Position numbers and translations under genes: made by a program. DNA of 58,039 nucleotides from a virus, in the IMG/VR virus record IMGVR_UViG_3300032326_000244, positions 1 through 58,039 of that record; one strand, given 5' to 3'. The stretch's first letter is position 1, and each line of letters opens with the position of its first letter. This document shows, piece by piece, positions 1-58,039 of the stretch. The notes beneath the pieces are model-generated. The model was not told where the DNA came from. It ran no database searches and saw only the letters and a program-made list of their open reading frames with translations.

Positions 1-369
1 AACTATAAAATAAAATCTGTACAGGCTAATATTAACGAATTGACCTTACATAAAAATGGTTACGAGTTGTCTGTTGAAAACTTTAAAGACAATACAAAGT
101 ATGAAGAAAAGTTCCTGCCTGATTTGATCATTAATACAAGTGCGGAACATATGACTGAAGAGTGGTTCCATCAAATTCGTTTTAAAGAAATGGAAAGTAA
201 CCCTATAGTTGCAATTCAAAGTAACAACATGTTTGACGGTGAAGGGCACGTTAATTGTGTACACAGCGTAGACCATATGAAGAAGAAATTTCCCATGAAA
301 GAAGTCTTGTTTGAAGGTGAACTTCAACTTAAAGGTTATAAGCGAGTGATGCTTATCGGACGACCATGA
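1..369 (+). CDS. Partial SAM-dependent methyltransferase-like protein (C-terminal part)
   Basis: The reading frame is open from the first base, so the true start lies left of the window; only about 122 C-terminal residues are present. The visible part contains PDLIINTSAEHM followed by EWF, then a strand with AIQSNN and a final YKRVMLIGRP strand. From memory this pattern (an INTS-EHM motif after the fourth strand of a Rossmann-like fold) occurs in class I SAM-dependent methyltransferases of phages and bacteria. The SAM-binding glycine motif would lie upstream and cannot be seen. The stop overlaps the next start by an ATGA-type overlap, so it is co-transcribed with the radical SAM genes that follow. 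The family call is moderate; an unrelated Rossmann protein is possible. Confidence 0.5.
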   Translation, partial: NYKIKSVQANINELTLHKNGYELSVENFKDNTKYEEKFLPDLIINTSAEHMTEEWFHQIRFKEMESNPIVAIQSNNMFDGEGHVNCVHSVDHMKKKFPMKEVLFEGELQLKGYKRVMLIGRP

Positions 370-590
370 TAGATTTAGAAATTTTCGAATTAAGAGATTT
401 ACAAAAAGAAGCGGCTCGAGCATTGTCGTCAATGGACGCAACTAACGATAACATTTATAAGTTTAATCAGCAAGCATACCATGACAGTCAACGATGGTAT
501 AAGGCTGTAATAACTTGGTATGTAGAACAGTACGGGGATCTTCCTAGTAGAGTAGGACCTGGATCACTAATTAAATTGGTAATGGAATAA
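366..590 (+). CDS. Small hypothetical protein (74 aa)
   Basis: I do not recognise this gene. It encodes a short, helical, mostly charged protein rich in Tyr, Gln and Trp, with no cysteine and no membrane segment or signal peptide. Its start overlaps the end of the methyltransferase-like gene, and its stop TAA overlaps the ATG of the first radical SAM gene (TAATG), so translation is coupled on both sides. Because it sits directly before a SPASM-type radical SAM gene it could be a partner or substrate of that enzyme, but it has no clear leader/core pattern of a modified peptide, so this is only a thought. Confidence 0.7.
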   Translation: MIDLEIFELRDLQKEAARALSSMDATNDNIYKFNQQAYHDSQRWYKAVITWYVEQYGDLPSRVGPGSLIKLVME

Positions 591-1759
591 TGCTTTACAA
601 ATACAATGATATAAAAACAGTACACTTGGAAGTCACAGATAAATGTAATGCTGCTTGTCCTATGTGTGCTAGAAATATCAACGGCGGAGAAGATAATCCG
701 CAATTACCCGAAGTTGAATTATCATTAGACGATGTTAAAACAATGTTTCCTATTGAATTTATTAAGCAATTAGATAGGTTGTATATGTGTGGTAACTATG
801 GAGATCCTATCGCTGCTAAAGATACATTGGAAATATTTCAATATTTCAGAGAACATAACAGTAAGATGATGTTGAGCTTACACACTAACGGAAGTGCTAA
901 AAGTACCGAGTGGTGGACAAATCTAGCAAAAGTTCTCGGTACTAAGGGTTATGTTGTTTTTAGTGTTGATGGTCTTGAAGACACAAATCATTTGTATAGG
1001 CAAAATACTGTGTTTAGCAAAATTATGACTAACGCACAGGCGTTTATTGATGCTGGTGGCAGGGCACGGTGGGATTATATTGTATTCGCACATAACGAAC
1101 ATCAAGTCGAGGAAGCAGAAGAATTATCTAAAAAAATGAAATTTGAAAAATTTCAGTTTAAGAAGTCGGCTCGTTTCTATAGTAATGCTACTGGTGTGAC
1201 AAAAGAAATGCATCAGGCAGCAAATAGGAAAGGATTAACTACACTGTTACAACCTCCTACTAATCCAAAGTATCGAAATAGCGCATTACAAGAACTTAGT
1301 AAAATTGCCAAAGCCACTAATGAAGTTAAATTCTTACCTAGTAAATCTTCTGACTTGACAGGACATTTAGGAAGACAAGTGTTTCACATAGCTGAAGATA
1401 AGAAAACAGCAATGGAAAAATATTGGGATACTTCATCAATTAAATGTAAAGTAGCGGAAGAAAAAAGCATTTACATCAGCGCTGAAGGTGTAGTACAGCC
1501 TTGTTGCTGGACAGCCGGGCAAATGTATGTCTGGTATTGGGAACCTGAAAGTAGTCAAATTTGGGATCTAATTAACACTGTTGGTAAAGATAACATAAAT
1601 GCTAAAAACAAACCTTTACAACAAATTGTAGACGGGTTGTTTTTTCAAGAGCTTATTCCTGATAGTTGGAATAAATCAAGTTGTGCCACAGGAAAACTAG
1701 CTGTATGTGCCAAGACATGTGGTGGTAAACATGATGCCTTTGCTGAACAATTTAAATGA
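590..1759 (+). CDS. Radical SAM protein with C-terminal SPASM-like domain
   Basis: The N-terminus carries the radical SAM cluster motif C-x3-C-x2-C at residues 19, 23 and 26 (CNAACPMC). This binds a [4Fe-4S] cluster that cleaves S-adenosylmethionine to a 5'-deoxyadenosyl radical. The usual GGEP motif after strand 2 is replaced by CGNYGDP. The C-terminal 110 residues hold seven cysteines (CKVAEE, QPCCW, SSCATG, AVCAKTC), as expected for a SPASM-type auxiliary iron-sulfur region. It is a close paralogue of the protein at 10524-11591, sharing the D-P variant and the FxHNEHQVE segment. It is the first complete radical SAM gene of the island. The substrate is unknown. The family is certain, the role is not. 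Confidence 0.9.
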   Translation: MLYKYNDIKTVHLEVTDKCNAACPMCARNINGGEDNPQLPEVELSLDDVKTMFPIEFIKQLDRLYMCGNYGDPIAAKDTLEIFQYFREHNSKMMLSLHTNGSAKSTEWWTNLAKVLGTKGYVVFSVDGLEDTNHLYRQNTVFSKIMTNAQAFIDAGGRARWDYIVFAHNEHQVEEAEELSKKMKFEKFQFKKSARFYSNATGVTKEMHQAANRKGLTTLLQPPTNPKYRNSALQELSKIAKATNEVKFLPSKSSDLTGHLGRQVFHIAEDKKTAMEKYWDTSSIKCKVAEEKSIYISAEGVVQPCCWTAGQMYVWYWEPESSQIWDLINTVGKDNINAKNKPLQQIVDGLFFQELIPDSWNKSSCATGKLAVCAKTCGGKHDAFAEQFK

Positions 1760-1760
1760 T

Positions 1761-2711
1761 TTAACTTAGTAATTTTTTAGTTATATTAGTTTCTAACGCA
1801 CAGCTACACCATACTTGTTTACAACGTACTGGCATCTTTGCTAGTCCTTTAAAATCTTCGATAGTTCCTAAGTACTGTCCTTGGCCGCAACTAGCGCCGG
1901 TTATTCTTCCAAAAAAGGAAATGTATAGGCAATCATTTCCGATATTACACGCCCAATTGTAGAACTTGTTTAATCTATTGTTAAGAAGATATTGGTCGTC
2001 TAATTTCTGTTCTTCACCGGTATCGTATTTTATATAAGAATGGCCGAAACCTCGTCCTTGTTCAATACTAAACGGAAATGGTTTGTTTAAAGGTTCTTCT
2101 TTTTCAAACCACAATAATTGTTCAGCACTATAGTCGTAACTGGTGTCCTGTTCGTGTTGATCCTTCTTAAATACTCTTGTGAATCCCACATGAGCCATAC
2201 TGTCCATAGCTTTGAATTTATTATACGCTTCAACACATTTGTCCCATAATGGCGGCCACATTAATACAAATACTCCAGTATTTGTAATTTTGCCTACAGC
2301 ATCCATTTTTTCAAATATGTCTGTATTGTCCCATTCGGGGTGATAACTTAGTGTAACTTTATATAGTTTTGGAGCGTGTTCTGTCCACCATGCCATGCTT
2401 CTTGTACCGTTAGTATTAACATGGCAGTACCATTTATACTCGTTAAATTTATCGCACAAGAATTCAAAATGTGGTGATATAGTAGGTTCGCCACCGTTTA
2501 AAAAGATGTGTACCGGTCTATCTTTGACTTCGTCTTTTAACTTGATTAAAAAGTTTTCTAATATTTTTTGATCTTCTAGCTTGTCGATAATAGTATTAGT
2601 ACCCCGATGTAGACTATCAGGACAATAGGAACAATGATATGTACAAATACTATTCAATGTCCAGTTAATTACCAACACATTATTCTTGTCATAAATTTCT
2701 ATAGGTTTCAT
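1761..2711 (-). CDS. Radical SAM protein with cysteine-rich C-terminus
   Basis: Residues 23, 27 and 30 form the radical SAM motif (CTYHCSYC), and NGGEPTISP about 65 residues later is the SAM-binding GGEP motif. The last 75 residues contain several cysteines (NWACNIGNDC, GASCGQG, VRCKQVWCSC), which could bind one auxiliary cluster. The protein is shorter (316 aa) than its twitch-type neighbours and most resembles the last gene of the island at 15515-16687. It is encoded opposite to its neighbours and ends two bases from the convergent stop of the first radical SAM gene. Its start faces the start of the 2744 gene across a 32-base region with a palindrome. The substrate is unknown. Confidence 0.88.
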   Translation of the reverse strand: MKPIEIYDKNNVLVINWTLNSICTYHCSYCPDSLHRGTNTIIDKLEDQKILENFLIKLKDEVKDRPVHIFLNGGEPTISPHFEFLCDKFNEYKWYCHVNTNGTRSMAWWTEHAPKLYKVTLSYHPEWDNTDIFEKMDAVGKITNTGVFVLMWPPLWDKCVEAYNKFKAMDSMAHVGFTRVFKKDQHEQDTSYDYSAEQLLWFEKEEPLNKPFPFSIEQGRGFGHSYIKYDTGEEQKLDDQYLLNNRLNKFYNWACNIGNDCLYISFFGRITGASCGQGQYLGTIEDFKGLAKMPVRCKQVWCSCALETNITKKLLS

Positions 2712-2743
2712 AATACGTCTATTTAGCTAACCATAAATACCGT
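2712..2743. promoter_or_regulatory. Divergent promoter region with TTAGCTAA palindrome
   Basis: This 32-base gap separates two divergent radical SAM genes. In its middle is the perfect 8-base palindrome TTAGCTAA (2723-2730). On the + side CATAAATA (2732-2739) lies four bases before the ATG at 2744. On the - side CTAAATA follows the palindrome. NATAAATA resembles T4-type late promoter -10 boxes (TATAAATA). No Shine-Dalgarno sequence fits before the + start. The layout repeats at 8259-8296. Confidence 0.4.
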
Positions 2744-4021
2744 ATGACATCAAATACTATATTTCCAATCAAATCCGACACTGCTTGTTTTTTAAAATGG
2801 GCATGGAGCAGCCTCTTTGTGTACCAAGGAACTTCCAGCTCATGCCATCGCACAGTACATTCTTCATTTAGACCAGAGCTAATAGGTACTTTTCATAATA
2901 CTCCTGAAAAGATTAAAGAACGAGAGATGATGCTCGAAGGTAAGTGGCCTGGCCGAGGCTGCGAATACTGCCGAGATATCGAAGCAGCAGGCGGCACAAG
3001 CGATCGTATGCGAGAATTAGAAGGCCTGGCTGATTCGTTATACAAAGGATTTATTCCTAAGGAATTGATAGATAATCCTTTTGCCACTGTCGTTACTCCT
3101 ACTATGTTGGAAGTTTATTTTAGCAACGTGTGTAATATGACGTGTCTATATTGCGGACCAGATTTAAGTACACAATGGGTCGCTGAAAATAATATACATG
3201 CGGGCGAAACAGGCAAGCAACAATTTAAAATACATCAAGAACGACAAAGTTTATATCCTGAGCGATTAAAATATTTCTGGGAATGGTTAGCGCAGAATTA
3301 TCAAAATCTTCGTATGTTTAATGTGTTAGGCGGCGAACCATTTTATCAAGATGAAACAGAACAGTGTATTGAATTTTGGAACAACAACCCTAATCCTAAC
3401 ATGCATTTTAGCATCTTCTCTAATTTAAAAGTTAAACCTGAAAAATTTAAAAAAATATTAGATAAATTTGATCATCTTATTAAAAACAAAAAAGTAAGTT
3501 CTATCGGTATAACTGCCAGTCTTGACTGTTGGGGCGAACCGCAAGAATATGTTCGATGGGGAGTGGATCTCAATGAGTGGGAGACTAATTTCAAAACACT
3601 TGTGTATGATTACCCTAGTATAAAAATTTGTGTTAACAGTACGATAAATTGTCTTTCTATTAAGACTATGCCTGAACTGCTGACAAAAATTAATGAATGT
3701 AATGCGTATAGACGTAGTATAACTGGCAGTGATATAATTCATAGTTTCAATATGTTAACTGACCCGAAGTTTATGAACGCTAGGATTTTTCCAGCAGGAT
3801 TTTTTGATGAAGATTTTAAAAAGATTTTAGCTGTTATGCCTGAATCTAATCCTCGCGAAATTAGTCTTAAAGATCATATGGAAGGTATTTGGAAAACGTA
3901 TAATTCTTCAGGACAAGATTCTGGTCAAATCGCATTGTTAAAGGAAATACTAAATGAAACTGACCGACGTCATAAAACCAATTGGCGAACAATTTTTCCA
4001 TGGCTTGTAGACATTGATTAA
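2744..4021 (+). CDS. Radical SAM protein with N-terminal twitch-type domain
   Basis: The first 80 residues carry cysteines at 15, 34, 73 and 76 (ACFLKWAW, SSSCHR, GCEYC), which fit an N-terminal twitch domain holding an auxiliary [4Fe-4S] cluster. The radical SAM motif follows at residues 130, 134 and 137 (CNMTCLYCGP), then LGGEPF for SAM binding. The C-terminus ends in a WRTIFPWLVDI segment. It is a clear paralogue of the protein at 7002-8258; both begin with FPIxS, ACxLKWAWSSL and an HNTP segment. It is followed after seven bases by an SDR-like gene and then another radical SAM gene. A CATAAATA box lies four bases before the start. The substrate is unknown. Confidence 0.9.
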   Translation: MTSNTIFPIKSDTACFLKWAWSSLFVYQGTSSSCHRTVHSSFRPELIGTFHNTPEKIKEREMMLEGKWPGRGCEYCRDIEAAGGTSDRMRELEGLADSLYKGFIPKELIDNPFATVVTPTMLEVYFSNVCNMTCLYCGPDLSTQWVAENNIHAGETGKQQFKIHQERQSLYPERLKYFWEWLAQNYQNLRMFNVLGGEPFYQDETEQCIEFWNNNPNPNMHFSIFSNLKVKPEKFKKILDKFDHLIKNKKVSSIGITASLDCWGEPQEYVRWGVDLNEWETNFKTLVYDYPSIKICVNSTINCLSIKTMPELLTKINECNAYRRSITGSDIIHSFNMLTDPKFMNARIFPAGFFDEDFKKILAVMPESNPREISLKDHMEGIWKTYNSSGQDSGQIALLKEILNETDRRHKTNWRTIFPWLVDID

Positions 4022-4028
4022 ATATTAG

Positions 4029-4577
4029 ATGAAAATACTTATTACTGGAAATCCAAAAGTTGGTTTAGCATCTGAATTATTCAAACTATATCCTGACGCA
4101 ACATTTATATCCAGAGAAAACGGATACGATTTAACCACACGAGAAGGTTATCACAAGTTAGGAGAAATCGTTAAAGATTATGATATTTTTATTAATTCAA
4201 GTGCGTTATGGAAGTTTAATCAAACACTAGTACTCGAGTCAGTGTATAAAAAATGTCTAGAAATCAAACACAATATACGAATTATTTGTGTAGGTAGCAC
4301 TACGGATAGAGTTAATAAAGCAACATCTTGGATTTACAACGCCGAAAAAAAAGCTCTACGTGATTACGCTAACAGTCTAAGTTTAATAGGTGTGTGGGAT
4401 AACGGCCCTACAGTTTCACTTATTAGCTTTGGTAGTTTATCTAATGTACAAGCAAAACATCCTGAGCGTATTTGTTTAGAATTATCAAGCGCCGCATCTT
4501 ATATTAAATGGATAATAGACCAACCTGCCGGCATTTCTATTAATGAAATAAGTATAGATCCTTTACAACGCAAATGA
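4029..4577 (+). CDS. Short Rossmann-fold (SDR-like) protein
   Basis: The protein starts with MKILITGNPKVGLASEL, a degenerate glycine-rich nucleotide-binding loop after the first strand. It has INSSALW where SDR proteins have the NNA-type motif, IICVGSTTD as the fourth strand with the catalytic serine region, and YNAEKKAL, which fits the YxxxK active-site motif. At 182 residues it is shorter than classical SDR enzymes (about 250) and lacks much of the substrate-binding end. It probably reduces or oxidises a small molecule with NAD(P). It lies between two radical SAM genes and overlaps the next by four bases (ATGA), so it likely acts in the same pathway. Loss of activity cannot be excluded. Confidence 0.65.
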   Translation: MKILITGNPKVGLASELFKLYPDATFISRENGYDLTTREGYHKLGEIVKDYDIFINSSALWKFNQTLVLESVYKKCLEIKHNIRIICVGSTTDRVNKATSWIYNAEKKALRDYANSLSLIGVWDNGPTVSLISFGSLSNVQAKHPERICLELSSAASYIKWIIDQPAGISINEISIDPLQRK

Positions 4578-5887
4578 CTAAAACTTTTTGTCCTATTCCA
4601 TGGAACTTTCAAGCAGTTCGTAATAACGGCGATATTCGTATCTGTTGTCAAGCCAATGTAACGGAAAATCAAGGTGTGGTTAGACACGACGACGGCACTC
4701 CGTTTAATGCCGGCAAAGATAATATGGAGCTTGCTCGTAATGCTATTCTAATGAAAGAAGTTCGTAAGAATATGCTAACAGGTGAGTGGAGTCAAGAATG
4801 TGGCCGTTGCCAAAGTGAAGAAGCTAGTGGACTTAATAGTCGTAGACAATACGAATTAGAAAACTGGAAGTTTAGCGTAGAAGATGCTCGTAATATTACA
4901 GAAGAAGATGGTAGTATTAAAGATAGAAATTTAGAATATTACGACTTACGATTCGGTAACTTATGTAACTTAGCTTGCCGCATGTGCGGACCAACTGACA
5001 GTCATACTTGGTATGAACAGTGGACAGATTATCACGGCAGTACAGAATACAAAGACACCCATGGTATTGTAAAACTAATCAAAAACTCCAAAGGTAGATT
5101 AAGTACCGAAGATTACGATTGGCATAATAGTGAAACATTCTGGCAGCAAATAGAAGAAAATATCCCCAACATTAAACATGTTTACATGGCGGGCGGCGAG
5201 CCCATGATGATTGAACGCCACTATGAGTTTTTACAAAAATGTATTGACATGGGTCATAGTAAGAAGATGATCATCGAGTATAATACTAACATGAGCAACT
5301 TGCCTAAACGTGTATTAGATATGTGGACGCAGTTTAAACAAGTTCGTGTTGGTGCTAGTATGGATGGTATGGGTGAAACCGTAGAGTATCAGCGTTGGCC
5401 TTTAAAATGGAGCCAAGCATATAAGAACTTACAAAAGCTAGACGAGTATGCAGAACGTAACCCAAACATATTGGCTTGGCTTGCCTGCACAGTAACAGCG
5501 TATAACATTTGGCACGTACCTCGTTTTATGAAGTGGAAGTTGCAAAGCAGTGGCTTTACTAAGATTAACAGCACAAAGAAGCGTCCTATTATAACACATC
5601 ACGTAGCACACGGCCCAAAGCGTGTTAACGTGCGTATACTACCTGCTGATATGAAACAGGAGGTTGTTGAATACTATGCTCGTTGGATTGAAGAGTTTAA
5701 AGCAGAGTACCCGGAAGATATTGCTAAAAACGCTGAAAACATTTTAAACAGTATTACCAAGTATATGTTAGGTGCTGACTATAGTGATAAACTTCCTGAG
5801 TTTATTAAATTTACAAAGTATTTAGATAGTGCTAGGGATCAAAGTATTATTGATATAGCACCAGAATTTAAACGTTTATTTGATTAA
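4574..5887 (+). CDS. Radical SAM protein with N-terminal twitch-type domain
   Basis: Cysteines 6, 24, 25, 76 and 79 (TFCPIPW, RICCQAN, ECGRC) form the N-terminal twitch-type set. The radical SAM motif is at 131, 135 and 138 (CNLACRMCGP), and AGGEPM is the SAM-binding motif. The pattern Phe-Cys-x-x-Pro-Trp at the N-terminus is shared with the genes at 8297 and 11588, which marks a subgroup. The C-terminal part is close to that of the 8297 protein, with LACTVTAYNIWHVPRFMKWKL paralleled there. Start overlaps the SDR-like gene. It ends in a 12-base convergent overlap with the nitroreductase-like gene. Substrate unknown. Confidence 0.9.
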   Translation: MTKTFCPIPWNFQAVRNNGDIRICCQANVTENQGVVRHDDGTPFNAGKDNMELARNAILMKEVRKNMLTGEWSQECGRCQSEEASGLNSRRQYELENWKFSVEDARNITEEDGSIKDRNLEYYDLRFGNLCNLACRMCGPTDSHTWYEQWTDYHGSTEYKDTHGIVKLIKNSKGRLSTEDYDWHNSETFWQQIEENIPNIKHVYMAGGEPMMIERHYEFLQKCIDMGHSKKMIIEYNTNMSNLPKRVLDMWTQFKQVRVGASMDGMGETVEYQRWPLKWSQAYKNLQKLDEYAERNPNILAWLACTVTAYNIWHVPRFMKWKLQSSGFTKINSTKKRPIITHHVAHGPKRVNVRILPADMKQEVVEYYARWIEEFKAEYPEDIAKNAENILNSITKYMLGADYSDKLPEFIKFTKYLDSARDQSIIDIAPEFKRLFD

Positions 5888-7000
5888 GATTTCAGCAGGT
5901 CTATCTTTAGATCGTCTGTTTCTTAAGAAATGATTACCGTCTACATCTACGCATAAGTTACTGAGCTTAGTAACATCCGGTACACCCACTCCTAGTATAG
6001 CAACAGGATAATTATCTTCAGTAATACCATGTTTTGTAGAAAGCCACTTAGAAATGTTGCTTGGATTGTAGCATCCACAAAATCCTGTCTTGTAACCCAT
6101 TAATTGTGCAGCCAGTGCTACAGCACCTGCGCTAATTCCGGTGTTTAAACTTTGATGTCTTGTTAGTTCTATATCGGTATCGTATTCAAGATCGAAAAGT
6201 CTATTATAAGTTTCATCTTTGTTGGCAGTCCACATAAAAACAACTGGTGCTAATAATTGCGTGTTATAGTTTTTCTGATTTCTAGGAGTGTGCCTTGCGC
6301 CAATTTTTAATGCTGGCATTCTTGTTAATCCGTGATTAATAACATCAATTGTAATATTTGTAAGTTGTCTAATGTCAGTTTGTTCTGCTGTAATATCGCA
6401 GATTATAATTTGCTGTTCAGTTTGTTGTAGTGGGGTGATTCTAGTATTAGTTAAAATATGTTCAGTAATTAATCTTTGAATAAATCTATGAGTCTCGAGT
6501 TCGGCTACTTTTCTGACTAGTAAGTTTCCGTTTTTATCGAAGTATTTTGATACTATGTTGCGTGTATGTTTATTAGAATCTAGTTTTAGATCTTTAATAT
6601 AGGCTTCTAGTACAAATCCAATATCTCTATAACATTTATGTGCTTCGTATACAAAATTTTCAAAAGAAGGACTTTTCGTATCTACTTTATTCTTAATCCA
6701 AGCAGCTCCTTCTCTTTTAATAAATTCTTTATTTTCTTTTAATAACCTTACAGCATTAGGGGCTAAATTTGGCATATTATCTGGAATATATCCTTCACTA
6801 TGACAAATGTCGAACAATTCTTCCTTTGCTACAGTGTCAGTAAAGGCGATACATTTAAAGAAGTTAACGTTCTGTTTAGTAGGAGTTCCATTAGCTACTT
6901 GTAACAGTAAGTTTAAATTCTCTTCAGATACGCTGTCGCTAATCCAGTTTCTTTGACAAGCGTTAATCGATGCTAATGCGGATAAAATCTCAGTGTTCAT
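5876..7000 (-). CDS. Nitroreductase-like flavoprotein with a large insertion
   Basis: Residues about 18-50 (NWISDSVSEENLNLLLQVA, then TKQN) resemble the N-terminal helix and flavin-contact region of nitroreductase-family enzymes. Residues about 283-345 (ISAGAVALAAQLMGYKTGFCG and AILGVGVPDV) match the family's core helix and C-terminal strand. Between them lie about 150 extra residues without a recognised motif. The usual family length is about 200 residues, so 374 is long. Such enzymes use FMN and NAD(P)H for two-electron reductions or dehydrogenations. A GAGGG Shine-Dalgarno sequence precedes the ATG by eight bases. The gene follows the radical SAM gene at 7002 in the same direction and probably serves the same pathway. 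Confidence 0.6.
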   Translation of the reverse strand: MNTEILSALASINACQRNWISDSVSEENLNLLLQVANGTPTKQNVNFFKCIAFTDTVAKEELFDICHSEGYIPDNMPNLAPNAVRLLKENKEFIKREGAAWIKNKVDTKSPSFENFVYEAHKCYRDIGFVLEAYIKDLKLDSNKHTRNIVSKYFDKNGNLLVRKVAELETHRFIQRLITEHILTNTRITPLQQTEQQIIICDITAEQTDIRQLTNITIDVINHGLTRMPALKIGARHTPRNQKNYNTQLLAPVVFMWTANKDETYNRLFDLEYDTDIELTRHQSLNTGISAGAVALAAQLMGYKTGFCGCYNPSNISKWLSTKHGITEDNYPVAILGVGVPDVTKLSNLCVDVDGNHFLRNRRSKDRPAEILIK

Positions 7001-7001
7001 T

Positions 7002-8258
7002 TTAATTTCCCTCTTTAATATTTATCAGCCATGGAAAAACCTCCTGCCAATTTGTGTTTCTACGACTATCCATTTTATCTAAGAATATTTTTAGTTCTTT
7101 AATTTTTTCATAATCTGTAGGAGTTTCAACGATTTCTTTAAAAATGGCATTTACATAATCGATGTAACCTGTGTTATTAAACATCTGGTTGTTTAATTCT
7201 TGTATTTCTTTTATTATATCGATATAAACTTCACCAGGAATATTATGCGGATCTAAAATCTTAGGAGAAATACACTTATTATAGTTCACACTAATCTTTT
7301 TACCTTTACATGTATTATTCCAGTGAATAACTTTTTTAATTAGTTCTGGAGTACTGTGTATTGATAGCGCCGATACAGTCCAGTTCATAGTAGGAATAAT
7401 TTCAGGGCACTCGTATATAAGATATTCCATATTTTCTGTAAATGTTTCAAGATCAAGGCCTGTTCTAATATACTCAGATTCTGTACCCCAGCAATCAATA
7501 CTGGCAGTCAGTTCAACGGTATTACAAGTTTTTACTAATTGTTTAATTTTCTCCATCTGTTTTTTAAAAAGAGATGGCTTAATTTGCATGTTAGAAAAAA
7601 TCTCAACATCGAGGTCTGGGTTCGGATGTGCAATCATCCAATCTATACAATCAAAAGTTTCTTGTTGAATTAACGGCTCCCCGCCTAGTATATGAAATTC
7701 TCGCAAGTCACAATAATGTTTTTCCATCCACACATAAAATTCAGCTAGGCGTGTTTTATAAGTTACATCATTAATAGAAATAGAATTTAAAAAAGAACTG
7801 TCACTCGTGCCATATTGTTCTTCCTCTAATACCCATGAACTGCTCAAGAATGGTCCGCAATATAAACACTTCAAATTACATTTATTATTGAAGTAAATTT
7901 CTAACATTGTGGGATTTACTGATGTTTGTCTTGGATTACTATATAACTCTTTAGGTACATATTTTTCGTTATATGGCCTAGATAGCCAATTCTTTCTGTC
8001 GCTGAAATTACTGTAAGTTTCTTGATCTCTACAACTTTCACAACCCCGTCCAGGCCACACATTTCTTAACATTTTTTCTCTATCTGTTATTACTTGAGGA
8101 GTATTGTGAAAGTTTTTAATGTCGTCTACTTTAACACTTTGTACCCTGTGACAAGAGCTAGATGTGCTAGTCCATAAGTATAAACTACTCCATGCCCATT
8201 TTAATAAACACGCTCCTTCAGATTGGATAGGAAACCATTTTTTAGTATTTTCAGTCAT
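7002..8258 (-). CDS. Radical SAM protein with N-terminal twitch-type domain
   Basis: Cysteines 17, 36, 73 and 76 (ACLLKWAW, SSSCHR, GCESC) form the N-terminal twitch-type set, and 127, 131 and 134 (CNLKCLYCGP) the radical SAM motif, followed by LGGEPL. It is the paralogue of the 2744 protein over its whole length, including the FPWL ending. That gene is paired with an SDR-like gene, this one with a nitroreductase-like gene, so the two may make related products with different redox partners. It is divergent from the 8297 gene across a 38-base palindromic region and has GATAAATA four bases before its ATG. Substrate unknown. Confidence 0.9.
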   Translation of the reverse strand: MTENTKKWFPIQSEGACLLKWAWSSLYLWTSTSSSCHRVQSVKVDDIKNFHNTPQVITDREKMLRNVWPGRGCESCRDQETYSNFSDRKNWLSRPYNEKYVPKELYSNPRQTSVNPTMLEIYFNNKCNLKCLYCGPFLSSSWVLEEEQYGTSDSSFLNSISINDVTYKTRLAEFYVWMEKHYCDLREFHILGGEPLIQQETFDCIDWMIAHPNPDLDVEIFSNMQIKPSLFKKQMEKIKQLVKTCNTVELTASIDCWGTESEYIRTGLDLETFTENMEYLIYECPEIIPTMNWTVSALSIHSTPELIKKVIHWNNTCKGKKISVNYNKCISPKILDPHNIPGEVYIDIIKEIQELNNQMFNNTGYIDYVNAIFKEIVETPTDYEKIKELKIFLDKMDSRRNTNWQEVFPWLINIKEGN

Positions 8259-8296
8259 GAAATATTTATCGCTAAAATTTAGCGGTTAAATATAGT
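8259..8296. promoter_or_regulatory. Divergent promoter region with CGCTAAA/TTTAGCG palindrome
   Basis: The gap between two divergent radical SAM genes contains a perfect inverted repeat CGCTAAA-A-TTTAGCG (8270-8284). Going outward on each side comes an AT-rich box: GATAAATA on the - strand (8263-8270) and GTTAAATA on the + strand, each ending close to its ATG. The whole region is nearly symmetric, so a dimeric regulator bound at the centre could control both genes. The boxes resemble late-type -10 elements. This is read directly from sequence; function is inferred. Confidence 0.5.
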
Positions 8297-9700
8297 ATGA
8301 ATAAAATATCTGAAACATTTTGTATTTTGCCCTGGGTACACCTGAGTACACGACCTGACGGCAGCATGAGAGTTTGCTGTACAGCCAATGCCAGCAGCGT
8401 TGGAGCTACTAACGATAAAGAGCATGGCGGCATGGTTGGTGTTCTCAAAACAGACGACGGCAAACCAAATAATTTAAACGTAAGCGATTTTAAAAGTGCG
8501 TGGAATAGTACGTATATGCGAAGTGTACGTAAGCAAATGATTAACGGCGAGCAACCTCCTAGCTGTTTAAAATGCTACAAAGAAGAAGCGGCTGGGCATA
8601 ACAGCAAACGTATGTGGGAAACCGCATATTGGAGTCAACGAGTAAATGTTGATAAGTTGTTAGAAGATACAGCAGAAGATGGCAGTGTTCCTCCACAACT
8701 TGCCTACATTGATTTACGATTTGGAACAAAGTGTCAATTGGCATGTGTGATGTGTAGTCCGCATGATAGCAGCGGCTGGATTAAAGATTACAAAGCTATT
8801 TTCCCTGAAGTGGAAAACGCCAGTTTAAAACAAACTATGTTATGGACTGACAAGGGTTCTACTAACGGCAGTAGTTATAATTGGCATAAACAAAATCCTG
8901 TGTTCTGGCAACAGTTCTATGAACAGATTCCTAATATGCAACAGATTTATTTTGCTGGCGGGGAAAGTTTAATTATTGAAGAACATTATGAAATTCTTGA
9001 AGAATGTATCAGACAAGGTCATGCTAAGAATCTTGAACTACGTTACAATAGTAACGGTGTTGAGTGGCGTGAGGATCTGTTTGATCTCTGGAAACATTTT
9101 AAGTTGGTCAGATTCCACTACAGTGTCGACAGCATCGGAGAAATGAATTCTTATATACGTTATCCTAGTACATGGGAACGTACTAAAGAAGTATTTCATA
9201 TTCTAGATAAACAAACCGGCAATAACGTTGAAGTTACAGTAGCTTGTGCTGTACAGGCACTGAACATTTATTATCTCCCAGACTTTCTGAAATGGAAACT
9301 CGAAGAAGGATTTACTAAAATTAACATGTGGCCATTCGGAGCCGGAGGCATTAACTATCATTTTGTATATCATCCGCCGCACCTAAACGTCAAAGTGTTG
9401 CCTGCAGAATTCAAAGCAGCTTGTCGTAAAAAGTATGAAGAATTTTATTCATGGTGGGAAGCAAACTGGGAACTGGGAATTCCTAGTTGGCACAAAGGCA
9501 AAGTAACATATGATGCTTGGCGCAAGGCAGAGTATGGTATTAGTCGTTTAGAAGGTATGTTAAAGTTTATGGAAAGTGAAGATTGGAGTAATCGACTTCC
9601 TGAAACTAAAGAATTTTTAGACTTATGCGATAAACAACGCAATCTTAACTTCGGTGAAATTTTCCCAGAGATGAAGGATATTTTCAATGGAACAAAGTAA
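8297..9700 (+). CDS. Radical SAM protein with N-terminal twitch-type domain (GGES variant)
   Basis: Cysteines 9, 27, 28, 90 and 93 (TFCILPW, RVCCTAN, SCLKC) form the twitch-type set; 146, 150 and 153 (CQLACVMCSP) form the radical SAM motif. The SAM-binding motif reads AGGESL instead of GGEP. At 467 residues it is the longest radical SAM protein of the island. The C-terminal half is closest to the 4574 protein. Its stop overlaps the start of the oxygenase-like gene by 14 bases, so the two are made together. The start lies close to the shared palindrome with the divergent 7002 gene, with no clear Shine-Dalgarno sequence. Substrate unknown. Confidence 0.9.
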   Translation: MNKISETFCILPWVHLSTRPDGSMRVCCTANASSVGATNDKEHGGMVGVLKTDDGKPNNLNVSDFKSAWNSTYMRSVRKQMINGEQPPSCLKCYKEEAAGHNSKRMWETAYWSQRVNVDKLLEDTAEDGSVPPQLAYIDLRFGTKCQLACVMCSPHDSSGWIKDYKAIFPEVENASLKQTMLWTDKGSTNGSSYNWHKQNPVFWQQFYEQIPNMQQIYFAGGESLIIEEHYEILEECIRQGHAKNLELRYNSNGVEWREDLFDLWKHFKLVRFHYSVDSIGEMNSYIRYPSTWERTKEVFHILDKQTGNNVEVTVACAVQALNIYYLPDFLKWKLEEGFTKINMWPFGAGGINYHFVYHPPHLNVKVLPAEFKAACRKKYEEFYSWWEANWELGIPSWHKGKVTYDAWRKAEYGISRLEGMLKFMESEDWSNRLPETKEFLDLCDKQRNLNFGEIFPEMKDIFNGTK

Positions 9701-10514
9701 AAATTTAGAATGGGTCCCTGGCGATCCTATAACAAAAGAAATGTTAGTAGTCAAAACAGAGGATCATGCTGCTTGGACAAAAACATGGGGCGATAGCTAT
9801 TGTGTCGAAAATGTATTTGACGACGACGAGTTAACCTGGTTAGAAGATTTAATGTATAGGAATCACAAAAGTCGTCGTGTTAAGAAAAACGGAACACTAC
9901 ACTTTAATGTAGACAATAGACTTATACAAAATAAGTTTTTTGACAAATTAAAAACTATTATTCCTGAACTAGAAAATACCGAACTATGGGAAGGTAATTT
10001 TTTAATAACTGCCACTCCTTATAACATACATATCGACACGGGTAACCACCAAGTGTTAAGTACAGCAACTTATGTTCCTGGCAAACAATTTATCATTCCT
10101 CTTTGGTTTTGCCACGGCAATAAAACTACTGATAATCCAGAGCACGGTACAGCCATCTTTAAAAACCGATTTATTATGTATGGTACAAATTTTGCCAAAG
10201 GCGACGCAAAGTATGATACTAATGTTTTTTACACAGTGCGCGACTATAAGGACTTAGTATGTTATAATAAAGACGGATCTGTATGGGATATTGACTGGTC
10301 TAAACGCAGCATAAGTGATGAAATATATAATAGATATTTTGACCACTTTAAAAGAGAATGGCTAGACGGCTTCGAATTGGAAGCAGTGTATCAATGGAAA
10401 CGTGGAAGTATCATAGTGTTTGATAGATCTCAAGCACACACAGGTATCAATTTTATGAAAAATAAAGTAACAATGAAGTGTGGGCTATCTATGATGACTA
10501 CAGTTAAACGATAA
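9687..10514 (+). CDS. Fe(II)/2-oxoglutarate oxygenase-like protein
   Basis: The protein has HID at residues 115-117 and a distal His at about 251 in SQAHTGINF, after the strand GSIIVFDRS. An HxD followed by a distal His in a cupin-like strand order is the iron-binding facial triad of 2-oxoglutarate-dependent oxygenases. These enzymes hydroxylate or desaturate substrates using O2 and 2-oxoglutarate. The family basic residue for 2-oxoglutarate is not certain here. The gene overlaps the end of the 8297 radical SAM gene and is followed after nine bases by a SPASM-type radical SAM gene. It may hydroxylate the same product. Confidence in the fold is moderate. Confidence 0.6.
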   Translation: MEQSKNLEWVPGDPITKEMLVVKTEDHAAWTKTWGDSYCVENVFDDDELTWLEDLMYRNHKSRRVKKNGTLHFNVDNRLIQNKFFDKLKTIIPELENTELWEGNFLITATPYNIHIDTGNHQVLSTATYVPGKQFIIPLWFCHGNKTTDNPEHGTAIFKNRFIMYGTNFAKGDAKYDTNVFYTVRDYKDLVCYNKDGSVWDIDWSKRSISDEIYNRYFDHFKREWLDGFELEAVYQWKRGSIIVFDRSQAHTGINFMKNKVTMKCGLSMMTTVKR

Positions 10515-10523
10515 TAGTAATCG

Positions 10524-11591
10524 ATGATAGAATTAGATCAAATAAAGATAGTCCATGTCGAAGCCAGTAGTAGGTGTAATAGCAGATGCCCTATGTGTAG
10601 TAGATTTACGGCAGACGGATTTGTTCAACCTGAATTAAACGAATTAGATTTAACTGGCGAAGTTTTTTATAAATTATTCACTAAAGAATTTACAAGTCAA
10701 TTAGAGCATGTGTATTTTAGTGGAGTCTACGGAGACCCTTGCTTAAACAAGCTATTACCAGAATTCGTTAATTATCTAATGGATAACGGATGTAAGAGTG
10801 TTAGCATAGACACTAATGGTGGATATCGTAGTGAAGATTGGTGGGCGAGTCTTGCTAGACCGCGGGTGATGATTAATTTTGCGTTGGACGGTACTGATAA
10901 CGAAACACTGGACAAGTATCGTATAGGAGTTGTGTACGATAAAGCGTATGCCAATATGAAAGCATTTGTTGCCAACGGTGGCAATGCACAGTGGAATTTT
11001 ATTGTGTTCAAACATAATGAGCATCAAGTTGAAACAGCCAAACAATTAGCCGAGGATATTGGCGCAAAGTTTAGACTTAAAGTAACGCAAAAATTTCGTG
11101 GACGAAAAAATTATAAAGTTATGATAGATGGTGTACAACAGTATACGTTGGAGCCGCCTGATCAAGAATCTTTTAGACATCCAAACGTAGGAACTGTTGA
11201 ACATATTCCTATCAGTATTTTTAAATATAAAGATTATTCAAAATTATCTCATCTTAACGGAAATAAGGTCAGTTGTAAAATACAACAACGTCAGGAAATT
11301 TATTTAACTAGTACTGGATTGTTAATGCCTTGCTGTTATCTTGCTACCTATACACATGATAGTCCAGGCGCCGCACAGTTTACTAGTATATACGATTTAG
11401 AAAAATTTAATTTAAAATCTCTATCAGTAGCTGAAATCTTAGAAAATTTTAAACCAATAAGCGACAACTGGGACAAAACTATAAATGATGGAAATTTAAT
11501 TACTTGCTTACACACTTGTGGAAATAAAGAAAACACTACACTTTATCAAAACATCAATTTGAAAAAAGAAAATATTTTAAAACAGCAATGA
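10524..11591 (+). CDS. Radical SAM protein with C-terminal SPASM-like domain
   Basis: The radical SAM motif is at residues 18, 22 and 25 (CNSRCPMC). As in the protein at 590-1759, the GGEP motif is replaced, here by SGVYGDP. The C-terminal 80 residues have cysteines in SCKIQQ, MPCCYL, TCLHTCGN, fitting a SPASM-type auxiliary cluster region. The two proteins share the segments DTNGG/HTNGS, the DYIVF/NFIVFxHNEHQVE stretch and overall length, so they are paralogues within one cluster. The stop overlaps the next gene start by four bases (ATGA). Substrate unknown. Confidence 0.9.
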   Translation: MIELDQIKIVHVEASSRCNSRCPMCSRFTADGFVQPELNELDLTGEVFYKLFTKEFTSQLEHVYFSGVYGDPCLNKLLPEFVNYLMDNGCKSVSIDTNGGYRSEDWWASLARPRVMINFALDGTDNETLDKYRIGVVYDKAYANMKAFVANGGNAQWNFIVFKHNEHQVETAKQLAEDIGAKFRLKVTQKFRGRKNYKVMIDGVQQYTLEPPDQESFRHPNVGTVEHIPISIFKYKDYSKLSHLNGNKVSCKIQQRQEIYLTSTGLLMPCCYLATYTHDSPGAAQFTSIYDLEKFNLKSLSVAEILENFKPISDNWDKTINDGNLITCLHTCGNKENTTLYQNINLKKENILKQQ

Positions 11592-12946
11592 CAGCAAAAT
11601 CTAAAACATTTTGTATATTACCTTTTATACACATACAAGTTAAACCCAGCGGGCAAATAAAACCTTGTTGTCGATTTGATTTCGTACACGACGACTATAT
11701 TGATAAAACATGGACTGCTGAAAAAGGTAACGCATATCACACTTTTAATAAGTATAACATTTCCAACGGTTCTACTTTAACTGAAGCTATGAACAGCGAT
11801 TTATGGAATGATGTCAGACATAAGATGTTAGCAGGAGAACCTGTTAGTGGATGTAGAAAGTGCTACACACAGGAAACATTTAACGGCAGTTCGATGCGTG
11901 TTTATGAAAACAATGACAGAAACGATGGTATACAAGATGAGTTATCTAGTAGTGTAGAACCTTTAAAAATAAAATATCTCGAGATGACTTTTGGAAATTA
12001 TTGTAATTTAAAGTGTAGAACATGTGCGGGTGATTTATCTAGCACATGGCACGAAGAAGAAGTATTATTGGCAAAAGTTTACCCTGGCAGATACAGCTCT
12101 CCTAAAGTTTTAAATATTCCTTTTAATTGGAAACCTGAAGATTTTATCAATATAGAAGAAATTAAATTCACTGGCGGTGAGCCTATGATTCATCCTGACT
12201 TTTTAAAGTTAATGGATATGTTAATTGAAATCGATGTTGCCAAGAATATTTCGTTAGATGTGTTTACAAATTGTAGTTGGAAGCCTGGCGAGAAGTTCTT
12301 TAAAAGACTAAATCAATTTAAACAAGTAAAAATTAGTTTAAGTATAGACGGCGTTGGAAAAACTAACGATTATATAAGAACACCCAGTGAGTGGAATGTA
12401 GTTGATTCTGTTGTGGATAGTTGGCTCGGCCAAGAAGCAGCAGCTCCTTCTAAAATTCAAATAACGTGGAATCCTACTATCAATATCTATAATATTTTAG
12501 AAATAGATACAATGATAGCTTGGTGGGATGAAAAACAAAACAGACATTTTCTCAATCGTCCTTGGCCCAATTTAATAGAACAAAATTATAGAGAAGACAC
12601 TACTTCTAGTTTTAGATTAATTTTTAACATTTTACAAGATCCGAAATACTTGTCAGTATCCAATTTACCAGAATCGGCAAAACAGTTAGCCAGCAGTAAA
12701 CTAAAATTAATATATGACAAATACGATTCTTCTAATTCGTTAGGTAACCCCCGTAAAGAAATGTTTAATAAAAAATTAGCCGCAATTGACGGAGCTCTTA
12801 AGTTACCAGCAAATAAAGAAATGCTACAGTTATTTGCTAGCTATACCGAAGACTTAGATAGACTACGTACCCAGTCGTTAAAAAATTCTTTACCTTTATT
12901 GTACAAAGAATTAGAAGGTTATGTAGAATACACAGGAAAACTATAA
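11588..12946 (+). CDS. Radical SAM protein with N-terminal twitch-type domain
   Basis: Cysteines 9, 27, 28, 89 and 92 (TFCILPF, KPCCRFD, GCRKC) form the twitch-type set. The radical SAM motif is at 139, 143 and 146 (CNLKCRTCAG), with TGGEPM following. The protein belongs with the 4574 and 8297 proteins in the subgroup with F-C-x-x-P near the start, but its second half differs. It begins a run of three twitch-type genes joined by overlapping stop and start codons, so all three are probably made in fixed proportion. Substrate unknown. Confidence 0.9.
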   Translation: MTAKSKTFCILPFIHIQVKPSGQIKPCCRFDFVHDDYIDKTWTAEKGNAYHTFNKYNISNGSTLTEAMNSDLWNDVRHKMLAGEPVSGCRKCYTQETFNGSSMRVYENNDRNDGIQDELSSSVEPLKIKYLEMTFGNYCNLKCRTCAGDLSSTWHEEEVLLAKVYPGRYSSPKVLNIPFNWKPEDFINIEEIKFTGGEPMIHPDFLKLMDMLIEIDVAKNISLDVFTNCSWKPGEKFFKRLNQFKQVKISLSIDGVGKTNDYIRTPSEWNVVDSVVDSWLGQEAAAPSKIQITWNPTINIYNILEIDTMIAWWDEKQNRHFLNRPWPNLIEQNYREDTTSSFRLIFNILQDPKYLSVSNLPESAKQLASSKLKLIYDKYDSSNSLGNPRKEMFNKKLAAIDGALKLPANKEMLQLFASYTEDLDRLRTQSLKNSLPLLYKELEGYVEYTGKL

Positions 12947-14190
12947 TGAGCAAGACTTTTTGTGTTATGCCATTTTGCCATGTAAACATTAAACAAGAAG
13001 GTAAAGTAAGTGCCTGCTGGAGATACCCTGATAAAATTGGAGACTATACTAAACAAAGTATCAGTGAAGTTTGGAATGGTACTGAGATAAAAGAATTGCG
13101 AAGACAATTACTCAACGATGAGCGTCCTGTAGGATGCCGTAGTTGTTGGGATATGGAAGACAGCGGTGTTCGTAGTACAAGATCGCAAACAGCAGTTGAT
13201 TATAAAGACATAATGGATATTGAAAAGGCAAAAGCAGTAATCGCCGAAGACTTTTCAATGCCTGCTGAAAATTTAAAAAGCATCGAACTTAGATTTGATA
13301 ATATTTGTAATTTAATGTGTAGACATTGTAGTCCTGATTACAGTAGTAAATGGGAAGCGGCAGTTAAGCGCGATGAAAAGCTACAAAGTAAAATGATTCA
13401 GTTCGGCACTTTTAGGAAAAGTGATGAGCATATAAACCTCAATCAAAAAATTATTGATGAGATTGGCAGTACTGTTTCTTCTAATCTAACAGAAATTATG
13501 CTAGCAGGTGGCGAGCCTTTATATCATGAACGTCATTATGATTTTATTAAGTCTATGCTACCCAACGCTAAAAATATAAAACTTAGCTATAACAGTAATT
13601 TAACCAAATTAAATTACAAGGGTAATTCTATTTTAGAGTTATGGAAGCATTTTAAAAAAGTTAACCTACGTGTAAGCATCGATGGTGATCCTAGTTGTTA
13701 TCAATATGTTAGAGCACACGATGGCTTGACAACAATTGAAAAAAACATTAAACTAGTACAAGAAGTACCTAATACTAGAGTCAGCGCAACCTGTACTACC
13801 AGTTTATTGAATATAACAAGATTGATACCAACTATAGAATATTTCTTATCATTAGGCGCATATTTTCATGCCAGCATAGTTCAATATCCTAGGGCATTAA
13901 ATCCTAAGTTGTTGCCTGTAGAACTAAAAGAAAAAATAACAACTGATTGGAATAATTGGATTGCTGATATCGATACAAATATTATAAATTGTGTAAAGTT
14001 ATTGCCTACCACGGATGTAGAATCACATAAGAAAAACATCCTAAAGTTTGGACATATGGTAGTTAATTATATGAATTCAGAAAATTGGCATGACCACTGG
14101 CACGAATTTGTAGATTACTCTGCGGTATTGGATGATTATTTCAAAACAGACTTATACAGCGTATACCCTGAATTTAAATTTATAAAGTGA
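12946..14190 (+). CDS. Radical SAM protein with N-terminal twitch-type domain
   Basis: Cysteines 6, 24, 64 and 67 (TFCVMPF, SACWRY, GCRSC) form the twitch-type set; here the double cysteine of its neighbours is C-W, so one ligand is missing or replaced (Cys11 is an extra candidate). The radical SAM motif is at 121, 125 and 128 (CNLMCRHCSP), with AGGEPL. The TAATG junction with the previous gene implies coupled translation. Among the twitch-type proteins it is the shortest at 414 residues. Substrate unknown. Confidence 0.9.
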   Translation: MSKTFCVMPFCHVNIKQEGKVSACWRYPDKIGDYTKQSISEVWNGTEIKELRRQLLNDERPVGCRSCWDMEDSGVRSTRSQTAVDYKDIMDIEKAKAVIAEDFSMPAENLKSIELRFDNICNLMCRHCSPDYSSKWEAAVKRDEKLQSKMIQFGTFRKSDEHINLNQKIIDEIGSTVSSNLTEIMLAGGEPLYHERHYDFIKSMLPNAKNIKLSYNSNLTKLNYKGNSILELWKHFKKVNLRVSIDGDPSCYQYVRAHDGLTTIEKNIKLVQEVPNTRVSATCTTSLLNITRLIPTIEYFLSLGAYFHASIVQYPRALNPKLLPVELKEKITTDWNNWIADIDTNIINCVKLLPTTDVESHKKNILKFGHMVVNYMNSENWHDHWHEFVDYSAVLDDYFKTDLYSVYPEFKFIK

Positions 14191-14195
14191 AACAT

Positions 14196-15515
14196 ATGGA
14201 AGAATGGAAAAATACTTATTGTTCTAAATCATGGACTGATGTCAATGTAGACTTTTCAAGTGAGTTCGTTAGAAACTGTTGTAAATCGCAGCCTATTAAA
14301 TTTGTTCCAAACTTAGATAAAACTTTCTTTGAATTTTCACCCGATTTAGTCAAACGTAAGACAGATAGTTTAAACGGAATTCAAAATGAGCAATGTAATT
14401 TTTGTTGGAAAGAAGAAGGCAACAGAGCTACTTATCGAGACGTACATAATAGGTGGTCAACTGAATTTGTAGAATCAACTCGAGATGATCTTTTATCTAC
14501 TGACAAATCATTTGCGAATTATATAGAAGTAAAGTTTTCTAACACTTGCGATATGGCCTGTTTATATTGTAGTCCAAAATTTAGTAGCAAAATAGCAATA
14601 GAAGAAAACGTTCGAATTAAAAGTGTGCCACTGGCATCTGAATTCGAAGCTTTTAAAGAATTCTCAGATCCTCTAATTAAAAACGCAGTAAAATTAGTAA
14701 AGGAAGATATAAAAAAAGATGTATGGGATACAACACAATTACGTTTTGTATTTCTAGGCGGCGAGCCTACATTGATAGATCAATTTTATGACTTTATTAA
14801 TCACATTACTGAAAGAGTCAAGCATTATACTCAGGAAAAAAACTGGGAATATAAAATGAGGAATATACGTCTTGAAATAGTTACTAATGGTAATACTACT
14901 CCAGCTCTTATGGAGAAGTTTTTTAAATTAGTCGGCACCACTAGTTTTCAATGGACTGTTGGAATAAGTAATGAGTCATTCGGACACGATGCTGAATTAA
15001 TACGAAACGGCTTGAATTGGGAAAGATTTCAACATAATTTTAATCAATATATTTCCAGGTCTAAAAAAATTGATAGTATTAATCTAGCACCTGCCCTTAA
15101 TATTTTTAGTTTAAAGACATTTCATCTTTACGTAGCATGGGTACATGAACAATTTAACAAACAGTTGGAATTAACTGGATACTGCCCTGCATTTACATGG
15201 CATGGCAATTTTATTGCGGACCCTGTAATGGATATAAATGTGTTACCTATCGAATATAGAAAATATGTCGACCTTGCTATCGATTTGATTGAAAAAGAAA
15301 CTAATCCTAAATTTAAAAATAAGCAAAACACAATTAAATTCTTAAATCAAATGAAAGATAGAATTGGGTCAATTGATCCTGAATCGCCCGATGTCAAATG
15401 GTACAAAGAACGAGCAAGAGATTGGCTCTTAGTGAAAGAGCAAAAGAAAGGCGTTAGTAACTTAACACCTTTGTTATTAAATATTGGTTACGATAATTAT
15501 AAAGAGTACATTTAA
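14196..15515 (+). CDS. Radical SAM protein with N-terminal twitch-type domain
   Basis: Counting from the alternative GTG start at 14187, cysteines 12, 31, 32, 70 and 73 (TYCSKSW, RNCCKSQ, QCNFC) form the twitch-type set, and 121, 125 and 128 (CDMACLYCSP) the radical SAM motif; LGGEPT follows. The ATG at 14196 is chosen because it is the first ATG; the GTG at 14187 would overlap the previous stop as GTGA and would add three residues. The C-terminus is basic and unlike that of its neighbours. The stop overlaps the next start (TAATG). Substrate unknown. Confidence 0.88.
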   Translation: MEEWKNTYCSKSWTDVNVDFSSEFVRNCCKSQPIKFVPNLDKTFFEFSPDLVKRKTDSLNGIQNEQCNFCWKEEGNRATYRDVHNRWSTEFVESTRDDLLSTDKSFANYIEVKFSNTCDMACLYCSPKFSSKIAIEENVRIKSVPLASEFEAFKEFSDPLIKNAVKLVKEDIKKDVWDTTQLRFVFLGGEPTLIDQFYDFINHITERVKHYTQEKNWEYKMRNIRLEIVTNGNTTPALMEKFFKLVGTTSFQWTVGISNESFGHDAELIRNGLNWERFQHNFNQYISRSKKIDSINLAPALNIFSLKTFHLYVAWVHEQFNKQLELTGYCPAFTWHGNFIADPVMDINVLPIEYRKYVDLAIDLIEKETNPKFKNKQNTIKFLNQMKDRIGSIDPESPDVKWYKERARDWLLVKEQKKGVSNLTPLLLNIGYDNYKEYI

Positions 15516-16687
15516 TGAGTAATGATTTATCTTGGTCGGCTTACGACTTTACAAAAATTCCGTACAACGATATTCAACGTGTCGGTCAGCGCACAATGTT
15601 GTACAGAGATCTCTTTACAGTTAGTTGGTTGTTAGGTAGATTCTGTAACTATCGATGCAGTTACTGCTGGCCTTATGCCCGTAGTGACAAGAAAGACCAC
15701 AGACCTACAGAGTTATGCTTACTTACAGTAGACGAGATTAAGCGTCAAGCACGTGAGCGAGGATTTAACAGCTTTCACTTCAGTCTAAGCGGCGGCGAAC
15801 CCACGTTCCATCCAGGGTATATTGATATTCTAAATCATCTAAACAATGATGCGGAAAATACAAATTATACTAGTGTACATATGACTACTAACATGAGTCG
15901 TAGTTTACGATGGTTTGAAGATGAGTACTGCCCTGCTGTAAGCAAATTTCATAGAGCCAGCATCACGGCTAGCTTACATACTGAACATGTAGACACTCCT
16001 GAAAAGATGCAAGATTTTGCTGACAAACTAATATTGTGTCAACAGCATGATGTACAGGTAACTATTAACATGGTCATGGTTCCTGAATGGTTTGAACGTG
16101 ATTTCGAAAATGCCTTGTTCTTTCACAATCAAGGAATCAACGTAACGCTAAAACCTCAAAGCGATCCTACAGCAAGTCGTGTAGTTGATGGATATACTCC
16201 GGATATGCTAAAACGTTTACACAACGGTATGCCACAACGAGCATTTACAGAAAATAAAGCAGATGAAGCTAAACTAGTCAAGCGTCCTATCCCTACATTT
16301 CGTAAAGTACCAGATCCATTGTACAAAGAAGAAAACGCAAAAATACCACAGCATTTTCAAGTAGAATTTGTCGACTCTAACAAGAAAATTTGGTACATGG
16401 ATCAAGCTGAAAGATTTAATGCCTTTAACTTTAACAAGTTTAAAGGATGGGAGTGTAGTAGTGGCTATCGCAGTATTATTATACGTGAACCAGATGGCAG
16501 TATAAAACGTAGTTATAGCTGTAGCGATGTTCCATTAGGTAATGTAGAAACTGGTTTTAACTTGTTTAACGGACCGACTCCATGTATTAGCGAAAGTTGT
16601 GTTAGCAGTGCTGACAGTAAAATACCCAAAAGAGCGCCCGGAACAAAGTTACCTTTGTGGCCGGGCGATAAGACGTTTGAAGATTAA
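15515..16687 (+). CDS. Radical SAM protein with cysteine-containing C-terminus
   Basis: The radical SAM motif is at residues 44, 48 and 51 (CNYRCSYCWP), and SLSGGEPTFHPG is the SAM-binding motif. There is no N-terminal cysteine domain. The C-terminal 70 residues contain WECSSG, YSCSDV, TPCISESC, so one auxiliary cluster is possible. It resembles the 1761-2711 protein in design. It is the last gene of the + strand island and overlaps the stop of the convergent thyX gene by four bases. A strong GC-rich hairpin (16635-16667) lies within its last codons. Substrate unknown. Confidence 0.9.
   Translation: MSNDLSWSAYDFTKIPYNDIQRVGQRTMLYRDLFTVSWLLGRFCNYRCSYCWPYARSDKKDHRPTELCLLTVDEIKRQARERGFNSFHFSLSGGEPTFHPGYIDILNHLNNDAENTNYTSVHMTTNMSRSLRWFEDEYCPAVSKFHRASITASLHTEHVDTPEKMQDFADKLILCQQHDVQVTINMVMVPEWFERDFENALFFHNQGINVTLKPQSDPTASRVVDGYTPDMLKRLHNGMPQRAFTENKADEAKLVKRPIPTFRKVPDPLYKEENAKIPQHFQVEFVDSNKKIWYMDQAERFNAFNFNKFKGWECSSGYRSIIIREPDGSIKRSYSCSDVPLGNVETGFNLFNGPTPCISESCVSSADSKIPKRAPGTKLPLWPGDKTFED
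16635..16667. terminator. Strong hairpin at a convergent gene junction
   Basis: CGCCCGG (16635-16641) pairs with CCGGGCG (16661-16667), and inside it ACAAAG pairs with CTTTGT around a TTAC loop. The hairpin lies in the last codons of the + strand radical SAM gene, about 20 bases before its stop and just past the end of the - strand thyX operon. On the - strand it is followed by CTCTTTTGGG, a short T-rich stretch; on the + strand there is no T run. It could stop transcription from the right or block antisense reading. Termination is inferred. Confidence 0.4.
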
Positions 16688-17358
16688 ATTTCTAAAGGAA
16701 ATACTTCAGAAATAATTTTAGCACATGCTTGAGCAATCTCCATGTGCTCTTTTTGTGTTCCGTTTTCCTTACGCAAGTTAATGTAATGAATCCAGCTACG
16801 GATAGTACCGTTCATGTACATACGACTTACAGTAAGACCTTCGGGTAGAACAGCACGAGCTTGCTCTTTGGCAATGCCATTAGCGATAGCCCATTTATAT
16901 TCTTTCTCGACTGCAAACAGCACCCGCTTCTGAGCACGTTCCCATTCGATAGCCAGTAAACGTTGGCTTTCGTCGTTCATATCAAACTCAACACTGTTCT
17001 GTCTATTCTTTGTATCCTGAAAACGTGCTTCACGAATAACAAACGCTTCACCTAATTCTGCTGTAGGATCGGCATAGCGTTGACTAAACTCTTGAAAGCT
17101 AAATGAACGATGACGAAGAATTTGTCGAGCAATGTCACGGGTAGTTTCAATTTCAATACAAGCTGAAACCATCTCAAGCGGACTCCAATGCTGGTGCTTG
17201 ATCAAGTACTTGATTAGCTTTTCACTTGTTTCTGTATTGAATTGGTTGGCAGGGTTACTTACACGAGCACAGTAAGCTACAAGATCTAGCGCATCTTCGA
17301 CGTCTTGATTTTGAAATTCTTCTGTGGGCTTGCTATAAGATACTAATTTAACTTTCAT
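16684..17358 (-). CDS. thyX: Flavin-dependent thymidylate synthase ThyX
   Basis: ThyX methylates dUMP to dTMP using methylene-tetrahydrofolate, FAD and NADPH. The signature RHRxxSxxExSxRY is complete: R82, H83, R84, S87, E90, S92, R94 and Y95. The length of 224 residues is normal for the family. The C-terminal part with SRMYMNGTIRSWIHYINLR binds substrate. Phages carry ThyX to raise the dTTP supply for their own replication. The start overlaps the stop of the upstream 106-residue gene by four bases (ATGA), and the stop overlaps the convergent radical SAM gene. This assignment is firm. Confidence 0.97.
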   Translation of the reverse strand: MKVKLVSYSKPTEEFQNQDVEDALDLVAYCARVSNPANQFNTETSEKLIKYLIKHQHWSPLEMVSACIEIETTRDIARQILRHRSFSFQEFSQRYADPTAELGEAFVIREARFQDTKNRQNSVEFDMNDESQRLLAIEWERAQKRVLFAVEKEYKWAIANGIAKEQARAVLPEGLTVSRMYMNGTIRSWIHYINLRKENGTQKEHMEIAQACAKIISEVFPLEI

Positions 17359-17675
17359 TTTAATTTCTTGTTATTCAAAAATTTGTTGGTATGCTTGGTT
17401 ATATCTTTTTTAATTCTATTAGTATCTAATTTAAAATCGACATTTTCAATAGTATCTTCATATTCCGATACAATTTCCCGCATCTGTCGTTCAAAGTTAT
17501 CCCAACTTCCTTCATTAAGATCTTTTTCTAATTCTATTTCCCAAATTTTTTTATTTTTGAATGTAATCTTAACCGAATGAAGATATCGGAGAGGAACCAC
17601 GTTAAGCGTTATCTCTCCGAATATTTCAGGCCAGCGATCTATTACATCCTTGGGAAGTGTCTTCCCACGTGTCAC
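17355..17675 (-). CDS. Hypothetical protein (106 aa)
   Basis: I cannot assign a function. The protein starts MTRGKTLPKDVIDRWPEIFG and continues as an alternating strand region and a charged C-terminal helix rich in Lys and Asp. From memory, similar short proteins with an RGKTL-KDVI start are conserved in T4-like marine phages near thymidylate synthase genes, but I have not checked. It overlaps the genes on both sides by four bases, so it belongs to the thyX operon. No membrane segment or metal motif is visible. Confidence 0.75.
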   Translation of the reverse strand: MTRGKTLPKDVIDRWPEIFGEITLNVVPLRYLHSVKITFKNKKIWEIELEKDLNEGSWDNFERQMREIVSEYEDTIENVDFKLDTNRIKKDITKHTNKFLNNKKLK

Positions 17676-18292
17676 TTTGCTTTCTTCGTAGGCACGAGTT
17701 CTTCGGCTTTACGTCTAAAATCAGCAGCCTGTTTTGCCAACTTGTCTGCATCACTTCTAAACTTTTTAGCCTGTGCTTCCGGACTAAGATTTTCCACCAT
17801 AGGTTGGATATCTTCGTTTACACTTTGAGATGTAGTTTTTGCCGAAGGACTGATATCTCTAACTGTGGCTACATCGACAACTTCGACGTTAGAAGGAGTA
17901 TTTACTTCCTCTTTAACTGCCAAGTCATCTACCGCAATACCACGCTGTTCGGCAATTAACTGATTAAGTTCATCTAGACTAATGCGTGTTTGAAAATTGG
18001 GAATCATTTCAACTTCACTAGTAGATACTTTTGTTAACATACCTTTGGTGTGTAAACTAGGTAACATTGTGCTACCATCCGGGAATTTTGCTCTAGCTAG
18101 AACATCGGAAAACTCAAATGCCTCTTGTGCTGAATTATTTTCTACAAGCTGAATTAACGCATCGTGATAGCTATCAGGCAAATTTTCTGTTGGAATAATT
18201 AGGCAACTGTAAGAATCGCCCGGCAATGTCCTGTACGCCACCAATACTTTACGGCCAGTTTTTTTCATTCGGCCTACGTGTTTGATATCCAT
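17672..18292 (-). CDS. Conserved phage protein of unknown function (206 aa)
   Basis: The start at 18292 is chosen over an upstream in-frame ATG because AAGGAG lies six bases before it and the codon follows the upstream stop directly. The protein begins MDIKHVGRMKKTGRKVLVAY, a compact N-terminal domain of about 120 residues, followed by an acidic linker and a C-terminal helix with alanines and lysines likely to form a coiled coil. From memory this N-terminal pattern recurs in T4-like phages as a conserved protein of unknown role. No catalytic motif is visible. It lies in a small operon with two paralogous short proteins upstream and ThyX downstream. Confidence 0.8.
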   Translation of the reverse strand: MDIKHVGRMKKTGRKVLVAYRTLPGDSYSCLIIPTENLPDSYHDALIQLVENNSAQEAFEFSDVLARAKFPDGSTMLPSLHTKGMLTKVSTSEVEMIPNFQTRISLDELNQLIAEQRGIAVDDLAVKEEVNTPSNVEVVDVATVRDISPSAKTTSQSVNEDIQPMVENLSPEAQAKKFRSDADKLAKQAADFRRKAEELVPTKKAK

Positions 18293-18293
18293 A

Positions 18294-18539
18294 TTATTCT
18301 CCTTGAGCAGGAGCTGCAGGTTGTGCCTTTTGCGCCGCATCTAGGAAAGCATTTAATTTATCAAATAACTGTCCTACACTAGATAGTTCGTTAGCTTGAA
18401 AAGCACCACGCTTGGTTACTACATCGATTACACTACGCATGGCAATTAAATCATTGATGTTAAGTTCAGGTGCTGCAGCGGGTGCGGTCTCTGTTGCGGC
18501 TTCAACCCCATTTTGTTCTGTTACGTCTTGTTCAGTCAT
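18294..18539 (-). CDS. Small conserved protein, paralogue of the next gene (81 aa)
   Basis: The protein has an Ala/Glu-rich N-terminus and Ala/Pro-rich C-terminus around a core of about 45 residues: LNINDLIAMRSVIDVVTKRG, then a second helix ending in KLNAFLDA. The core matches the 69-residue protein at 18536-18745 closely (DLxAMxSxIDxxxxRGxFxxNE, VGQ, KLxxFL). It has no enzyme motif. Such a two-helix core may mediate protein contact. The stop codon region supplies the Shine-Dalgarno sequence of the following gene, and its start overlaps the paralogue's stop by four bases. Confidence 0.78.
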   Translation of the reverse strand: MTEQDVTEQNGVEAATETAPAAAPELNINDLIAMRSVIDVVTKRGAFQANELSSVGQLFDKLNAFLDAAQKAQPAAPAQGE

Positions 18540-18745
18540 TTTGTTTCTCCTTGGTTTTGTTTAACACCTTCTAAAAAGGTTGTTAGTTTGTTATAAGTTT
18601 GTCCAACTATTATCATTTCATTTGGCTTAAAAGTGCCTCTAGCACTTGCGATATCGATAATGCTTTTCATTGCCGCTAAATCGGTAAGTGTTAATTGAGT
18701 AGGATCCTGTTGTGGAGCCTCTTGTGTATTAGTTTCTTCAGTCAT
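18536..18745 (-). CDS. Small conserved protein, paralogue of the neighbour (69 aa)
   Basis: The core LTLTDLAAMKSIIDIASARG, followed by TFKPNEMIIVGQ and KLTTFLEG, mirrors the adjacent 81-residue protein. The two genes arose by tandem duplication followed by divergence of their tails. A GAAGGAG-type Shine-Dalgarno sequence stands seven bases before the ATG. It is the first gene of the operon that ends in thyX. Function unknown; the lack of cysteines and strands suggests a small helical binding protein. Confidence 0.78.
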   Translation of the reverse strand: MTEETNTQEAPQQDPTQLTLTDLAAMKSIIDIASARGTFKPNEMIIVGQTYNKLTTFLEGVKQNQGETK

Positions 18746-18785
18746 ATAAACTCCTTCAAATTTATATATGCTTATAATTTATCTC

Positions 18786-19064
18786 TTAGGTTAAATGTGG
18801 ACACGCAAGTCTGAAAAAACTAAGTTCTTTTTCAGATTCAAAGCCTATACGTGTGGTATAAATTATGGTATTGTCGATAATGCCTATATATTGTCCTACA
18901 TAGTATCGACTATTAAGATTAGCATAGATCCAGCGATCTATGTGATTGGATAATACAGGATTGTATTTAGGCAAATCTGTATAGTGGAAATGATGCGCTG
19001 GAAACGAGACTTTTCTCAGATCCAGCGCATTAAGCGGATTTATTTTACCGTTTTTTAGAGCCAT
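18786..19064 (-). CDS. Hypothetical protein (92 aa)
   Basis: I do not recognise this protein. It has aromatic residues throughout (HHFHYTDLPKYNP, NSRYYVGQYIG) and a likely five-strand composition, with no membrane segment. It directly follows the metallopeptidase/VWA gene with which it shares one base, so it is probably translated by coupling and may work with that protein and the MoxR ATPase. It is separated from the next downstream gene by 40 bases. No catalytic motif is visible. Confidence 0.7.
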   Translation of the reverse strand: MALKNGKINPLNALDLRKVSFPAHHFHYTDLPKYNPVLSNHIDRWIYANLNSRYYVGQYIGIIDNTIIYTTRIGFESEKELSFFRLACPHLT

Positions 19065-20275
19065 TAGCTACGTGCTTCTTCTTCGTAATAAGCATGAGCA
19101 CCCCATGGTGGAACAATGCTGGTAGTACCGTGGATAATGAACACTGTATCGCAGTAGTTCTCATCACCCCACGAATCCCAAGGATACCCATCCGTAAACA
19201 TGATAAACTTCTTAGGGTTAATGTCATGTTGCTTCATGTATTCCCAGTTAGCCATAAAGTCAGTACCACCGCCGCCCATGGGCTCGTATTCAGTAATATC
19301 GTTACCACCGTAACTGTCGAAGTCTTGCTCGTTATAGACCTTAGTATCGAAACACCACACTTTAATATTGTAGTCTTTGTACTCGTCCATAATACCTTTG
19401 ATTTCAGTTAAGAAGTCTTTGGCTTGAGCATCGCTAATGCTACCACTCATATCAATACTAATACAAATATCGATAGTTTCGTCAAAGTTCATACCTGGCA
19501 GGATAGCACCGGTATGCCACGCCTTGCGGCTAGGACGACTAAAGGTGTAGTCATGCTTAATTGTGCTTTGAATTTGCTGACGCAAAATTTGACGCCAGTT
19601 CATTTTAGGCTCAGTCAACTCGCGGATCATGCGCTGAATTTCAGCAGGAGTATTGCCTGCTCCAGCAGTCTGCGCCGCGGTGATAGTAGCTTCGCGGATT
19701 TCATCGCGAATTTGTTTCAGTTCTTCTTTACTGTATTGTGGTCGACCCTTGCCGCTACCTGGCTGATTGCCGCTACCGTTTCCGTCACCTTCTTGCCAAT
19801 CGATGTGCTCGTCTAGCAACTGACCCAATGCCTGTAAGGCCTGGTCGTCCATGTCTTCGTAAATTTCGTCATAGACCTGTTCAGCACTCTTACCGTAGTG
19901 CTTTGGATCATGAAAGATCTTAATACCTTTTGGTTGGTCACCGATGCGGTCACGCACTAACTGTCCGTTAGTGACATAGTCAATGGCGGCATTCCAAATT
20001 TGTTTATTTCTGCCGTCAGTGCGGCTAATGTGATCAAACACATTATGTAAGATTTCGTGTGCTACGACAAACTCAACTTCTTTAGGAGTGAGTTTTTCAA
20101 AGAAAGGACGACTGTAGTACAGATGGCGGCCATCAGTGGCTGCAGTATTACACCATTCGCTAGCGTCTACGATTTTCAATCGTGTTGCCATGTTTCCAAA
20201 GAATGGATGACGAAGTAGCAGACCAATTCGTGCTACAATAATTTTGTCAACAACTGGGTCCAAATGATGCGACAT
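19064..20275 (-). CDS. Metallopeptidase-like domain plus VWA-like domain protein
   Basis: Residues 73-77 form a zinc-type HEILH motif in VVAHEILHNVFDH, within an N-terminal domain of about 130 residues. A Gly/Asn/Gln-rich linker follows. The C-terminal domain has ISIDMSGSIS, a DxSxS metal-ion-dependent adhesion site, plus a later FTDGYPW segment (TDG), as in von Willebrand A-like domains. This domain order matches the DUF2201 family. With the MoxR-type ATPase directly upstream it forms a MoxR/VWA pair, which in bacteria remodels or loads cofactors into protein complexes. The phage target is unknown. AGGAG stands before the ATG, and a strong promoter with a palindromic spacer lies upstream. 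Confidence 0.85.
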   Translation of the reverse strand: MSHHLDPVVDKIIVARIGLLLRHPFFGNMATRLKIVDASEWCNTAATDGRHLYYSRPFFEKLTPKEVEFVVAHEILHNVFDHISRTDGRNKQIWNAAIDYVTNGQLVRDRIGDQPKGIKIFHDPKHYGKSAEQVYDEIYEDMDDQALQALGQLLDEHIDWQEGDGNGSGNQPGSGKGRPQYSKEELKQIRDEIREATITAAQTAGAGNTPAEIQRMIRELTEPKMNWRQILRQQIQSTIKHDYTFSRPSRKAWHTGAILPGMNFDETIDICISIDMSGSISDAQAKDFLTEIKGIMDEYKDYNIKVWCFDTKVYNEQDFDSYGGNDITEYEPMGGGGTDFMANWEYMKQHDINPKKFIMFTDGYPWDSWGDENYCDTVFIIHGTTSIVPPWGAHAYYEEEARS

Positions 20276-20304
20276 ATATGCTCCTAATATTTGCTATAGT
20301 ATAT

Positions 20305-20333
20305 AGTATAACACCGCCCAGGGGCGGTGTCAA
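20305..20333 (-). promoter_or_regulatory. Sigma70-type promoter with palindrome in its spacer
   Basis: On the - strand TTGACA (20328-20333) and TATACT (20305-20310) are 17 bases apart. The spacer, with three bases of the -35 box, is an inverted repeat: ACACCGCC, a four-base loop, and GGCGGTGT (20311-20330). A repressor dimer bound there would block RNA polymerase, so this looks like a promoter and operator for the metallopeptidase/VWA gene. The hairpin lacks a following T run, which argues against a simple terminator. Confidence 0.7.
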
Positions 20334-20347
20334 TCTATTTGATTTGC

Positions 20348-21439
20348 TTATCGCTTGTCTGTAGCGGCCGCAATGTACTTACCAAACTTAGCATGGAAAT
20401 CATCGAAACAGGCAATCTCATCAGGATCCAAAGGCAGTTGATATTGAGTCAATGCCAGTTTAGTACCCATAACAACCAATTCAGTTTCAAAATTATCCAT
20501 CATAAACTGGAAGAAACAGTTAACTTTGTCGTTAAACGCCTTGTCGTTCTTGTCGCTAGCGTCCTTCAATTCGTAGCACAGGCTAACAGTTAAAGAGTAC
20601 ATGGCACTAATTTCTTTAGTGTCCATCTTCTTAACTTTGCCATTCAGAATAGCAGTAGGATCGGGCAGTTTAGAAGCAATCTTACGATGTGCCATAAACT
20701 TAATAGCCAAACCTTCACCGACCGCACCCGACACCAAGTCAGTCAAAGTGCCTTCATCTTCGTCGTCATCGAACAACAGTTCAGAAACAAAGCTCCAGCT
20801 ACGTGGAGTAGCAAACGCCTTTGAGCTAGATTTAGGATCGAAGTCGTACAAGTCCTTCTTGCTAAAGGTTAAGAAGCCTACTACGTCTTTGTGAATACGA
20901 TTTTCAGTAGCCCAACCGAAGTAGTCATCCCAGCTTACAGCCATTTCCAAGTGTACGAAACGGTTAGCCAACGGAGCAGGCATACGATATGTAACGCCTT
21001 TGTCTGCCTCACGGTTACCGGCGGCAACGATAAACACATTGTCGGGAAGTTTGTAAGTACCAACACGGCGGTTTAGCACCAACTGATAGGCCGCTGCCTG
21101 TACAGCAGGTGCTGCACTGTTCATTTCGTCCATGAACAATACAATGTTCTTATGCTTGGCAGCTTCAATTTCATCAGGCAACTCAATAGGAGGAGCCCAA
21201 GCCATGCGGCTAGTATTAGCATCGAAATACGGAATACCTTTAATGTCGGTAGGTTCCCACAAGCTCAAACGAATGTCGATAACATGAGCTTCGAGTTCTT
21301 CGCCCAGCTGTTTAACAATATCTGACTTACCAATTCCGGGAGGACCCCAGAGGAACACGGGACGCTGTGCTTTAAAAGCACGGCGAAGGGACTTTTTAGC
21401 GGCTTTAGGGCCAACGGTGCGTGAAACAATCTCGCTCAT
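20348..21439 (-). CDS. MoxR-type AAA ATPase
   Basis: The Walker A loop GPPGIGKS spans residues 32-39, Walker B is VLFMDEMNSA, and AAGNREAD fits sensor 1. FxAxRSW-type segments later mark the helical lid. The length of 363 residues suits MoxR/CobS-like ATPases, which form rings that remodel partner proteins with a VWA-domain adaptor. The metallopeptidase/VWA gene directly downstream is the likely partner. A consensus promoter lies 50 bases upstream of the ATG. Phage MoxR/VWA pairs are known from large phages but, as far as I know, their function is not settled. Confidence 0.88.
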   Translation of the reverse strand: MSEIVSRTVGPKAAKKSLRRAFKAQRPVFLWGPPGIGKSDIVKQLGEELEAHVIDIRLSLWEPTDIKGIPYFDANTSRMAWAPPIELPDEIEAAKHKNIVLFMDEMNSAAPAVQAAAYQLVLNRRVGTYKLPDNVFIVAAGNREADKGVTYRMPAPLANRFVHLEMAVSWDDYFGWATENRIHKDVVGFLTFSKKDLYDFDPKSSSKAFATPRSWSFVSELLFDDDEDEGTLTDLVSGAVGEGLAIKFMAHRKIASKLPDPTAILNGKVKKMDTKEISAMYSLTVSLCYELKDASDKNDKAFNDKVNCFFQFMMDNFETELVVMGTKLALTQYQLPLDPDEIACFDDFHAKFGKYIAAATDKR

Positions 21440-21488
21440 ATCATCTCCAGGGTTAAAAAAACGTTGTAAACTAAGTGTCTATGTGACT

Positions 21489-21517
21489 ATTATAAGCGAT
21501 ATTTGTGTCTACGTCAA
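21489..21517 (-). promoter_or_regulatory. Sigma70-type promoter for the MoxR-type gene
   Basis: TTGACG (21512-21517) and TATAAT (21489-21494) on the - strand are separated by 17 bases. The expected transcript starts about 43 bases before the ATG of the MoxR-type gene. The -10 box is a perfect consensus and the -35 box matches five of six. It would be used by the unmodified host RNA polymerase, as for early or middle genes. Confidence 0.75.
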
Positions 21518-21524
21518 CTGATTT

Positions 21525-21932
21525 CTAACCTTTTCCTTCGTTTTGAGCATCCTTTTTACGAGCATTCATGGCTTTGACAAGCCCATATTTTCGAATATCG
21601 TCTGAAAACATGTAGAGCTCAAAAGCCTTTTTTTCCGAAAAAACAGTTAAACTTTGCCCTGTTAAAAAATAAGGGCAGTCCAAATAGTTGTCAAAGAATA
21701 TAATTGTTTGGGGACTAAGTTCAATCTTATCTGTAAATGGAACTTCAAATTCTTCCAATTTAAGTTCACCGATTAAAAATTCATACCCTTCTAGACTTAG
21801 ACGTAATCCTCCGGATTCTTTAGTACGTTTACTTTGCCACCATTTATGTAGATGTAGTTTGACATTGGCTTCGTCTACACTACGCTCCATTGACTTGAGG
21901 AAAATCCTAGTGTAAAGTTCTCGACTAATCAT
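21525..21932 (-). CDS. Conserved phage protein of unknown function (135 aa)
   Basis: The protein has a helical N-terminus, then SGGLRLSLEGYEFL, ELSPQTIIFFDNYLDCPYFL and a C-terminal KKAFELYMFSDDIRKYG segment. From memory this last segment and the DxxLDCPY pattern recur in conserved hypothetical proteins of T4-like marine phages. The winged-helix-like order of LTxEGYEFL suggests nucleic acid binding, but this is weak. The start overlaps the SGNH hydrolase gene by four bases, so it ends that operon. No catalytic motif is visible. Confidence 0.72.
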   Translation of the reverse strand: MISRELYTRIFLKSMERSVDEANVKLHLHKWWQSKRTKESGGLRLSLEGYEFLIGELKLEEFEVPFTDKIELSPQTIIFFDNYLDCPYFLTGQSLTVFSEKKAFELYMFSDDIRKYGLVKAMNARKKDAQNEGKG

Positions 21933-22801
21933 AGACGATCTTTTATTTTTTCAAATACACTTTCGGCAAATTTTCTATGTGAAATTTTACCAAGATGTGA
22001 ACCATCCCTAGCTAAATCATGTCGTTCGAACGGTAAATTTAAGTTATTAAAACTCGATAATCTATTACATAGTGTTTGTATTGTATGAGAGGTATCAGCA
22101 CCCACACGGTCGTCCTGGTTTACTGACTGATTTTCTACTCCAATATGATAATATATTTTAGATTTTTTTAATTCAGCAAGGGTATCTATTAATCGTAAAT
22201 TTTTATAACTTTCGTAGGCAGCATAATTTTCGTTTAATAACATAGATTCTGCTCTAGATAAATTTCTTATTATAGCGTGACCGTATTCTTTACTATTTGA
22301 AGACATGTGACTTAGTTTATAATCTATAACTTTATCATTTAACACAATATGTCTTCTGAACATACTTGGAATTGAAAAAAATATTAATTTTGGATTTAGC
22401 TTATGTATGAATTTTTCTAATATAATGGCTTGTCTATCTATGCTTGATCCGGGTATTGCTAAATTCCAAAACGGAATCTTTTTACCTGTATGATCTTTAA
22501 TTTTTTCTAGTAATATCTTTGACCACACATCTTGAAGTTCTAAACTGACCCCCATTGTATGACTACATCCTAAGAATAATATAGGTAGTTCACTAGTGGT
22601 TGTAAATTCATCGCATCGAAATCCTTGATTATTAAACTTATAATTGTATGTTTTTAATCGCTCTAGTGCTATCTCGGGTTGTTCTTTTAAAATATCCTTC
22701 GACCAGCTACGCGGATCGTCGGTAGCACAATAGGAGCCCTCGTAATTTGGTGTATGAAACGTAGCCTCGGCGAGATCTATGATTTTATTTACTTCGCTCA
22801 T
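21929..22801 (-). CDS. SGNH hydrolase-like protein, downstream copy
   Basis: The segment ILFLGCSHTMG carries the block I motif with Ser80 as likely nucleophile (GCS in place of GDS). NLAIPGSSIDRQA supplies the block II glycine, and RDGSHLG near the end carries the Asp-x-x-His pair of block V. These are the parts of an SGNH/GDSL esterase fold, which removes acyl groups from sugars, lipids or peptides. It is a tandem copy of the neighbour at 22798-23700, with long stretches of nearly identical sequence. In phages such enzymes can modify host surface polysaccharide. No signal peptide is seen. The true substrate is unknown. Confidence 0.75.
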   Translation of the reverse strand: MSEVNKIIDLAEATFHTPNYEGSYCATDDPRSWSKDILKEQPEIALERLKTYNYKFNNQGFRCDEFTTTSELPILFLGCSHTMGVSLELQDVWSKILLEKIKDHTGKKIPFWNLAIPGSSIDRQAIILEKFIHKLNPKLIFFSIPSMFRRHIVLNDKVIDYKLSHMSSNSKEYGHAIIRNLSRAESMLLNENYAAYESYKNLRLIDTLAELKKSKIYYHIGVENQSVNQDDRVGADTSHTIQTLCNRLSSFNNLNLPFERHDLARDGSHLGKISHRKFAESVFEKIKDRL

Positions 22802-23700
22802 TTACTAATCTCTCCAGTCGGTAATGTGCCTACTATTTTTTCAAACACATTTTCAGCAAATTCTCTGTGTGAAAATACACCAAGATGCGAACCGTCCCTT
22901 GCTACATCACGCCCTTCAAATTGAACGCCTAAATTATTAAAACTCGATAATCTATCACACATTGTTTGTATCAGACTCCAATCTGGCGTTTGAGAATCGT
23001 CGACTTGACGTCGCTCGGACCAGTTGTTTTCTTGATTCTCTATTCCAATATGATAATATATTTTAGATTTTTTTAATTTAGCAAGTGTGTCTATTAATCG
23101 TAAACTTTTATAACTCTCGTAAGCAGCATAATTTTCGTTTAATAATACATATTCTGCGTTAAATAAATGTCTTATTACACGTTCACCGTAGTCTCCGGCA
23201 TTCATTCTGGTCGGTCTGTAATCTACAACTCTATCAGTTAAAGCAATGTGTCTCCTGAACATACTTGGAATTAAAAAAAATATTAATTTTGGATTGAGTG
23301 TATGTATGTATTTTTTTAAAACTGTGGCCTGTCTGTCTATACTTGACCCGCCAATACTTAAATTCCAAAACGGAATCTGTTTACCAGTATGATCTTTAAT
23401 TTTTTCTAGTAATACCTTTGACCATACATCTTGAAGTTCTAATCCAACTCCCATGGTATGACTACATCCTAAGAATAATATAGGTAGTTCACTTGTGGTT
23501 GTAAATTCATCGCATCGAAATCCGTGACTATTGAACTTATAATTGTATGTTTTTTTCCGTAATTCGAGTAATTGGGGATTTTGTTTTAAATTATGGGTTG
23601 ACCATAATTCTGGATCGTCTGTGGCACAATACTCATGCTCAGAATTCGGCGGATAAAGTGAACCCTCGGCAATATCTAAGATTCTATTCAATTCGCTCAT
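22798..23700 (-). CDS. SGNH hydrolase-like protein, upstream copy
   Basis: This paralogue of the 21929-22801 protein shares FRCDEFTTTSELPILFLGCS, HTMGVGLELQDVW, NLSIGGSSIDRQA and the final RDGSHLG, so all SGNH motifs are kept. The two genes differ mostly at the N-terminus and around residues 185-250, where this copy has an extra ten residues. The stop overlaps the start of the next copy by four bases. Two intact copies suggest different substrates or increased dose. Nearly identical DNA between them points to recent duplication or gene conversion. Confidence 0.75.
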   Translation of the reverse strand: MSELNRILDIAEGSLYPPNSEHEYCATDDPELWSTHNLKQNPQLLELRKKTYNYKFNSHGFRCDEFTTTSELPILFLGCSHTMGVGLELQDVWSKVLLEKIKDHTGKQIPFWNLSIGGSSIDRQATVLKKYIHTLNPKLIFFLIPSMFRRHIALTDRVVDYRPTRMNAGDYGERVIRHLFNAEYVLLNENYAAYESYKSLRLIDTLAKLKKSKIYYHIGIENQENNWSERRQVDDSQTPDWSLIQTMCDRLSSFNNLGVQFEGRDVARDGSHLGVFSHREFAENVFEKIVGTLPTGEISK

Positions 23701-23981
23701 CTAATAATCTCTCCAGTCGTTAATCTAACCACTTGAAAATCACTACAATCGAATGTTTGATTTAGTTTTTTTGCTAGATTAATAGCATGACCTGGATTGC
23801 TAAATGATACTTTTTTATATTTAGGACCTGGATAAGAAGTGAGGCTGTTAAAGCTCTTTAAATTGAAAGGTTCATTCTTGTAAAATACTGCCCAAATAGC
23901 ATCAGACTCTAAAACTTGTTCAGTTTTATAGTTCTTTTTATTTGTGTATTCTAAAAGTACCTTGGGCTTGGGTCTACTCAT
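23697..23981 (-). CDS. Hypothetical protein (94 aa)
   Basis: The start at 23981 is chosen because AAGGAC lies eight bases before it, whereas the longer frame begins without a Shine-Dalgarno sequence next to the upstream stop. The protein is basic at the N-terminus (MSRPKPKVLLEY) and has a mixed alpha/beta pattern with NPGHAINLAKKLNQTFDC in the second half. From memory, similar short proteins occur in T4-like marine phages. The stop overlaps the SGNH hydrolase start by four bases. Function unknown. Confidence 0.7.
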   Translation of the reverse strand: MSRPKPKVLLEYTNKKNYKTEQVLESDAIWAVFYKNEPFNLKSFNSLTSYPGPKYKKVSFSNPGHAINLAKKLNQTFDCSDFQVVRLTTGEIIR

Positions 23982-24007
23982 ATATGCGTCCTTAATATAT
24001 ACGCATA

Positions 24008-24015
24008 TATTTATC
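24008..24015 (-). promoter_or_regulatory. Late-type promoter box GATAAATA
   Basis: GATAAATA on the - strand stands about 27 bases before the ATG at 23981, leaving room for a transcript start near 24001 and the AAGGAC ribosome site. It matches the NATAAATA form of T4-like late promoters and lacks a -35 box. It would drive the short protein and the two SGNH hydrolase genes late in infection. Confidence 0.4.
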
Positions 24016-24017
24016 AT

Positions 24018-24260
24018 TCAAGTAGTAGAAAACCCGCCGCCATCCATTTTGATAGTTACTTCGCTACCTTGCGACTGTGCCAATTTGCTTAACAATTCGT
24101 CTTGGTCCTCTAGCAATTTGGCAGTTATTTCACCTAGACTATAAGCCAGCATCTTCGCTGACTTAATGTCTATTTTTATTTCTTTTTGCTGTGCTAATTC
24201 AGCACTTTTTACCTGTTGAATAAACTGCTGAATAGGCAGTGTGTTAATTGGATTTGACAT
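24018..24260 (-). CDS. Small conserved protein (80 aa)
   Basis: The protein is helical, with KSAELAQQKEIKIDIKSA followed by KMLAYSLGEITAKL and an acidic coiled-coil-like stretch, then a short strand end with MDGGGF. From memory, short proteins with the IKIDI-x-A-x-xLAxxLGE pattern are conserved in T4-like phages, without known role. It overlaps the upstream gene by 17 bases, which implies coupled translation. No catalytic motif or membrane segment. Confidence 0.72.
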   Translation of the reverse strand: MSNPINTLPIQQFIQQVKSAELAQQKEIKIDIKSAKMLAYSLGEITAKLLEDQDELLSKLAQSQGSEVTIKMDGGGFSTT

Positions 24261-24723
24261 TACTTAATACCTGTTTCATCTCGAATTCTGTTTTAAACGG
24301 TCCGCGATTTTCGTAGCGTTCAATTGTAATTAGCTTAGGGCAGAAACTTTTAACCCAGCCTTTATCAAATCGAATAATGTAGTAGCCGGCACAATACAAA
24401 CTCTTACTAGCTTCAGATTTTGTAAATAACGGCAGTCTTTTTTGTACATTGTACATGGGATTACACGGATTACAACTTGTCGGATATCCATGTACATCTT
24501 TGCTGTCATCTTGGCTAATAGTGGTTGTAATCTTACGACTAAAGAAATCTTTGCCAAATGCTTTAATAAGCTCTTCTTTTTTACCGAAGAAACTGCTACC
24601 GTCTTTGCTACTCAACATATATTTGTTATTTTCTTTCTTATGTAATGTACCTATTTTTTCCCCGTCTTGTTCTACAATCCAAAACTTGCCATCTACAATG
24701 GGCTTGGCGTGAATTTCTGTCAT
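24244..24723 (-). CDS. Conserved phage protein of unknown function (159 aa)
   Basis: The N-terminal 60 residues look like a small beta domain (GKFWIVEQDGEKIGTLHK), and the centre has a CNPCNP motif in TSCNPCNPMYN, with further cysteines in YCAGYY and SFCPK. The cysteine set could bind a metal ion. The C-terminus has a YYIIRFDKGWVKSFCPKL segment. The start overlaps the 5' nuclease gene by four bases, so both are expressed together. From memory, proteins of this design are conserved in T4-like phages near the RNase H-like gene; function unknown. Confidence 0.72.
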   Translation of the reverse strand: MTEIHAKPIVDGKFWIVEQDGEKIGTLHKKENNKYMLSSKDGSSFFGKKEELIKAFGKDFFSRKITTTISQDDSKDVHGYPTSCNPCNPMYNVQKRLPLFTKSEASKSLYCAGYYIIRFDKGWVKSFCPKLITIERYENRGPFKTEFEMKQVLSNVKSN

Positions 24724-25685
24724 TTTGTATATCTCGCTTGAAATGGCTCAGCATACTGCTGAATACTGTCAATCATACGTTTCATATCGTATAGTTGGCA
24801 AAATTTTAATAGTCTAATACCTACTTGATCAACTGTCTTAGGTACAGCATTAGTTGTAATTGTTTCTTTAATAAAAGACTTGATGTCTTCGGGCTGTGCT
24901 TTAAGGTCAATTAGCTGACGATTACGGTTGTAGTCATCAAGCACACGATGTTCGACTCCTGTATGGTCAACCCAACGCTGCAGCATCATATTGTTCCACG
25001 CGAACCCCTTGTTACTGCGATCCTTAAATGCTTCTTCTAATTTATTTTTACGAACCTTAGGGTATGCGCTAAAGACATTATCGCTACTATCTCCACGCAT
25101 ACACTTCTCGAACAAGATCCATTCGGGATTAGGAATGTCTTTAGGCAAGCCAGTCTTAGTGTCCTTAACCATTTTGCCTTTCTTGTCAAAGATACCTTCA
25201 TGTGTAGTGAGTGTTTCTGCCACACCATTATATTGTTTGACATTAGGAGCGATGAGCTGATGAAAATCGCTGTCTGTCGAAATAATCACGTGGCTATCAT
25301 CGGGGTGTGATTCTATGAATCCAGCAATTAAGTCGTCAGCTTCTAGTTGACTATGTTGTAACACAGTACAATTAGTCTTTTCAGAGATGAACTTTTTAAA
25401 CTCATCAAATGCTTCCCAGAACAGTTTATCTTCTTCAGCTTCTTTAACAGTCATGGCAGCACGAGTTTCGGCGCGATTAGCCTTGTAGGGCTTGTAGTAG
25501 TCTTTACGCCACGAGCGACCTTCGAGGCAGAACACAACATGCTTCCCTTCAAAGTCGTTCCACGCCTTCTTGATACTGTTAAATGTAATATGGAATGCCA
25601 TGCCTACTTTAATATCGGCATCGCCGCGAATAACGTGTCGAGCACGAAAGAATGTGTTAGCAGTATCAACTAAAATATATGTCAT
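24720..25685 (-). CDS. 5'-3' exonuclease, T4 RNase H-like
   Basis: The protein begins with ILVDTANTFFRAR (first catalytic Asp), followed by LEADDLIAG, STDSDFHQL and GDSSDN, which hold the acidic residues that bind two metal ions in the FEN/PIN 5' nuclease fold. The helix-3-turn-helix DNA-binding region follows GDSSDN. The length of 321 residues is close to T4 RNase H (305). In T4 this enzyme removes RNA primers from Okazaki fragments. Its start overlaps the upstream gene by four bases. The assignment is firm, although the gene symbol rnh is used for T4. Confidence 0.9.
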   Translation of the reverse strand: MTYILVDTANTFFRARHVIRGDADIKVGMAFHITFNSIKKAWNDFEGKHVVFCLEGRSWRKDYYKPYKANRAETRAAMTVKEAEEDKLFWEAFDEFKKFISEKTNCTVLQHSQLEADDLIAGFIESHPDDSHVIISTDSDFHQLIAPNVKQYNGVAETLTTHEGIFDKKGKMVKDTKTGLPKDIPNPEWILFEKCMRGDSSDNVFSAYPKVRKNKLEEAFKDRSNKGFAWNNMMLQRWVDHTGVEHRVLDDYNRNRQLIDLKAQPEDIKSFIKETITTNAVPKTVDQVGIRLLKFCQLYDMKRMIDSIQQYAEPFQARYTK

Positions 25686-26152
25686 GAAACCTCAGACTTG
25701 CCTTTGGCAATTGGAACAACGTTAATATAGCCTGCGCCCCTTCCAGGGTCTAGACCTTCCTCATTAAGCATGTTTCTGACAATGTCTCTAAACCATCTAT
25801 CGACAATTTCTTCAGGCAGATCACCATCAAATCCATATCCAGCTTGTTTCAATTGTAACACAAATTCGTCATTCCAGTCAAGCTCAAAGAAGCCATTTCT
25901 GATATTATCTTTGTTAACGTGTGTATCCAATACACTTACCCAAGGCTCGCCTCGAGCAGTTGCCCGCTCTTTTGGAGTCATCTTGGCAGTAGCTTCTGCC
26001 TTTTGAGCTGCTTCGGCTGCGTCGAGTGCGGCTTTGGCAATCTTAGCAGAATCTTCTGCGGCCTTCAATGACGCTTCTGCTTCTTCTCTGGCTTTAGCTT
26101 TAATTTTATCGATGCCAGTAAAGCGTTCGATTAAGTTTGTTATTTTCCCCAT
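25682..26152 (-). CDS. Conserved phage protein with coiled coil (156 aa)
   Basis: The N-terminal half is an Ala/Glu/Lys-rich coiled coil from about residue 15 to 60. It is followed by a globular end with PWVSVLDTHVNKDNIRNGFF and ELDWNDEFVLQLKQAGY, a segment that from memory recurs in T4-like marine phages. No catalytic motif is visible. The ATG at 26152 is preferred because homologous proteins begin near MGKITNLIERF, but an ATG at 26164 is also possible. It overlaps queE at one end and the nuclease gene at the other. It may be a structural or replication accessory protein; unknown. Confidence 0.72.
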   Translation of the reverse strand: MGKITNLIERFTGIDKIKAKAREEAEASLKAAEDSAKIAKAALDAAEAAQKAEATAKMTPKERATARGEPWVSVLDTHVNKDNIRNGFFELDWNDEFVLQLKQAGYGFDGDLPEEIVDRWFRDIVRNMLNEEGLDPGRGAGYINVVPIAKGKSEVS

Positions 26153-27000
26153 CCGTTCCCCCATAAGTCTACGTGAAGTCTTGGGCTATAGTAATAGCCT
26201 CTTTTTAATGCTTCGTCGGCAATGTGTATACGATTACCATCATAAACACTAACAACACCGCCAACTGGCATAACATAAACTGGTCCGGCAAACCCAGCAT
26301 CTCGATATGCCTTTACAGCCTGATCAACTTCGTCAAATTGTTCTAATTGATCTACTACAAATTTCAAATATACAAAACCGTAATCTTGATAACTAACGAC
26401 AACATCAGGTTTAACAGCATCATTCCATTTTTCACCACTAGCGCTTAACTTAGGACTTACACTAAATGTAATCTCTCTGTGTGAGAAATACCAGTCGTCT
26501 AAGAATGTCTTAAATTCGTCATGTAATAGCTGAGTACCATTTGTTTCAAATGTTAGATTTTTTAAATCTTGCATTTTTGTATGATTTAACAATGCCGGAT
26601 ATAGTTGTTGCCAGCCTAGCAATGGTTCGCCGCCTGTAATAACAAGATGTACATCGTTGCCGTTACTTTGAATCCAACTATTTTTATTAGGTGTTAAATC
26701 TAATAGTTTAGCTACAATCTCGTCAATGGTGTAATAGGGACTTAGTTCTTTAAATGCCGGATGCCAACTAGCATAGCTATCACAACCTGTGTTTACAAGT
26801 GGCAATTCTTCAAATGTTTTATAAAGATGAACACTATTAGCGATAGGTTCTACTTCATTAGTTAGTTCGCCTTTAGGCATGCCAAATCCGGCACATTTAA
26901 AATTACAACCGAATGTTCTTAAAAATACACTAGGCACACCGATAAATCTACCTTCACCTTGTGCCGAGTAAAATACCTCACTGATTTTTATCTTGTCCAT
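26140..27000 (-). CDS. queE: 7-carboxy-7-deazaguanine synthase (QueE), unusual cluster motif
   Basis: QueE converts 6-carboxy-tetrahydropterin to 7-carboxy-7-deazaguanine with SAM, a [4Fe-4S] cluster and Mg. The protein has EVFYSAQGEG near the start, VITGGEPLLGW in the centre and a C-terminal VSPKLSASGE region, all typical. The cysteines are Cys32, Cys36 (CNFKC) and Cys73 (TGCDSYASWH), so the usual CxxxCxxC is stretched to C-x3-C-x36-C. The start at 27000 has an AG-rich ribosome site before it, unlike the longer frame. FolE, a QueD-like protein and DpdA in the same region complete most of a 7-deazaguanine route. The assignment is firm. Confidence 0.92.
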   Translation of the reverse strand: MDKIKISEVFYSAQGEGRFIGVPSVFLRTFGCNFKCAGFGMPKGELTNEVEPIANSVHLYKTFEELPLVNTGCDSYASWHPAFKELSPYYTIDEIVAKLLDLTPNKNSWIQSNGNDVHLVITGGEPLLGWQQLYPALLNHTKMQDLKNLTFETNGTQLLHDEFKTFLDDWYFSHREITFSVSPKLSASGEKWNDAVKPDVVVSYQDYGFVYLKFVVDQLEQFDEVDQAVKAYRDAGFAGPVYVMPVGGVVSVYDGNRIHIADEALKRGYYYSPRLHVDLWGNGWGK

Positions 27001-27229
27001 TTTCTTTCTCTTTCTTAAACTCTTCATACGCAGTTGAGATGCTATCCCAAACTGCCCATTTAAACAACCAAGACAACAAGGATGTTAAACCCAATACTAG
27101 CAACAAAGCACCGATAATTCCAGGTAGTAGAAATCCTATGATAACAGAAGTCATAGCAATGACATAAACCTTTTGCCAAGGTTTCCATTTGCTCCATTGC
27201 CATACAATAAAATTGTAAACGTCTTTCAA
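26978..27229 (-). CDS. Small membrane protein (83 aa)
   Basis: After an aromatic N-terminus (FIVWQWSKWKPWQ), residues about 20-60 form two hydrophobic segments (VYVIAMTSVIIGFLLPG and IIGALLLVLGLTSLLSWLF), so two transmembrane helices are likely. The C-terminus is charged and cytoplasmic-looking. It sits between two short proteins and queE, overlapping both. The function is unknown; an inner-membrane phage protein that affects host physiology is possible. It is too far from the lysis genes to call it a holin. Confidence 0.7.
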   Translation of the reverse strand: MKDVYNFIVWQWSKWKPWQKVYVIAMTSVIIGFLLPGIIGALLLVLGLTSLLSWLFKWAVWDSISTAYEEFKKEKENGQDKNQ

Positions 27230-27519
27230 TTTTTTAAATTCTCCAGTGTTGCGATTTTGGCAATACGTTCGCCGAAATCTTGATCTTGTGTAATAATATA
27301 TGTAGTAGAATCATTCCTATCACTTCTACGATCATATCGTCTAAACTCTACAACCTTGCCGCCCACAGCTGAATAGACTTTAAAGTTTAATACAGGTTCG
27401 TCGGCAGGCATCGCCTCTTCGGATCTGCTAACTAATCTATTAGATATTTTACTATTGACTTCCTCTAACTCGCGACCTTGGCAAGACCACCGCCACATCA
27501 TTTTTTTAAACCATTTCAT
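27226..27519 (-). CDS. Hypothetical protein (97 aa)
   Basis: A basic, tryptophan-rich N-terminus (MKWFKKMMWRWSCQG) is followed by a helix and a beta-rich C-terminal half with charged residues (RRYDRRSDRND). No known motif is visible. The stop overlaps the membrane protein gene by four bases and the start overlaps the previous stop by one base. Function unknown. Confidence 0.65.
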   Translation of the reverse strand: MKWFKKMMWRWSCQGRELEEVNSKISNRLVSRSEEAMPADEPVLNFKVYSAVGGKVVEFRRYDRRSDRNDSTTYIITQDQDFGERIAKIATLENLKN

Positions 27520-28019
27520 TATTGTACCTTTGGAAATTCTGGACTAAAAGGCCAAGATGTATTTGGATCAGGCCTTGGTTTTAGTTTAATGTTTTCTTCA
27601 ATTACTGTGCCGTCATCATCGCACAAGTCTATTTGATATGGTGCAATAATATGTACCGCAGTATCTTCTTCCTGCCAATCGTGGTCTCCGTCGAACAACC
27701 ATCCAGCATTACCTTCGTAGTAGGCTTGTCGAATTTCTTCTTGTTCTTCTTCACCGATATCATCGCTAAATTCAATTTCGATATTAATGCTGTCATCGAA
27801 CTCGCAACCCCAGCCGCAATCTGCTCGAGCATAGGCAACATCGTCGCCCTCCCAAGGAAGATTACAATCTAAGTCGCTTTCTATAAAGCCTTGCCCCCAA
27901 CGATATGTTTCGTTGATATTAAACCAACTGATACTACCATCGATGTTTTCACGAAACATTTCTACATGATAGACAATGCTTTTTTTATGTAGTGGTTTAA
28001 TTACATATACTTGACTCAT
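27519..28019 (-). CDS. Acidic hypothetical protein (166 aa)
   Basis: The start at 28019 is chosen because AAGGAAT lies before that ATG; a longer frame upstream would run through the 43-residue gene. The protein is strongly acidic with tryptophans (ETYRWGQGF, DWQEEDTAVH) and has cysteines in LDCNLPW and DCGWGCEFDD. It ends in a proline-rich tail with PWPFSPEFP-like composition. No family is recognised. The acidity is similar to that of DNA-mimic proteins, but without more evidence this is only a thought. Confidence 0.68.
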   Translation of the reverse strand: MSQVYVIKPLHKKSIVYHVEMFRENIDGSISWFNINETYRWGQGFIESDLDCNLPWEGDDVAYARADCGWGCEFDDSINIEIEFSDDIGEEEQEEIRQAYYEGNAGWLFDGDHDWQEEDTAVHIIAPYQIDLCDDDGTVIEENIKLKPRPDPNTSWPFSPEFPKVQ

Positions 28020-28128
28020 AATATTCCTTAATGTAGTACTTCGAAGCAGGATATTGTTGTTGTAGCCATTCCAACAATCCGGGTTCAACCGGCAATCGTA
28101 TACTATCAAATTTGTTAGTAATATACAT
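27997..28128 (-). CDS. Very small protein (43 aa) coupled to folE
   Basis: The ATG overlaps the folE stop as TAATG, which is typical of translational coupling. The frame encodes MYITNKFDSIRLPVEPG followed by LLEWLQQQYPASKYY and a short end, and it stops within the next gene, whose ribosome site AAGGAAT lies inside it. The sequence is helical and Tyr-rich. Without this gene the interval between folE and the next start would hold no gene for about 108 bases. The function is unknown; it is the kind of gene that ORF callers often miss. Confidence 0.6.
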   Translation of the reverse strand: MYITNKFDSIRLPVEPGLLEWLQQQYPASKYYIKEYYESSICN

Positions 28129-28871
28129 TATCGTGGAGCAAAATCTTGCTGTAATTTGATGTTGTCAAAGAACTCTTTCTTTGTACCCGGATCGTCTTTA
28201 AACGAACCTTTGAGCACAGTAGTCTGTGTCAAACTTGAGTGTGCCATGATACCACGATTCTCACAGCAACCATGTGTGGCCTGAATATACACTGCTACGT
28301 TTTCTGAGTCAGTAGCTTTGCTAATCTCGCGGGCAATGTCGTTACAAAGTTCCTCCTGGAGAGTTCCTCTTCTGGCACACCACTGAGCGATTCGGGTATA
28401 CTTACTAAGACCGATAAGTTTATTAGCAGCAATAATACCAATATAAGCCACGCCAGCCACAGGTTGGTGATGATGGCTACACATAGAGCGCAACTCACTA
28501 CGTACAACAAGCATACCTTCATAACGGTCCTGCGAATCATTTGGAAATGCTGTTGCGTCTGGTGCTCGTTCATATCTACCTGCCATTATTTCATTAAAGT
28601 ACATCTTGGCAAGCCTACGTGCTGTGCCTTTGCTGTTTGGATCGTTCTCGCGATCAATTAGTAACTTATCTAGAATTTGTTCGAATGCCGGTGTTGCTTC
28701 GTCGATTAGTCGTTCTATATCGCCTTCATGTAGATAATCGCTAATATTATCACCTGCCCAGAAACGTTTGTTTTCACGTTTCATCTTAAAGCGAAGATGA
28801 TCGCCTAGATATGCTTCTTCATATCCGCCATCGCCTGCCATTGCGTCCAGGCCTGTTTCTTTATTTGTCAA
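28128..28871 (-). CDS. folE: GTP cyclohydrolase I (FolE)
   Basis: The enzyme converts GTP to dihydroneopterin triphosphate, the entry to folate, biopterin and 7-deazaguanine synthesis. Zinc and active-site motifs are present: MCSHHHQPV (Cys and His ligands), GLSKYTRIAQWCARR and GCCENRGI with the second Cys ligand. The 247-residue length is normal for the family. It starts at TTG, with GGAGA eight bases upstream and a consensus promoter about 45 bases before the start. With queE, a QueD-like gene and dpdA it probably supplies the first step of a phage base-modification route, and it could also serve the ThyX folate supply. The assignment is firm. Confidence 0.95.
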   Translation of the reverse strand: MTNKETGLDAMAGDGGYEEAYLGDHLRFKMKRENKRFWAGDNISDYLHEGDIERLIDEATPAFEQILDKLLIDRENDPNSKGTARRLAKMYFNEIMAGRYERAPDATAFPNDSQDRYEGMLVVRSELRSMCSHHHQPVAGVAYIGIIAANKLIGLSKYTRIAQWCARRGTLQEELCNDIAREISKATDSENVAVYIQATHGCCENRGIMAHSSLTQTTVLKGSFKDDPGTKKEFFDNIKLQQDFAPR

Positions 28872-28914
28872 TTTTATTTCTCCGAGTTATAGACGAGGAT
28901 GTCTATTATATTTT

Positions 28915-28944
28915 ATTGTACAACATTATTTAGGTTTTTGTCAA
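28915..28944 (-). promoter_or_regulatory. Sigma70-type promoter for folE
   Basis: TTGACA (28939-28944) and TACAAT (28915-28920) on the - strand are 18 bases apart. The -35 box is a full consensus and overlaps the end of the upstream UDP-sugar dehydrogenase gene. The leader to the TTG start codon is about 37 bases. This would read folE, the 43-residue gene, and the genes through queE. Confidence 0.65.
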
Positions 28945-29727
28945 CCTAAGCAATGTATTTTTCTTAACTGCTTCTTTCAAAACATTTAAATTTATATCTA
29001 GTGTTTCCGCATACTTCAATAACGCACTAGTATCTTTAGGGAAACACATACCGCCGAATCCGTTATATCCATCGGGTCCGGGTACTTGAGTATGTGTAAT
29101 TCCAATACGATGATCTTTAGCAACCATATATCGTATTTTGTTCCAGTCGTAGCCGTGTGCCTGCGCTAACTGACTCATTTCATTCATGAACACTACCTTG
29201 GTTGCCAAGAACGAATTGGTAACATACTTTACCATGGCGGCTTCACCGATACCGCAGAATACCGAATCTAATTCGGGTTTGGTATATTTAATAATACGTT
29301 CTGCTTCTCTTTGATAGGCAGGGATGTCTCCGCCTATGATAGCCCACTTTTCATTTGCGTAGTCGTTACGGGCATTGGCCGCAGTTAAAAATTCTGGAAT
29401 ATGTACTAGGTTAGGGTACTGAGTTTGTAAATATTCATATACATTAGGAGTTGCTGTTACCTTTGAAATAATGACGCCTTTGAACTTTTTCAAATTAGTC
29501 ATAGTAGATACTAGCGGCAGTGTATTACAGGTTCCATCGTCATTCATGGGACTAGGCACACAGACAAATACAGCTTCAGCATCTGCTAAATCTGAATATG
29601 TACCGTTGAAGCCTTTGCTAGGATCGGTATCGATAATCACAACATTGGCAAAGCCGGCATAGCTATCAGCAATAGCACTGCCTACAAAGCCGCAGCCTAT
29701 AATACCAATCTTTAGCAAATCAAACAT
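28930..29727 (-). CDS. UDP-sugar 6-dehydrogenase-like protein, shortened
   Basis: The start at 29727 is chosen because GGAAAG stands before that ATG. KIGIIGCGFVGSAIA is the NAD-binding GxGxxG loop, FVCVPSP is the family's second strand motif, and NGFGGMCFPKD contains the catalytic cysteine. Normal UDP-glucose dehydrogenases have about 390-440 residues; this protein has 265 and lacks the C-terminal UDP-binding domain. The part that remains includes the NAD domain and the central helical domain with the catalytic Cys. It may be active on another sugar or nucleotide, or use a separate partner. Phages use such enzymes in glycan decoration. Confidence 0.78.
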   Translation of the reverse strand: MFDLLKIGIIGCGFVGSAIADSYAGFANVVIIDTDPSKGFNGTYSDLADAEAVFVCVPSPMNDDGTCNTLPLVSTMTNLKKFKGVIISKVTATPNVYEYLQTQYPNLVHIPEFLTAANARNDYANEKWAIIGGDIPAYQREAERIIKYTKPELDSVFCGIGEAAMVKYVTNSFLATKVVFMNEMSQLAQAHGYDWNKIRYMVAKDHRIGITHTQVPGPDGYNGFGGMCFPKDTSALLKYAETLDINLNVLKEAVKKNTLLRLTKT

Positions 29728-30007
29728 TGTATTCTTTCCATGTATTTGTTGTATGATCCCAATGTCTGTTATCATAGATAGTTGCGTTAAAGCTATAGCC
29801 AAACACGCCCATTCCTAATGTAGCACCGGCATGATCACACCGTACACGTACAGTAAAATCGAATTCTATAATACAGCCAGTTTTCATCAGTTCAAACTCC
29901 CAGAATTTATTTTTAAATAAAGTAGGGCCAGACCAGTTGCGAATATTTTTAAAATCCCGCCATCCGCTAAAATATGGATTCTCTATGGAAAAAGTAAGTA
30001 CAATCAT
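29720..30007 (-). CDS. Conserved phage protein of unknown function (95 aa)
   Basis: The protein is beta-rich and aromatic: IVLTFSIENPYFSGWRDF, a TVRVRCDHAG segment and a final IYDNRHWDHTTNTW. From memory this pattern (ENPY near the start, RHWD near the end) recurs among T4-like phages as an unnamed short protein. It overlaps the sugar dehydrogenase start by eight bases and the upstream gene by four. No catalytic residues are obvious. Confidence 0.72.
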   Translation of the reverse strand: MIVLTFSIENPYFSGWRDFKNIRNWSGPTLFKNKFWEFELMKTGCIIEFDFTVRVRCDHAGATLGMGVFGYSFNATIYDNRHWDHTTNTWKEYNV

Positions 30008-30186
30008 ACGTAATCTACTGATTTTTTAGTTCGCAGTTTTCTACACTGTTCTTTGACTTCAGGCGGATAGTCGGGATGAAATTCTGATAACGTACAGTCG
30101 TACACTCTGCCGTCATTATCCGGCACAGTAATCAGTATTAGGAACGCTACTACTAATAAAATTAATGCTACGACTGCTTGTTTCAT
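30004..30186 (-). CDS. Small single-pass membrane or secreted protein (60 aa)
   Basis: Residues 3-20 (QAVVALILLVVAFLILIT) form one hydrophobic segment at the N-terminus, followed by a polar tail with two cysteines and lysines. It could be a signal anchor with a periplasmic tail. There is no lipobox. The gene overlaps both neighbours by four bases. Function unknown. Confidence 0.65.
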   Translation of the reverse strand: MKQAVVALILLVVAFLILITVPDNDGRVYDCTLSEFHPDYPPEVKEQCRKLRTKKSVDYV

Positions 30187-30503
30187 GAATTGATATCTCC
30201 TTGATATCGTGGAATCATATGGATATGGGGGTATTTACCGTCTTGACCTGCGATATCGCCTACACTTTGAACAATGTTGAATCCTGCCCACTTTCCAGAT
30301 TCGATTCCATCGTACCCCCACTTATAGGCTGCTCGGTATGATTCGAAGAGACAGTCCATAGACTTTTGGGTAGGCACAAAGCACAAATACCCTTTACAGG
30401 GTGCCTGAGCATCGCGGAATATCCAGAATGTGTTTGTTCTAAACTCGATTTCTTTCCAAGGAGCGCTGCCGTCATTTAGTGCCTTTTCAATATCTGTTGT
30501 CAT
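30183..30503 (-). CDS. HIT-domain-like protein
   Basis: The C-terminal third reads GFNIVQSVGDIAGQDGKYPHIHMIPR, with parts that match the HIT family: an N-x-x-x-x-G-x-x-A-G-Q stretch followed by H-x-H and IPR. The usual triad is H-x-H-x-H with hydrophobic residues between; here PHIHMIPR keeps two of the three histidines, so catalysis may differ or be lost. HIT proteins hydrolyse or transfer nucleotides on dinucleoside polyphosphates and AMP conjugates. The family length of about 110 residues fits. The protein may help recycle nucleotides in infected cells. The fold call is moderate. Confidence 0.55.
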   Translation of the reverse strand: MTTDIEKALNDGSAPWKEIEFRTNTFWIFRDAQAPCKGYLCFVPTQKSMDCLFESYRAAYKWGYDGIESGKWAGFNIVQSVGDIAGQDGKYPHIHMIPRYQGDINS

Positions 30504-30509
30504 TATATT

Positions 30510-30713
30510 TTACGATACTAGACTCTTAGCTAGTAATGCGAGCTCGTCATCAGTCATAAAAAACTGATAAGTTGAACTCATATCAACTTCACCGTCTTTA
30601 TCTTTACACTCTTGTATAAACTCAATGGCGTTTAATGTAGATGGGCTGGCACATTTCCAGCTCTTAATTCTCAGTCTAAATCCTAGTGTATCTTTTATCA
30701 AAACTTCTTTCAT
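30510..30713 (-). CDS. Hypothetical protein (67 aa)
   Basis: A short beta-alpha protein: a strand region (TLGFRLRIKSWKCASP), then DMSSTYQFFMTDDELALLAK, where the last part is a helix. AAAGGAC stands before the ATG. The stop lies six bases from the next start. No family recognised; from memory the pattern of a phage protein with FFMTDDELxxLAxxL at its end recurs in T4-like phages. Function unknown. Confidence 0.68.
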   Translation of the reverse strand: MKEVLIKDTLGFRLRIKSWKCASPSTLNAIEFIQECKDKDGEVDMSSTYQFFMTDDELALLAKSLVS

Positions 30714-30949
30714 TGTAATGTCCTTTTGTCTTCTCCGGCCAAGCTGTTAATAATTTTTTCAGCCCACTCGGGTTCTTCTTCCATAAGTTCTTCTAAATCA
30801 ACTTGTCGACTTTGTTCAAAGAGTTCGCCTGATTGTGCCATTTTGGTAATTTCAGCAATCATTTCTTCGAGCTCTTCTTGTGTGCCTTCGAAACTATCAA
30901 AAGCGCCTGGAGCAAATTCGATAGTAATTGGTTTCTTTTCATCAGTCAT
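30710..30949 (-). CDS. Acidic hypothetical protein (79 aa)
   Basis: The start at 30949 follows an AAAGG ribosome site, and the upstream extension overlaps the previous gene without such a site. The protein has an N-terminal strand (PITIEFAPGAFDSFEG) and two acidic helices (TQEELEEMIAEITKM, VDLEELMEEEPEWAEK). The pattern with an FAPGAFDxFEGTQEEL start is, from memory, found in other T4-like phages. No enzyme motif. Function unknown. Confidence 0.7.
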   Translation of the reverse strand: MTDEKKPITIEFAPGAFDSFEGTQEELEEMIAEITKMAQSGELFEQSRQVDLEELMEEEPEWAEKIINSLAGEDKRTLQ

Positions 30950-31316
30950 ATGTGCCTTTAATACGTTCAAAAGTTTTATATTTTTCCAAAGCCGAAATAT
31001 ACTCATCGTATTTCTTCTTTAGGCTTGGATACTTAGCTTCCATTGTAGCATCTCTTTCAGGAATCATCAAGACTTTTTCAATCGTTTTTAACCGTTCTTC
31101 TAAATCTAATCCGTTAATAACTACTTTTCCAGTTACTTGTAGACTTGCTGGATTTTCTCTAACTGTCATCACTGCTTCGTACGGTTGTCGAATTGAATAG
31201 GCACCGGAGCCGGCACTTCCAACAGCACCGATAGAAGCCCAATTCAAGCCATTAGTGCCTGTTGTTAATACTTGATTAGGTAATGCCGTTGTGTTTGTTA
31301 TGTAAGTATTGCTCAT
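30942..31316 (-). CDS. Small virion-appendage-like protein (124 aa)
   Basis: The N-terminal half is Gly/Ser/Ala/Thr-rich (GTNGLNWASIGAVGSAGSG). The C-terminal half has VVINGLDLEERLKTIEKVL and a helical end. From memory, the LEERLKxIExVLxIPxRD segment is common at the end of phage tail or capsid appendage proteins, where it follows a low-complexity collar. That makes this a small structural protein or a duplicated C-terminus of one, but the evidence is weak. It overlaps the cupin-like gene by 41 bases. Confidence 0.55.
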   Translation of the reverse strand: MSNTYITNTTALPNQVLTTGTNGLNWASIGAVGSAGSGAYSIRQPYEAVMTVRENPASLQVTGKVVINGLDLEERLKTIEKVLMIPERDATMEAKYPSLKKKYDEYISALEKYKTFERIKGTYD

Positions 31317-31758
31317 GTTGAATCCATTTATTTTTTACGAGAAATCCCCATTCTCGTTTTTGCGGTCCCGGCATAAACAATGTCCAGCATTCTACTTCGA
31401 GATCAATTTCGATACGATGATAGCTGTTAGCACTACAGATACGAAAGTGTCCAGGACCTCTCCAGTGTGCCACTTCACTAAATTTTTGTCCGTCTTTATT
31501 AAATTGTGGAATCCATTCCCAATAGCCGCCTTTGAGAATCAGAGTAGCGTAAGGCCATGGATGATCATGCACATCATCGGGATCTGATTTAAGGAACTTG
31601 TGAAGAAACACATTGAAGGGGAAACGCTTTCTATCTTTAAGAAAAAGGTAGTAGCGTTCGAGATACGGCTCGTTTGACTCTCTGTCGAGTACAATTCGTT
31701 TTCTGTCATGTTGTTCCATCCATTTGAAAAACTTATCCTTCATCTTTTGGAGTATCAT
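31276..31758 (-). CDS. Cupin-like protein (160 aa)
   Basis: The central segment DDVHDHPWPYATLILKGGYWEW has the HxH start and the Gly-rich turn of a cupin strand pair; a second histidine set occurs in ANSYHRIEID. This suggests a small beta-barrel that may bind a metal and act on a small molecule or bind a sugar. From memory, similar proteins are conserved in T4-like marine phages. AAGGA precedes the ATG. The function is unknown. The gene overlaps both neighbours, so it belongs to the run of small genes between the glycosyltransferase and folE. Confidence 0.6.
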   Translation of the reverse strand: MILQKMKDKFFKWMEQHDRKRIVLDRESNEPYLERYYLFLKDRKRFPFNVFLHKFLKSDPDDVHDHPWPYATLILKGGYWEWIPQFNKDGQKFSEVAHWRGPGHFRICSANSYHRIEIDLEVECWTLFMPGPQKREWGFLVKNKWIQHEQYLHNKHNGIT

Positions 31759-32101
31759 AGTCGTCCTTTACAAGTGTATAAACAGTTTGAAAATTTCTCA
31801 ATGCGATCTCTAATCCTGGATATTTTTTACACATATCCTGAACTCGTTGCCAGTCTGGAAATGCATCAACAAACTCCTCAGCATCTCCCCAACTAAACTG
31901 ATAATCCGTATTAAGCGTGATAGTATCTGAAGAGTTAATAGTATAAATTGTTCCAGCAGCTCCGGTAGAGATGTTGTAGGAATTCATATTGCTAGTGTCT
32001 ATATAGAGATCACCGCTGGTAGGCCCAGATGTAATGCTAATAGTATTGTCTATATCAAAGAAGTCGTTGAAGGAGTGCGTTGGCTGAGAAGAAGTTGTCA
32101 T
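31733..32101 (-). CDS. Hypothetical protein (122 aa) with structural-protein-like end
   Basis: The N-terminal half is Ser/Thr/Gly-rich with beta character (SITSGPTSGDLYIDTSNM). The C-terminal half is helical, with a QRVQDMCKKYPGLEIALRNF segment. From memory, a very similar helical segment (xLCxKYPxLxxAxxNFKTxY) occurs in T4-like phage proteins of uncertain role and in short virion accessory proteins. No catalytic motif. Function uncertain. Confidence 0.62.
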   Translation of the reverse strand: MTTSSQPTHSFNDFFDIDNTISITSGPTSGDLYIDTSNMNSYNISTGAAGTIYTINSSDTITLNTDYQFSWGDAEEFVDAFPDWQRVQDMCKKYPGLEIALRNFQTVYTLVKDDYDTPKDEG

Positions 32102-33122
32102 GTAATAATTCCACTTGTTTAGCTATCTGTGGCAATCTAGTATCGTAGTAATCCATATGAGTCATAATGGCACGACAAATATCTGGACGATATACGGTGT
32201 ATGCATCATAACTTTCGGTCCACTTGCTAGGATACTTGAATGTGTCCAATGCCATTTCACTATAGCTAAGTCTATCAGGAACCATTGGGATAGCATCTAC
32301 TACAGCACCCTCGTACCAACTGATGCCCAATGTTTCTTGTAAGTTAGCACTGAACACCATCTTAGCTTGACCTAACAATGTGTGATATTCATGCTTAGTA
32401 AGCTGTTTGTCTTGACAAACAACAAACTCGTATTGTGGCAAGTGTTTAGCTAAGTCACGGAAAATCTCAACTTGCTTTTCTGGAGCAATACGGTGCGGAA
32501 ACAAGATCATGTCTCGTTTCTTCATTCCTTTATAAGGCGCAAGAATATCTTTAAAATACTCCATAGGCCAACCAGTGCGTACAACTTTACCAGTTACATT
32601 GGCAGTAGGGTCATATCCGCCTTTGCCTAGTAAATTCTTACCAAACATCTCAATGTGGAATGTTGTGGCAAAGTAGTTATGGTCAAACGCATGATAAAAA
32701 CTTTGTTCAGCGTGTCTGACCCAAGGCTTGTCTCCAACAAGACGACCTAAGAAGTCCTGGGGATCATAACTGCCAGCATGCCATAGGCCGTGTGTTGTTA
32801 CTGGAATGCCCAGTAACTCACTCATGTACTTGAGATTGATGATACCAGGGTGCCAAGCATCAGTAAATACAAAATGATCACCTGCGCGAATGGTTCCGTC
32901 GCAAAATAGCCGACCCATCTGCTCAACCTGCCGAGCCTTGTAGATGTTTGTGCCGCCAAAATTAAGAAAAGCCCCAGGGGTAGTAGCACTAGGGATATCT
33001 GTAGGGCCGCTGATAACTTGAACATTATGTCCTGCCTTTCGCAAGAGTTCAGGTACATGGGTCTTCCATTGACCCGTGTACCTTGTCTCGACCGATTCTA
33101 AATCAACGAGAAAAACTGTCAT
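32055..33122 (-). CDS. GT-B type glycosyltransferase
   Basis: The start at 33122 (ATG) yields a 355-residue protein whose first strand is TVFLVDLESVETRYTG. The C-terminal domain has ILFPHRIAPEKQVEIFRDL, then FVVCQDKQL, and a SANLQETLGISWYEGAVV segment with the acidic residues and EG pattern of GT4-like enzymes of the GT-B fold. Such enzymes transfer a sugar from a nucleotide donor to DNA bases, polysaccharide or protein. T4-like phages often encode DNA glucosyltransferases, but no base acceptor can be read here. No Shine-Dalgarno sequence was found. The nearby UDP-sugar dehydrogenase could supply the donor. Confidence 0.75.
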   Translation of the reverse strand: MTVFLVDLESVETRYTGQWKTHVPELLRKAGHNVQVISGPTDIPSATTPGAFLNFGGTNIYKARQVEQMGRLFCDGTIRAGDHFVFTDAWHPGIINLKYMSELLGIPVTTHGLWHAGSYDPQDFLGRLVGDKPWVRHAEQSFYHAFDHNYFATTFHIEMFGKNLLGKGGYDPTANVTGKVVRTGWPMEYFKDILAPYKGMKKRDMILFPHRIAPEKQVEIFRDLAKHLPQYEFVVCQDKQLTKHEYHTLLGQAKMVFSANLQETLGISWYEGAVVDAIPMVPDRLSYSEMALDTFKYPSKWTESYDAYTVYRPDICRAIMTHMDYYDTRLPQIAKQVELLHDNFFSANALLQRLL

Positions 33123-33390
33123 TGCGCTGACGGAAGTTATTGCCGTTGTTGTTGCCACTGCGATTAAACTCGCCACGCGGCTTGCGAGTACCATCCCATG
33201 GCTTCTTTGGACGAGTACTGTAATAGAAATTGTTCCAAATTTGACTATTACGATTGTAAAGATTTGCCTCGTTAAAGTCGCACATTTCGAAACGACAAAA
33301 ATCGTGAAACTTTTCTAAGTCGTCGAAAATTTTAACAATATCGGGACGATTCTCAAAGTAGTTAACGTCTTTGTAATTATTCTTAGCCAT
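33103..33390 (-). CDS. Hypothetical protein with basic Asn/Arg-rich tail (95 aa)
   Basis: The first 60 residues are acidic and aromatic (FENRPDIVKIFDDLEKFHDF, FEMCDFNEANLYNR), and the last 35 are a low-complexity Asn/Arg/Gly region (RSGNNNGNNFRQRND). A disordered basic tail suggests nucleic acid contact. AAAGGAAAG lies before the ATG. It overlaps the glycosyltransferase by 20 bases. From memory, short phage proteins of this design with a NYFENRPDIVKIFDDL segment are conserved; function unknown. Confidence 0.68.
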   Translation of the reverse strand: MAKNNYKDVNYFENRPDIVKIFDDLEKFHDFCRFEMCDFNEANLYNRNSQIWNNFYYSTRPKKPWDGTRKPRGEFNRSGNNNGNNFRQRNDSFSR

Positions 33391-33404
33391 GATAGCTTTC
33401 CTTT

Positions 33405-33800
33405 TTAATACTTAATAAATGAACCATTTTCTCCGTCTTCGGAGACCTCAATCCAAACCTCGCGGTCAGGATACTTTGCTGAGATTTGAGCATATAAATC
33501 ATCGCTCATCATCTCGCAACTTTTATAATCTAGCGACAATACACCTTGTTCGCTAGAATACAACCGTTCAAGCCACCGCTTGAACTGAATGAATTCCACA
33601 TCTCTGTCGTTATGAGTAACTCCGAGCCATACGCGAAAGTGAAATATATGGCGATGAGGAGTGCCAAGAAACGAAACGTCATAATAATCTCCTGTTGCTA
33701 GGTTAGGATCTGTTGCGGCTGCTGGATAACAATGGATTCCTTCTTTACGAAAGGTAACCCAAATCATTTTGTTAGGGCGAATATCTTGTTTAATAATCAT
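33405..33800 (-). CDS. QueD-like T-fold protein (6-carboxy-tetrahydropterin synthase type)
   Basis: The start at 33800 overlaps the previous stop as ATGA. The segment TPHRHIFHFRVWLGV aligns with the HGH-containing strand of QueD; EFIQFKRWLERLY with its DFAELK helix; YKSCEMMSDDLYAQI with the PTSEVLAKWIW helix that has Cys/Glu roles; and EVSEDGENG with the VKET end. These match the order of QueD/PTPS proteins, with divergent residues. QueD makes 6-carboxy-tetrahydropterin, the QueE substrate, from the FolE product. Its presence with FolE, QueE and DpdA supports the call. Substrate residues differ, so activity is not proven. Confidence 0.55.
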   Translation of the reverse strand: MIIKQDIRPNKMIWVTFRKEGIHCYPAAATDPNLATGDYYDVSFLGTPHRHIFHFRVWLGVTHNDRDVEFIQFKRWLERLYSSEQGVLSLDYKSCEMMSDDLYAQISAKYPDREVWIEVSEDGENGSFIKY

Positions 33801-34315
33801 GTTGGTGTATCTTGTGTATATTGATCCCAATAGGTAAATTTATCTTTACTCATTAGGCTTTGTAGGTGATGAGTCCACACACCCGGGTTAGTAGCACCCC
33901 AGGTGCGATCATCAAGTTTGAGAGTTGCGTTGTAGTTAAGTTGACTAATGTAAGGCAACTTTACACTAATCATAGGAATAAATTTATCTCGTTCGCAGTA
34001 ACCGCTTTCAAGAACACCTTCGATGTGTTCGACACCGAAGTCTAGAGCGACCCAATAGCCTTCGTCGAGACAACCGAGGATAACTTTATCCCATGCTTGG
34101 TATTCTTCTTGAGTCATTGCTTTTGGATTGAAGCTTTGACTAGTACCAAAGTAAATTTGCTTAATGTCAATGTCTCTGTTTGCTTGTTGTAGTATTTCCT
34201 CAAGAGGGGGTGTGCCAACAACAAACAAAGTTTTCATACCATAAGCAATAGTATGTTCGACTTCATACCCTGTAAAGTAAACGACATTTTGTCGTTCTTC
34301 AGTGTTTAGTCCCAT
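33797..34315 (-). CDS. Conserved phage protein of unknown function (172 aa)
   Basis: I cannot assign a fold with certainty. The N-terminus has a strand-turn region, VVYFTGYEVEHTIAYG, followed by TLFVVGTPPLEEIL, then IKQIYFGTSQSF. The centre has DKVILGCLDEGYWVALDF. The arrangement could be a Rossmann-like or barrel domain. It lies between the QueD-like and the alcohol-dehydrogenase-like genes and overlaps both, so it may act in the same base-modification route. From memory, similar proteins with YFTGYEVEHT accompany QueD-like genes in T4-like phages. Function unknown. Confidence 0.7.
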   Translation of the reverse strand: MGLNTEERQNVVYFTGYEVEHTIAYGMKTLFVVGTPPLEEILQQANRDIDIKQIYFGTSQSFNPKAMTQEEYQAWDKVILGCLDEGYWVALDFGVEHIEGVLESGYCERDKFIPMISVKLPYISQLNYNATLKLDDRTWGATNPGVWTHHLQSLMSKDKFTYWDQYTQDTPT

Positions 34316-35199
34316 TTAATATAACCTCTGCTGTAACCGTTCGGACGATCCACACCATCCGCAAACGCTTCCTGCCATTCAGTAGTACGATTGTAACACT
34401 GCGTCCAGAAAGAATCAACCTCAAGATAGCCGTTTTCAATCCAGTGACGAGCAAACAACATACAATCGATAAACTGTGGATTTCTTGGACTCGGGAAAGT
34501 CATAGTACAGGCTTTCCAAAGTAAATTGCTAAAATCAGTTGTAACTTCTTTTTGAGCACCAAATATAACTAAGGCATTTTCTCTAAGGATATCTTTTTCA
34601 AAAACATCTAGCTTACTGCTCAAATCAATAACAACGTCGTAGTTTGCTTCTGTATCGGCTTGTAATTTATCGCCCCACAGCTCCTTATTGCTAGACCCAA
34701 CGACATCTATTTGGTAAAAATAACCATTTAGTCGCATAGTGTGATAGGCTACCCAAGCTAAAAATCCACTACCTAGAATTAACATTCTAGAAGTAGTACC
34801 TTGTCGTTTTTCAATTTGATCTTTGGCTTGGTTAATTAGATTGATACCGCAAGCAACCGGTTCCAAGATATACTTAGGCGTTGCTTCAGGAACCTTTACA
34901 TATTCGTTAGCACGAACATTATAAATGTCTGCGTATGCTGGTTCGCCTCGAGTGGCAACAAAGTCCCCGAACTCTACATCCTTGATATTAGCACCAATAC
35001 CAATAACTTTACCAATGCCTTCGTGCCCTTGCATGTGTATGGGTAACGGACTAAAATTGCCCATCATCATATCTATGTCGCTACGACATACGCCAGTCAT
35101 TACAGCACGAACGCAAATTTCGTCTTCTGTTAATGGCGGAACGTGATATTCGGTTTCGTAAAAGAAACCGTTTCCTTCTGTTGCTAGTACTCTATTCAT
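34306..35199 (-). CDS. Zinc-type alcohol dehydrogenase-like protein (MDR family)
   Basis: GVCRSDIDMMMG and MQGHEGIGKVIGIG are the N-terminal motifs of medium-chain dehydrogenases: a Cys and the GHE triad that bind catalytic zinc. ILGSGFLAWVAY is the NAD-binding loop of the Rossmann domain (GxGxxA). At 297 residues it is about 40 shorter than usual, and the structural-zinc cysteine cluster is missing. It probably oxidises or reduces an alcohol or sugar with NAD(P). It overlaps the Gfo/Idh/MocA-like gene by four bases, which implies a joint two-step reaction. The substrate is unknown. Confidence 0.78.
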   Translation of the reverse strand: MNRVLATEGNGFFYETEYHVPPLTEDEICVRAVMTGVCRSDIDMMMGNFSPLPIHMQGHEGIGKVIGIGANIKDVEFGDFVATRGEPAYADIYNVRANEYVKVPEATPKYILEPVACGINLINQAKDQIEKRQGTTSRMLILGSGFLAWVAYHTMRLNGYFYQIDVVGSSNKELWGDKLQADTEANYDVVIDLSSKLDVFEKDILRENALVIFGAQKEVTTDFSNLLWKACTMTFPSPRNPQFIDCMLFARHWIENGYLEVDSFWTQCYNRTTEWQEAFADGVDRPNGYSRGYIKWD

Positions 35200-36071
35200 A
35201 ATTTTTCTATTTGTTCATGAATCCAGATATCTTGAGCGAATTGCTTTTTCCAGAACTCATCATTATTTAGGTTTTTAACGGCTGTCTCTACCATAGTCTT
35301 GTAAGCTGATTCAGGACACAATCCTAAAGCGTGTCTTACAGCACTATTCCTCATACTAAAAGAAATGCTACTGTCATCATGATCCAAATTAGTTTTCCAG
35401 TTAGCACTTAATAACCAAGTGGTATTGCCATTTTTAAATTCAAGTTTACAAAAATCATCTACATCATAGACGCCATTGGGATTAACTGTGCCGTAGTCTG
35501 TACTAGTTATATCGGACAACAAATAATTTTGCATAGCTATTGCGTCGATTTTTCTACCTTGTGTATAGTCTGTCAACGCACAGTAGTAACTAAGCATATG
35601 AGGAATTAAGTCTCTGCTAACTCCGCCAAATGCTAATTCTTTTGTAGTAAACCAACTACCAGGTTGTGGAATTCTGTTGGCATTATTCCACCGAACATAG
35701 ACTCTATCACTTTGCTCCGATTGACTTTTGAATAGTTTAATCTCGTCTCTATATTGGTTATTCTTAACCATCATAAAACGTGTGTTAGGAAAGTCCTCTA
35801 CTAGACAAAACCAGCACTTACTATCCTGTACACCTGGCTTTTCAATTAACACAATCTTACATTTACTAGCAATAGTTCTTGCTATTAGCTCATGTGTAAA
35901 GTTGGGTGTACAAATAACAGCAATGTCGTATTCATCTACAATATTATCTACAGTTTTAAATGTTGCGTTCTTTTCTGGATTAGAATCGACAGTGTCAATT
36001 TCATAGCCAAGGCTGGCGAATACGGAATGATATAGTTGTCCTATACCCAATCCTACAATTAGTGCCTTCAT
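35196..36071 (-). CDS. Gfo/Idh/MocA family oxidoreductase
   Basis: The N-terminal Rossmann loop is LIVGLGIGQLYHS (GxGxG), AVICTPNFTH follows, and IEKPG is the family's EKP motif. GGVSRDLIPHML provides the conserved GG-x-x-x-D-x-x-x-H segment of the catalytic helix. The family oxidises or reduces sugars and inositols with NAD(P). The length of 291 residues is at the short end. It stands between the alcohol-dehydrogenase-like gene and the BPSL0761-like gene and DpdA, overlapping neighbours by four bases. Together with the MDR protein it might handle a sugar or side chain attached to DNA or polysaccharide. The family call is firm; the role is open. Confidence 0.82.
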   Translation of the reverse strand: MKALIVGLGIGQLYHSVFASLGYEIDTVDSNPEKNATFKTVDNIVDEYDIAVICTPNFTHELIARTIASKCKIVLIEKPGVQDSKCWFCLVEDFPNTRFMMVKNNQYRDEIKLFKSQSEQSDRVYVRWNNANRIPQPGSWFTTKELAFGGVSRDLIPHMLSYYCALTDYTQGRKIDAIAMQNYLLSDITSTDYGTVNPNGVYDVDDFCKLEFKNGNTTWLLSANWKTNLDHDDSSISFSMRNSAVRHALGLCPESAYKTMVETAVKNLNNDEFWKKQFAQDIWIHEQIEKL

Positions 36072-36319
36072 TCTTTTTTACTTTCTTCGTATTGCTTAAA
36101 CAGTCTAGTTACTGGTTCCATACGTTCTTGAAACACATCTGGAGCACCTTCGGATGCCCTAGACATATCCCACTCGCTAGGAAAGTGTCTAAGGATACTA
36201 TATGCTTCACCGCGCACTTTTTTAGGAACACGGGGATAGTCTTTGGCATTGTGGGCTAGATCTGTTAAGAATCTTTTAGCCCACATTACGGAACGGTATC
36301 TTTCATCTGGTAATGTCAT
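36068..36319 (-). CDS. BPSL0761-like small protein (83 aa)
   Basis: The pattern MTLPDERYRSVMWAKRFLTD, with later VPKKVRGEAYSILRHFPS, resembles the short BPSL0761-family proteins of bacteria and phages from memory; the family has no known function. The sequence is helical and basic, with no enzyme motif. It overlaps the DpdA gene by 17 bases and the Gfo/Idh/MocA-like gene by four. The position suggests an accessory role in DNA modification or replication, but this is inference. Confidence 0.6.
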   Translation of the reverse strand: MTLPDERYRSVMWAKRFLTDLAHNAKDYPRVPKKVRGEAYSILRHFPSEWDMSRASEGAPDVFQERMEPVTRLFKQYEESKKE

Positions 36320-38012
36320 GCTGTATTTCGTTTTCTAGTTGATCTAGTTTGTCAATTTGGTCTTCGGCAAATTCGCCATCTTCACTTGATTGTACACTAT
36401 CATCCTCTTCTTCGTCAAATAGATTGGCAAAGTGTGTACTGGCATTAACTGTCTTTTTACCAATAGCGCCGCGTGTACCCGGGATAGCTTGCCAAAATTT
36501 ATCAAAACTATCGATAATAGCTTCAGCTGTTGCTCTATCGGGCGCACTAAAAATAGCATCTACTACGTCTTTAAAGTATACACGTTGGAATCTTTCATCT
36601 ACTAACATGGCAGGACATAGACCAGCATCATATTGTCGATTAGCTTCTTGTACACTGTTTAAATGTAGCCACACATTATGACCCATCATGATTGCGTAGG
36701 TGAAACTATCCCACGATGTTTTGCCTTCTTTGCCTATCTTATTTAGGTCGCCTGGACCGTAGATACAAATATCTTTAACTTCGACACCGTCCATTAATGG
36801 ACTTGTGGTAAAGGACTTAAAGTGTCCATCTTGAACAACAACATCTTGGAACAGTCGAGTGTCTTTGGCATACTTCTTGTTATCAAGACTTGGCAACATA
36901 CGATACAGCCATTTTTCTCTATCTACAATTTCAGTTTGTACGTAAATTTGTCCGTTGGCAGTGGCAAGGAAAGGGCTAGCACAGTCAAAGCTAATTGTAA
37001 ACTTAGGATTGTGATATTTACGAACAGCACGTTGAATGTCTGTTAGTAGTAATGCCCATTCTAATTTACTAGTGCCCAAGAAGTGCATCCAGTCTTGGTG
37101 ACCTTCTTCCAGTAATCCATCGAACTTTAATGCCACCAGTCTACGTAGAACCAAGTCCACGTCACACATATTCTGACCACCCATTGCCCAGCCGTTAAAT
37201 GGTTTGTCATATTTTGTTGGGTCGCAAAAGTCTTTCATCTGCTGGTACCAATCTTCTGCCTGTGCGTGATTCTCACCTTGTAGAACATTTAAGAACTTAC
37301 AAGCACCTGTACGGTGTTTAATAAAGTATTCATTATTGTACTTGGTAGCGGCAACGGCTTGTTCATAACTGCCAATGCCACTGTTCTTAGCACCTACTGG
37401 ACTACGACCTACCCATGCTGGAATATCAAGTACCATGCCGTAATCCATCAAGGCATCCATCCATGCTAGAACTTGTTCACGTTTCTTTTGTGCTGCATCT
37501 AGTTTAGCTTGATAAAGTTTAACGTGGTCAATCTTAGTATACTTGACGTTTCCATTTTTATCTAACTTAGGATCACCAGTTGGATGTAATTGCGGAACAA
37601 GCTCAACACCTTTGGCAACTGCTTCTGCCATACGTTGTGCTACTTCTACACCAGTGGGATCATTCCATTCACCTTCCCACACACCTTTACCAATCTGGAA
37701 ACCTCCAGAGTCACCTAGCACCCAACTAGTTGAACGATCTCTATTACGAAACATATCTTCGCTTGGGTCAGGCTTAGTTAAATCTAAATTAGCGTGTCCA
37801 GCTGAATATAAGCAATGGTCGAAGTAAAATGCCGCATTTGGATTTAGGTAATTCATCGCCTCGATACCTAGCGGCCCAAAGCTCGCTGGAATACGAGCAG
37901 GGTCTACATAGTTATTGTAGCGTTGCTTGCCTATATAAGTGCTATAAAATCCCGACGTTGCCGGCAGGAAATAAGCATAGTCGTTTTGCGATGCGGTTAA
38001 ATTACGGTTCAT
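36303..38012 (-). CDS. dpdA: DpdA-type DNA 7-deazaguanine transglycosylase
   Basis: The protein contains LGDSGGFQIG at residues 99-108, the core motif of the TGT superfamily with its Asp101, then NVLQGE (242-247), MGGQ (277-280) and TISFDCASP with Asp343, which are the substrate-pocket and catalytic-aspartate motifs. This matches DpdA proteins that exchange guanine in DNA for a 7-deazaguanine base. The 569-residue length fits phage DpdA better than bacterial tRNA TGT (about 370). The last 60 residues are acidic. The stop and start overlap of four bases joins it to the clamp gene. FolE, QueE and the QueD-like gene supply its likely base precursor. No QueC is seen. Confidence 0.85.
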   Translation of the reverse strand: MNRNLTASQNDYAYFLPATSGFYSTYIGKQRYNNYVDPARIPASFGPLGIEAMNYLNPNAAFYFDHCLYSAGHANLDLTKPDPSEDMFRNRDRSTSWVLGDSGGFQIGKGVWEGEWNDPTGVEVAQRMAEAVAKGVELVPQLHPTGDPKLDKNGNVKYTKIDHVKLYQAKLDAAQKKREQVLAWMDALMDYGMVLDIPAWVGRSPVGAKNSGIGSYEQAVAATKYNNEYFIKHRTGACKFLNVLQGENHAQAEDWYQQMKDFCDPTKYDKPFNGWAMGGQNMCDVDLVLRRLVALKFDGLLEEGHQDWMHFLGTSKLEWALLLTDIQRAVRKYHNPKFTISFDCASPFLATANGQIYVQTEIVDREKWLYRMLPSLDNKKYAKDTRLFQDVVVQDGHFKSFTTSPLMDGVEVKDICIYGPGDLNKIGKEGKTSWDSFTYAIMMGHNVWLHLNSVQEANRQYDAGLCPAMLVDERFQRVYFKDVVDAIFSAPDRATAEAIIDSFDKFWQAIPGTRGAIGKKTVNASTHFANLFDEEEDDSVQSSEDGEFAEDQIDKLDQLENEIQHDITR

Positions 38013-38740
38013 TTGCTTTGGGCTGGCAAGATGTAGTTGTATTCTGCCATGCCGCTATCCACAGTAATCATCATGGCACCGGCATCACTAATTTTCATAG
38101 TTTTGTCGCCTGCTAATCCTAAGATTTGCATAACTTGTGTAACTGGCCACGACCATGCGCTTTTTAATTTGCCGCCTGCTGGAGTTTGGAATGTAAATTT
38201 ACCTGCGTGTGTACTGGCATCACCAAAGCTAACAATCAAGTCTCCGTTTTCTGTCTTAACTTGGAAGACAGTTTCTTCTGAGTGTGCTTGACTTTGGAAC
38301 TTCAAACGCTGAATACTGGCAACTGCTGGTTGGAATTCAATCTCCCAAGCCGCACCTTTAAACTTTACTGTTTTAAGTTTCTCGTTAATAATCTCTGTGC
38401 TCATGAAACGGTAGTCATTGTGAAAGTCGCCTGTTGCGTTTTCAAAATGCATAGTAGTTGGGATCTCTACTCCGTTACGTTGTTGACGAACAACTTCAAT
38501 CTTGGCATTGTCTTTGTACTCCGGGCACTTCAAGTGAAGATTAAGTTTGTCCAAGTTAGGCATACCAAATGTGCCTTGAAACTCATCGACTGGTGTATGA
38601 GTCTTTGCTGTTAGAATAACACTACGGTCTTCTGCCATAGATTCGATGTTAGTTTCTTGGACAGTTCCTGAGATTTTAATGATAGGCAAAAATCCTAGGG
38701 CGTGTGTATGTGTTACGATGTCTTGTAAAATGTCTTTCAT
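38009..38740 (-). CDS. DNA polymerase sliding clamp-like protein (gp45-like)
   Basis: The 243-residue protein lies directly downstream of the DNA polymerase and overlaps the DpdA gene. The length and beta-rich two-fold layout suit a T4 gp45-type clamp, which forms a trimeric ring on DNA. Its C-terminal segment with KTMKISDAGAMMITVDSGMA and YNYILPAQ resembles, from memory, clamp-like proteins of T4-type phages. The sequence similarity to T4 gp45 itself is weak, so the call rests on position and length. It has its own consensus promoter. AAAGGAAT precedes the ATG. Confidence 0.6.
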   Translation of the reverse strand: MKDILQDIVTHTHALGFLPIIKISGTVQETNIESMAEDRSVILTAKTHTPVDEFQGTFGMPNLDKLNLHLKCPEYKDNAKIEVVRQQRNGVEIPTTMHFENATGDFHNDYRFMSTEIINEKLKTVKFKGAAWEIEFQPAVASIQRLKFQSQAHSEETVFQVKTENGDLIVSFGDASTHAGKFTFQTPAGGKLKSAWSWPVTQVMQILGLAGDKTMKISDAGAMMITVDSGMAEYNYILPAQSK

Positions 38741-38757
38741 AATGATTCCTTTGTGTT

Positions 38758-38786
38758 AGTATATAGATATTTAGGTCAGAAGTCAA
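38758..38786 (-). promoter_or_regulatory. Sigma70-type promoter for the clamp-like gene
   Basis: On the - strand TTGACT (38781-38786) and TATACT (38758-38763) are 17 bases apart. The promoter overlaps the end of the DNA polymerase gene and gives a short leader of about 11 bases with a ribosome site. It would also read dpdA and the genes beyond it, allowing separate control of clamp and polymerase. Confidence 0.7.
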
Positions 38787-41442
38787 ATAATTTATTAAAA
38801 GTATTTGTCTGTTCGGTTGATCTGACGTCCCAATTAAGTACGCCAATTAAGTTTGATAGCTTATTATCGATAATTGTATTTTCCATTTCTTCATGGTTAA
38901 AGGGTAAATCTTTAAACCACTGAGGCAAACGCAATTCGTCTACTGGATAAGCTACGCTGGTAAATCCTAGAGGATTATCTTTTAGTTTACAAACAATGAC
39001 TTTGGCACCGTCTGTAATACCCATTGAATATTTGTCTCCGAACATTCGTTTGAGTGTATTCCAATTAATGCTGGCACGTACATGTCCTGGCATATTGGCT
39101 TTACCTGCTTTAGCTTCTTTACTTTGGTAATCTGTAATGTTGTTGGCACGTTTAGGCGAACCCTTTTCCCATCCAGGACGTACTTTAAAGTTAGTTCTAA
39201 AGTCGGTGATAAAATCTAATACATCACGTTCTTCTTCACCAGTTAGAACTTTCTCCAATATATCGCTTAAGAAGTTTTGAATAAATTCAGGAGTGTCACT
39301 GCGCTTAAGGTCTAAGCCCATGGCTTTAATCTTGCCTGGCTTGTCGTCTACATCAAGACGTTTGCCTTCTTTGTCATAGTACAATACAGCATAACGCTTC
39401 TTAGTAATGAACAAACCCTTACTAGCCACAATTTCGCGACCTGCTTTGATAACTTCACCACGCGACTTTGGACAATGAAATGTGTCTTGCATAAACTTGG
39501 GAAACGTACTGTTAACTTCGTTACCCACTTGGTCATACAACTGTATTACAGTTTCTTTTGTCCACGGGATTTGACCCGAGTCGATATCTTTCTTAAGCGT
39601 TTTATAAGCAGAAAAATAACAACTATCAGTATCGCCGTATATAATAGCTTTTCCACGATAATCAAACTCCCCAGTAATAATCTCGTTAACTTTGCCAGCC
39701 ATGTGTTTAACAATCTGACGACCTGTTAATGTAGTTGACTGTCCGATACGCTTGTCATAGAAGCGACAATGCGGATTTAGAATAGCACCATACAAACTGT
39801 TCAAGTTAATTTTCTTAACCAGCTGTCGTTTATCCCAGTATTCCTCTTCAACTTTGTTTCCTGCTTTGATAGCGTCCTTTAGTTTGGCCTGCATATCCTT
39901 ACGCTCGGCATACCAACGCTTTAACAAGCCTGGGATAACTCCTTCCTTTTCATAGGTAAAGATTGTACCATTGGCACTGATCATCAAACTGGCATTGCTT
40001 TCAAAGATGATCTTATACACCTCAGCCGCACTCAACAAATCACTGCGACCGTCTTCCCAGTCGATTGCGATGTCAGTTCCGATTTCTTTATTCATTACAG
40101 CAGTATACTCTAAACTACCGAATATGCCTTCCCATGCTGCCGCAAAGCTCTTGCCTTTACTTACTAGGTTGTCGATGTATTCCTGCGTCTTGTCTTGACG
40201 CAACTGTCCAACAATAGTTTCTGGCCCCATATTGAGCGCACGAATCGCACTGGGATACAGACTGTTAATGTCTAAGGAACCAATCCATTCGTGAATGCCT
40301 TCTTTAGGATAGGCAACATAAGCACCTGCGGCACCTTCATTTTCTTCATTGTCATTTCTACGTACCTTGTTAGGCACTTGAAAGCCTCGACGGTGTGCTT
40401 CGTTAATAATAGCCTGCTCAGTTACAGCCACCGCACCCATTGTTGTTTGAATCAATACAGTACATTCGTGTGCCAGTGTGTTAGCGAGATCCAAGAACTT
40501 TAACTTTTTATCCAACTTGTCCAGCAAGGCTGTATCTTGTCTGTTATAAACAACAAACTTACGGAAGTCATTGTTATACAACTGATCCAATGTGCCTTCG
40601 TAGACAGTTTTAGTTTCGCCAATTTCCATCTCACCGATAGCGTCCAGTCGATAGGTATGACGTTCTTCATATGTGTACTTGCGATATAGTTCGAGACTGT
40701 CCAAGTGTACACGACCAATCAAGTCGTATGTTGTGGCAGTCTTACCATACTTTTCAAATTCACGTTTCTTAGGATACTGATCCCACAGACACATTCTACG
40801 TGTGTCGTCTTTACTGAGCACTTTGGTAATACGATTGACAGTGTAAGGCATATCAAAGCCTTCGCTGTTCCAACCACTGAGAACATCAGCATCTTGTATT
40901 AAGTTTAAGAATGTATCAAGTAAATCTGCTTCGTTGTCAAAGATATGTGTGTTTGGCAAATCTTTAACAAGTTCTTCGGCTTGAGCTATGGTCATGCCCT
41001 TGGGAGGCATAGCAAGACATACCAATGTATCTAACCATTGTAGGTGAACAGCAATCGCAGTAATTGGCATAAACGCATCGTCTGGACTAGCGTAGCCACG
41101 TTCAGGATCAAAGTCCACCTCAATGTCCCAGAAAGCGACATTTAGCTTAGGTGCGTCTTGATTAATGTAATTTTCACTTAGACATGCTACGATGGGATTG
41201 ATATCCGCTTCGTAGAGTTTCTTCCCGTTGTTTATTTTTAACTCTTTATGGAAGTCTTTAGAGTTTCTACAGACAATGCGACTTAGGGGATCTCCGTAAA
41301 TTGATTGAAATTTACCACGAGTATCCTCGTAATAGAAAGTGTAACGTACAGGGAATTCTTTAAATTCTCTCTGCCCGTCTTTATTTCTCTCTACCACTCG
41401 CACAATGTCCGCATTTCTATCAAAGTATGCGTCAACGTACAA
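38776..41442 (-). CDS. DNA polymerase, family B (T4 gp43-like)
   Basis: The 3'-5' exonuclease motifs are FWDIEVDF (Asp106, Glu108), GWNSEGFDMPY (Asp197) and YNRQDTALLDKL (Asp303). The polymerase motifs are DINSLYPSAI (Asp391), KINLNSLYGA and IYGDTDS (Asp604, Asp606). All catalytic aspartates are present. The length of 888 residues matches T4 gp43 (898). It starts at TTG with AGGAG six bases before it. A hairpin 41 bases upstream of the start might be an operator, as T4 gp43 regulates its own mRNA through such a structure. This gene makes the T4-like character of the phage clear. Confidence 0.97.
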   Translation of the reverse strand: MYVDAYFDRNADIVRVVERNKDGQREFKEFPVRYTFYYEDTRGKFQSIYGDPLSRIVCRNSKDFHKELKINNGKKLYEADINPIVACLSENYINQDAPKLNVAFWDIEVDFDPERGYASPDDAFMPITAIAVHLQWLDTLVCLAMPPKGMTIAQAEELVKDLPNTHIFDNEADLLDTFLNLIQDADVLSGWNSEGFDMPYTVNRITKVLSKDDTRRMCLWDQYPKKREFEKYGKTATTYDLIGRVHLDSLELYRKYTYEERHTYRLDAIGEMEIGETKTVYEGTLDQLYNNDFRKFVVYNRQDTALLDKLDKKLKFLDLANTLAHECTVLIQTTMGAVAVTEQAIINEAHRRGFQVPNKVRRNDNEENEGAAGAYVAYPKEGIHEWIGSLDINSLYPSAIRALNMGPETIVGQLRQDKTQEYIDNLVSKGKSFAAAWEGIFGSLEYTAVMNKEIGTDIAIDWEDGRSDLLSAAEVYKIIFESNASLMISANGTIFTYEKEGVIPGLLKRWYAERKDMQAKLKDAIKAGNKVEEEYWDKRQLVKKINLNSLYGAILNPHCRFYDKRIGQSTTLTGRQIVKHMAGKVNEIITGEFDYRGKAIIYGDTDSCYFSAYKTLKKDIDSGQIPWTKETVIQLYDQVGNEVNSTFPKFMQDTFHCPKSRGEVIKAGREIVASKGLFITKKRYAVLYYDKEGKRLDVDDKPGKIKAMGLDLKRSDTPEFIQNFLSDILEKVLTGEEERDVLDFITDFRTNFKVRPGWEKGSPKRANNITDYQSKEAKAGKANMPGHVRASINWNTLKRMFGDKYSMGITDGAKVIVCKLKDNPLGFTSVAYPVDELRLPQWFKDLPFNHEEMENTIIDNKLSNLIGVLNWDVRSTEQTNTFNKLFDF

Positions 41443-41482
41443 ATTTTTCTCCTATGCGATTTAAGGCTCGCAAATACCAACG

Positions 41483-41500
41483 GATCAGTTATGGCTGATC
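41483..41500 (-). promoter_or_regulatory. Hairpin upstream of DNA polymerase start
   Basis: GATCAG (41483-41488) and CTGATC (41495-41500) pair around a six-base loop in the leader of the polymerase gene. The hairpin is followed on the - strand by about 40 bases before the TTG start. In T4, gp43 binds a hairpin near its own start and represses translation. Here the distance is longer, so the analogy is loose. No T run is present, so a terminator is unlikely. Confidence 0.3.
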
Positions 41501-41511
41501 AAACCTTTCTC

Positions 41512-41799
41512 TTACATATTTAGTAGTCTAACATAGCCTACTATGTCAATAGTGACCAATAGCAGATAGTTAGCTACCATGCCTGTACTCTTGCGAGTCC
41601 AAGCAGCCCAACCAAAGATAGCACATTGTACAATGAATATTGGGTATAGATAGAAGAACAGTGGATCGGTTGCTCCGGCTGCTAGCGTTAGAGAGCAGCC
41701 AAGACTCATCAGCCATGCTGTAATCTCTAATGTAAATCGGGTAGGCCATTCTCGATAGTCTCGCCTTGCCCAATTAAAAATGCCTTTAATAAAGTCCAT
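41512..41799 (-). CDS. Small membrane protein (95 aa, three segments)
   Basis: Hydrophobic segments span about residues 26-42 (EITAWLMSLGCSLTLAAG), 47-65 (LFFYLYPIFIVQCAIFGWA) and 75-92 (VANYLLLVTIDIVGYV), with a short charged N-terminus. Three transmembrane helices are expected. From memory, such small phage membrane proteins occur next to DNA polymerase in T4-like phages. The start overlaps the stop of the DsbA-like gene by one base (TAATG). Function unknown; a role in superinfection exclusion or membrane remodelling would be speculation. Confidence 0.7.
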   Translation of the reverse strand: MDFIKGIFNWARRDYREWPTRFTLEITAWLMSLGCSLTLAAGATDPLFFYLYPIFIVQCAIFGWAAWTRKSTGMVANYLLLVTIDIVGYVRLLNM

Positions 41800-42065
41800 T
41801 AGTCTTGCGGCAAGCGTCCAGTTACACCCAGAATCATTTCTACATCTGACCAGGCACTTTCGTGTTCTTTCCAGTTATCCTTATGAGCAATGGTAATTGC
41901 TTTGTTAATAACACTGGGTTTGATTTCGAGTTCTTCTGCTACTGCTTTAACAGTCTCTTTGAGACCTTCCTTCAAATCTTCAATTTCTCTTAAAACAGTT
42001 GAACCTTCGTTAATCAAACGTTCTAATTTGGCTTTTTCCTCAGGTCCATACATGCGTGTTGACAT
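41799..42065 (-). CDS. DsbA-like small double-stranded DNA-binding protein
   Basis: The 88-residue helical protein has a coiled-coil-like first half (LERLINEGSTVLREIEDLKE) and a second half with VAEELEIKPSVINKAITIAHKDN, a likely helix-turn-helix. The length and layout fit T4 DsbA, which binds double-stranded DNA and assists late transcription. Sequence similarity is only moderate. It has a TTGACT/TATACT promoter and an AAGGAG ribosome site. It stands upstream of DNA polymerase, as in several T4-like phages. Confidence 0.6.
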   Translation of the reverse strand: MSTRMYGPEEKAKLERLINEGSTVLREIEDLKEGLKETVKAVAEELEIKPSVINKAITIAHKDNWKEHESAWSDVEMILGVTGRLPQD

Positions 42066-42085
42066 TTAACTCTCCTTAAAATGTA

Positions 42086-42114
42086 AGTATACAGTAGTTA
42101 TCGTTGTAAGTCAA
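42086..42114 (-). promoter_or_regulatory. Sigma70-type promoter for the DsbA-like and polymerase genes
   Basis: TTGACT (42109-42114) and TATACT (42086-42091) on the - strand are 17 bases apart, with about 14 bases of leader before the AAGGAG site and ATG at 42065. It stands back to back with the + strand promoter at 42145-42173. Confidence 0.75.
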
Positions 42115-42144
42115 CAACATCGAAATTAATATTATCCAAATGAA

Positions 42145-42173
42145 TTGACCATCTAGCTCGAAAATAGTATAAT
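42145..42173 (+). promoter_or_regulatory. Sigma70-type promoter, likely giving a leaderless mRNA
   Basis: TTGACC (42145-42150), a 17-base spacer and TATAAT (42168-42173) form a nearly perfect promoter. The ATG starts at 42180, only seven bases after the -10 box, so transcription should begin at or next to the A of the ATG. No Shine-Dalgarno sequence is possible. The mRNA of the following gene should therefore be leaderless. Confidence 0.75.
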
Positions 42174-42179
42174 AACACT

Positions 42180-42506
42180 ATGAAGAAACTTTTATTACTG
42201 TCACTCTTTACAGCCCAATTGGCTAGTGCTCAATCTTTCCACGATTGGGATAACCCTAGTAAAAAGTTTGACCTTGGCAATAACACTAAGTCACTTAACA
42301 TCACTGTTAGGTCGACAGATGATGTACAAAAAGTTTGTGAAGCAGAGAGTAAAAATAGGGGTAATGGTGGATTTGGTTACCAAGTAAACAGTTGTGCTTT
42401 TTGGAACACCGCATTTACTGAATGTACTATTGTAACGCCTAGACGGTCCAGCATGCATCTGTTAGGACACGAATTACTACATTGCCTAAAAGGTAACTGG
42501 CATTAA
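42180..42506 (+). CDS. Small secreted zinc metallopeptidase-like protein
   Basis: Residues 1-17 (MKKLLLLSLFTAQLASA) are a clear Sec signal peptide. The C-terminus ends in GHELLHCLKGNWH: His97, Glu98 and His101 form HExxH, and His108 is a third ligand candidate after Gly105. The spacing HExxHxxxGxxH is one residue longer than in metzincins. Four cysteines in the mature part (53, 72, 82, 102) could form two disulfides, consistent with the periplasm. It is the only + strand gene in the right two thirds of the window, with its own promoter and a bidirectional terminator. It may cut host envelope proteins or peptides. Family not identified. Confidence 0.75.
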   Translation: MKKLLLLSLFTAQLASAQSFHDWDNPSKKFDLGNNTKSLNITVRSTDDVQKVCEAESKNRGNGGFGYQVNSCAFWNTAFTECTIVTPRRSSMHLLGHELLHCLKGNWH

Positions 42507-42530
42507 AAAAGCGCCTTGCGGCGCTTTATT
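42505..42530. terminator. Bidirectional intrinsic terminator
   Basis: GCGCC (42511-42515), loop TTGC, and GGCGC (42520-42524) form a perfect hairpin, extended by AAA/TTT pairs. A-rich and T-rich sequence flank it on both sides: on the - strand it is followed by TTTTTT, on the + strand by TTTATT. It ends the secreted metallopeptidase gene on the + strand and the 831-residue gene on the - strand. Confidence 0.85.
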
Positions 42531-45024
42531 AGAATCGGAAAGCTGATCTAATTCGTTCGAGAATTTCGTCGTCTTCGGATCGCATATTTTCCATTGTTGA
42601 TCTGTCAACATTAGGCGCACCCATAGATACTGGATCGGTAGATGTTCCTGCTCTGCTTCTGCCTCTGTCTTTGGAAGCATCGCTTTGAGCTTTAATTAAA
42701 GCAGCTGACGCTTCTGGATATGCCGGATCTCCAGGATTTACGACCTTACCATTGAATGTAATTGGACCATCTGGCTTACCCATTCTTAAAGTACCTTGTA
42801 CTGATTGGTTAGATGTTGTACTTGTGCTTTTCGAAGCTGATGGACTAGCTGCTTGTTGATTATAACCTTGTTTTACCCCAGAGGCAAATTTCTTGCCGGC
42901 ATCTACAGCTGAATCTGCAGCACTACCGGCAACTTGTTTTGCCTTGGCTGCTGCCGCTCCTACTCCAGCGCCCACATTGGTTGCTGTATCAGTATCAGTG
43001 TTAGTATCGGTTTTCGCGCCCTTCGCTGCTTGATTCAATCCTTTCATCGCATTTTCTAATCTTGTTTTTAGTTCAGGAGGTAGATTAGCCATCATATCAG
43101 TATTTTTCTGATATTGTAATATCACAGCCATGTGCTTCTCGATAGCTTCCTGATCAGCAGGATCCATTGAAGGTATCTCGTCGTCCTTAAATGTATCATA
43201 CAGAGCCTTGCCCACATCGTATGCGGTCCATGCTGCCATGCCTGCTCCAACTACTAGTGCTGCTGGTCCAGCCAACGCAGAGGCTCCTGCTCGTGTCGCA
43301 ATTTTCTTGCCAATTCCGGACAATCCGCCCAGCTTACTGGTAAACTTAGCTAACTTACCAGTTTTTGATGTTGTTGGTTCTGCTCCGCCAGGAGTCAATC
43401 CAAAAGGATTATTTGGCGGATTAATTCCAGTCGCTGCGGCCTTCATTGAAGCCTGTTGTGCGGCAGTCCTAGGTCCTGCTTCAACTAGTGTGCTCCAAAT
43501 TTCCATTTGTTCTTGTGATGTAAAATTAGAAATATTTTCTAGAACTAGCGCATCGTCGGGATGTATACTTTCTGATTTGATTTTATTTTTTGCGAGGATG
43601 GCTTCGATTGCCTTAAGTGAATTTTCCAACGCTTGTGCGTCAGCTGTGTTTACTTTTTTAGTTCCTTGTCTTGCTAACAAATCGTCTCTGGCATTCTGTC
43701 CAGGAGTGATTCCGCCTGCTGAAGGTTTACTTCCTGCCGCAGGACTAGCAGCTTGTCCTCCGCCCATTGGGTTGCCGGTCTTGGGGTCATATCCTAACGC
43801 AGTCATTCTTTTAACAAACTCTGGATTTCCTAAACTTACTGTACCAGGGCCTTGACCTGGTAGAACATTATAGGCATAAGCTAGGCCTGCAATGTTTGCA
43901 TATTCGTCTGTACTGAGTTTGTCACGTAAACTTCTGATAGCCGCAGTGGTTAGTGGTCCGTCTTTACCGTCTACAGCTAGTTTTTGTCCGTGTTTTGTAT
44001 TTAAGTAATGCTGTATAGCTTTAGTTCCAGGATTAGCTGGACCTACTTTACCTGTACCTGCTGGCACTGTTGGTTTCTGTTCACCTGGTTTCGTAGGTTT
44101 TGCCAAAGCAGCATTCGCAGACATGGCCTTACCTAGTTCAGCATCAGCTCTGTCTGTATTATCACCATATTCTTTTTCTCTTGCCGCTCGTGCGTTAGCA
44201 GACATGGCCTTACCTAGTTCAGCATCAGCTCCATCTGCTTGATTAGGATCAACTTTTTGACCAGCTGGTGCAGCTAGTTTATCTACAGCTTTTTGTGCGG
44301 CACCTAATGCTTGTATAACAGCCGGATCATCTATATCTGCCAATTCGGCCATTAATGATTTAATTTCAGCAACTTCACTTTGATACTTACCTGCTGTTAT
44401 GCCAGTAGCTGGATTAGTTACTGCTGGTCCAGTACCTAATGTTACCTTTTCGTATAAATCATAGTTAAAACTTTCAACTAGTGTACGGGATATAGATCCG
44501 TTGAATGAAATTGACTCCATAGTGCCGCCACTAATCTTAGCCACTAGGTCATTTAATCTTTTTAATTTAGGAGCAATAAACGCATCACTGCTCTGTTTAC
44601 CTTGTACATTAGCACTTTGTTGTTTTACATCTCTTGATGCTTTATCGTTGGCAGCTTGTGAATCTTTGTCTAGACCAAATTTGCCAGTTCCTACTAATCC
44701 ACCCAGTGCTGAAGTTTTTGCTGTACCGGGTACTAGTCCTAGTTTTGCCAATGCTTGTGTGTCAGCTTCTCTAGCTGTTGCCGCAATGCTAACTTGTTTA
44801 GTTTCTGGATCGGGAGATTGTTTACGAATGAAGTAGCCGCTTATAGGATCATATAGTCCAGGTAAGTTTTCTTTCCAGGCTAGGTCATTTAAAATAACGG
44901 CACGTTTTTGTTCGTCTTTTTCTTGACCAACTGCTGCCTGGATGTCTTTCATAGTAATGGCTTCGTTTAAAATCTGTCTAGATTCAATCTTGTCCATTCT
45001 AGCTATAAGTGCTTTCAAATCCAT
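42529..45024 (-). CDS. Large virion-associated-like protein with peptidoglycan-binding-like domain (831 aa)
   Basis: The protein starts MDLKALIARMDKIESRQIL. It is rich in Ala, Gly, Ser and Thr and looks largely disordered. Around residues 320-370 the segment KAIQHYLNTKHGQKLAVDG followed by DGPLTTAAIRSL resembles a peptidoglycan-binding domain. A hydrophobic Ala/Gly-rich segment (ASALAGPAALVVGAGMAAW) about residue 590 might insert into a membrane. The 13-residue unit ADAELGKAMSANA occurs twice, about 27 residues apart. Size, low complexity and a cell-wall-binding part suggest an injected or virion-internal protein, but this is inference. An AGGAAT ribosome site precedes the start. It ends at the bidirectional terminator. 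Confidence 0.65.
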   Translation of the reverse strand: MDLKALIARMDKIESRQILNEAITMKDIQAAVGQEKDEQKRAVILNDLAWKENLPGLYDPISGYFIRKQSPDPETKQVSIAATAREADTQALAKLGLVPGTAKTSALGGLVGTGKFGLDKDSQAANDKASRDVKQQSANVQGKQSSDAFIAPKLKRLNDLVAKISGGTMESISFNGSISRTLVESFNYDLYEKVTLGTGPAVTNPATGITAGKYQSEVAEIKSLMAELADIDDPAVIQALGAAQKAVDKLAAPAGQKVDPNQADGADAELGKAMSANARAAREKEYGDNTDRADAELGKAMSANAALAKPTKPGEQKPTVPAGTGKVGPANPGTKAIQHYLNTKHGQKLAVDGKDGPLTTAAIRSLRDKLSTDEYANIAGLAYAYNVLPGQGPGTVSLGNPEFVKRMTALGYDPKTGNPMGGGQAASPAAGSKPSAGGITPGQNARDDLLARQGTKKVNTADAQALENSLKAIEAILAKNKIKSESIHPDDALVLENISNFTSQEQMEIWSTLVEAGPRTAAQQASMKAAATGINPPNNPFGLTPGGAEPTTSKTGKLAKFTSKLGGLSGIGKKIATRAGASALAGPAALVVGAGMAAWTAYDVGKALYDTFKDDEIPSMDPADQEAIEKHMAVILQYQKNTDMMANLPPELKTRLENAMKGLNQAAKGAKTDTNTDTDTATNVGAGVGAAAAKAKQVAGSAADSAVDAGKKFASGVKQGYNQQAASPSASKSTSTTSNQSVQGTLRMGKPDGPITFNGKVVNPGDPAYPEASAALIKAQSDASKDRGRSRAGTSTDPVSMGAPNVDRSTMENMRSEDDEILERIRSAFRF

Positions 45025-45049
45025 ATCAATTCCTAATAATATACATGCT

Positions 45050-45142
45050 CACTTTAAGTGTGCCTTCCGGGGCACGACTCCCAAACACTCTAGGGCAGCA
45101 GCCGCCCCACACTAGTAACGCATAACGTCCTAAGGTAGTGTG
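45050..45142 (-). ncRNA. Structured intergenic RNA region with four hairpins
   Basis: Between two - strand genes, four inverted repeats follow each other: CACACTA/TAGTGTG (45108-45142), GGGC/GCCC (45093-45107), GTGCC/GGCAC (45060-45075) and CACTT/AAGTG (45050-45060). The first starts directly after the upstream stop codon. None has a T run, so simple termination is unlikely; a processing or stability element is more probable. The + strand of the first hairpin loop also resembles 23S rRNA helix 69 to 71 (see findings). Whether an independent RNA is made is unknown. Confidence 0.4.
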
Positions 45143-45892
45143 TTACTTTGGCACACAGTTTGGAACTGTCTTGCCACCTTTTTTCTTTGTACCCACAGGC
45201 TTGTAGCCTTTCCAACAAGGATTATCCTTTGGATCTTTCAATCCTTCGGTTAAATCAAAACCTAGTTGCTCGGCAATCTCTTCGTTGCTTAATCCTTGAC
45301 GAGCCATTTCTAAAATATCTGTATAACGGTATTGCTCTAGACCTTCATTGTAGTTGTCATGCTTATCGCGAATGTCATCTAACTTCTTCTCGCTGGCACC
45401 TTCACGTCCTGCTTTGGCCAATGCCTTCATACCATCCTTGCCATACTTCTCATTGCCTTTGGCAGCACGGCTCATAGTCTTCTCACCTTCCGCCACACCT
45501 TGCTTTTTCTTCTTTTTAGCAATGGCAATAGCAGCCTGTTGAGCAGGATTAGCTGCTTCTAATTTGTTCGATATTCGTTCAGCCAAGTGACGAGCGCGAT
45601 TTTTAGTACGATCCGCTGACTCTTCAAGTTCCTGTTCCACTGCTTTAAAATACTTACCAATCATGCTGGGCTTTGCGCCCACAGCCACATTCAATACTGG
45701 ACTAGTAATAGTTTCTCTTGCTTCTACTGGTTCACTATGATATACAGCAATACTTTCTGCTTGTGTCAATCGATTCAACGGTCCCTGACCTTCTTTAATT
45801 ACGGATACAAAACGTTTCATATCATTGACGCCCGTCACCGCAGGTTTTGAATCTACGCTGTCCAGCGCCTGTAATATTTTCTTCATATCCAT
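45143..45892 (-). CDS. Basic hypothetical protein, virion-type (249 aa)
   Basis: The N-terminus resembles that of the 831-residue protein in style (MDMKKILQALDSVDSKP), and the middle is Ala/Lys-rich with a helical AERISNKLEAANPAQQAAIAI stretch. The C-terminus ends in NPCWKGYKPVGTKKKGGKTV and PNCVPK, a basic segment that from memory recurs at the end of several phage virion proteins. It looks like a small structural or internal protein. No enzyme motif. AGGA lies eight bases before the ATG. Four hairpins follow its stop. Confidence 0.65.
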   Translation of the reverse strand: MDMKKILQALDSVDSKPAVTGVNDMKRFVSVIKEGQGPLNRLTQAESIAVYHSEPVEARETITSPVLNVAVGAKPSMIGKYFKAVEQELEESADRTKNRARHLAERISNKLEAANPAQQAAIAIAKKKKKQGVAEGEKTMSRAAKGNEKYGKDGMKALAKAGREGASEKKLDDIRDKHDNYNEGLEQYRYTDILEMARQGLSNEEIAEQLGFDLTEGLKDPKDNPCWKGYKPVGTKKKGGKTVPNCVPK

Positions 45893-45914
45893 AATATTAT
45901 CCTACCTGATTAAG

Positions 45915-46895
45915 TTACATTGAGCTGCCGCATTCTTTCAAGCCGTGTACTGGGCAGCTTTTACCTTTGGCAGTGTGATTACACTTGTCAGCGGCTTCTG
46001 TTGTCTTTTTAGCACGTAGTTTAGCAAAGTCGCTTTTTTCTAATTTGCCGTCTTTGTCAGCATCTAGATTTTTCTGACCACCCTTTAATGCTTCATTAGT
46101 CTTTTTAGCAAAAGGATTAACGCCTTTCTTAGGGCCTGCTTTTTTATCAGCAACTGCTTTTTTCATTGGCTCTTTCTTATCGCCGTCTTTGTCCATGTCT
46201 AAAAAGTCTGGCTTCTTGCCTTCTTTCATAGCAGGGTTTGTTGGCCCTGGAGTATTTGGACTCCAGCGTTTGCCTTTGTGTGGTCCTGATGTAACAACTG
46301 GATACTGGCCGTCCTTACCTTTTGGTGGAGGAGCTGTAGCACCATCTGGCGGAGACATATTTTCTTTAACGCCTTTTGTTTTCTTCTCAGCTTTTTTAGT
46401 ATCGCTGTCCTTACCACCATCGTCAAATGTGCTTGACTTACGTGTGTATTGTGTTACACCTGGCTTGAGTTCTTTCTTGTCAAACTTACCAGTTCCTTTT
46501 TCCTTGGCTTTCTTTTCGACATCTTTCATCATGTCTTCCCAGCCTTCTTCAAGCTCTTTCTTGTTTTTCTTTTGTAGCTTGTCTAGCTTAATTCTAGCTT
46601 CAGTCAGCTTGGCTTTAAATTGCTCTCTAACTGACTCAGTGTACATATCAGAATTTTCAATCTTGCTACCGTATTCACTGAACTTCATTTCGTATTCTAA
46701 ATAGTGATAAACGCTGGCAATATAGTCAGCTGACTTAGTAATCTTAGCTTGTACCCAACCTTCAAGTTGGTCACCGTCTCTGATCATTTTAAATAGCTTA
46801 AAGCTATAATTGGCCATCTTGTAAAGATCGGCACGAGCCATTGCGGCTTCTTGATCATCTGGATGAGGGTGATTCATCATATTCATTCCTGGCAT
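45915..46895 (-). CDS. EF-hand-like calcium-binding motif protein (326 aa)
   Basis: The N-terminal 115 residues are helical. The rest is Lys/Asp/Gly/Pro-rich and probably disordered, with DADKDGKLEKSD near residue 280, which fits the 12-residue calcium loop of an EF-hand, and a partial DMDKDGDKKE earlier. The last 25 residues have four cysteines or histidines (KCNHTAKGKSCPVHGLKEC), which might bind zinc. From memory, proteins with this layout occur in T4-like phages near structural genes. Function unknown. A GATAAATA box and a GGAG-type ribosome site precede the ATG at 46895. Confidence 0.6.
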   Translation of the reverse strand: MPGMNMMNHPHPDDQEAAMARADLYKMANYSFKLFKMIRDGDQLEGWVQAKITKSADYIASVYHYLEYEMKFSEYGSKIENSDMYTESVREQFKAKLTEARIKLDKLQKKNKKELEEGWEDMMKDVEKKAKEKGTGKFDKKELKPGVTQYTRKSSTFDDGGKDSDTKKAEKKTKGVKENMSPPDGATAPPPKGKDGQYPVVTSGPHKGKRWSPNTPGPTNPAMKEGKKPDFLDMDKDGDKKEPMKKAVADKKAGPKKGVNPFAKKTNEALKGGQKNLDADKDGKLEKSDFAKLRAKKTTEAADKCNHTAKGKSCPVHGLKECGSSM

Positions 46896-46915
46896 AGTAA
46901 ACTCCGTTGTTCTAA

Positions 46916-46923
46916 TATTTATC
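46916..46923 (-). promoter_or_regulatory. Late-type promoter box GATAAATA
   Basis: GATAAATA on the - strand lies 20 bases before the ATG at 46895 with CGGAG in between, so the expected transcript start near 46909 leaves a normal ribosome site. It resembles the T4-like late promoter box (NATAAATA) and has no -35 element. The downstream genes look virion-related. Confidence 0.45.
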
Positions 46924-47158
46924 GTTTTATTGCAGGTCCGCCGAACAAACTAACACCTGTAGCCTTGTTAGGATCAACTGCTTTTACCTTGGGTTGTGGC
47001 GGCGCTTTTGTGCCGCTTTTTCCAGGGCTTCCTATATAGCTTTTTTTGCCACGAGCACTTCCTGGACTAATGTGTGGATTTACCACAGTACCTATATTAG
47101 CAGTACTTGTGGCGCCTGCTGTGGCGCTTTCTCTAATGGTTATTTCACGTATTTTCAT
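46919..47158 (-). CDS. Small basic conserved protein (79 aa)
   Basis: The start at 47158 is the first ATG; a TTG four codons earlier is possible. The sequence begins MKIREITIRESATAGATSTA and continues with Gly/Ser/Lys/Pro-rich residues, so it is mostly disordered. From memory, short proteins with the MKIREITIRES start are common among T4-like marine phages next to lysozyme or virion genes. The ATG lies one base after the endolysin stop, suggesting re-initiation. Function unknown. Confidence 0.72.
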   Translation of the reverse strand: MKIREITIRESATAGATSTANIGTVVNPHISPGSARGKKSYIGSPGKSGTKAPPQPKVKAVDPNKATGVSLFGGPAIKR

Positions 47159-47159
47159 A

Positions 47160-47792
47160 TCAAGATTCAAATAAATCTAATGCTATATTCCAATGGTGAA
47201 TGCGATCTTCTAATCCAATGGTGCCACCGTTGATGCGCTTAGATAGCAATACAATATCGCCCTTGTCACAGATTTGATTTAGGCCATTTTTGTGCCAGAA
47301 CCAGCAGGCACTTAGCGTGGCATAAGCTGGTTGTCTCAGTAAATCTGGATTTTCTATTAGACAATCGTCACCAAACAACTCTCTGCTGCAACGTGTATAG
47401 TTGTCACGTCCTGTAATTTGTAGTATACCACGACCTCTAAACTTCCAACCGTCACCGCTTTGCTCGTTGCCGTTGGCCATACGACTGGCATATATACGGT
47501 TGGCAATCATTTCAGGTTTGCGTTCGTATTGTTTGGCTAATTCATCTGTTGGGAAGTACTTGCCAAATAAACCACGTAGCCCCTTGGCACTGTAGTTTAA
47601 ATTCTCTTGTAGCACAGTGAAGTCTAAACTTTCATGTTGACATTGTGCGATGAATCCTGCTACACGAGCAGGTGTTGTAATTTCAAATGCTGGAAAGTGT
47701 TCAGCAAATGCGTCATACCACATTTGTGGATTTTTATTTTTATGGATACACTCTGCTAATTTTTCTGGTGTAAATTCAAATTCAAAACTCAT
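47160..47792 (-). CDS. GH19 family endolysin (chitinase-type lysozyme)
   Basis: AQCQHESLDF (Glu54) holds the catalytic acid and NGNEQSGDGW (Glu110) the second acidic region, followed by KFRGRGILQITGRDNY, the family's most typical segment. The single-domain 210-residue length is usual for phage GH19 endolysins, which cleave peptidoglycan at lysis. No signal peptide is present, so release depends on the holin encoded near 55 kb. The gene sits among virion-type genes, about 7 kb away from the holin and spanins. Start ATG overlaps the upstream gene by four bases. Confidence 0.92.
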   Translation of the reverse strand: MSFEFEFTPEKLAECIHKNKNPQMWYDAFAEHFPAFEITTPARVAGFIAQCQHESLDFTVLQENLNYSAKGLRGLFGKYFPTDELAKQYERKPEMIANRIYASRMANGNEQSGDGWKFRGRGILQITGRDNYTRCSRELFGDDCLIENPDLLRQPAYATLSACWFWHKNGLNQICDKGDIVLLSKRINGGTIGLEDRIHHWNIALDLFES

Positions 47793-48499
47793 TTTTTTCT
47801 CCCTGATTTCATATTAGCCATCCAATGTGCTAATTGTCCTTTACGGCCGCCTTGTTTGGCAACCTTACGAAGTGTACTTACACTGGCTTTGGTAGGAACA
47901 CCGTGTCGCTTACTGTCGCCTTTGTCTTGCGGATTTTTTCCATCCGCAAAGTTTTCTTCCAAGTCAACAGCACTATCTTTAAAAAATTCTGGATACTTTT
48001 TATTGAAGTGTCTCATTATTATGGCAGCTTGAGCATTTGCCTCGTTCTCTATCTCACTGCCGGTGCTGCCACTATCATGATCTAGTCTATGTTCTGTGTT
48101 CTGTTTAAAATGTATCAGTTCGTGCGCCAGTGTTCTTAATATATCTAATGCGTGTCTATTTTCTATAGCTAGATAAATTATTTGTTCAGCATCATCATAT
48201 TTTCCAAAAGTAGGTTGCTCGTGATCTATAATAATCTTTTCTAATTTAATTTTAGGCAACTTCTTTAATGCTAAGGCATGCATTGCCAACGGCAAGAATT
48301 TTGTAAATGCTGTCATTAACTGTGGTTCGTCATTTGTATTTTCAGACACTCCGCTGTATCCTGCGTCTGCGCCATAGCTGCCGCCCTGACCAGGACCCGC
48401 TAAAGGTTTCTTAGGAGTAATATAGGCCTTGGGCTTCTTGTTATACTTTTTAGCACGAACACCTTTCTTATGTTCGTTTATAATCTGGTGAGCTCTCAT
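47789..48499 (-). CDS. HExxH metallopeptidase-like protein (236 aa)
   Basis: The central segment LAHELIHFKQN (HExxH) is followed about 25 residues later by EIENEANAQAA, which offers a glutamate ligand as in gluzincins. This is the layout of IrrE-like or minigluzincin phage peptidases. The N-terminus is basic and low-complexity (GPGQGGSYGADAGYSG). The C-terminus has GVPTKASVSTLRKVAKQGG and a helical basic end. It could be a virion maturation peptidase or an early host-targeting peptidase. Its stop overlaps the endolysin start by four bases. Confidence 0.7.
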   Translation of the reverse strand: MRAHQIINEHKKGVRAKKYNKKPKAYITPKKPLAGPGQGGSYGADAGYSGVSENTNDEPQLMTAFTKFLPLAMHALALKKLPKIKLEKIIIDHEQPTFGKYDDAEQIIYLAIENRHALDILRTLAHELIHFKQNTEHRLDHDSGSTGSEIENEANAQAAIIMRHFNKKYPEFFKDSAVDLEENFADGKNPQDKGDSKRHGVPTKASVSTLRKVAKQGGRKGQLAHWMANMKSGRKK

Positions 48500-48792
48500 T
48501 TTGGCTTCTCCCCAGTCATATAAGGCAAACTAAACCATAGCTTGAACCATTCAGCATCACCTGGTCTAATATTATTCTTACGCATTATTTCAGCTTTTTC
48601 ACTACCGCTTTGTCCAAATGTTTCGCCATAGCTGACCTGCTGTCCGCGATATTCATGTAGTCTAGCCTGGCCACCTAGCCCTCCGAGCCCTGACAATACT
48701 TTAAGTTCTTGTATAGGGTCAGCAGGATCAAGATAGCAGTCTTCTGGACTGTCTTGATTTAAGTCGTAGCTAGTGACCTTGTACTGCTTCAT
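48496..48792 (-). CDS. Hypothetical protein (98 aa)
   Basis: The ATG at 48792 overlaps the dps stop as ATGA and has GAAGG about 10 bases upstream. The protein starts MKQYKVTSYDLNQDSPED, has a Gly/Leu-rich LSGLGGLGGQARLHEY, and ends with the helical KAEIMRKNNIRPGDAEWFKL. From memory the pattern with IRPGTxEWFxLWFSL occurs in T4-like phage proteins of unknown function. No catalytic motif. Confidence 0.68.
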   Translation of the reverse strand: MKQYKVTSYDLNQDSPEDCYLDPADPIQELKVLSGLGGLGGQARLHEYRGQQVSYGETFGQSGSEKAEIMRKNNIRPGDAEWFKLWFSLPYMTGEKPK

Positions 48793-49223
48793 TTTAGTGT
48801 GGCCTTCAACATCCAACCGTGCTTACGATGTGCGTCCATTCTTCCAGCAATGAAATCACTGAAGCCATGTTCTCCTGCTTGTTCGCTTAGGTCAAACACC
48901 ATCTTTAAAATTTTAACTATTTTTTCGTTATCCGTTAGCAATTCGATAACCATTTGTTTGCTGTCTAAGATTTCTGTTTCGTCATCTATTTGTGTTAGCA
49001 TACTAAAACGTGTATAGCTAGCAGGAACATACGTGCCAAGGCTGCGAATTTGTTCGGCAAACGGATCGATGCTGTCGTATACTTCTTCGTAAATGTCGCC
49101 AAACAAATCGTGAAATTGTTTAAAAAACATTCCTTCAACGTTCCAGTGAAAGTTATGTGATTTTAAATAAAAACTAAATTCTGTAGCAAATGCCACTTTA
49201 GCTGCCTTCTGTAGTTCATCCAT
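48789..49223 (-). CDS. Dps-family ferritin-like protein
   Basis: SHNFHWNVEG (residues 22-31) has the His-Trp and Asp/Glu pattern of the Dps ferroxidase centre at the subunit interface; DLFGDIYEEVYDSIDPFAE supplies the Asp and Glu ligands, and IRSLG follows as in Dps helix C. The family length (about 150) and four-helix layout fit. Bacterial Dps proteins store iron, remove peroxide and compact DNA. In a phage it could protect DNA from oxidative damage in the infected cell. Phage Dps-like genes are not common. The call is strong on sequence. Confidence 0.85.
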   Translation of the reverse strand: MDELQKAAKVAFATEFSFYLKSHNFHWNVEGMFFKQFHDLFGDIYEEVYDSIDPFAEQIRSLGTYVPASYTRFSMLTQIDDETEILDSKQMVIELLTDNEKIVKILKMVFDLSEQAGEHGFSDFIAGRMDAHRKHGWMLKATLK

Positions 49224-49225
49224 TA

Positions 49226-50266
49226 TTATTTCCTTGTCTTTTTAAATCTTTTGAATATGTGAAACTTTTCGCTAACTGGCTGCGTCTTAGGCTCTTCCTT
49301 CTTAGGGGGATTTAATAATTCTTGACCACGCTTGCGACTTGCGGCACTTTTAGCCTGTTGTTGATCCCATGCTTTACTTAGTTTGGCAGCAGCACTCATA
49401 CGAGCAGTTTCTGACACACTTTCATCATACTTTGGCATAGGTCTTTGTCCTGGACGACCTTTAACTCCACGCTTCTCTGTGCTTGGTGGTTTTGTGTCAG
49501 GAACAATGTCGCCCTTATTTCTATATGTCTGTGGAGCCTTTTTAGGATTGCGAATATGAATAGGAGCCTGTGCCACTACAATAGGAGCACCTTCCGCCAT
49601 GTCTTGCTCAGGTTCTTTTGTTTTCTTTACACTTTTAGCTTTTTCTTTTTCGGCTTTTAGTTTAGCCTTGTTGGCCTTGTCGGCTTCTTTAGCAGCAGCT
49701 TGATCTAAATAAGGAGTTAAGAAATGTTTAACAACATCAAAGAAAGGATGTCCAGCAACACGAGTATCAGCAGGAACTCCGGCAGCTCGTTCAAATGCCG
49801 CTCGGTCATTAGCTGCTACTGCCGCACGTAAATCTGTTGCGCTAGATATACGTGCCGCTGGTTCCCATACAATATCTCTAAACTTGTAATAGCCATGAGG
49901 ACCTTCTTTACCATTAGACTTTTGTAATGCTGGCACAAATACTTTTGAATCGTTTTCATCAGTTACAATATGTAGTGTTACAGCACCGTGGTTTTTGTAA
50001 ACCATCGATGCTAAAGTGAACCAACTTTGTTCAGCTACCAAGTGCCCTTCGATTTCAGGCATGATAGCTTTCATGGCGTCGATTTTTACGTTAAAAGGTA
50101 ACGGATCTTTGGGACCTTGTGTACTTTGATTAGTACCAATATACCATTCATCGAATTTAGATGCGGTGTTCCAAGCAGCTTTGTGACCTTGATGAGGCGG
50201 GTTGAATCGTCCAAATATAATTCCAACGGACTTATTTCTTGATTCGAATAGTTCTCTTAGTTTCAT
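49226..50266 (-). CDS. Cytidylyltransferase-like nucleotidyltransferase with disordered tail
   Basis: IIFGRFNPPHQGH near residues 15-27 is the HxGH motif of nucleotidyltransferases, and SSATDLR later resembles the ISSTxxR motif. The domain spans about residues 10-190. The remaining 150 residues are Lys/Pro/Ala-rich and disordered (KANKAKLKAEKEKAKS, KRGVKGRPGQRPMP). Family members activate phosphocholine, glycerol phosphate, pantetheine or nicotinamide nucleotides. From memory such proteins are widespread in T4-like marine phages among virion-type genes. The substrate is unknown. The tail may anchor the protein in the virion. Confidence 0.75.
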   Translation of the reverse strand: MKLRELFESRNKSVGIIFGRFNPPHQGHKAAWNTASKFDEWYIGTNQSTQGPKDPLPFNVKIDAMKAIMPEIEGHLVAEQSWFTLASMVYKNHGAVTLHIVTDENDSKVFVPALQKSNGKEGPHGYYKFRDIVWEPAARISSATDLRAAVAANDRAAFERAAGVPADTRVAGHPFFDVVKHFLTPYLDQAAAKEADKANKAKLKAEKEKAKSVKKTKEPEQDMAEGAPIVVAQAPIHIRNPKKAPQTYRNKGDIVPDTKPPSTEKRGVKGRPGQRPMPKYDESVSETARMSAAAKLSKAWDQQQAKSAASRKRGQELLNPPKKEEPKTQPVSEKFHIFKRFKKTRK

Positions 50267-50267
50267 T

Positions 50268-50609
50268 TTACTTCTCGTCGTAGTGACCGTCTTCTATACT
50301 TTTTGTTTCTTGCTCGTGTAAGGCTTCACAAATAGCTTCGCACATCTCTTTTTCAAGATCTTGCTCTAGTCCTTCTACTTTAAAAGTGTTTTGGTATGAT
50401 TCGTAGGCTTTTTTAACTAATCCTTCAAAAGCTCTTGGATGAACTGACCTTCCTGATTCTACATATTCTTTAAATTTGTGCATTATAGGAAAGTACTCTT
50501 TACGATAAAATTGAGGGTCGTTTTGCATAAAACAAACAAGATCATCTTTAAGGTCGTAGCCTAATTGCTTCTTTTCAGAATCTGCGGGTAATAAATCGTT
50601 GATTTCCAT
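50268..50609 (-). CDS. Acidic hypothetical protein (113 aa)
   Basis: The protein is helical and strongly acidic, with FYRKEYFPIMHKFKEYVESG in the centre and VEGLEQDLEKEMCEAICEAL in the second half. No motif is recognised. From memory, short proteins of this size and pattern (YPxMxKFxxxVxxGxxxxPxxF) are conserved in T4-like phages before the nucleotidyltransferase gene. The start is preceded by a late-type box and a leader of about 53 bases. Function unknown. Confidence 0.7.
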   Translation of the reverse strand: MEINDLLPADSEKKQLGYDLKDDLVCFMQNDPQFYRKEYFPIMHKFKEYVESGRSVHPRAFEGLVKKAYESYQNTFKVEGLEQDLEKEMCEAICEALHEQETKSIEDGHYDEK

Positions 50610-50668
50610 AGCTGTGTACCAAATTTAGCAGGGACAACTTATACTCGTAAGAAATCCCCTATCTCGTG

Positions 50669-50676
50669 TATTTATC
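50669..50676 (-). promoter_or_regulatory. Late-type promoter box GATAAATA
   Basis: GATAAATA on the - strand (TATTTATC on +) lies in the 83-base gap between two - strand genes. The expected start is near 50662, giving a leader of about 53 bases to the ATG at 50609. The position fits a late transcription unit that covers the nucleotidyltransferase, dps, peptidase and endolysin genes. Confidence 0.45.
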
Positions 50677-50692
50677 GAAATAAGGGACCAGC

Positions 50693-51334
50693 TTAGGCTT
50701 TAATTACAGACTCTATCTTTGCTATTGAATCGCCCACAAACATTCTAACCATGGTTAGTGTTTGTTCGCCTTTGACGTAAAAGTAGCTACCGCCCCAACT
50801 AGTATTACGGGATAAGCTACGTTTAGCAGTTGGAGTTAGCTTTATTTTCTTGTTATCTTTACTCCACTCGACAAAACTTGTATGATTTTGTCTAGTTTTT
50901 CCCAGGAAAATTTTGTAATCGTAGTCTAGTTTTTTTACAATTACTGTATTGTTTGCTAGTTCAGGATTGGCTTTGTTGGGTATACTAATGTATTTTACAC
51001 GATCTGGATCAACTATTGATAATTTTTCTAAGTTAACAGGCACGTTTGTATACACATTAATCAACGGGTGTTCTATTCGCAGTTCGTAGTCTGTCAAAGT
51101 GGACATGACACTTTGTAATGTTTTACAAAACTCCAAATCATCGGCTGTCTTGATCTTAACCCACAGTGGATGTTGTCCAGTGTCTATTAGTTCGTCGAGT
51201 TTACTTGCTACAAATGCCAAGTCATTGCCTCTAAACCAACTAGCCACTGGACAAACAAGTACAATTTTGTATTTGTACTTGTTCATAAAAAGACTGGTAG
51301 TATCTTTAATCTTGACTGATTTTGGCAGTTTCAC
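50693..51334 (-). CDS. Conserved phage protein of unknown function (213 aa)
   Basis: The N-terminal segment MKLPKSVKIKDTTSLFMNKY is followed by KIVLVCPVASWFRGNDL, a Rossmann-like strand and helix, then a long mixed region, and an end with SWGGSYFYVKGEQTLTMVRM and AKIESVIKA. From memory this design recurs in T4-like marine phages as a protein of unknown function. It overlaps the ClpA-type gene by 29 bases, so the two are translated together. No catalytic residues are obvious. Confidence 0.78.
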   Translation of the reverse strand: MKLPKSVKIKDTTSLFMNKYKYKIVLVCPVASWFRGNDLAFVASKLDELIDTGQHPLWVKIKTADDLEFCKTLQSVMSTLTDYELRIEHPLINVYTNVPVNLEKLSIVDPDRVKYISIPNKANPELANNTVIVKKLDYDYKIFLGKTRQNHTSFVEWSKDNKKIKLTPTAKRSLSRNTSWGGSYFYVKGEQTLTMVRMFVGDSIAKIESVIKA

Positions 51335-53567
51335 TTAGTGGAATCCTTGCTACCTTAGGCTTGGCAATCAGTAACAAGTTGTCATTTTCAACAACAATAC
51401 TCAATGCTCCGCCATTCTTCAAGTCTCCGAACAACATTAGTTTAGCAAGAGGTCGCTTAATCTCTTTATCGATTACTCGCTGTAATGGCCTTGCGCCCAT
51501 CTTAGCATCGAATCCTTTTTCAATTAACCAATCAATTGCGTCGTCACTAATCTTGATACGAATAGCTTTCTCTTTAATCTGCTCTTTAAGTTCAACCATA
51601 AACTTACCAACAATTTTAATCATTGTTTCTTTAGTCAGCTTGCCAAATGTTACGACACCATCTAAGCGATTACGGAATTCTGGAGCGAAGAATTTCTTAA
51701 GATCCGCATCGCTGTAGTCTTTATCCTGCTTACCGAAACCAATGGCATTCTTTTCGCTAGCTTGGGCACCAGCGTTAGTGGTAATAATAAGGATCAAGTT
51801 ACGGCAATCTGCTTGCTTTCCATTTGAACCTGTAATAAAACCATTGTCCATCATTTGTAACAAGATAGTTGAAACATCAGGATGGCTCTTTTCAATTTCA
51901 TCTAACAGCAATACACAATTAGGAGCTTCTTGAATTTTTGTAATTAACAAACCAGCATTCTCTTCAAAGCCAACATATCCAGGTGGGCTACCAATCAACT
52001 TGGAAAGACTGTGCTTCTCTTGATATTCACTCATATCAAAGCGTACAAGTTTAGTACCCAAGTGTTTAGCAAGTGCCTTGGCTGTTTCAGTTTTACCTGT
52101 GCCAGTCGGGCCCATGAACACAAAACTACCAACAGGTTTATTCTCTGCCTTCAATCCAGCACGGGCCACAAGAATCTTGTCCACGATTTCTGTAATAGCA
52201 GAATCTTGTCCGTATACTTCTTGTTTCAATTGACCTTCCAAGTTGGCAAGATTTCCAGCTTCTTGTTCTGCGATTTGCTCTTCAGGCATCTGGATCATCT
52301 TGGCCATTTCAAACTGAATACTTGCTTCATTGACAACTCGTTCATCGGCAAGTTTCAAGTTAAAGCGTGAGCAAGCCAAGTCGATTAAGTCAATTGCCTT
52401 ATCTGGCAACTTCTTATCTGTTTGATATTTGACACTTAATTTAATTGAAGCTTGTAGCGCATCGTCTTTAATTTTAACATTATGATGTTGTTCATAATAT
52501 TTCTTAATACCCTTGAGAATTTGTAATGTTACTTCTTGTGTAGGCTCGTCGACAGTAATACGCTGGAATCGGCGCATTAAGGCACGATCCTTTTCAAAGT
52601 ACTTGCGATACTCTTCCCATGTAGTTGAAGCAATGACTTTGATATTGCCCTTGCTTAACGCAGGCTTCATCATGTTGGCAAGGTCATTCGATCCGCTGTT
52701 AGCACTGCCAGCGCCACTAATCATGTGCGCTTCATCGATAAACAAGACAGTTTTACCTTTCTTGCTCAATGCTTTGAGTACAGCCTTGAATCGTTCTTCA
52801 AAGTCTCCACGATACTTACTACCTGCCAGCATAGCACTAATGTCTAAATTATAAACGCTATATTCTTTTAAGAAGTCAGGGACTGATCCGTTTACAATGT
52901 TGTGAGCAAGACCTTCGGCAATGGCAGTTTTACCAACGCCGGGATCACCTACAAGGATCACGTTGCTCTTACTACGACGGCCCAATGCCAGAGCAATGTT
53001 TTCTAATTCGTCTACTCGACCAATAACAGGATCTACTTTACCTTTCTTAACTTGCTCGTTTAAGTTTGTTGTAAATGATTTCAGTGCTCTGTCACTTTGT
53101 GTATCTCTAGGTTCTTCTTCTTCCAACGGGGTTTCCACTTCATTATTAAGATAGTCTGCAAATTTGTCTTTGTCGATGTTAGCCTGCTGGATGTAATAGT
53201 TACTCCAGCTACGCTTCTCGCTCATCATGGCAAGAAACACATCGGTAGGTTCAATACGTTGACGTCCGTTGAACAAAACTTGTGTAAAGGCACGATTAAG
53301 TACACGCTCTACAGTTTGTGTTTTGCGAGGTTTAATATCATCAGCTGTGCCGATAATTTCATCGCATTTGGTCTTGAGATAGTGTTCGAGATTCTTTTTA
53401 ATGTAATCTGGATCGGCTCCATAGCCTGTTACACAGTTGGTAAAACTTTCTTCGCAGAGCATGGCAAAAAGCAAATGCTCAATGGTAAGATATTCGTGTT
53501 TTAATTTTTTGGCAACATCTATTGCTTTTTCAAACACTAGTTGTAATTCGTTGCTGGGTTCTACCAT
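51306..53567 (-). CDS. ClpA-type AAA+ unfoldase
   Basis: The N-domain (residues 1-145) with YLTIEHLLFAML is of the Clp type. The first AAA module has Walker A GDPGVGKT (207-214) and FIDEAH; the second has GPTGTGKT and LLLDEIEK. AIGFGKQ lies in the position of the ClpP-binding IGL/IGF loop. The 753-residue length equals E. coli ClpA (758). ClpA unfolds proteins for ClpP. No clpP or clpS gene is seen in the window, so it might use the host ClpP. A complete ClpA in a phage is unusual. An AGAGGAAA ribosome site precedes the ATG. Confidence 0.93.
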   Translation of the reverse strand: MVEPSNELQLVFEKAIDVAKKLKHEYLTIEHLLFAMLCEESFTNCVTGYGADPDYIKKNLEHYLKTKCDEIIGTADDIKPRKTQTVERVLNRAFTQVLFNGRQRIEPTDVFLAMMSEKRSWSNYYIQQANIDKDKFADYLNNEVETPLEEEEPRDTQSDRALKSFTTNLNEQVKKGKVDPVIGRVDELENIALALGRRSKSNVILVGDPGVGKTAIAEGLAHNIVNGSVPDFLKEYSVYNLDISAMLAGSKYRGDFEERFKAVLKALSKKGKTVLFIDEAHMISGAGSANSGSNDLANMMKPALSKGNIKVIASTTWEEYRKYFEKDRALMRRFQRITVDEPTQEVTLQILKGIKKYYEQHHNVKIKDDALQASIKLSVKYQTDKKLPDKAIDLIDLACSRFNLKLADERVVNEASIQFEMAKMIQMPEEQIAEQEAGNLANLEGQLKQEVYGQDSAITEIVDKILVARAGLKAENKPVGSFVFMGPTGTGKTETAKALAKHLGTKLVRFDMSEYQEKHSLSKLIGSPPGYVGFEENAGLLITKIQEAPNCVLLLDEIEKSHPDVSTILLQMMDNGFITGSNGKQADCRNLILIITTNAGAQASEKNAIGFGKQDKDYSDADLKKFFAPEFRNRLDGVVTFGKLTKETMIKIVGKFMVELKEQIKEKAIRIKISDDAIDWLIEKGFDAKMGARPLQRVIDKEIKRPLAKLMLFGDLKNGGALSIVVENDNLLLIAKPKVARIPLSETAKISQD

Positions 53568-54063
53568 TACGTTTCCTCTGTTTTTTAATTGCTAAGTCTA
53601 GCTTCAATTTACTTACTTTTGATGTAAAACATATACCATCTAGGTGATCTAATTCGTGTAGAAAACATCTGGCATCGATACTATCAAGTCTTATTATACA
53701 GGTATTCTTATCCCTGTCAAGGAATTCGACTACAATATGATATGGTCGTTTAACATTAAAGAACAATCCAGGATAACTTAAACATCCTTCTTCGTCTTGT
53801 TCTAGTTCATCACTCACCGCAATAACTTTAGGATTAAACACTGCGAAGGGAGTAGTGACATTGGCCAAGTGTCTAGTCATTATTACAAACACTCTAGCTT
53901 CTATACCAACCTGGCTGGCAGCAAGTCCTATGCCGTTGTTCTCGTACATTAGTTTAACCATTTCTTCTTCTAGAAGATGGGGATCCATTACTGGATTTTC
54001 AAAGTCAAAGTCTGGTAATACTTTATCAAGTATTGGATTTGGGTGTGTTATTAATTTCAGCAT
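53530..54063 (-). CDS. def: Peptide deformylase
   Basis: The three family motifs are present: GIGLAASQVG (residues 44-53), EGCLSYPG (92-99) with ligand Cys94, and HELDH (136-140) with His136, Glu137 and His140. The enzyme removes the N-formyl group from nascent peptides with Fe or Zn. The 177-residue length is typical. Phage peptide deformylases are known in marine T4-like phages, and some are active. The stop overlaps clpA by 38 bases. The start also overlaps the end of the dnaJ gene by 38 bases, so the three genes form a protein-quality unit. Confidence 0.95.
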   Translation of the reverse strand: MLKLITHPNPILDKVLPDFDFENPVMDPHLLEEEMVKLMYENNGIGLAASQVGIEARVFVIMTRHLANVTTPFAVFNPKVIAVSDELEQDEEGCLSYPGLFFNVKRPYHIVVEFLDRDKNTCIIRLDSIDARCFLHELDHLDGICFTSKVSKLKLDLAIKKQRKRNGRTQQRITTSV

Positions 54064-54880
54064 GAATTTTTTCTAATTTCTCTTTTAGTTCAGGATCTGT
54101 TATAGTGGGAACATCTAATCTTGTGTGAACAATTAAGTTTCCTTTATATCCACTATTTACGTTCCTGAATCCCATGCCTCTAGATAAAAACTCTGTGCCT
54201 GGTTGAACACCCGCTTGTATATTAATACGCACAACATTGTCGTCTAATGTAGTAATATTTTTTGTACATCCGATCATTGCTTCGATAGGGCTGATGTCTA
54301 AGAACGCAACCAAGTCGTCGCCTCGTCTGTCGTAATCTCGACTGGCTTCTACCATAACGGTTACATTAAGATCACCTCTTGGCAAGTTAGGTATGGAATC
54401 GTCTCCCATACCTCCGTATCTAATCACTTGCCCGCTTTCTATACCTGCAGGCACTTTAATTATTACATTTTGATTTTTACCGGAAGGCAGTGAGTAATTG
54501 GCCTCCATGTCAGCACCAGTGTACGATTGTTTAAAGGAAACAGTACATCTAATATTTAGATCTCTGTTCTTTTGTCGAACACGTTGTTGTCTGCCAAACA
54601 TATCTGCGAAAGGATGTTGTCCTCCAAACATGTGGGCAAACGGGTCAAATGGGTTGCCTGTGTGGAAATGGAACTGTGTTCCTCCGCCCCTGCGCTCGGC
54701 GTCGTACTGCGATCTTTTTTGAGGATCGCAGAGTGTGTCATAGGCTTGACTGATAGATTGAAAAGTAGTAGTGTCACCGCCACGATCGGGATGATGTTTC
54801 ATTGCCAATTTTTTATAGGCTTTTTTTATTTCATCATCGCTTGCCGTTTCGGCAACACCTAAAGTTGAATAGTAGTCCAT
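54026..54880 (-). CDS. DnaJ-family co-chaperone (CbpA-like)
   Basis: The J domain (residues 1-65) has AYKKLAMKHHPDRGG, including the HPD motif needed to stimulate the DnaK ATPase. A Gly/Phe-rich linker with Phe and His follows (FHTGNPFDPFAHMFGG). The C-terminal domains, from about residue 108, bind substrate and lack the zinc-finger repeats CxxCxGxG of DnaJ, as in CbpA or type II proteins. The length of 284 residues fits. It would recruit host DnaK. Its -10 box lies five bases before the ATG, so the mRNA may be leaderless. Confidence 0.9.
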   Translation of the reverse strand: MDYYSTLGVAETASDDEIKKAYKKLAMKHHPDRGGDTTTFQSISQAYDTLCDPQKRSQYDAERRGGGTQFHFHTGNPFDPFAHMFGGQHPFADMFGRQQRVRQKNRDLNIRCTVSFKQSYTGADMEANYSLPSGKNQNVIIKVPAGIESGQVIRYGGMGDDSIPNLPRGDLNVTVMVEASRDYDRRGDDLVAFLDISPIEAMIGCTKNITTLDDNVVRINIQAGVQPGTEFLSRGMGFRNVNSGYKGNLIVHTRLDVPTITDPELKEKLEKIHAEINNTPKSNT

Positions 54881-54885
54881 AGTAC

Positions 54886-54914
54886 ATTATATAGCACACA
54901 GACTACAAAGTCAA
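54886..54914 (-). promoter_or_regulatory. Sigma70-type promoter directly before dnaJ
   Basis: TTGACT (54909-54914) and TATAAT (54886-54891) on the - strand are 17 bases apart. Only five bases separate the -10 box from the ATG at 54880, so transcription should start at or within a base or two of the start codon, giving a leaderless mRNA. Confidence 0.75.
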
Positions 54915-55460
54915 CTATTCTCTTGGCGGCATGTAGTCGTCGTCAACCGGACCAATATTAGCAGGCTTGCCTACTGAGGGCATTGGTTTCGATTGGAATC
55001 CGTTACTTGCCGCTGCTGGTTGAGAGCTAAACGCTGACGCTCCAACTCCTGTATTTCCTCCAAAGCTACTCGGTGCTGGTGAACCAAAGCTGCTGGAATT
55101 ACCGAAGCCTCCTGATTGCGGTTGGCCAAATGTTGAAGACCCGCCCGCAAATCCTGTTGTTGGTGCTTGTGCTCCGCCATTATTCGCTCCTCCTAGTTTT
55201 TCTTGTGTACGACCAAATGCCGCAATACCTAATACCGCGCCCATGGCAATATGGAATAAACCAGCGCCTTGAAGTGTTAATGGATTCCATTGCGTAATTT
55301 GTGTACCTGTGGTTGTTTGTAATAAACTCCACAATACTGGAAATATAACCATATCCATAGTACACACTAACATGTACATCCAACCCATCATTGGACGCCA
55401 TTTACTGTTCATCCAATCTTCTTTCTTTTGTTCGCTTGCGCTTTTTACTTCTGTTGTCAT
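54915..55460 (-). CDS. Putative holin (GTA-type, with low-complexity tail)
   Basis: The N-terminal part SKWRPMMGWMYMLVCTMDM resembles the WRP segment of 3TM/GTA-type holins. Two hydrophobic segments are visible at about residues 25-48 and 66-84. The remaining 90 residues are Gly/Ser/Phe-rich and disordered (FAGGSSTFGQPQSGGFG). Holins open the inner membrane at lysis so that the endolysin reaches the peptidoglycan. It lies next to a membrane protein, two lipoproteins and an i-spanin-like gene, as a lysis cassette. AGGAG precedes the ATG. Confidence 0.65.
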   Translation of the reverse strand: MTTEVKSASEQKKEDWMNSKWRPMMGWMYMLVCTMDMVIFPVLWSLLQTTTGTQITQWNPLTLQGAGLFHIAMGAVLGIAAFGRTQEKLGGANNGGAQAPTTGFAGGSSTFGQPQSGGFGNSSSFGSPAPSSFGGNTGVGASAFSSQPAAASNGFQSKPMPSVGKPANIGPVDDDYMPPRE

Positions 55461-55486
55461 ATTCGCTCCTGACGATTTAATTTATT

Positions 55487-56050
55487 TTAGAACCAAAGAT
55501 ATAAGCCGTTTAGGCTTAGTAGTATTCCAAAACCGGCTACTACAAAACTGCCCCAAAACATGGCTATACTAACTGCTAAAATACTTGCTGATAGAACAAC
55601 AATTGCCAATTGGTAAGCTGTGCTCGCATAACTGATCCATGGGCTAGACTTCTTAGCTTCTTCTCGGGCAGCTTCCATTTCTCTTGCTTTAATAGCAATC
55701 TCTTTTTTATCAGAATCCATGCGTTCTTTTTCTGCCATGAATTCTGCTTTTAGTTTTGGATCAGCTGTTGTCTTTGCGGCAATTTCGTAGCTAACACCAC
55801 GACCTGCTTTGGCTTGATACTGTGCCCATGTATTGTTAGCACCAAGTGTATTGTTTAATACTGTGCTAGACAACTTGCCACCGTACCATGCGTTAACTGC
55901 TAGTAATAAAGCAAACACAGAAATGACCATACCTGCTTTGTCTTTTAGCTTGGCTTCACGCTCGCTACGTGATCCAACTGGCGGTTTTGGCGCATCTGGA
56001 TCTTTTGGTGTTTTGTTTATTAATTTTAATACTGAATCAACTACTGACAT
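55487..56050 (-). CDS. DUF4337-like membrane protein
   Basis: Hydrophobic segments are at about residues 38-58 (GMVISVFALLLAVNAWYG), 143-162 and 166-187; the middle contains NNTWAQYQAKAGRGVSYE, which fits the DUF4337 family from memory. The middle region is helical and charged and may form a coiled coil in the cytoplasm or periplasm. The gene lies inside the lysis cassette between the holin-like gene and the lipoproteins. It may be an accessory lysis protein. Function unknown. Confidence 0.7.
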   Translation of the reverse strand: MSVVDSVLKLINKTPKDPDAPKPPVGSRSEREAKLKDKAGMVISVFALLLAVNAWYGGKLSSTVLNNTLGANNTWAQYQAKAGRGVSYEIAAKTTADPKLKAEFMAEKERMDSDKKEIAIKAREMEAAREEAKKSSPWISYASTAYQLAIVVLSASILAVSIAMFWGSFVVAGFGILLSLNGLYLWF

Positions 56051-56062
56051 TTACTTCGCTCC

Positions 56063-56284
56063 TTAAAATCCGAATATACTTTTCTTTGGTTCTGTTAAAA
56101 ACTTTTCCGCAATAGTCGCACCTTTAGCTCTGACGTGCGGATCTGGGCTATTTAACATCTCGTTAATTAACGCAGTCTTAGCCATTCTATCCATAGTTTG
56201 ATCTCTGGAAACAGACTTTTGAACTTCTGGATTAGTGGCGCATCCTGTTAATAATACTAGGGAGATAATTAATACAATTTTCAT
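56063..56284 (-). CDS. Small outer-membrane-type lipoprotein (73 aa)
   Basis: The start at 56284 overlaps the upstream stop as ATGA. The sequence begins with MKIVLIISLVLLTGC, a signal peptide with lipobox LLTGC, so the mature protein carries a lipid on Cys15. The rest is helical and charged (RDQTMDRMAKTALINEML). It lies next to the o-spanin-like gene and may act in envelope lysis. No enzyme motif. Confidence 0.72.
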   Translation of the reverse strand: MKIVLIISLVLLTGCATNPEVQKSVSRDQTMDRMAKTALINEMLNSPDPHVRAKGATIAEKFLTEPKKSIFGF

Positions 56285-56547
56285 TTTATGCTTTCGTGTA
56301 TTTTCTTTTGTGTCTCGTACCATTCTTGCCAACCTTCTACTTTAGTCGAGCATTCGTGATATAATGTGTAGTTGTGTATAACAACTTTTAACATTTCTGT
56401 AATGGCTACTTGATTGCCTTCTATCTTTTTAAGACTTTCACATTTTTCCTTTAGCACTTGCGGCGCTTCAGGAAATTTAGTTTTGACAGGCACTACAGTA
56501 GAGCATCCTACTAGCAAAGCAGATATAACTAAAGCAACGTATTTCAT
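56281..56547 (-). CDS. Putative outer-membrane spanin lipoprotein
   Basis: A lipobox LLVGC follows the signal peptide (MKYVALVISALLVGC). The mature part is short, starts with Val/Pro/Lys residues (STVVPVKTKFPEAP) and contains two cysteines and an amphipathic helix. This is the layout of an Rz1-like o-spanin. It overlaps the inner-membrane coiled-coil protein by four bases, as i-spanin and o-spanin genes often do. Such pairs fuse inner and outer membranes in Gram-negative hosts. Confidence 0.65.
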   Translation of the reverse strand: MKYVALVISALLVGCSTVVPVKTKFPEAPQVLKEKCESLKKIEGNQVAITEMLKVVIHNYTLYHECSTKVEGWQEWYETQKKIHESIK

Positions 56548-57062
56548 TTTTTACCCTCTGCTGCTTTGTTTAATTCTGTGGCTTGATTATGTATATCTAT
56601 CATTTCCTTAGGAACAGGACAGTTTTCAATGTATTTGATTACTTCTTCTCGTCTAATTCTTTCAGGACCTTCAACTTCTTTGATTACTTCTTTAGTGTTC
56701 CATCGATCGATATACTTGATAATGTCTTGACCCTTTTCTTTAATCACTTTGGTCTTTGTAACAACCTTTTCTTGAACCACTACGTTAGTCTCATTTGATT
56801 TAACTGCGGCCTCGTCAATTTTCTTTTGTAGTGCTGCGATTTCGTTTTGCCATTTTGTTTCATTGGCAATAACTCCTTGAAAATATACTCCAATCAACAG
56901 CGCAATAATTGATCCTACTTGTATAGGCAATCTATAAGTAGACACAAAAGGAATAAATTTTAAAACCCAGGATGCTAGTATTCCTAAAATACCGGCAATT
57001 AATATTATGGTCCAAAACCAGTCAGGCAGTAATCCTATCATCCAAGTTATTTGCCACATCAC
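56544..57062 (-). CDS. Putative inner-membrane spanin (i-spanin)
   Basis: Two hydrophobic segments, about residues 13-33 (DWFWTIILIAGILGILASW) and 44-63, are followed by a coiled coil (WQNEIAALQKKIDEAAVKS, then VVQEKVVTKTKVIKEKG) that would lie in the periplasm. This fits an i-spanin, which spans the periplasm and pairs with the o-spanin lipoprotein encoded by the overlapping gene. The 172-residue length suits the type. The start lies four bases after the upstream gene overlap. Certainty is limited because spanins lack conserved sequence. Confidence 0.65.
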   Translation of the reverse strand: MMWQITWMIGLLPDWFWTIILIAGILGILASWVLKFIPFVSTYRLPIQVGSIIALLIGVYFQGVIANETKWQNEIAALQKKIDEAAVKSNETNVVVQEKVVTKTKVIKEKGQDIIKYIDRWNTKEVIKEVEGPERIRREEVIKYIENCPVPKEMIDIHNQATELNKAAEGKK

Positions 57063-57796
57063 ATTTTCTCCAAGGCCACTGCGTTGCCTTCATTTTCAAA
57101 TATAAATGTATTACCAATTTTTGTAATGTTATAATTTCCAAGCACTTTTGTTAGATAGAGTATTTCAGCAATGTCTGAATTTTCTATCATCATACGCCCT
57201 TGTACAGTTTCATATACGTCTTTACGTGGACCCCAATTCTTAATTCGCATTGTCAATGGTTCGGTATACTTTTTAGAAAATGTAATACCGTCAGTGTCTA
57301 CATCTATACTTTCTAGATAACTCTTGTTAAAGAAGTTGGTAAAATTATTAACACGACTTTCTCGAATACGCATATCATACTCATCGGGTGTGTTAGGAAT
57401 AGTTTCTATTAAACTTTGCTCGTCTACAGGTAACGACTGAAAACTTTTGTGGTATCTAAATTTAAATTGGTCAATTCCTGTTAGCTTGCCCACGCCGTCG
57501 AGGATTTCCATAATTTGTTCACCTATACGTCGACCACGTTCGATTTCCACAAATACTTTATATTTGCCATCACTTAGTTCGCCTGGCGTAGCATCAGCAT
57601 CTAGCACAAAGTCGTAACCACGCTCCACAAAATTTACTAGGTCTTTAGCAGGCTCATGGTCTTCCACGGTAAAGCTAACAACCACAATGTCTTTGTCGCT
57701 GCCCATTTTGCTGGCATAGCTATCAATTTCAAATATATTATCAACAAGATTTCGTAAATCTTCTTGACGTAGGTCTTCGTTAAACTGCTGGGACAC
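57059..57796 (-). CDS. Conserved phage protein of unknown function (245 aa)
   Basis: The protein has segments VVVSFTVEDHEPAKDLVNFV and FVLDADATPGELSDGKYKVFV, where strands alternate with acidic loops, then a C-terminal ILYLTKVLGNYNITKIGN stretch. From memory, similar proteins with the ERGYDFVLDADATPGELxDG segment occur in T4-like marine phages. No catalytic motif. It follows the right-edge partial gene with a 17-base overlap and is the first of the lysis region genes. Function unknown. Confidence 0.78.
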   Translation of the reverse strand: MSQQFNEDLRQEDLRNLVDNIFEIDSYASKMGSDKDIVVVSFTVEDHEPAKDLVNFVERGYDFVLDADATPGELSDGKYKVFVEIERGRRIGEQIMEILDGVGKLTGIDQFKFRYHKSFQSLPVDEQSLIETIPNTPDEYDMRIRESRVNNFTNFFNKSYLESIDVDTDGITFSKKYTEPLTMRIKNWGPRKDVYETVQGRMMIENSDIAEILYLTKVLGNYNITKIGNTFIFENEGNAVALEKM

Positions 57797-58039
57797 TTGG
57801 AGCTCCTCCTGCTGCGGGCGCCGCTGGCGCTGCTGGTTCTACTTGTGCGTTATCTGCTGGCTCTGTTGGAGCAGTCTGTTGACCTTCTGTTTTGCCTATG
57901 CCCATCTGTTCTCTCATTTTAGTCATATAACCGTTAAAGGTATCTTCAACTAATTTTCGTGGCATAATAATTTCCACTAACCATACTGGTTTACGGTCCA
58001 ATTTACCCTTCTGTGTATTATGACGCAAGTCTTCTGGCT
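57780..58039 (-). CDS. Partial phage protein (C-terminal part, 5' end outside window)
   Basis: The frame is open through the right edge, so the true start lies beyond the window; a TTG at 58028 is only a possible internal codon. The visible part reads HNTQKGKLDRKPVWLVEIIM and continues to a Pro/Ala/Gly-rich low-complexity tail. From memory, C-terminal ends with RKPVWLVExxMP recur in T4-like phage virion proteins, whose role I cannot name. The protein ends in a run of Ala and Pro. It overlaps the next gene by 17 bases. Confidence 0.6.
   Translation of the reverse strand, partial: PEDLRHNTQKGKLDRKPVWLVEIIMPRKLVEDTFNGYMTKMREQMGIGKTEGQQTAPTEPADNAQVEPAAPAAPAAGGAPSVPAV

Follow-up and report, generated by a model that had tools for sequence, protein, structure and literature searches.

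Which substrate could call for eleven radical SAM (rSAM) enzymes encoded almost end to end in a viral genome? The question is raised by the window, i.e. the whole stretch of DNA analysed here, an IMG/VR virus record of 58,039 bases. The rest of the contig comes from a phage whose DNA polymerase (38776-41442) is of T4 type, and the array lies against the replication-side genes.

Composition of the array

A sequence-only reading had noted eleven genes with a CxxxCxxC motif at 590-16687. This number was confirmed: a motif scan finds CX3CX2C in 11/11 ORFs of the region and each of them matches PF04055 (Radical_SAM), with E from 1.5e-4 to 8.7e-18 and nine over the curated Pfam cut-off. The profile search thus places all eleven in the superfamily. 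Beyond these ORFs, PF04055 has no match elsewhere in the 58-kb contig. The genes are as follows.

40-369, plus strand: 3´ part of a methyltransferase-like gene (family f36/c82), cut by the left end of the contig
366-590, plus strand: 74-residue protein (hyp1/c5), companion of R1; conserved, without known family
590-1759, plus strand: R1, rSAM with SPASM-like C-terminal cysteines; core gene, 15/15 records
1761-2711, minus strand: R2, short rSAM with conserved C-terminal cysteines; accessory
2744-4021, plus strand: R3, N_Twi_rSAM; accessory, sister of R5
4029-4577, plus strand: SDR-like oxidoreductase of 182 residues; weak match (E 7.5e-4), 12/15 records
4574-5887, plus strand: R4, N_Twi_rSAM; core gene, 62-92% identity across relatives
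5876-7000, minus strand: protein with C-terminal nitroreductase domain (NTR); PF00881 over cut-off
7002-8258, minus strand: R5, N_Twi_rSAM; accessory
8297-9700, plus strand: R6, N_Twi_rSAM with Pfam SPASM; core gene, 15/15 records
9687-10514, plus strand: probable 2OG-Fe(II) oxygenase; HxD...H seen by eye, no family match
10524-11591, plus strand: R7, rSAM with five conserved C-terminal cysteines (R1-like)
11588-12946, plus strand: R8, N_Twi_rSAM; accessory
12946-14190, plus strand: R9, N_Twi_rSAM with Pfam SPASM; accessory
14187-15515, plus strand: R10, N_Twi-like rSAM (153.9 bits against a cut-off of 170); accessory
15515-16687, plus strand: R11, rSAM with four invariant C-terminal cysteines; core gene, 73-97% identity, 15/15 records

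Seven of the eleven had been credited with an N-terminal twitch-type cysteine set, and the family NF033640 (N_Twi_rSAM), in which the SPASM/twitch cysteines are N-terminal, bears this out. R3, R4, R5, R6, R8, R9 and R10 match it over almost full length; six of them score 239-424 bits, over the whole-protein cut-off of 170 bits, and R10 stays below it. R1, R7 and R11 reach 35-47 bits, under the cut-off and in the rSAM domain only, and R2 has no match at E<=0.01. The two SPASM-like ends proposed earlier belong to R1 (C286, C305, C306, C373 and C377, kept in 8/8 orthologues) and R7, with five conserved cysteines each. The statement that two further proteins have neither kind of set was wrong, since C-terminal cysteines are conserved both in R2 (C255, C275, C297, C302 and C304 in 6/6 orthologues) and in R11 (C314, C336, C357 and C362 in 8/8). 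Because R1, R2, R7 and R11 also possess such residues, all eleven proteins probably bind a second Fe-S cluster.

Among the three oxidoreductases that had been named, the nitroreductase holds, the SDR is a weak match and the oxygenase is recognized by eye only. The gene at the left edge is, as supposed, the 3´ end of a longer one, which in relatives encodes 311-352 residues. Its product is methyltransferase-like by resemblance; a profile of the family (A8) matched PDB methyltransferases very weakly (E about 0.9).

The spacing between neighbouring genes of the array is -14 to +38 bp, so that they overlap or adjoin, and it had been concluded that they are made together. The array is not wholly co-directional, as R2, NTR and R5 are encoded on the minus strand, and the overlaps therefore back joint expression only within blocks, best in 8297-16687, and not across the array. 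Scans of promoters and terminators stayed near chance level, and the window has no copy of the T4 late motif TATAAATA, where shuffling predicts 6.7 sites. In one related phage (G005), 12 of 13 TATAAATA sites lie just upstream of genes, one of them near the start of the island, a suggestive but thin indication of late expression. The GC content of the island is 34-36%, against 38-42% in the remainder of the contig. A gene for FAD-dependent thymidylate synthase, ThyX (16684-17358), adjoins the array; in relatives it is shifted or replaced. The window contains no tRNA that could help to assign the host.

Structural searches were of limited help. PDB sequence searches with R6, R7 and R11 gave nothing usable, nor did profiles of R6, of the 74-residue protein, of the methyltransferase-like family and of c1, a family of the island in relatives; matches of the 74-residue profile were rejected as low-complexity designed repeats. 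A model of R4 (pLDDT 73) found no PDB match below E 1e-3, with viperin, PqqE and sactipeptide maturases as weak matches only. Among viral models its matches are rSAM proteins of phages, that of KVP40 included, which indicates fold and not substrate.

Conservation and surroundings in related phages

The sequence-only reading treated the array as property of a single phage. This proved incorrect, as relatives occur in hundreds of viral loci. Relatives of R4 are present in 21 other viral contigs, each with 8-19 rSAM genes, and N_Twi_rSAM genes over the cut-off occur in 21/21 of these records versus 0/14 control genomes. A pattern scan found no cellular relatives of R4. In 15/15 records compared (window included), R1, R4, R6 and R11 are all present at 47-97% identity; the universality of R4 follows by construction, for R4 defined the record set, and that of R1, R6 and R11 does not. 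The 74-residue protein was found in 14/15 and the SDR in 12/15 records, the other families vary, and about 25 accessory families beyond the core are gained and lost between relatives.

Independent scans yielded 473 relatives of R11, 488 of R6 and 442 viral loci with the 74-residue protein. Among the best 80 of each, at least three rSAM genes are present in every locus of at least 20 kb (47/47, 44/44 and 38/38, respectively), and still in 42/42, 34/34 and 26/26 after removal of near-identical loci. The relatives are thus never single in the sampled loci, contrary to what had been named as a possible refutation. As these loci are those of the closest relatives, more distant ones may show a lower proportion. 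When two related phages were divided into thirty 20-kb tiles, those of the island contained 4-12 rSAM genes and all others 0-1. In a tree of N_Twi proteins the seven from the window belong to separate, mostly deep families, which argues against one recent amplification; 6/7 bacterial sequences cluster together.

The 74-residue protein accompanies R1 almost invariably across its 442 viral loci, and R1 is present in 38/38 of those at least 20 kb long that were anchored on it. It has no Pfam or PHROG match. Unusual architectures also occur: a polypeptide of 811 residues with two Radical_SAM domains in one relative (G012, record 52192-54003, L082) and, in others, rSAMs of 670-770 residues that carry a long extension at the N-terminus (family c27).

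In the nearest relative, G001, a co-directional run starts at 203990 with tail-fibre and collar proteins. It continues through glycosyltransferase-like proteins, a methyltransferase-like protein (whose gene corresponds to the truncated one at the left end of the window), the 74-residue protein and R1, and then through a mostly co-directional rSAM array ending with R11 at 237398. Tail-fibre genes, glycosyltransferases and rSAM genes of relatives thus share one variable island (203990-237398 in G001). No glycosyltransferase is encoded within the window; in relatives such genes lie off what is here the left end. Around the 74-residue protein, glycosyltransferase-like family c1 and the methyltransferase-like family are located within 10 kb in 38/38 loci, a tail-fibre-like protein (c48) in 27/38. 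Although c1 has no Pfam match, the eight best PDB matches of its predicted model (pLDDT 87) are all WrtF fucosyltransferase, followed by other GT-A enzymes (E 2e-4 for WrtF, but with low TM-scores of about 0.33). We call it GT-like, a putative GT-A-type glycosyltransferase by its modelled fold.

In many relatives the glycosyltransferases are succeeded by enzymes of sugar-nucleotide synthesis and sugar decoration, so that the array closes a long island. Pfam-backed partners differ between relatives. Some encode a carbamoyltransferase, an NTP-transferase fused to a kinase, a shikimate-dehydrogenase-like protein, a GatZ-like aldolase and a SnoaL protein, others a UDP-sugar dehydrogenase, DegT aminotransferase, cytidylyltransferase and IscU, and further ones an Asp/Asn hydroxylase, NifU, SufE and AMP-ligase. 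In one subgroup, genes for IscU, NifU-C and SufE (c47, c122 and c123) stand directly beside the array (L062:2646-3062; L019-L021, L023). The IscU of G021 is closest to proteins of marine Gammaproteobacteria (77-80% identity), a hint of the host that concerns the G021 subgroup only, not the phage of the window. The glycan part of the G021 island also includes a RuBisCO-like large-subunit protein (PF00016, 122 bits; L059:18530-19666) with homologues in G018 and G019 (c106). An amidinotransferase/deiminase-like protein (c110, L060:5392-6396; weak ADI match, below cut-off) is present in the islands of these three phages and recalls aminocyclitol guanidinylation.

Membrane proteins are almost absent from the islands: a hydropathy scan of 15 records detected no multi-pass protein of exporter size, and no flippase, polymerase or exporter (Wzx/Wzy or Wzm/Wzt) was found in these islands. 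The island may act on glycans, but it is not a complete O-antigen system.

Candidate substrates

Pointers to a carbohydrate come also from outside the clade of the window. NF033640 is rare in bacteria; it was detected in only 2/398 Pseudomonadota genomes, and two more positive genomes came from samples of two classes, with about 1,300 genomes searched altogether. In this tiny sample of four genomes, three of the loci have a glycan context. One of them (G113) carries a tandem of four copies of the family, with an ABC-2 permease, RmlD, RmlC, a TylF methyltransferase and WbsX as neighbours. In its O-antigen-type locus, a single chain of 854 residues (L179:8579-11143, minus strand) joins ABC_tran, Wzt_C, SPASM and Radical_SAM. 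Wzt_C is the domain that reads the O-antigen in ABC-transporter-dependent export. In G780 and G148, N_Twi_rSAM genes are near those for NAD-epimerase and glycosyltransferase (the latter recognized by eye in G148); around the fourth locus, in G792, no glycan genes were seen. Further, Vibrio phage K566, which is in culture, has a run in which four such rSAMs are interleaved with two GT8 genes (over cut-off) and a GT4-like gene; a gene annotated as PagP is close to this run. In Vibrio phage QD01 a gene annotated as RfaF-like (weak GT9 by Pfam) is found near the rSAMs.

We consider it moderately probable that the island tailors a carbohydrate, either of the host surface or of the virion. Substrate, chemistry and purpose are what we infer here, from which genes are present, how far they are conserved, their position among tail-fibre and glycan genes, and the bacterial Wzt-rSAM fusion. 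For R1, R2, R7 and R11, which are not N_Twi proteins, the link to glycans is one of co-location. The idea of a multi-step tailoring set, with a peptide pathway not favoured, was well founded in the sequence-only reading; of the products it listed (nucleobase, sugar, cofactor or surface molecule), the evidence favours a sugar or surface glycan and makes the others less likely.

In our model, the rSAM run would form the tailoring end of a host-recognition or glycan island of the phage. Glycosyltransferases and sugar-nucleotide enzymes would supply the scaffold, and the rSAM enzymes would act on its sugar units, either as nucleotide sugars or in the assembled glycan. The 5´-deoxyadenosyl radical would abstract an unactivated hydrogen, and the sugar would be epimerised, dehydrogenated or deoxygenated, the second Fe-S cluster serving to relay the electron. 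The fixed core (R1, R4, R6, R11 and the 74-residue protein) might make a common modified unit, which interchangeable accessory rSAMs, oxygenases and reductases would diversify, as serotypes diversify; a fixed core with swappable accessories fits a diversifying surface structure. The glycan would decorate either the host surface, excluding competitors or protecting released virions, or the tail fibres. Since the array adjoins tail fibres and no exporter is encoded, the virion or a cytoplasmic intermediate is favoured; the Wzt fusion and the PagP neighbour favour the host surface as carrier, and a product placed there would need host machinery. More speculative, and in our view doubtful, is the extended form of this model: a modular assembly line of radical enzymes whose product is an unprecedented carbohydrate, placed on the phage's tail fibres or on the surface polysaccharide of the host, glycan "serotypes" arising through swaps of rSAM cassettes.

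The main rival is direct modification of a protein, i.e. of the tail fibres encoded upstream or of a peptide such as the 74-residue protein, in the manner of SPASM maturases in RiPP pathways. Peptides are the best-known and frequent substrates of SPASM enzymes, yet none of the array's ORFs resembles a leader-core precursor, and intergenic gaps do not exceed 38 bp. Conservation extends over most of the 74-residue protein, which lacks a variable core; neither this protein nor the others scanned, which cover part of the island, have a Pfam match to RRE/PqqD. Tail-fibre-like genes do lie upstream of the array on the same strand in relatives, the Asp/Asn hydroxylase, nitroreductase and 2OG oxygenase partners suit peptide chemistry, and the missing exporter suits a cytoplasmic substrate. 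The bacterial relatives, however, reside in O-antigen-type loci, once fused to Wzt, and we regard modification of a protein as rather unlikely.

A soluble small molecule or cofactor, natural-product-like, made and active during infection, is still harder to defend. It would explain the aminotransferase, AMP-ligase-like, amidinotransferase-like, SnoaL and carbamoyltransferase families of relatives, and phage NifU, IscU and SufE would provide Fe-S clusters. Most such partners are nevertheless lineage-specific, whereas c1, the GT-like family, and tail-fibre genes are almost always among the neighbours; surface-polysaccharide loci commonly contain many of these families too, and there is no transporter or resistance gene.

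Hypermodification of phage DNA bases is very improbable. Enzymes of the rSAM superfamily participate in some pathways of this kind, and ThyX adjoins the array, but ThyX is a common nucleotide gene and in relatives the array adjoins tail-fibre and GT genes; a search for the HMUDK (5-hmdU DNA kinase) domain, run without positive control, gave 0 matches in 15 records. Equally hard to credit is a passive pile-up of selfish or decaying paralogues without common pathway, which the free gain and loss of accessory families might suggest, but which is at odds with core genes that 15/15 records retain, with the invariance of their catalytic and auxiliary cysteines and with a window in which no broken copies were seen.

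Known systems and implications

A carbohydrate as substrate has precedents among rSAM enzymes of aminoglycosides and cyclitols. PMC10991966 describes rSAM enzymes of sugars or cyclitols, several with a second cluster (NeoN, BtrN), and cites HygY as a twitch epimerase; BlsE, acting on a sugar nucleoside, is covered together with BtrN in PMC3715490. The enzymes of the window resemble BtrN, HygY and NeoN in this respect, but the similarity of sequence is at superfamily level, no orthology was found, and in N_Twi proteins the cysteines of the auxiliary cluster precede the rSAM domain.

The array had been proposed as an undescribed system. This holds in part, as clusters of rSAM genes had already been noted without a function being assigned (PMC5332604, PMC7029224). 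The T4-like marine phage TARA_ERS488813_N000010 has a similar count, twelve rSAM genes, read as Fe-S-related metabolism, with Fe-S assembly genes in the same genomes (PMC5332604); that study counts genes and proposes no arrangement, core set or substrate. Host-recognition clusters of pelagimyophages and cyanomyophages, likewise T4-like aquatic phages, are large variable islands that combine tail fibres, glycosyltransferases and rSAM cassettes, the cassettes differing between clusters (PMC7029224). There the rSAMs are mentioned in passing, whereas here we deal with an array of 8-19 genes with a four-gene core and a 74-residue companion, which in the window lies against replication-side genes. 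In Tasman Sea phages rSAM genes are reported to be prevalent along with glycosyltransferases and RmlD (PMC7150976). NF033640, to which 7 of the 11 rSAMs belong or on which they border, is an NCBIfam family without assigned function, and we found no description of the function or core set of such arrays in the open-access literature.

Taken together, rSAM arrays recur in hundreds of phage contigs without assigned function, and the tie of N_Twi_rSAM proteins to glycans (Wzt fusion, interleaving with GT8, GT-A and tail-fibre neighbours) provides the first concrete testable substrate hypothesis known to us. Because relatives exist in Vibrio phages that are in culture, among them QD01, whose host V. 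natriegens Vmax is a laboratory strain, the hypothesis is open to experiment. The arrays point to a large reservoir of enzymes, and the glycan link suggests that phages may diversify surface or virion sugars through C-H chemistry.
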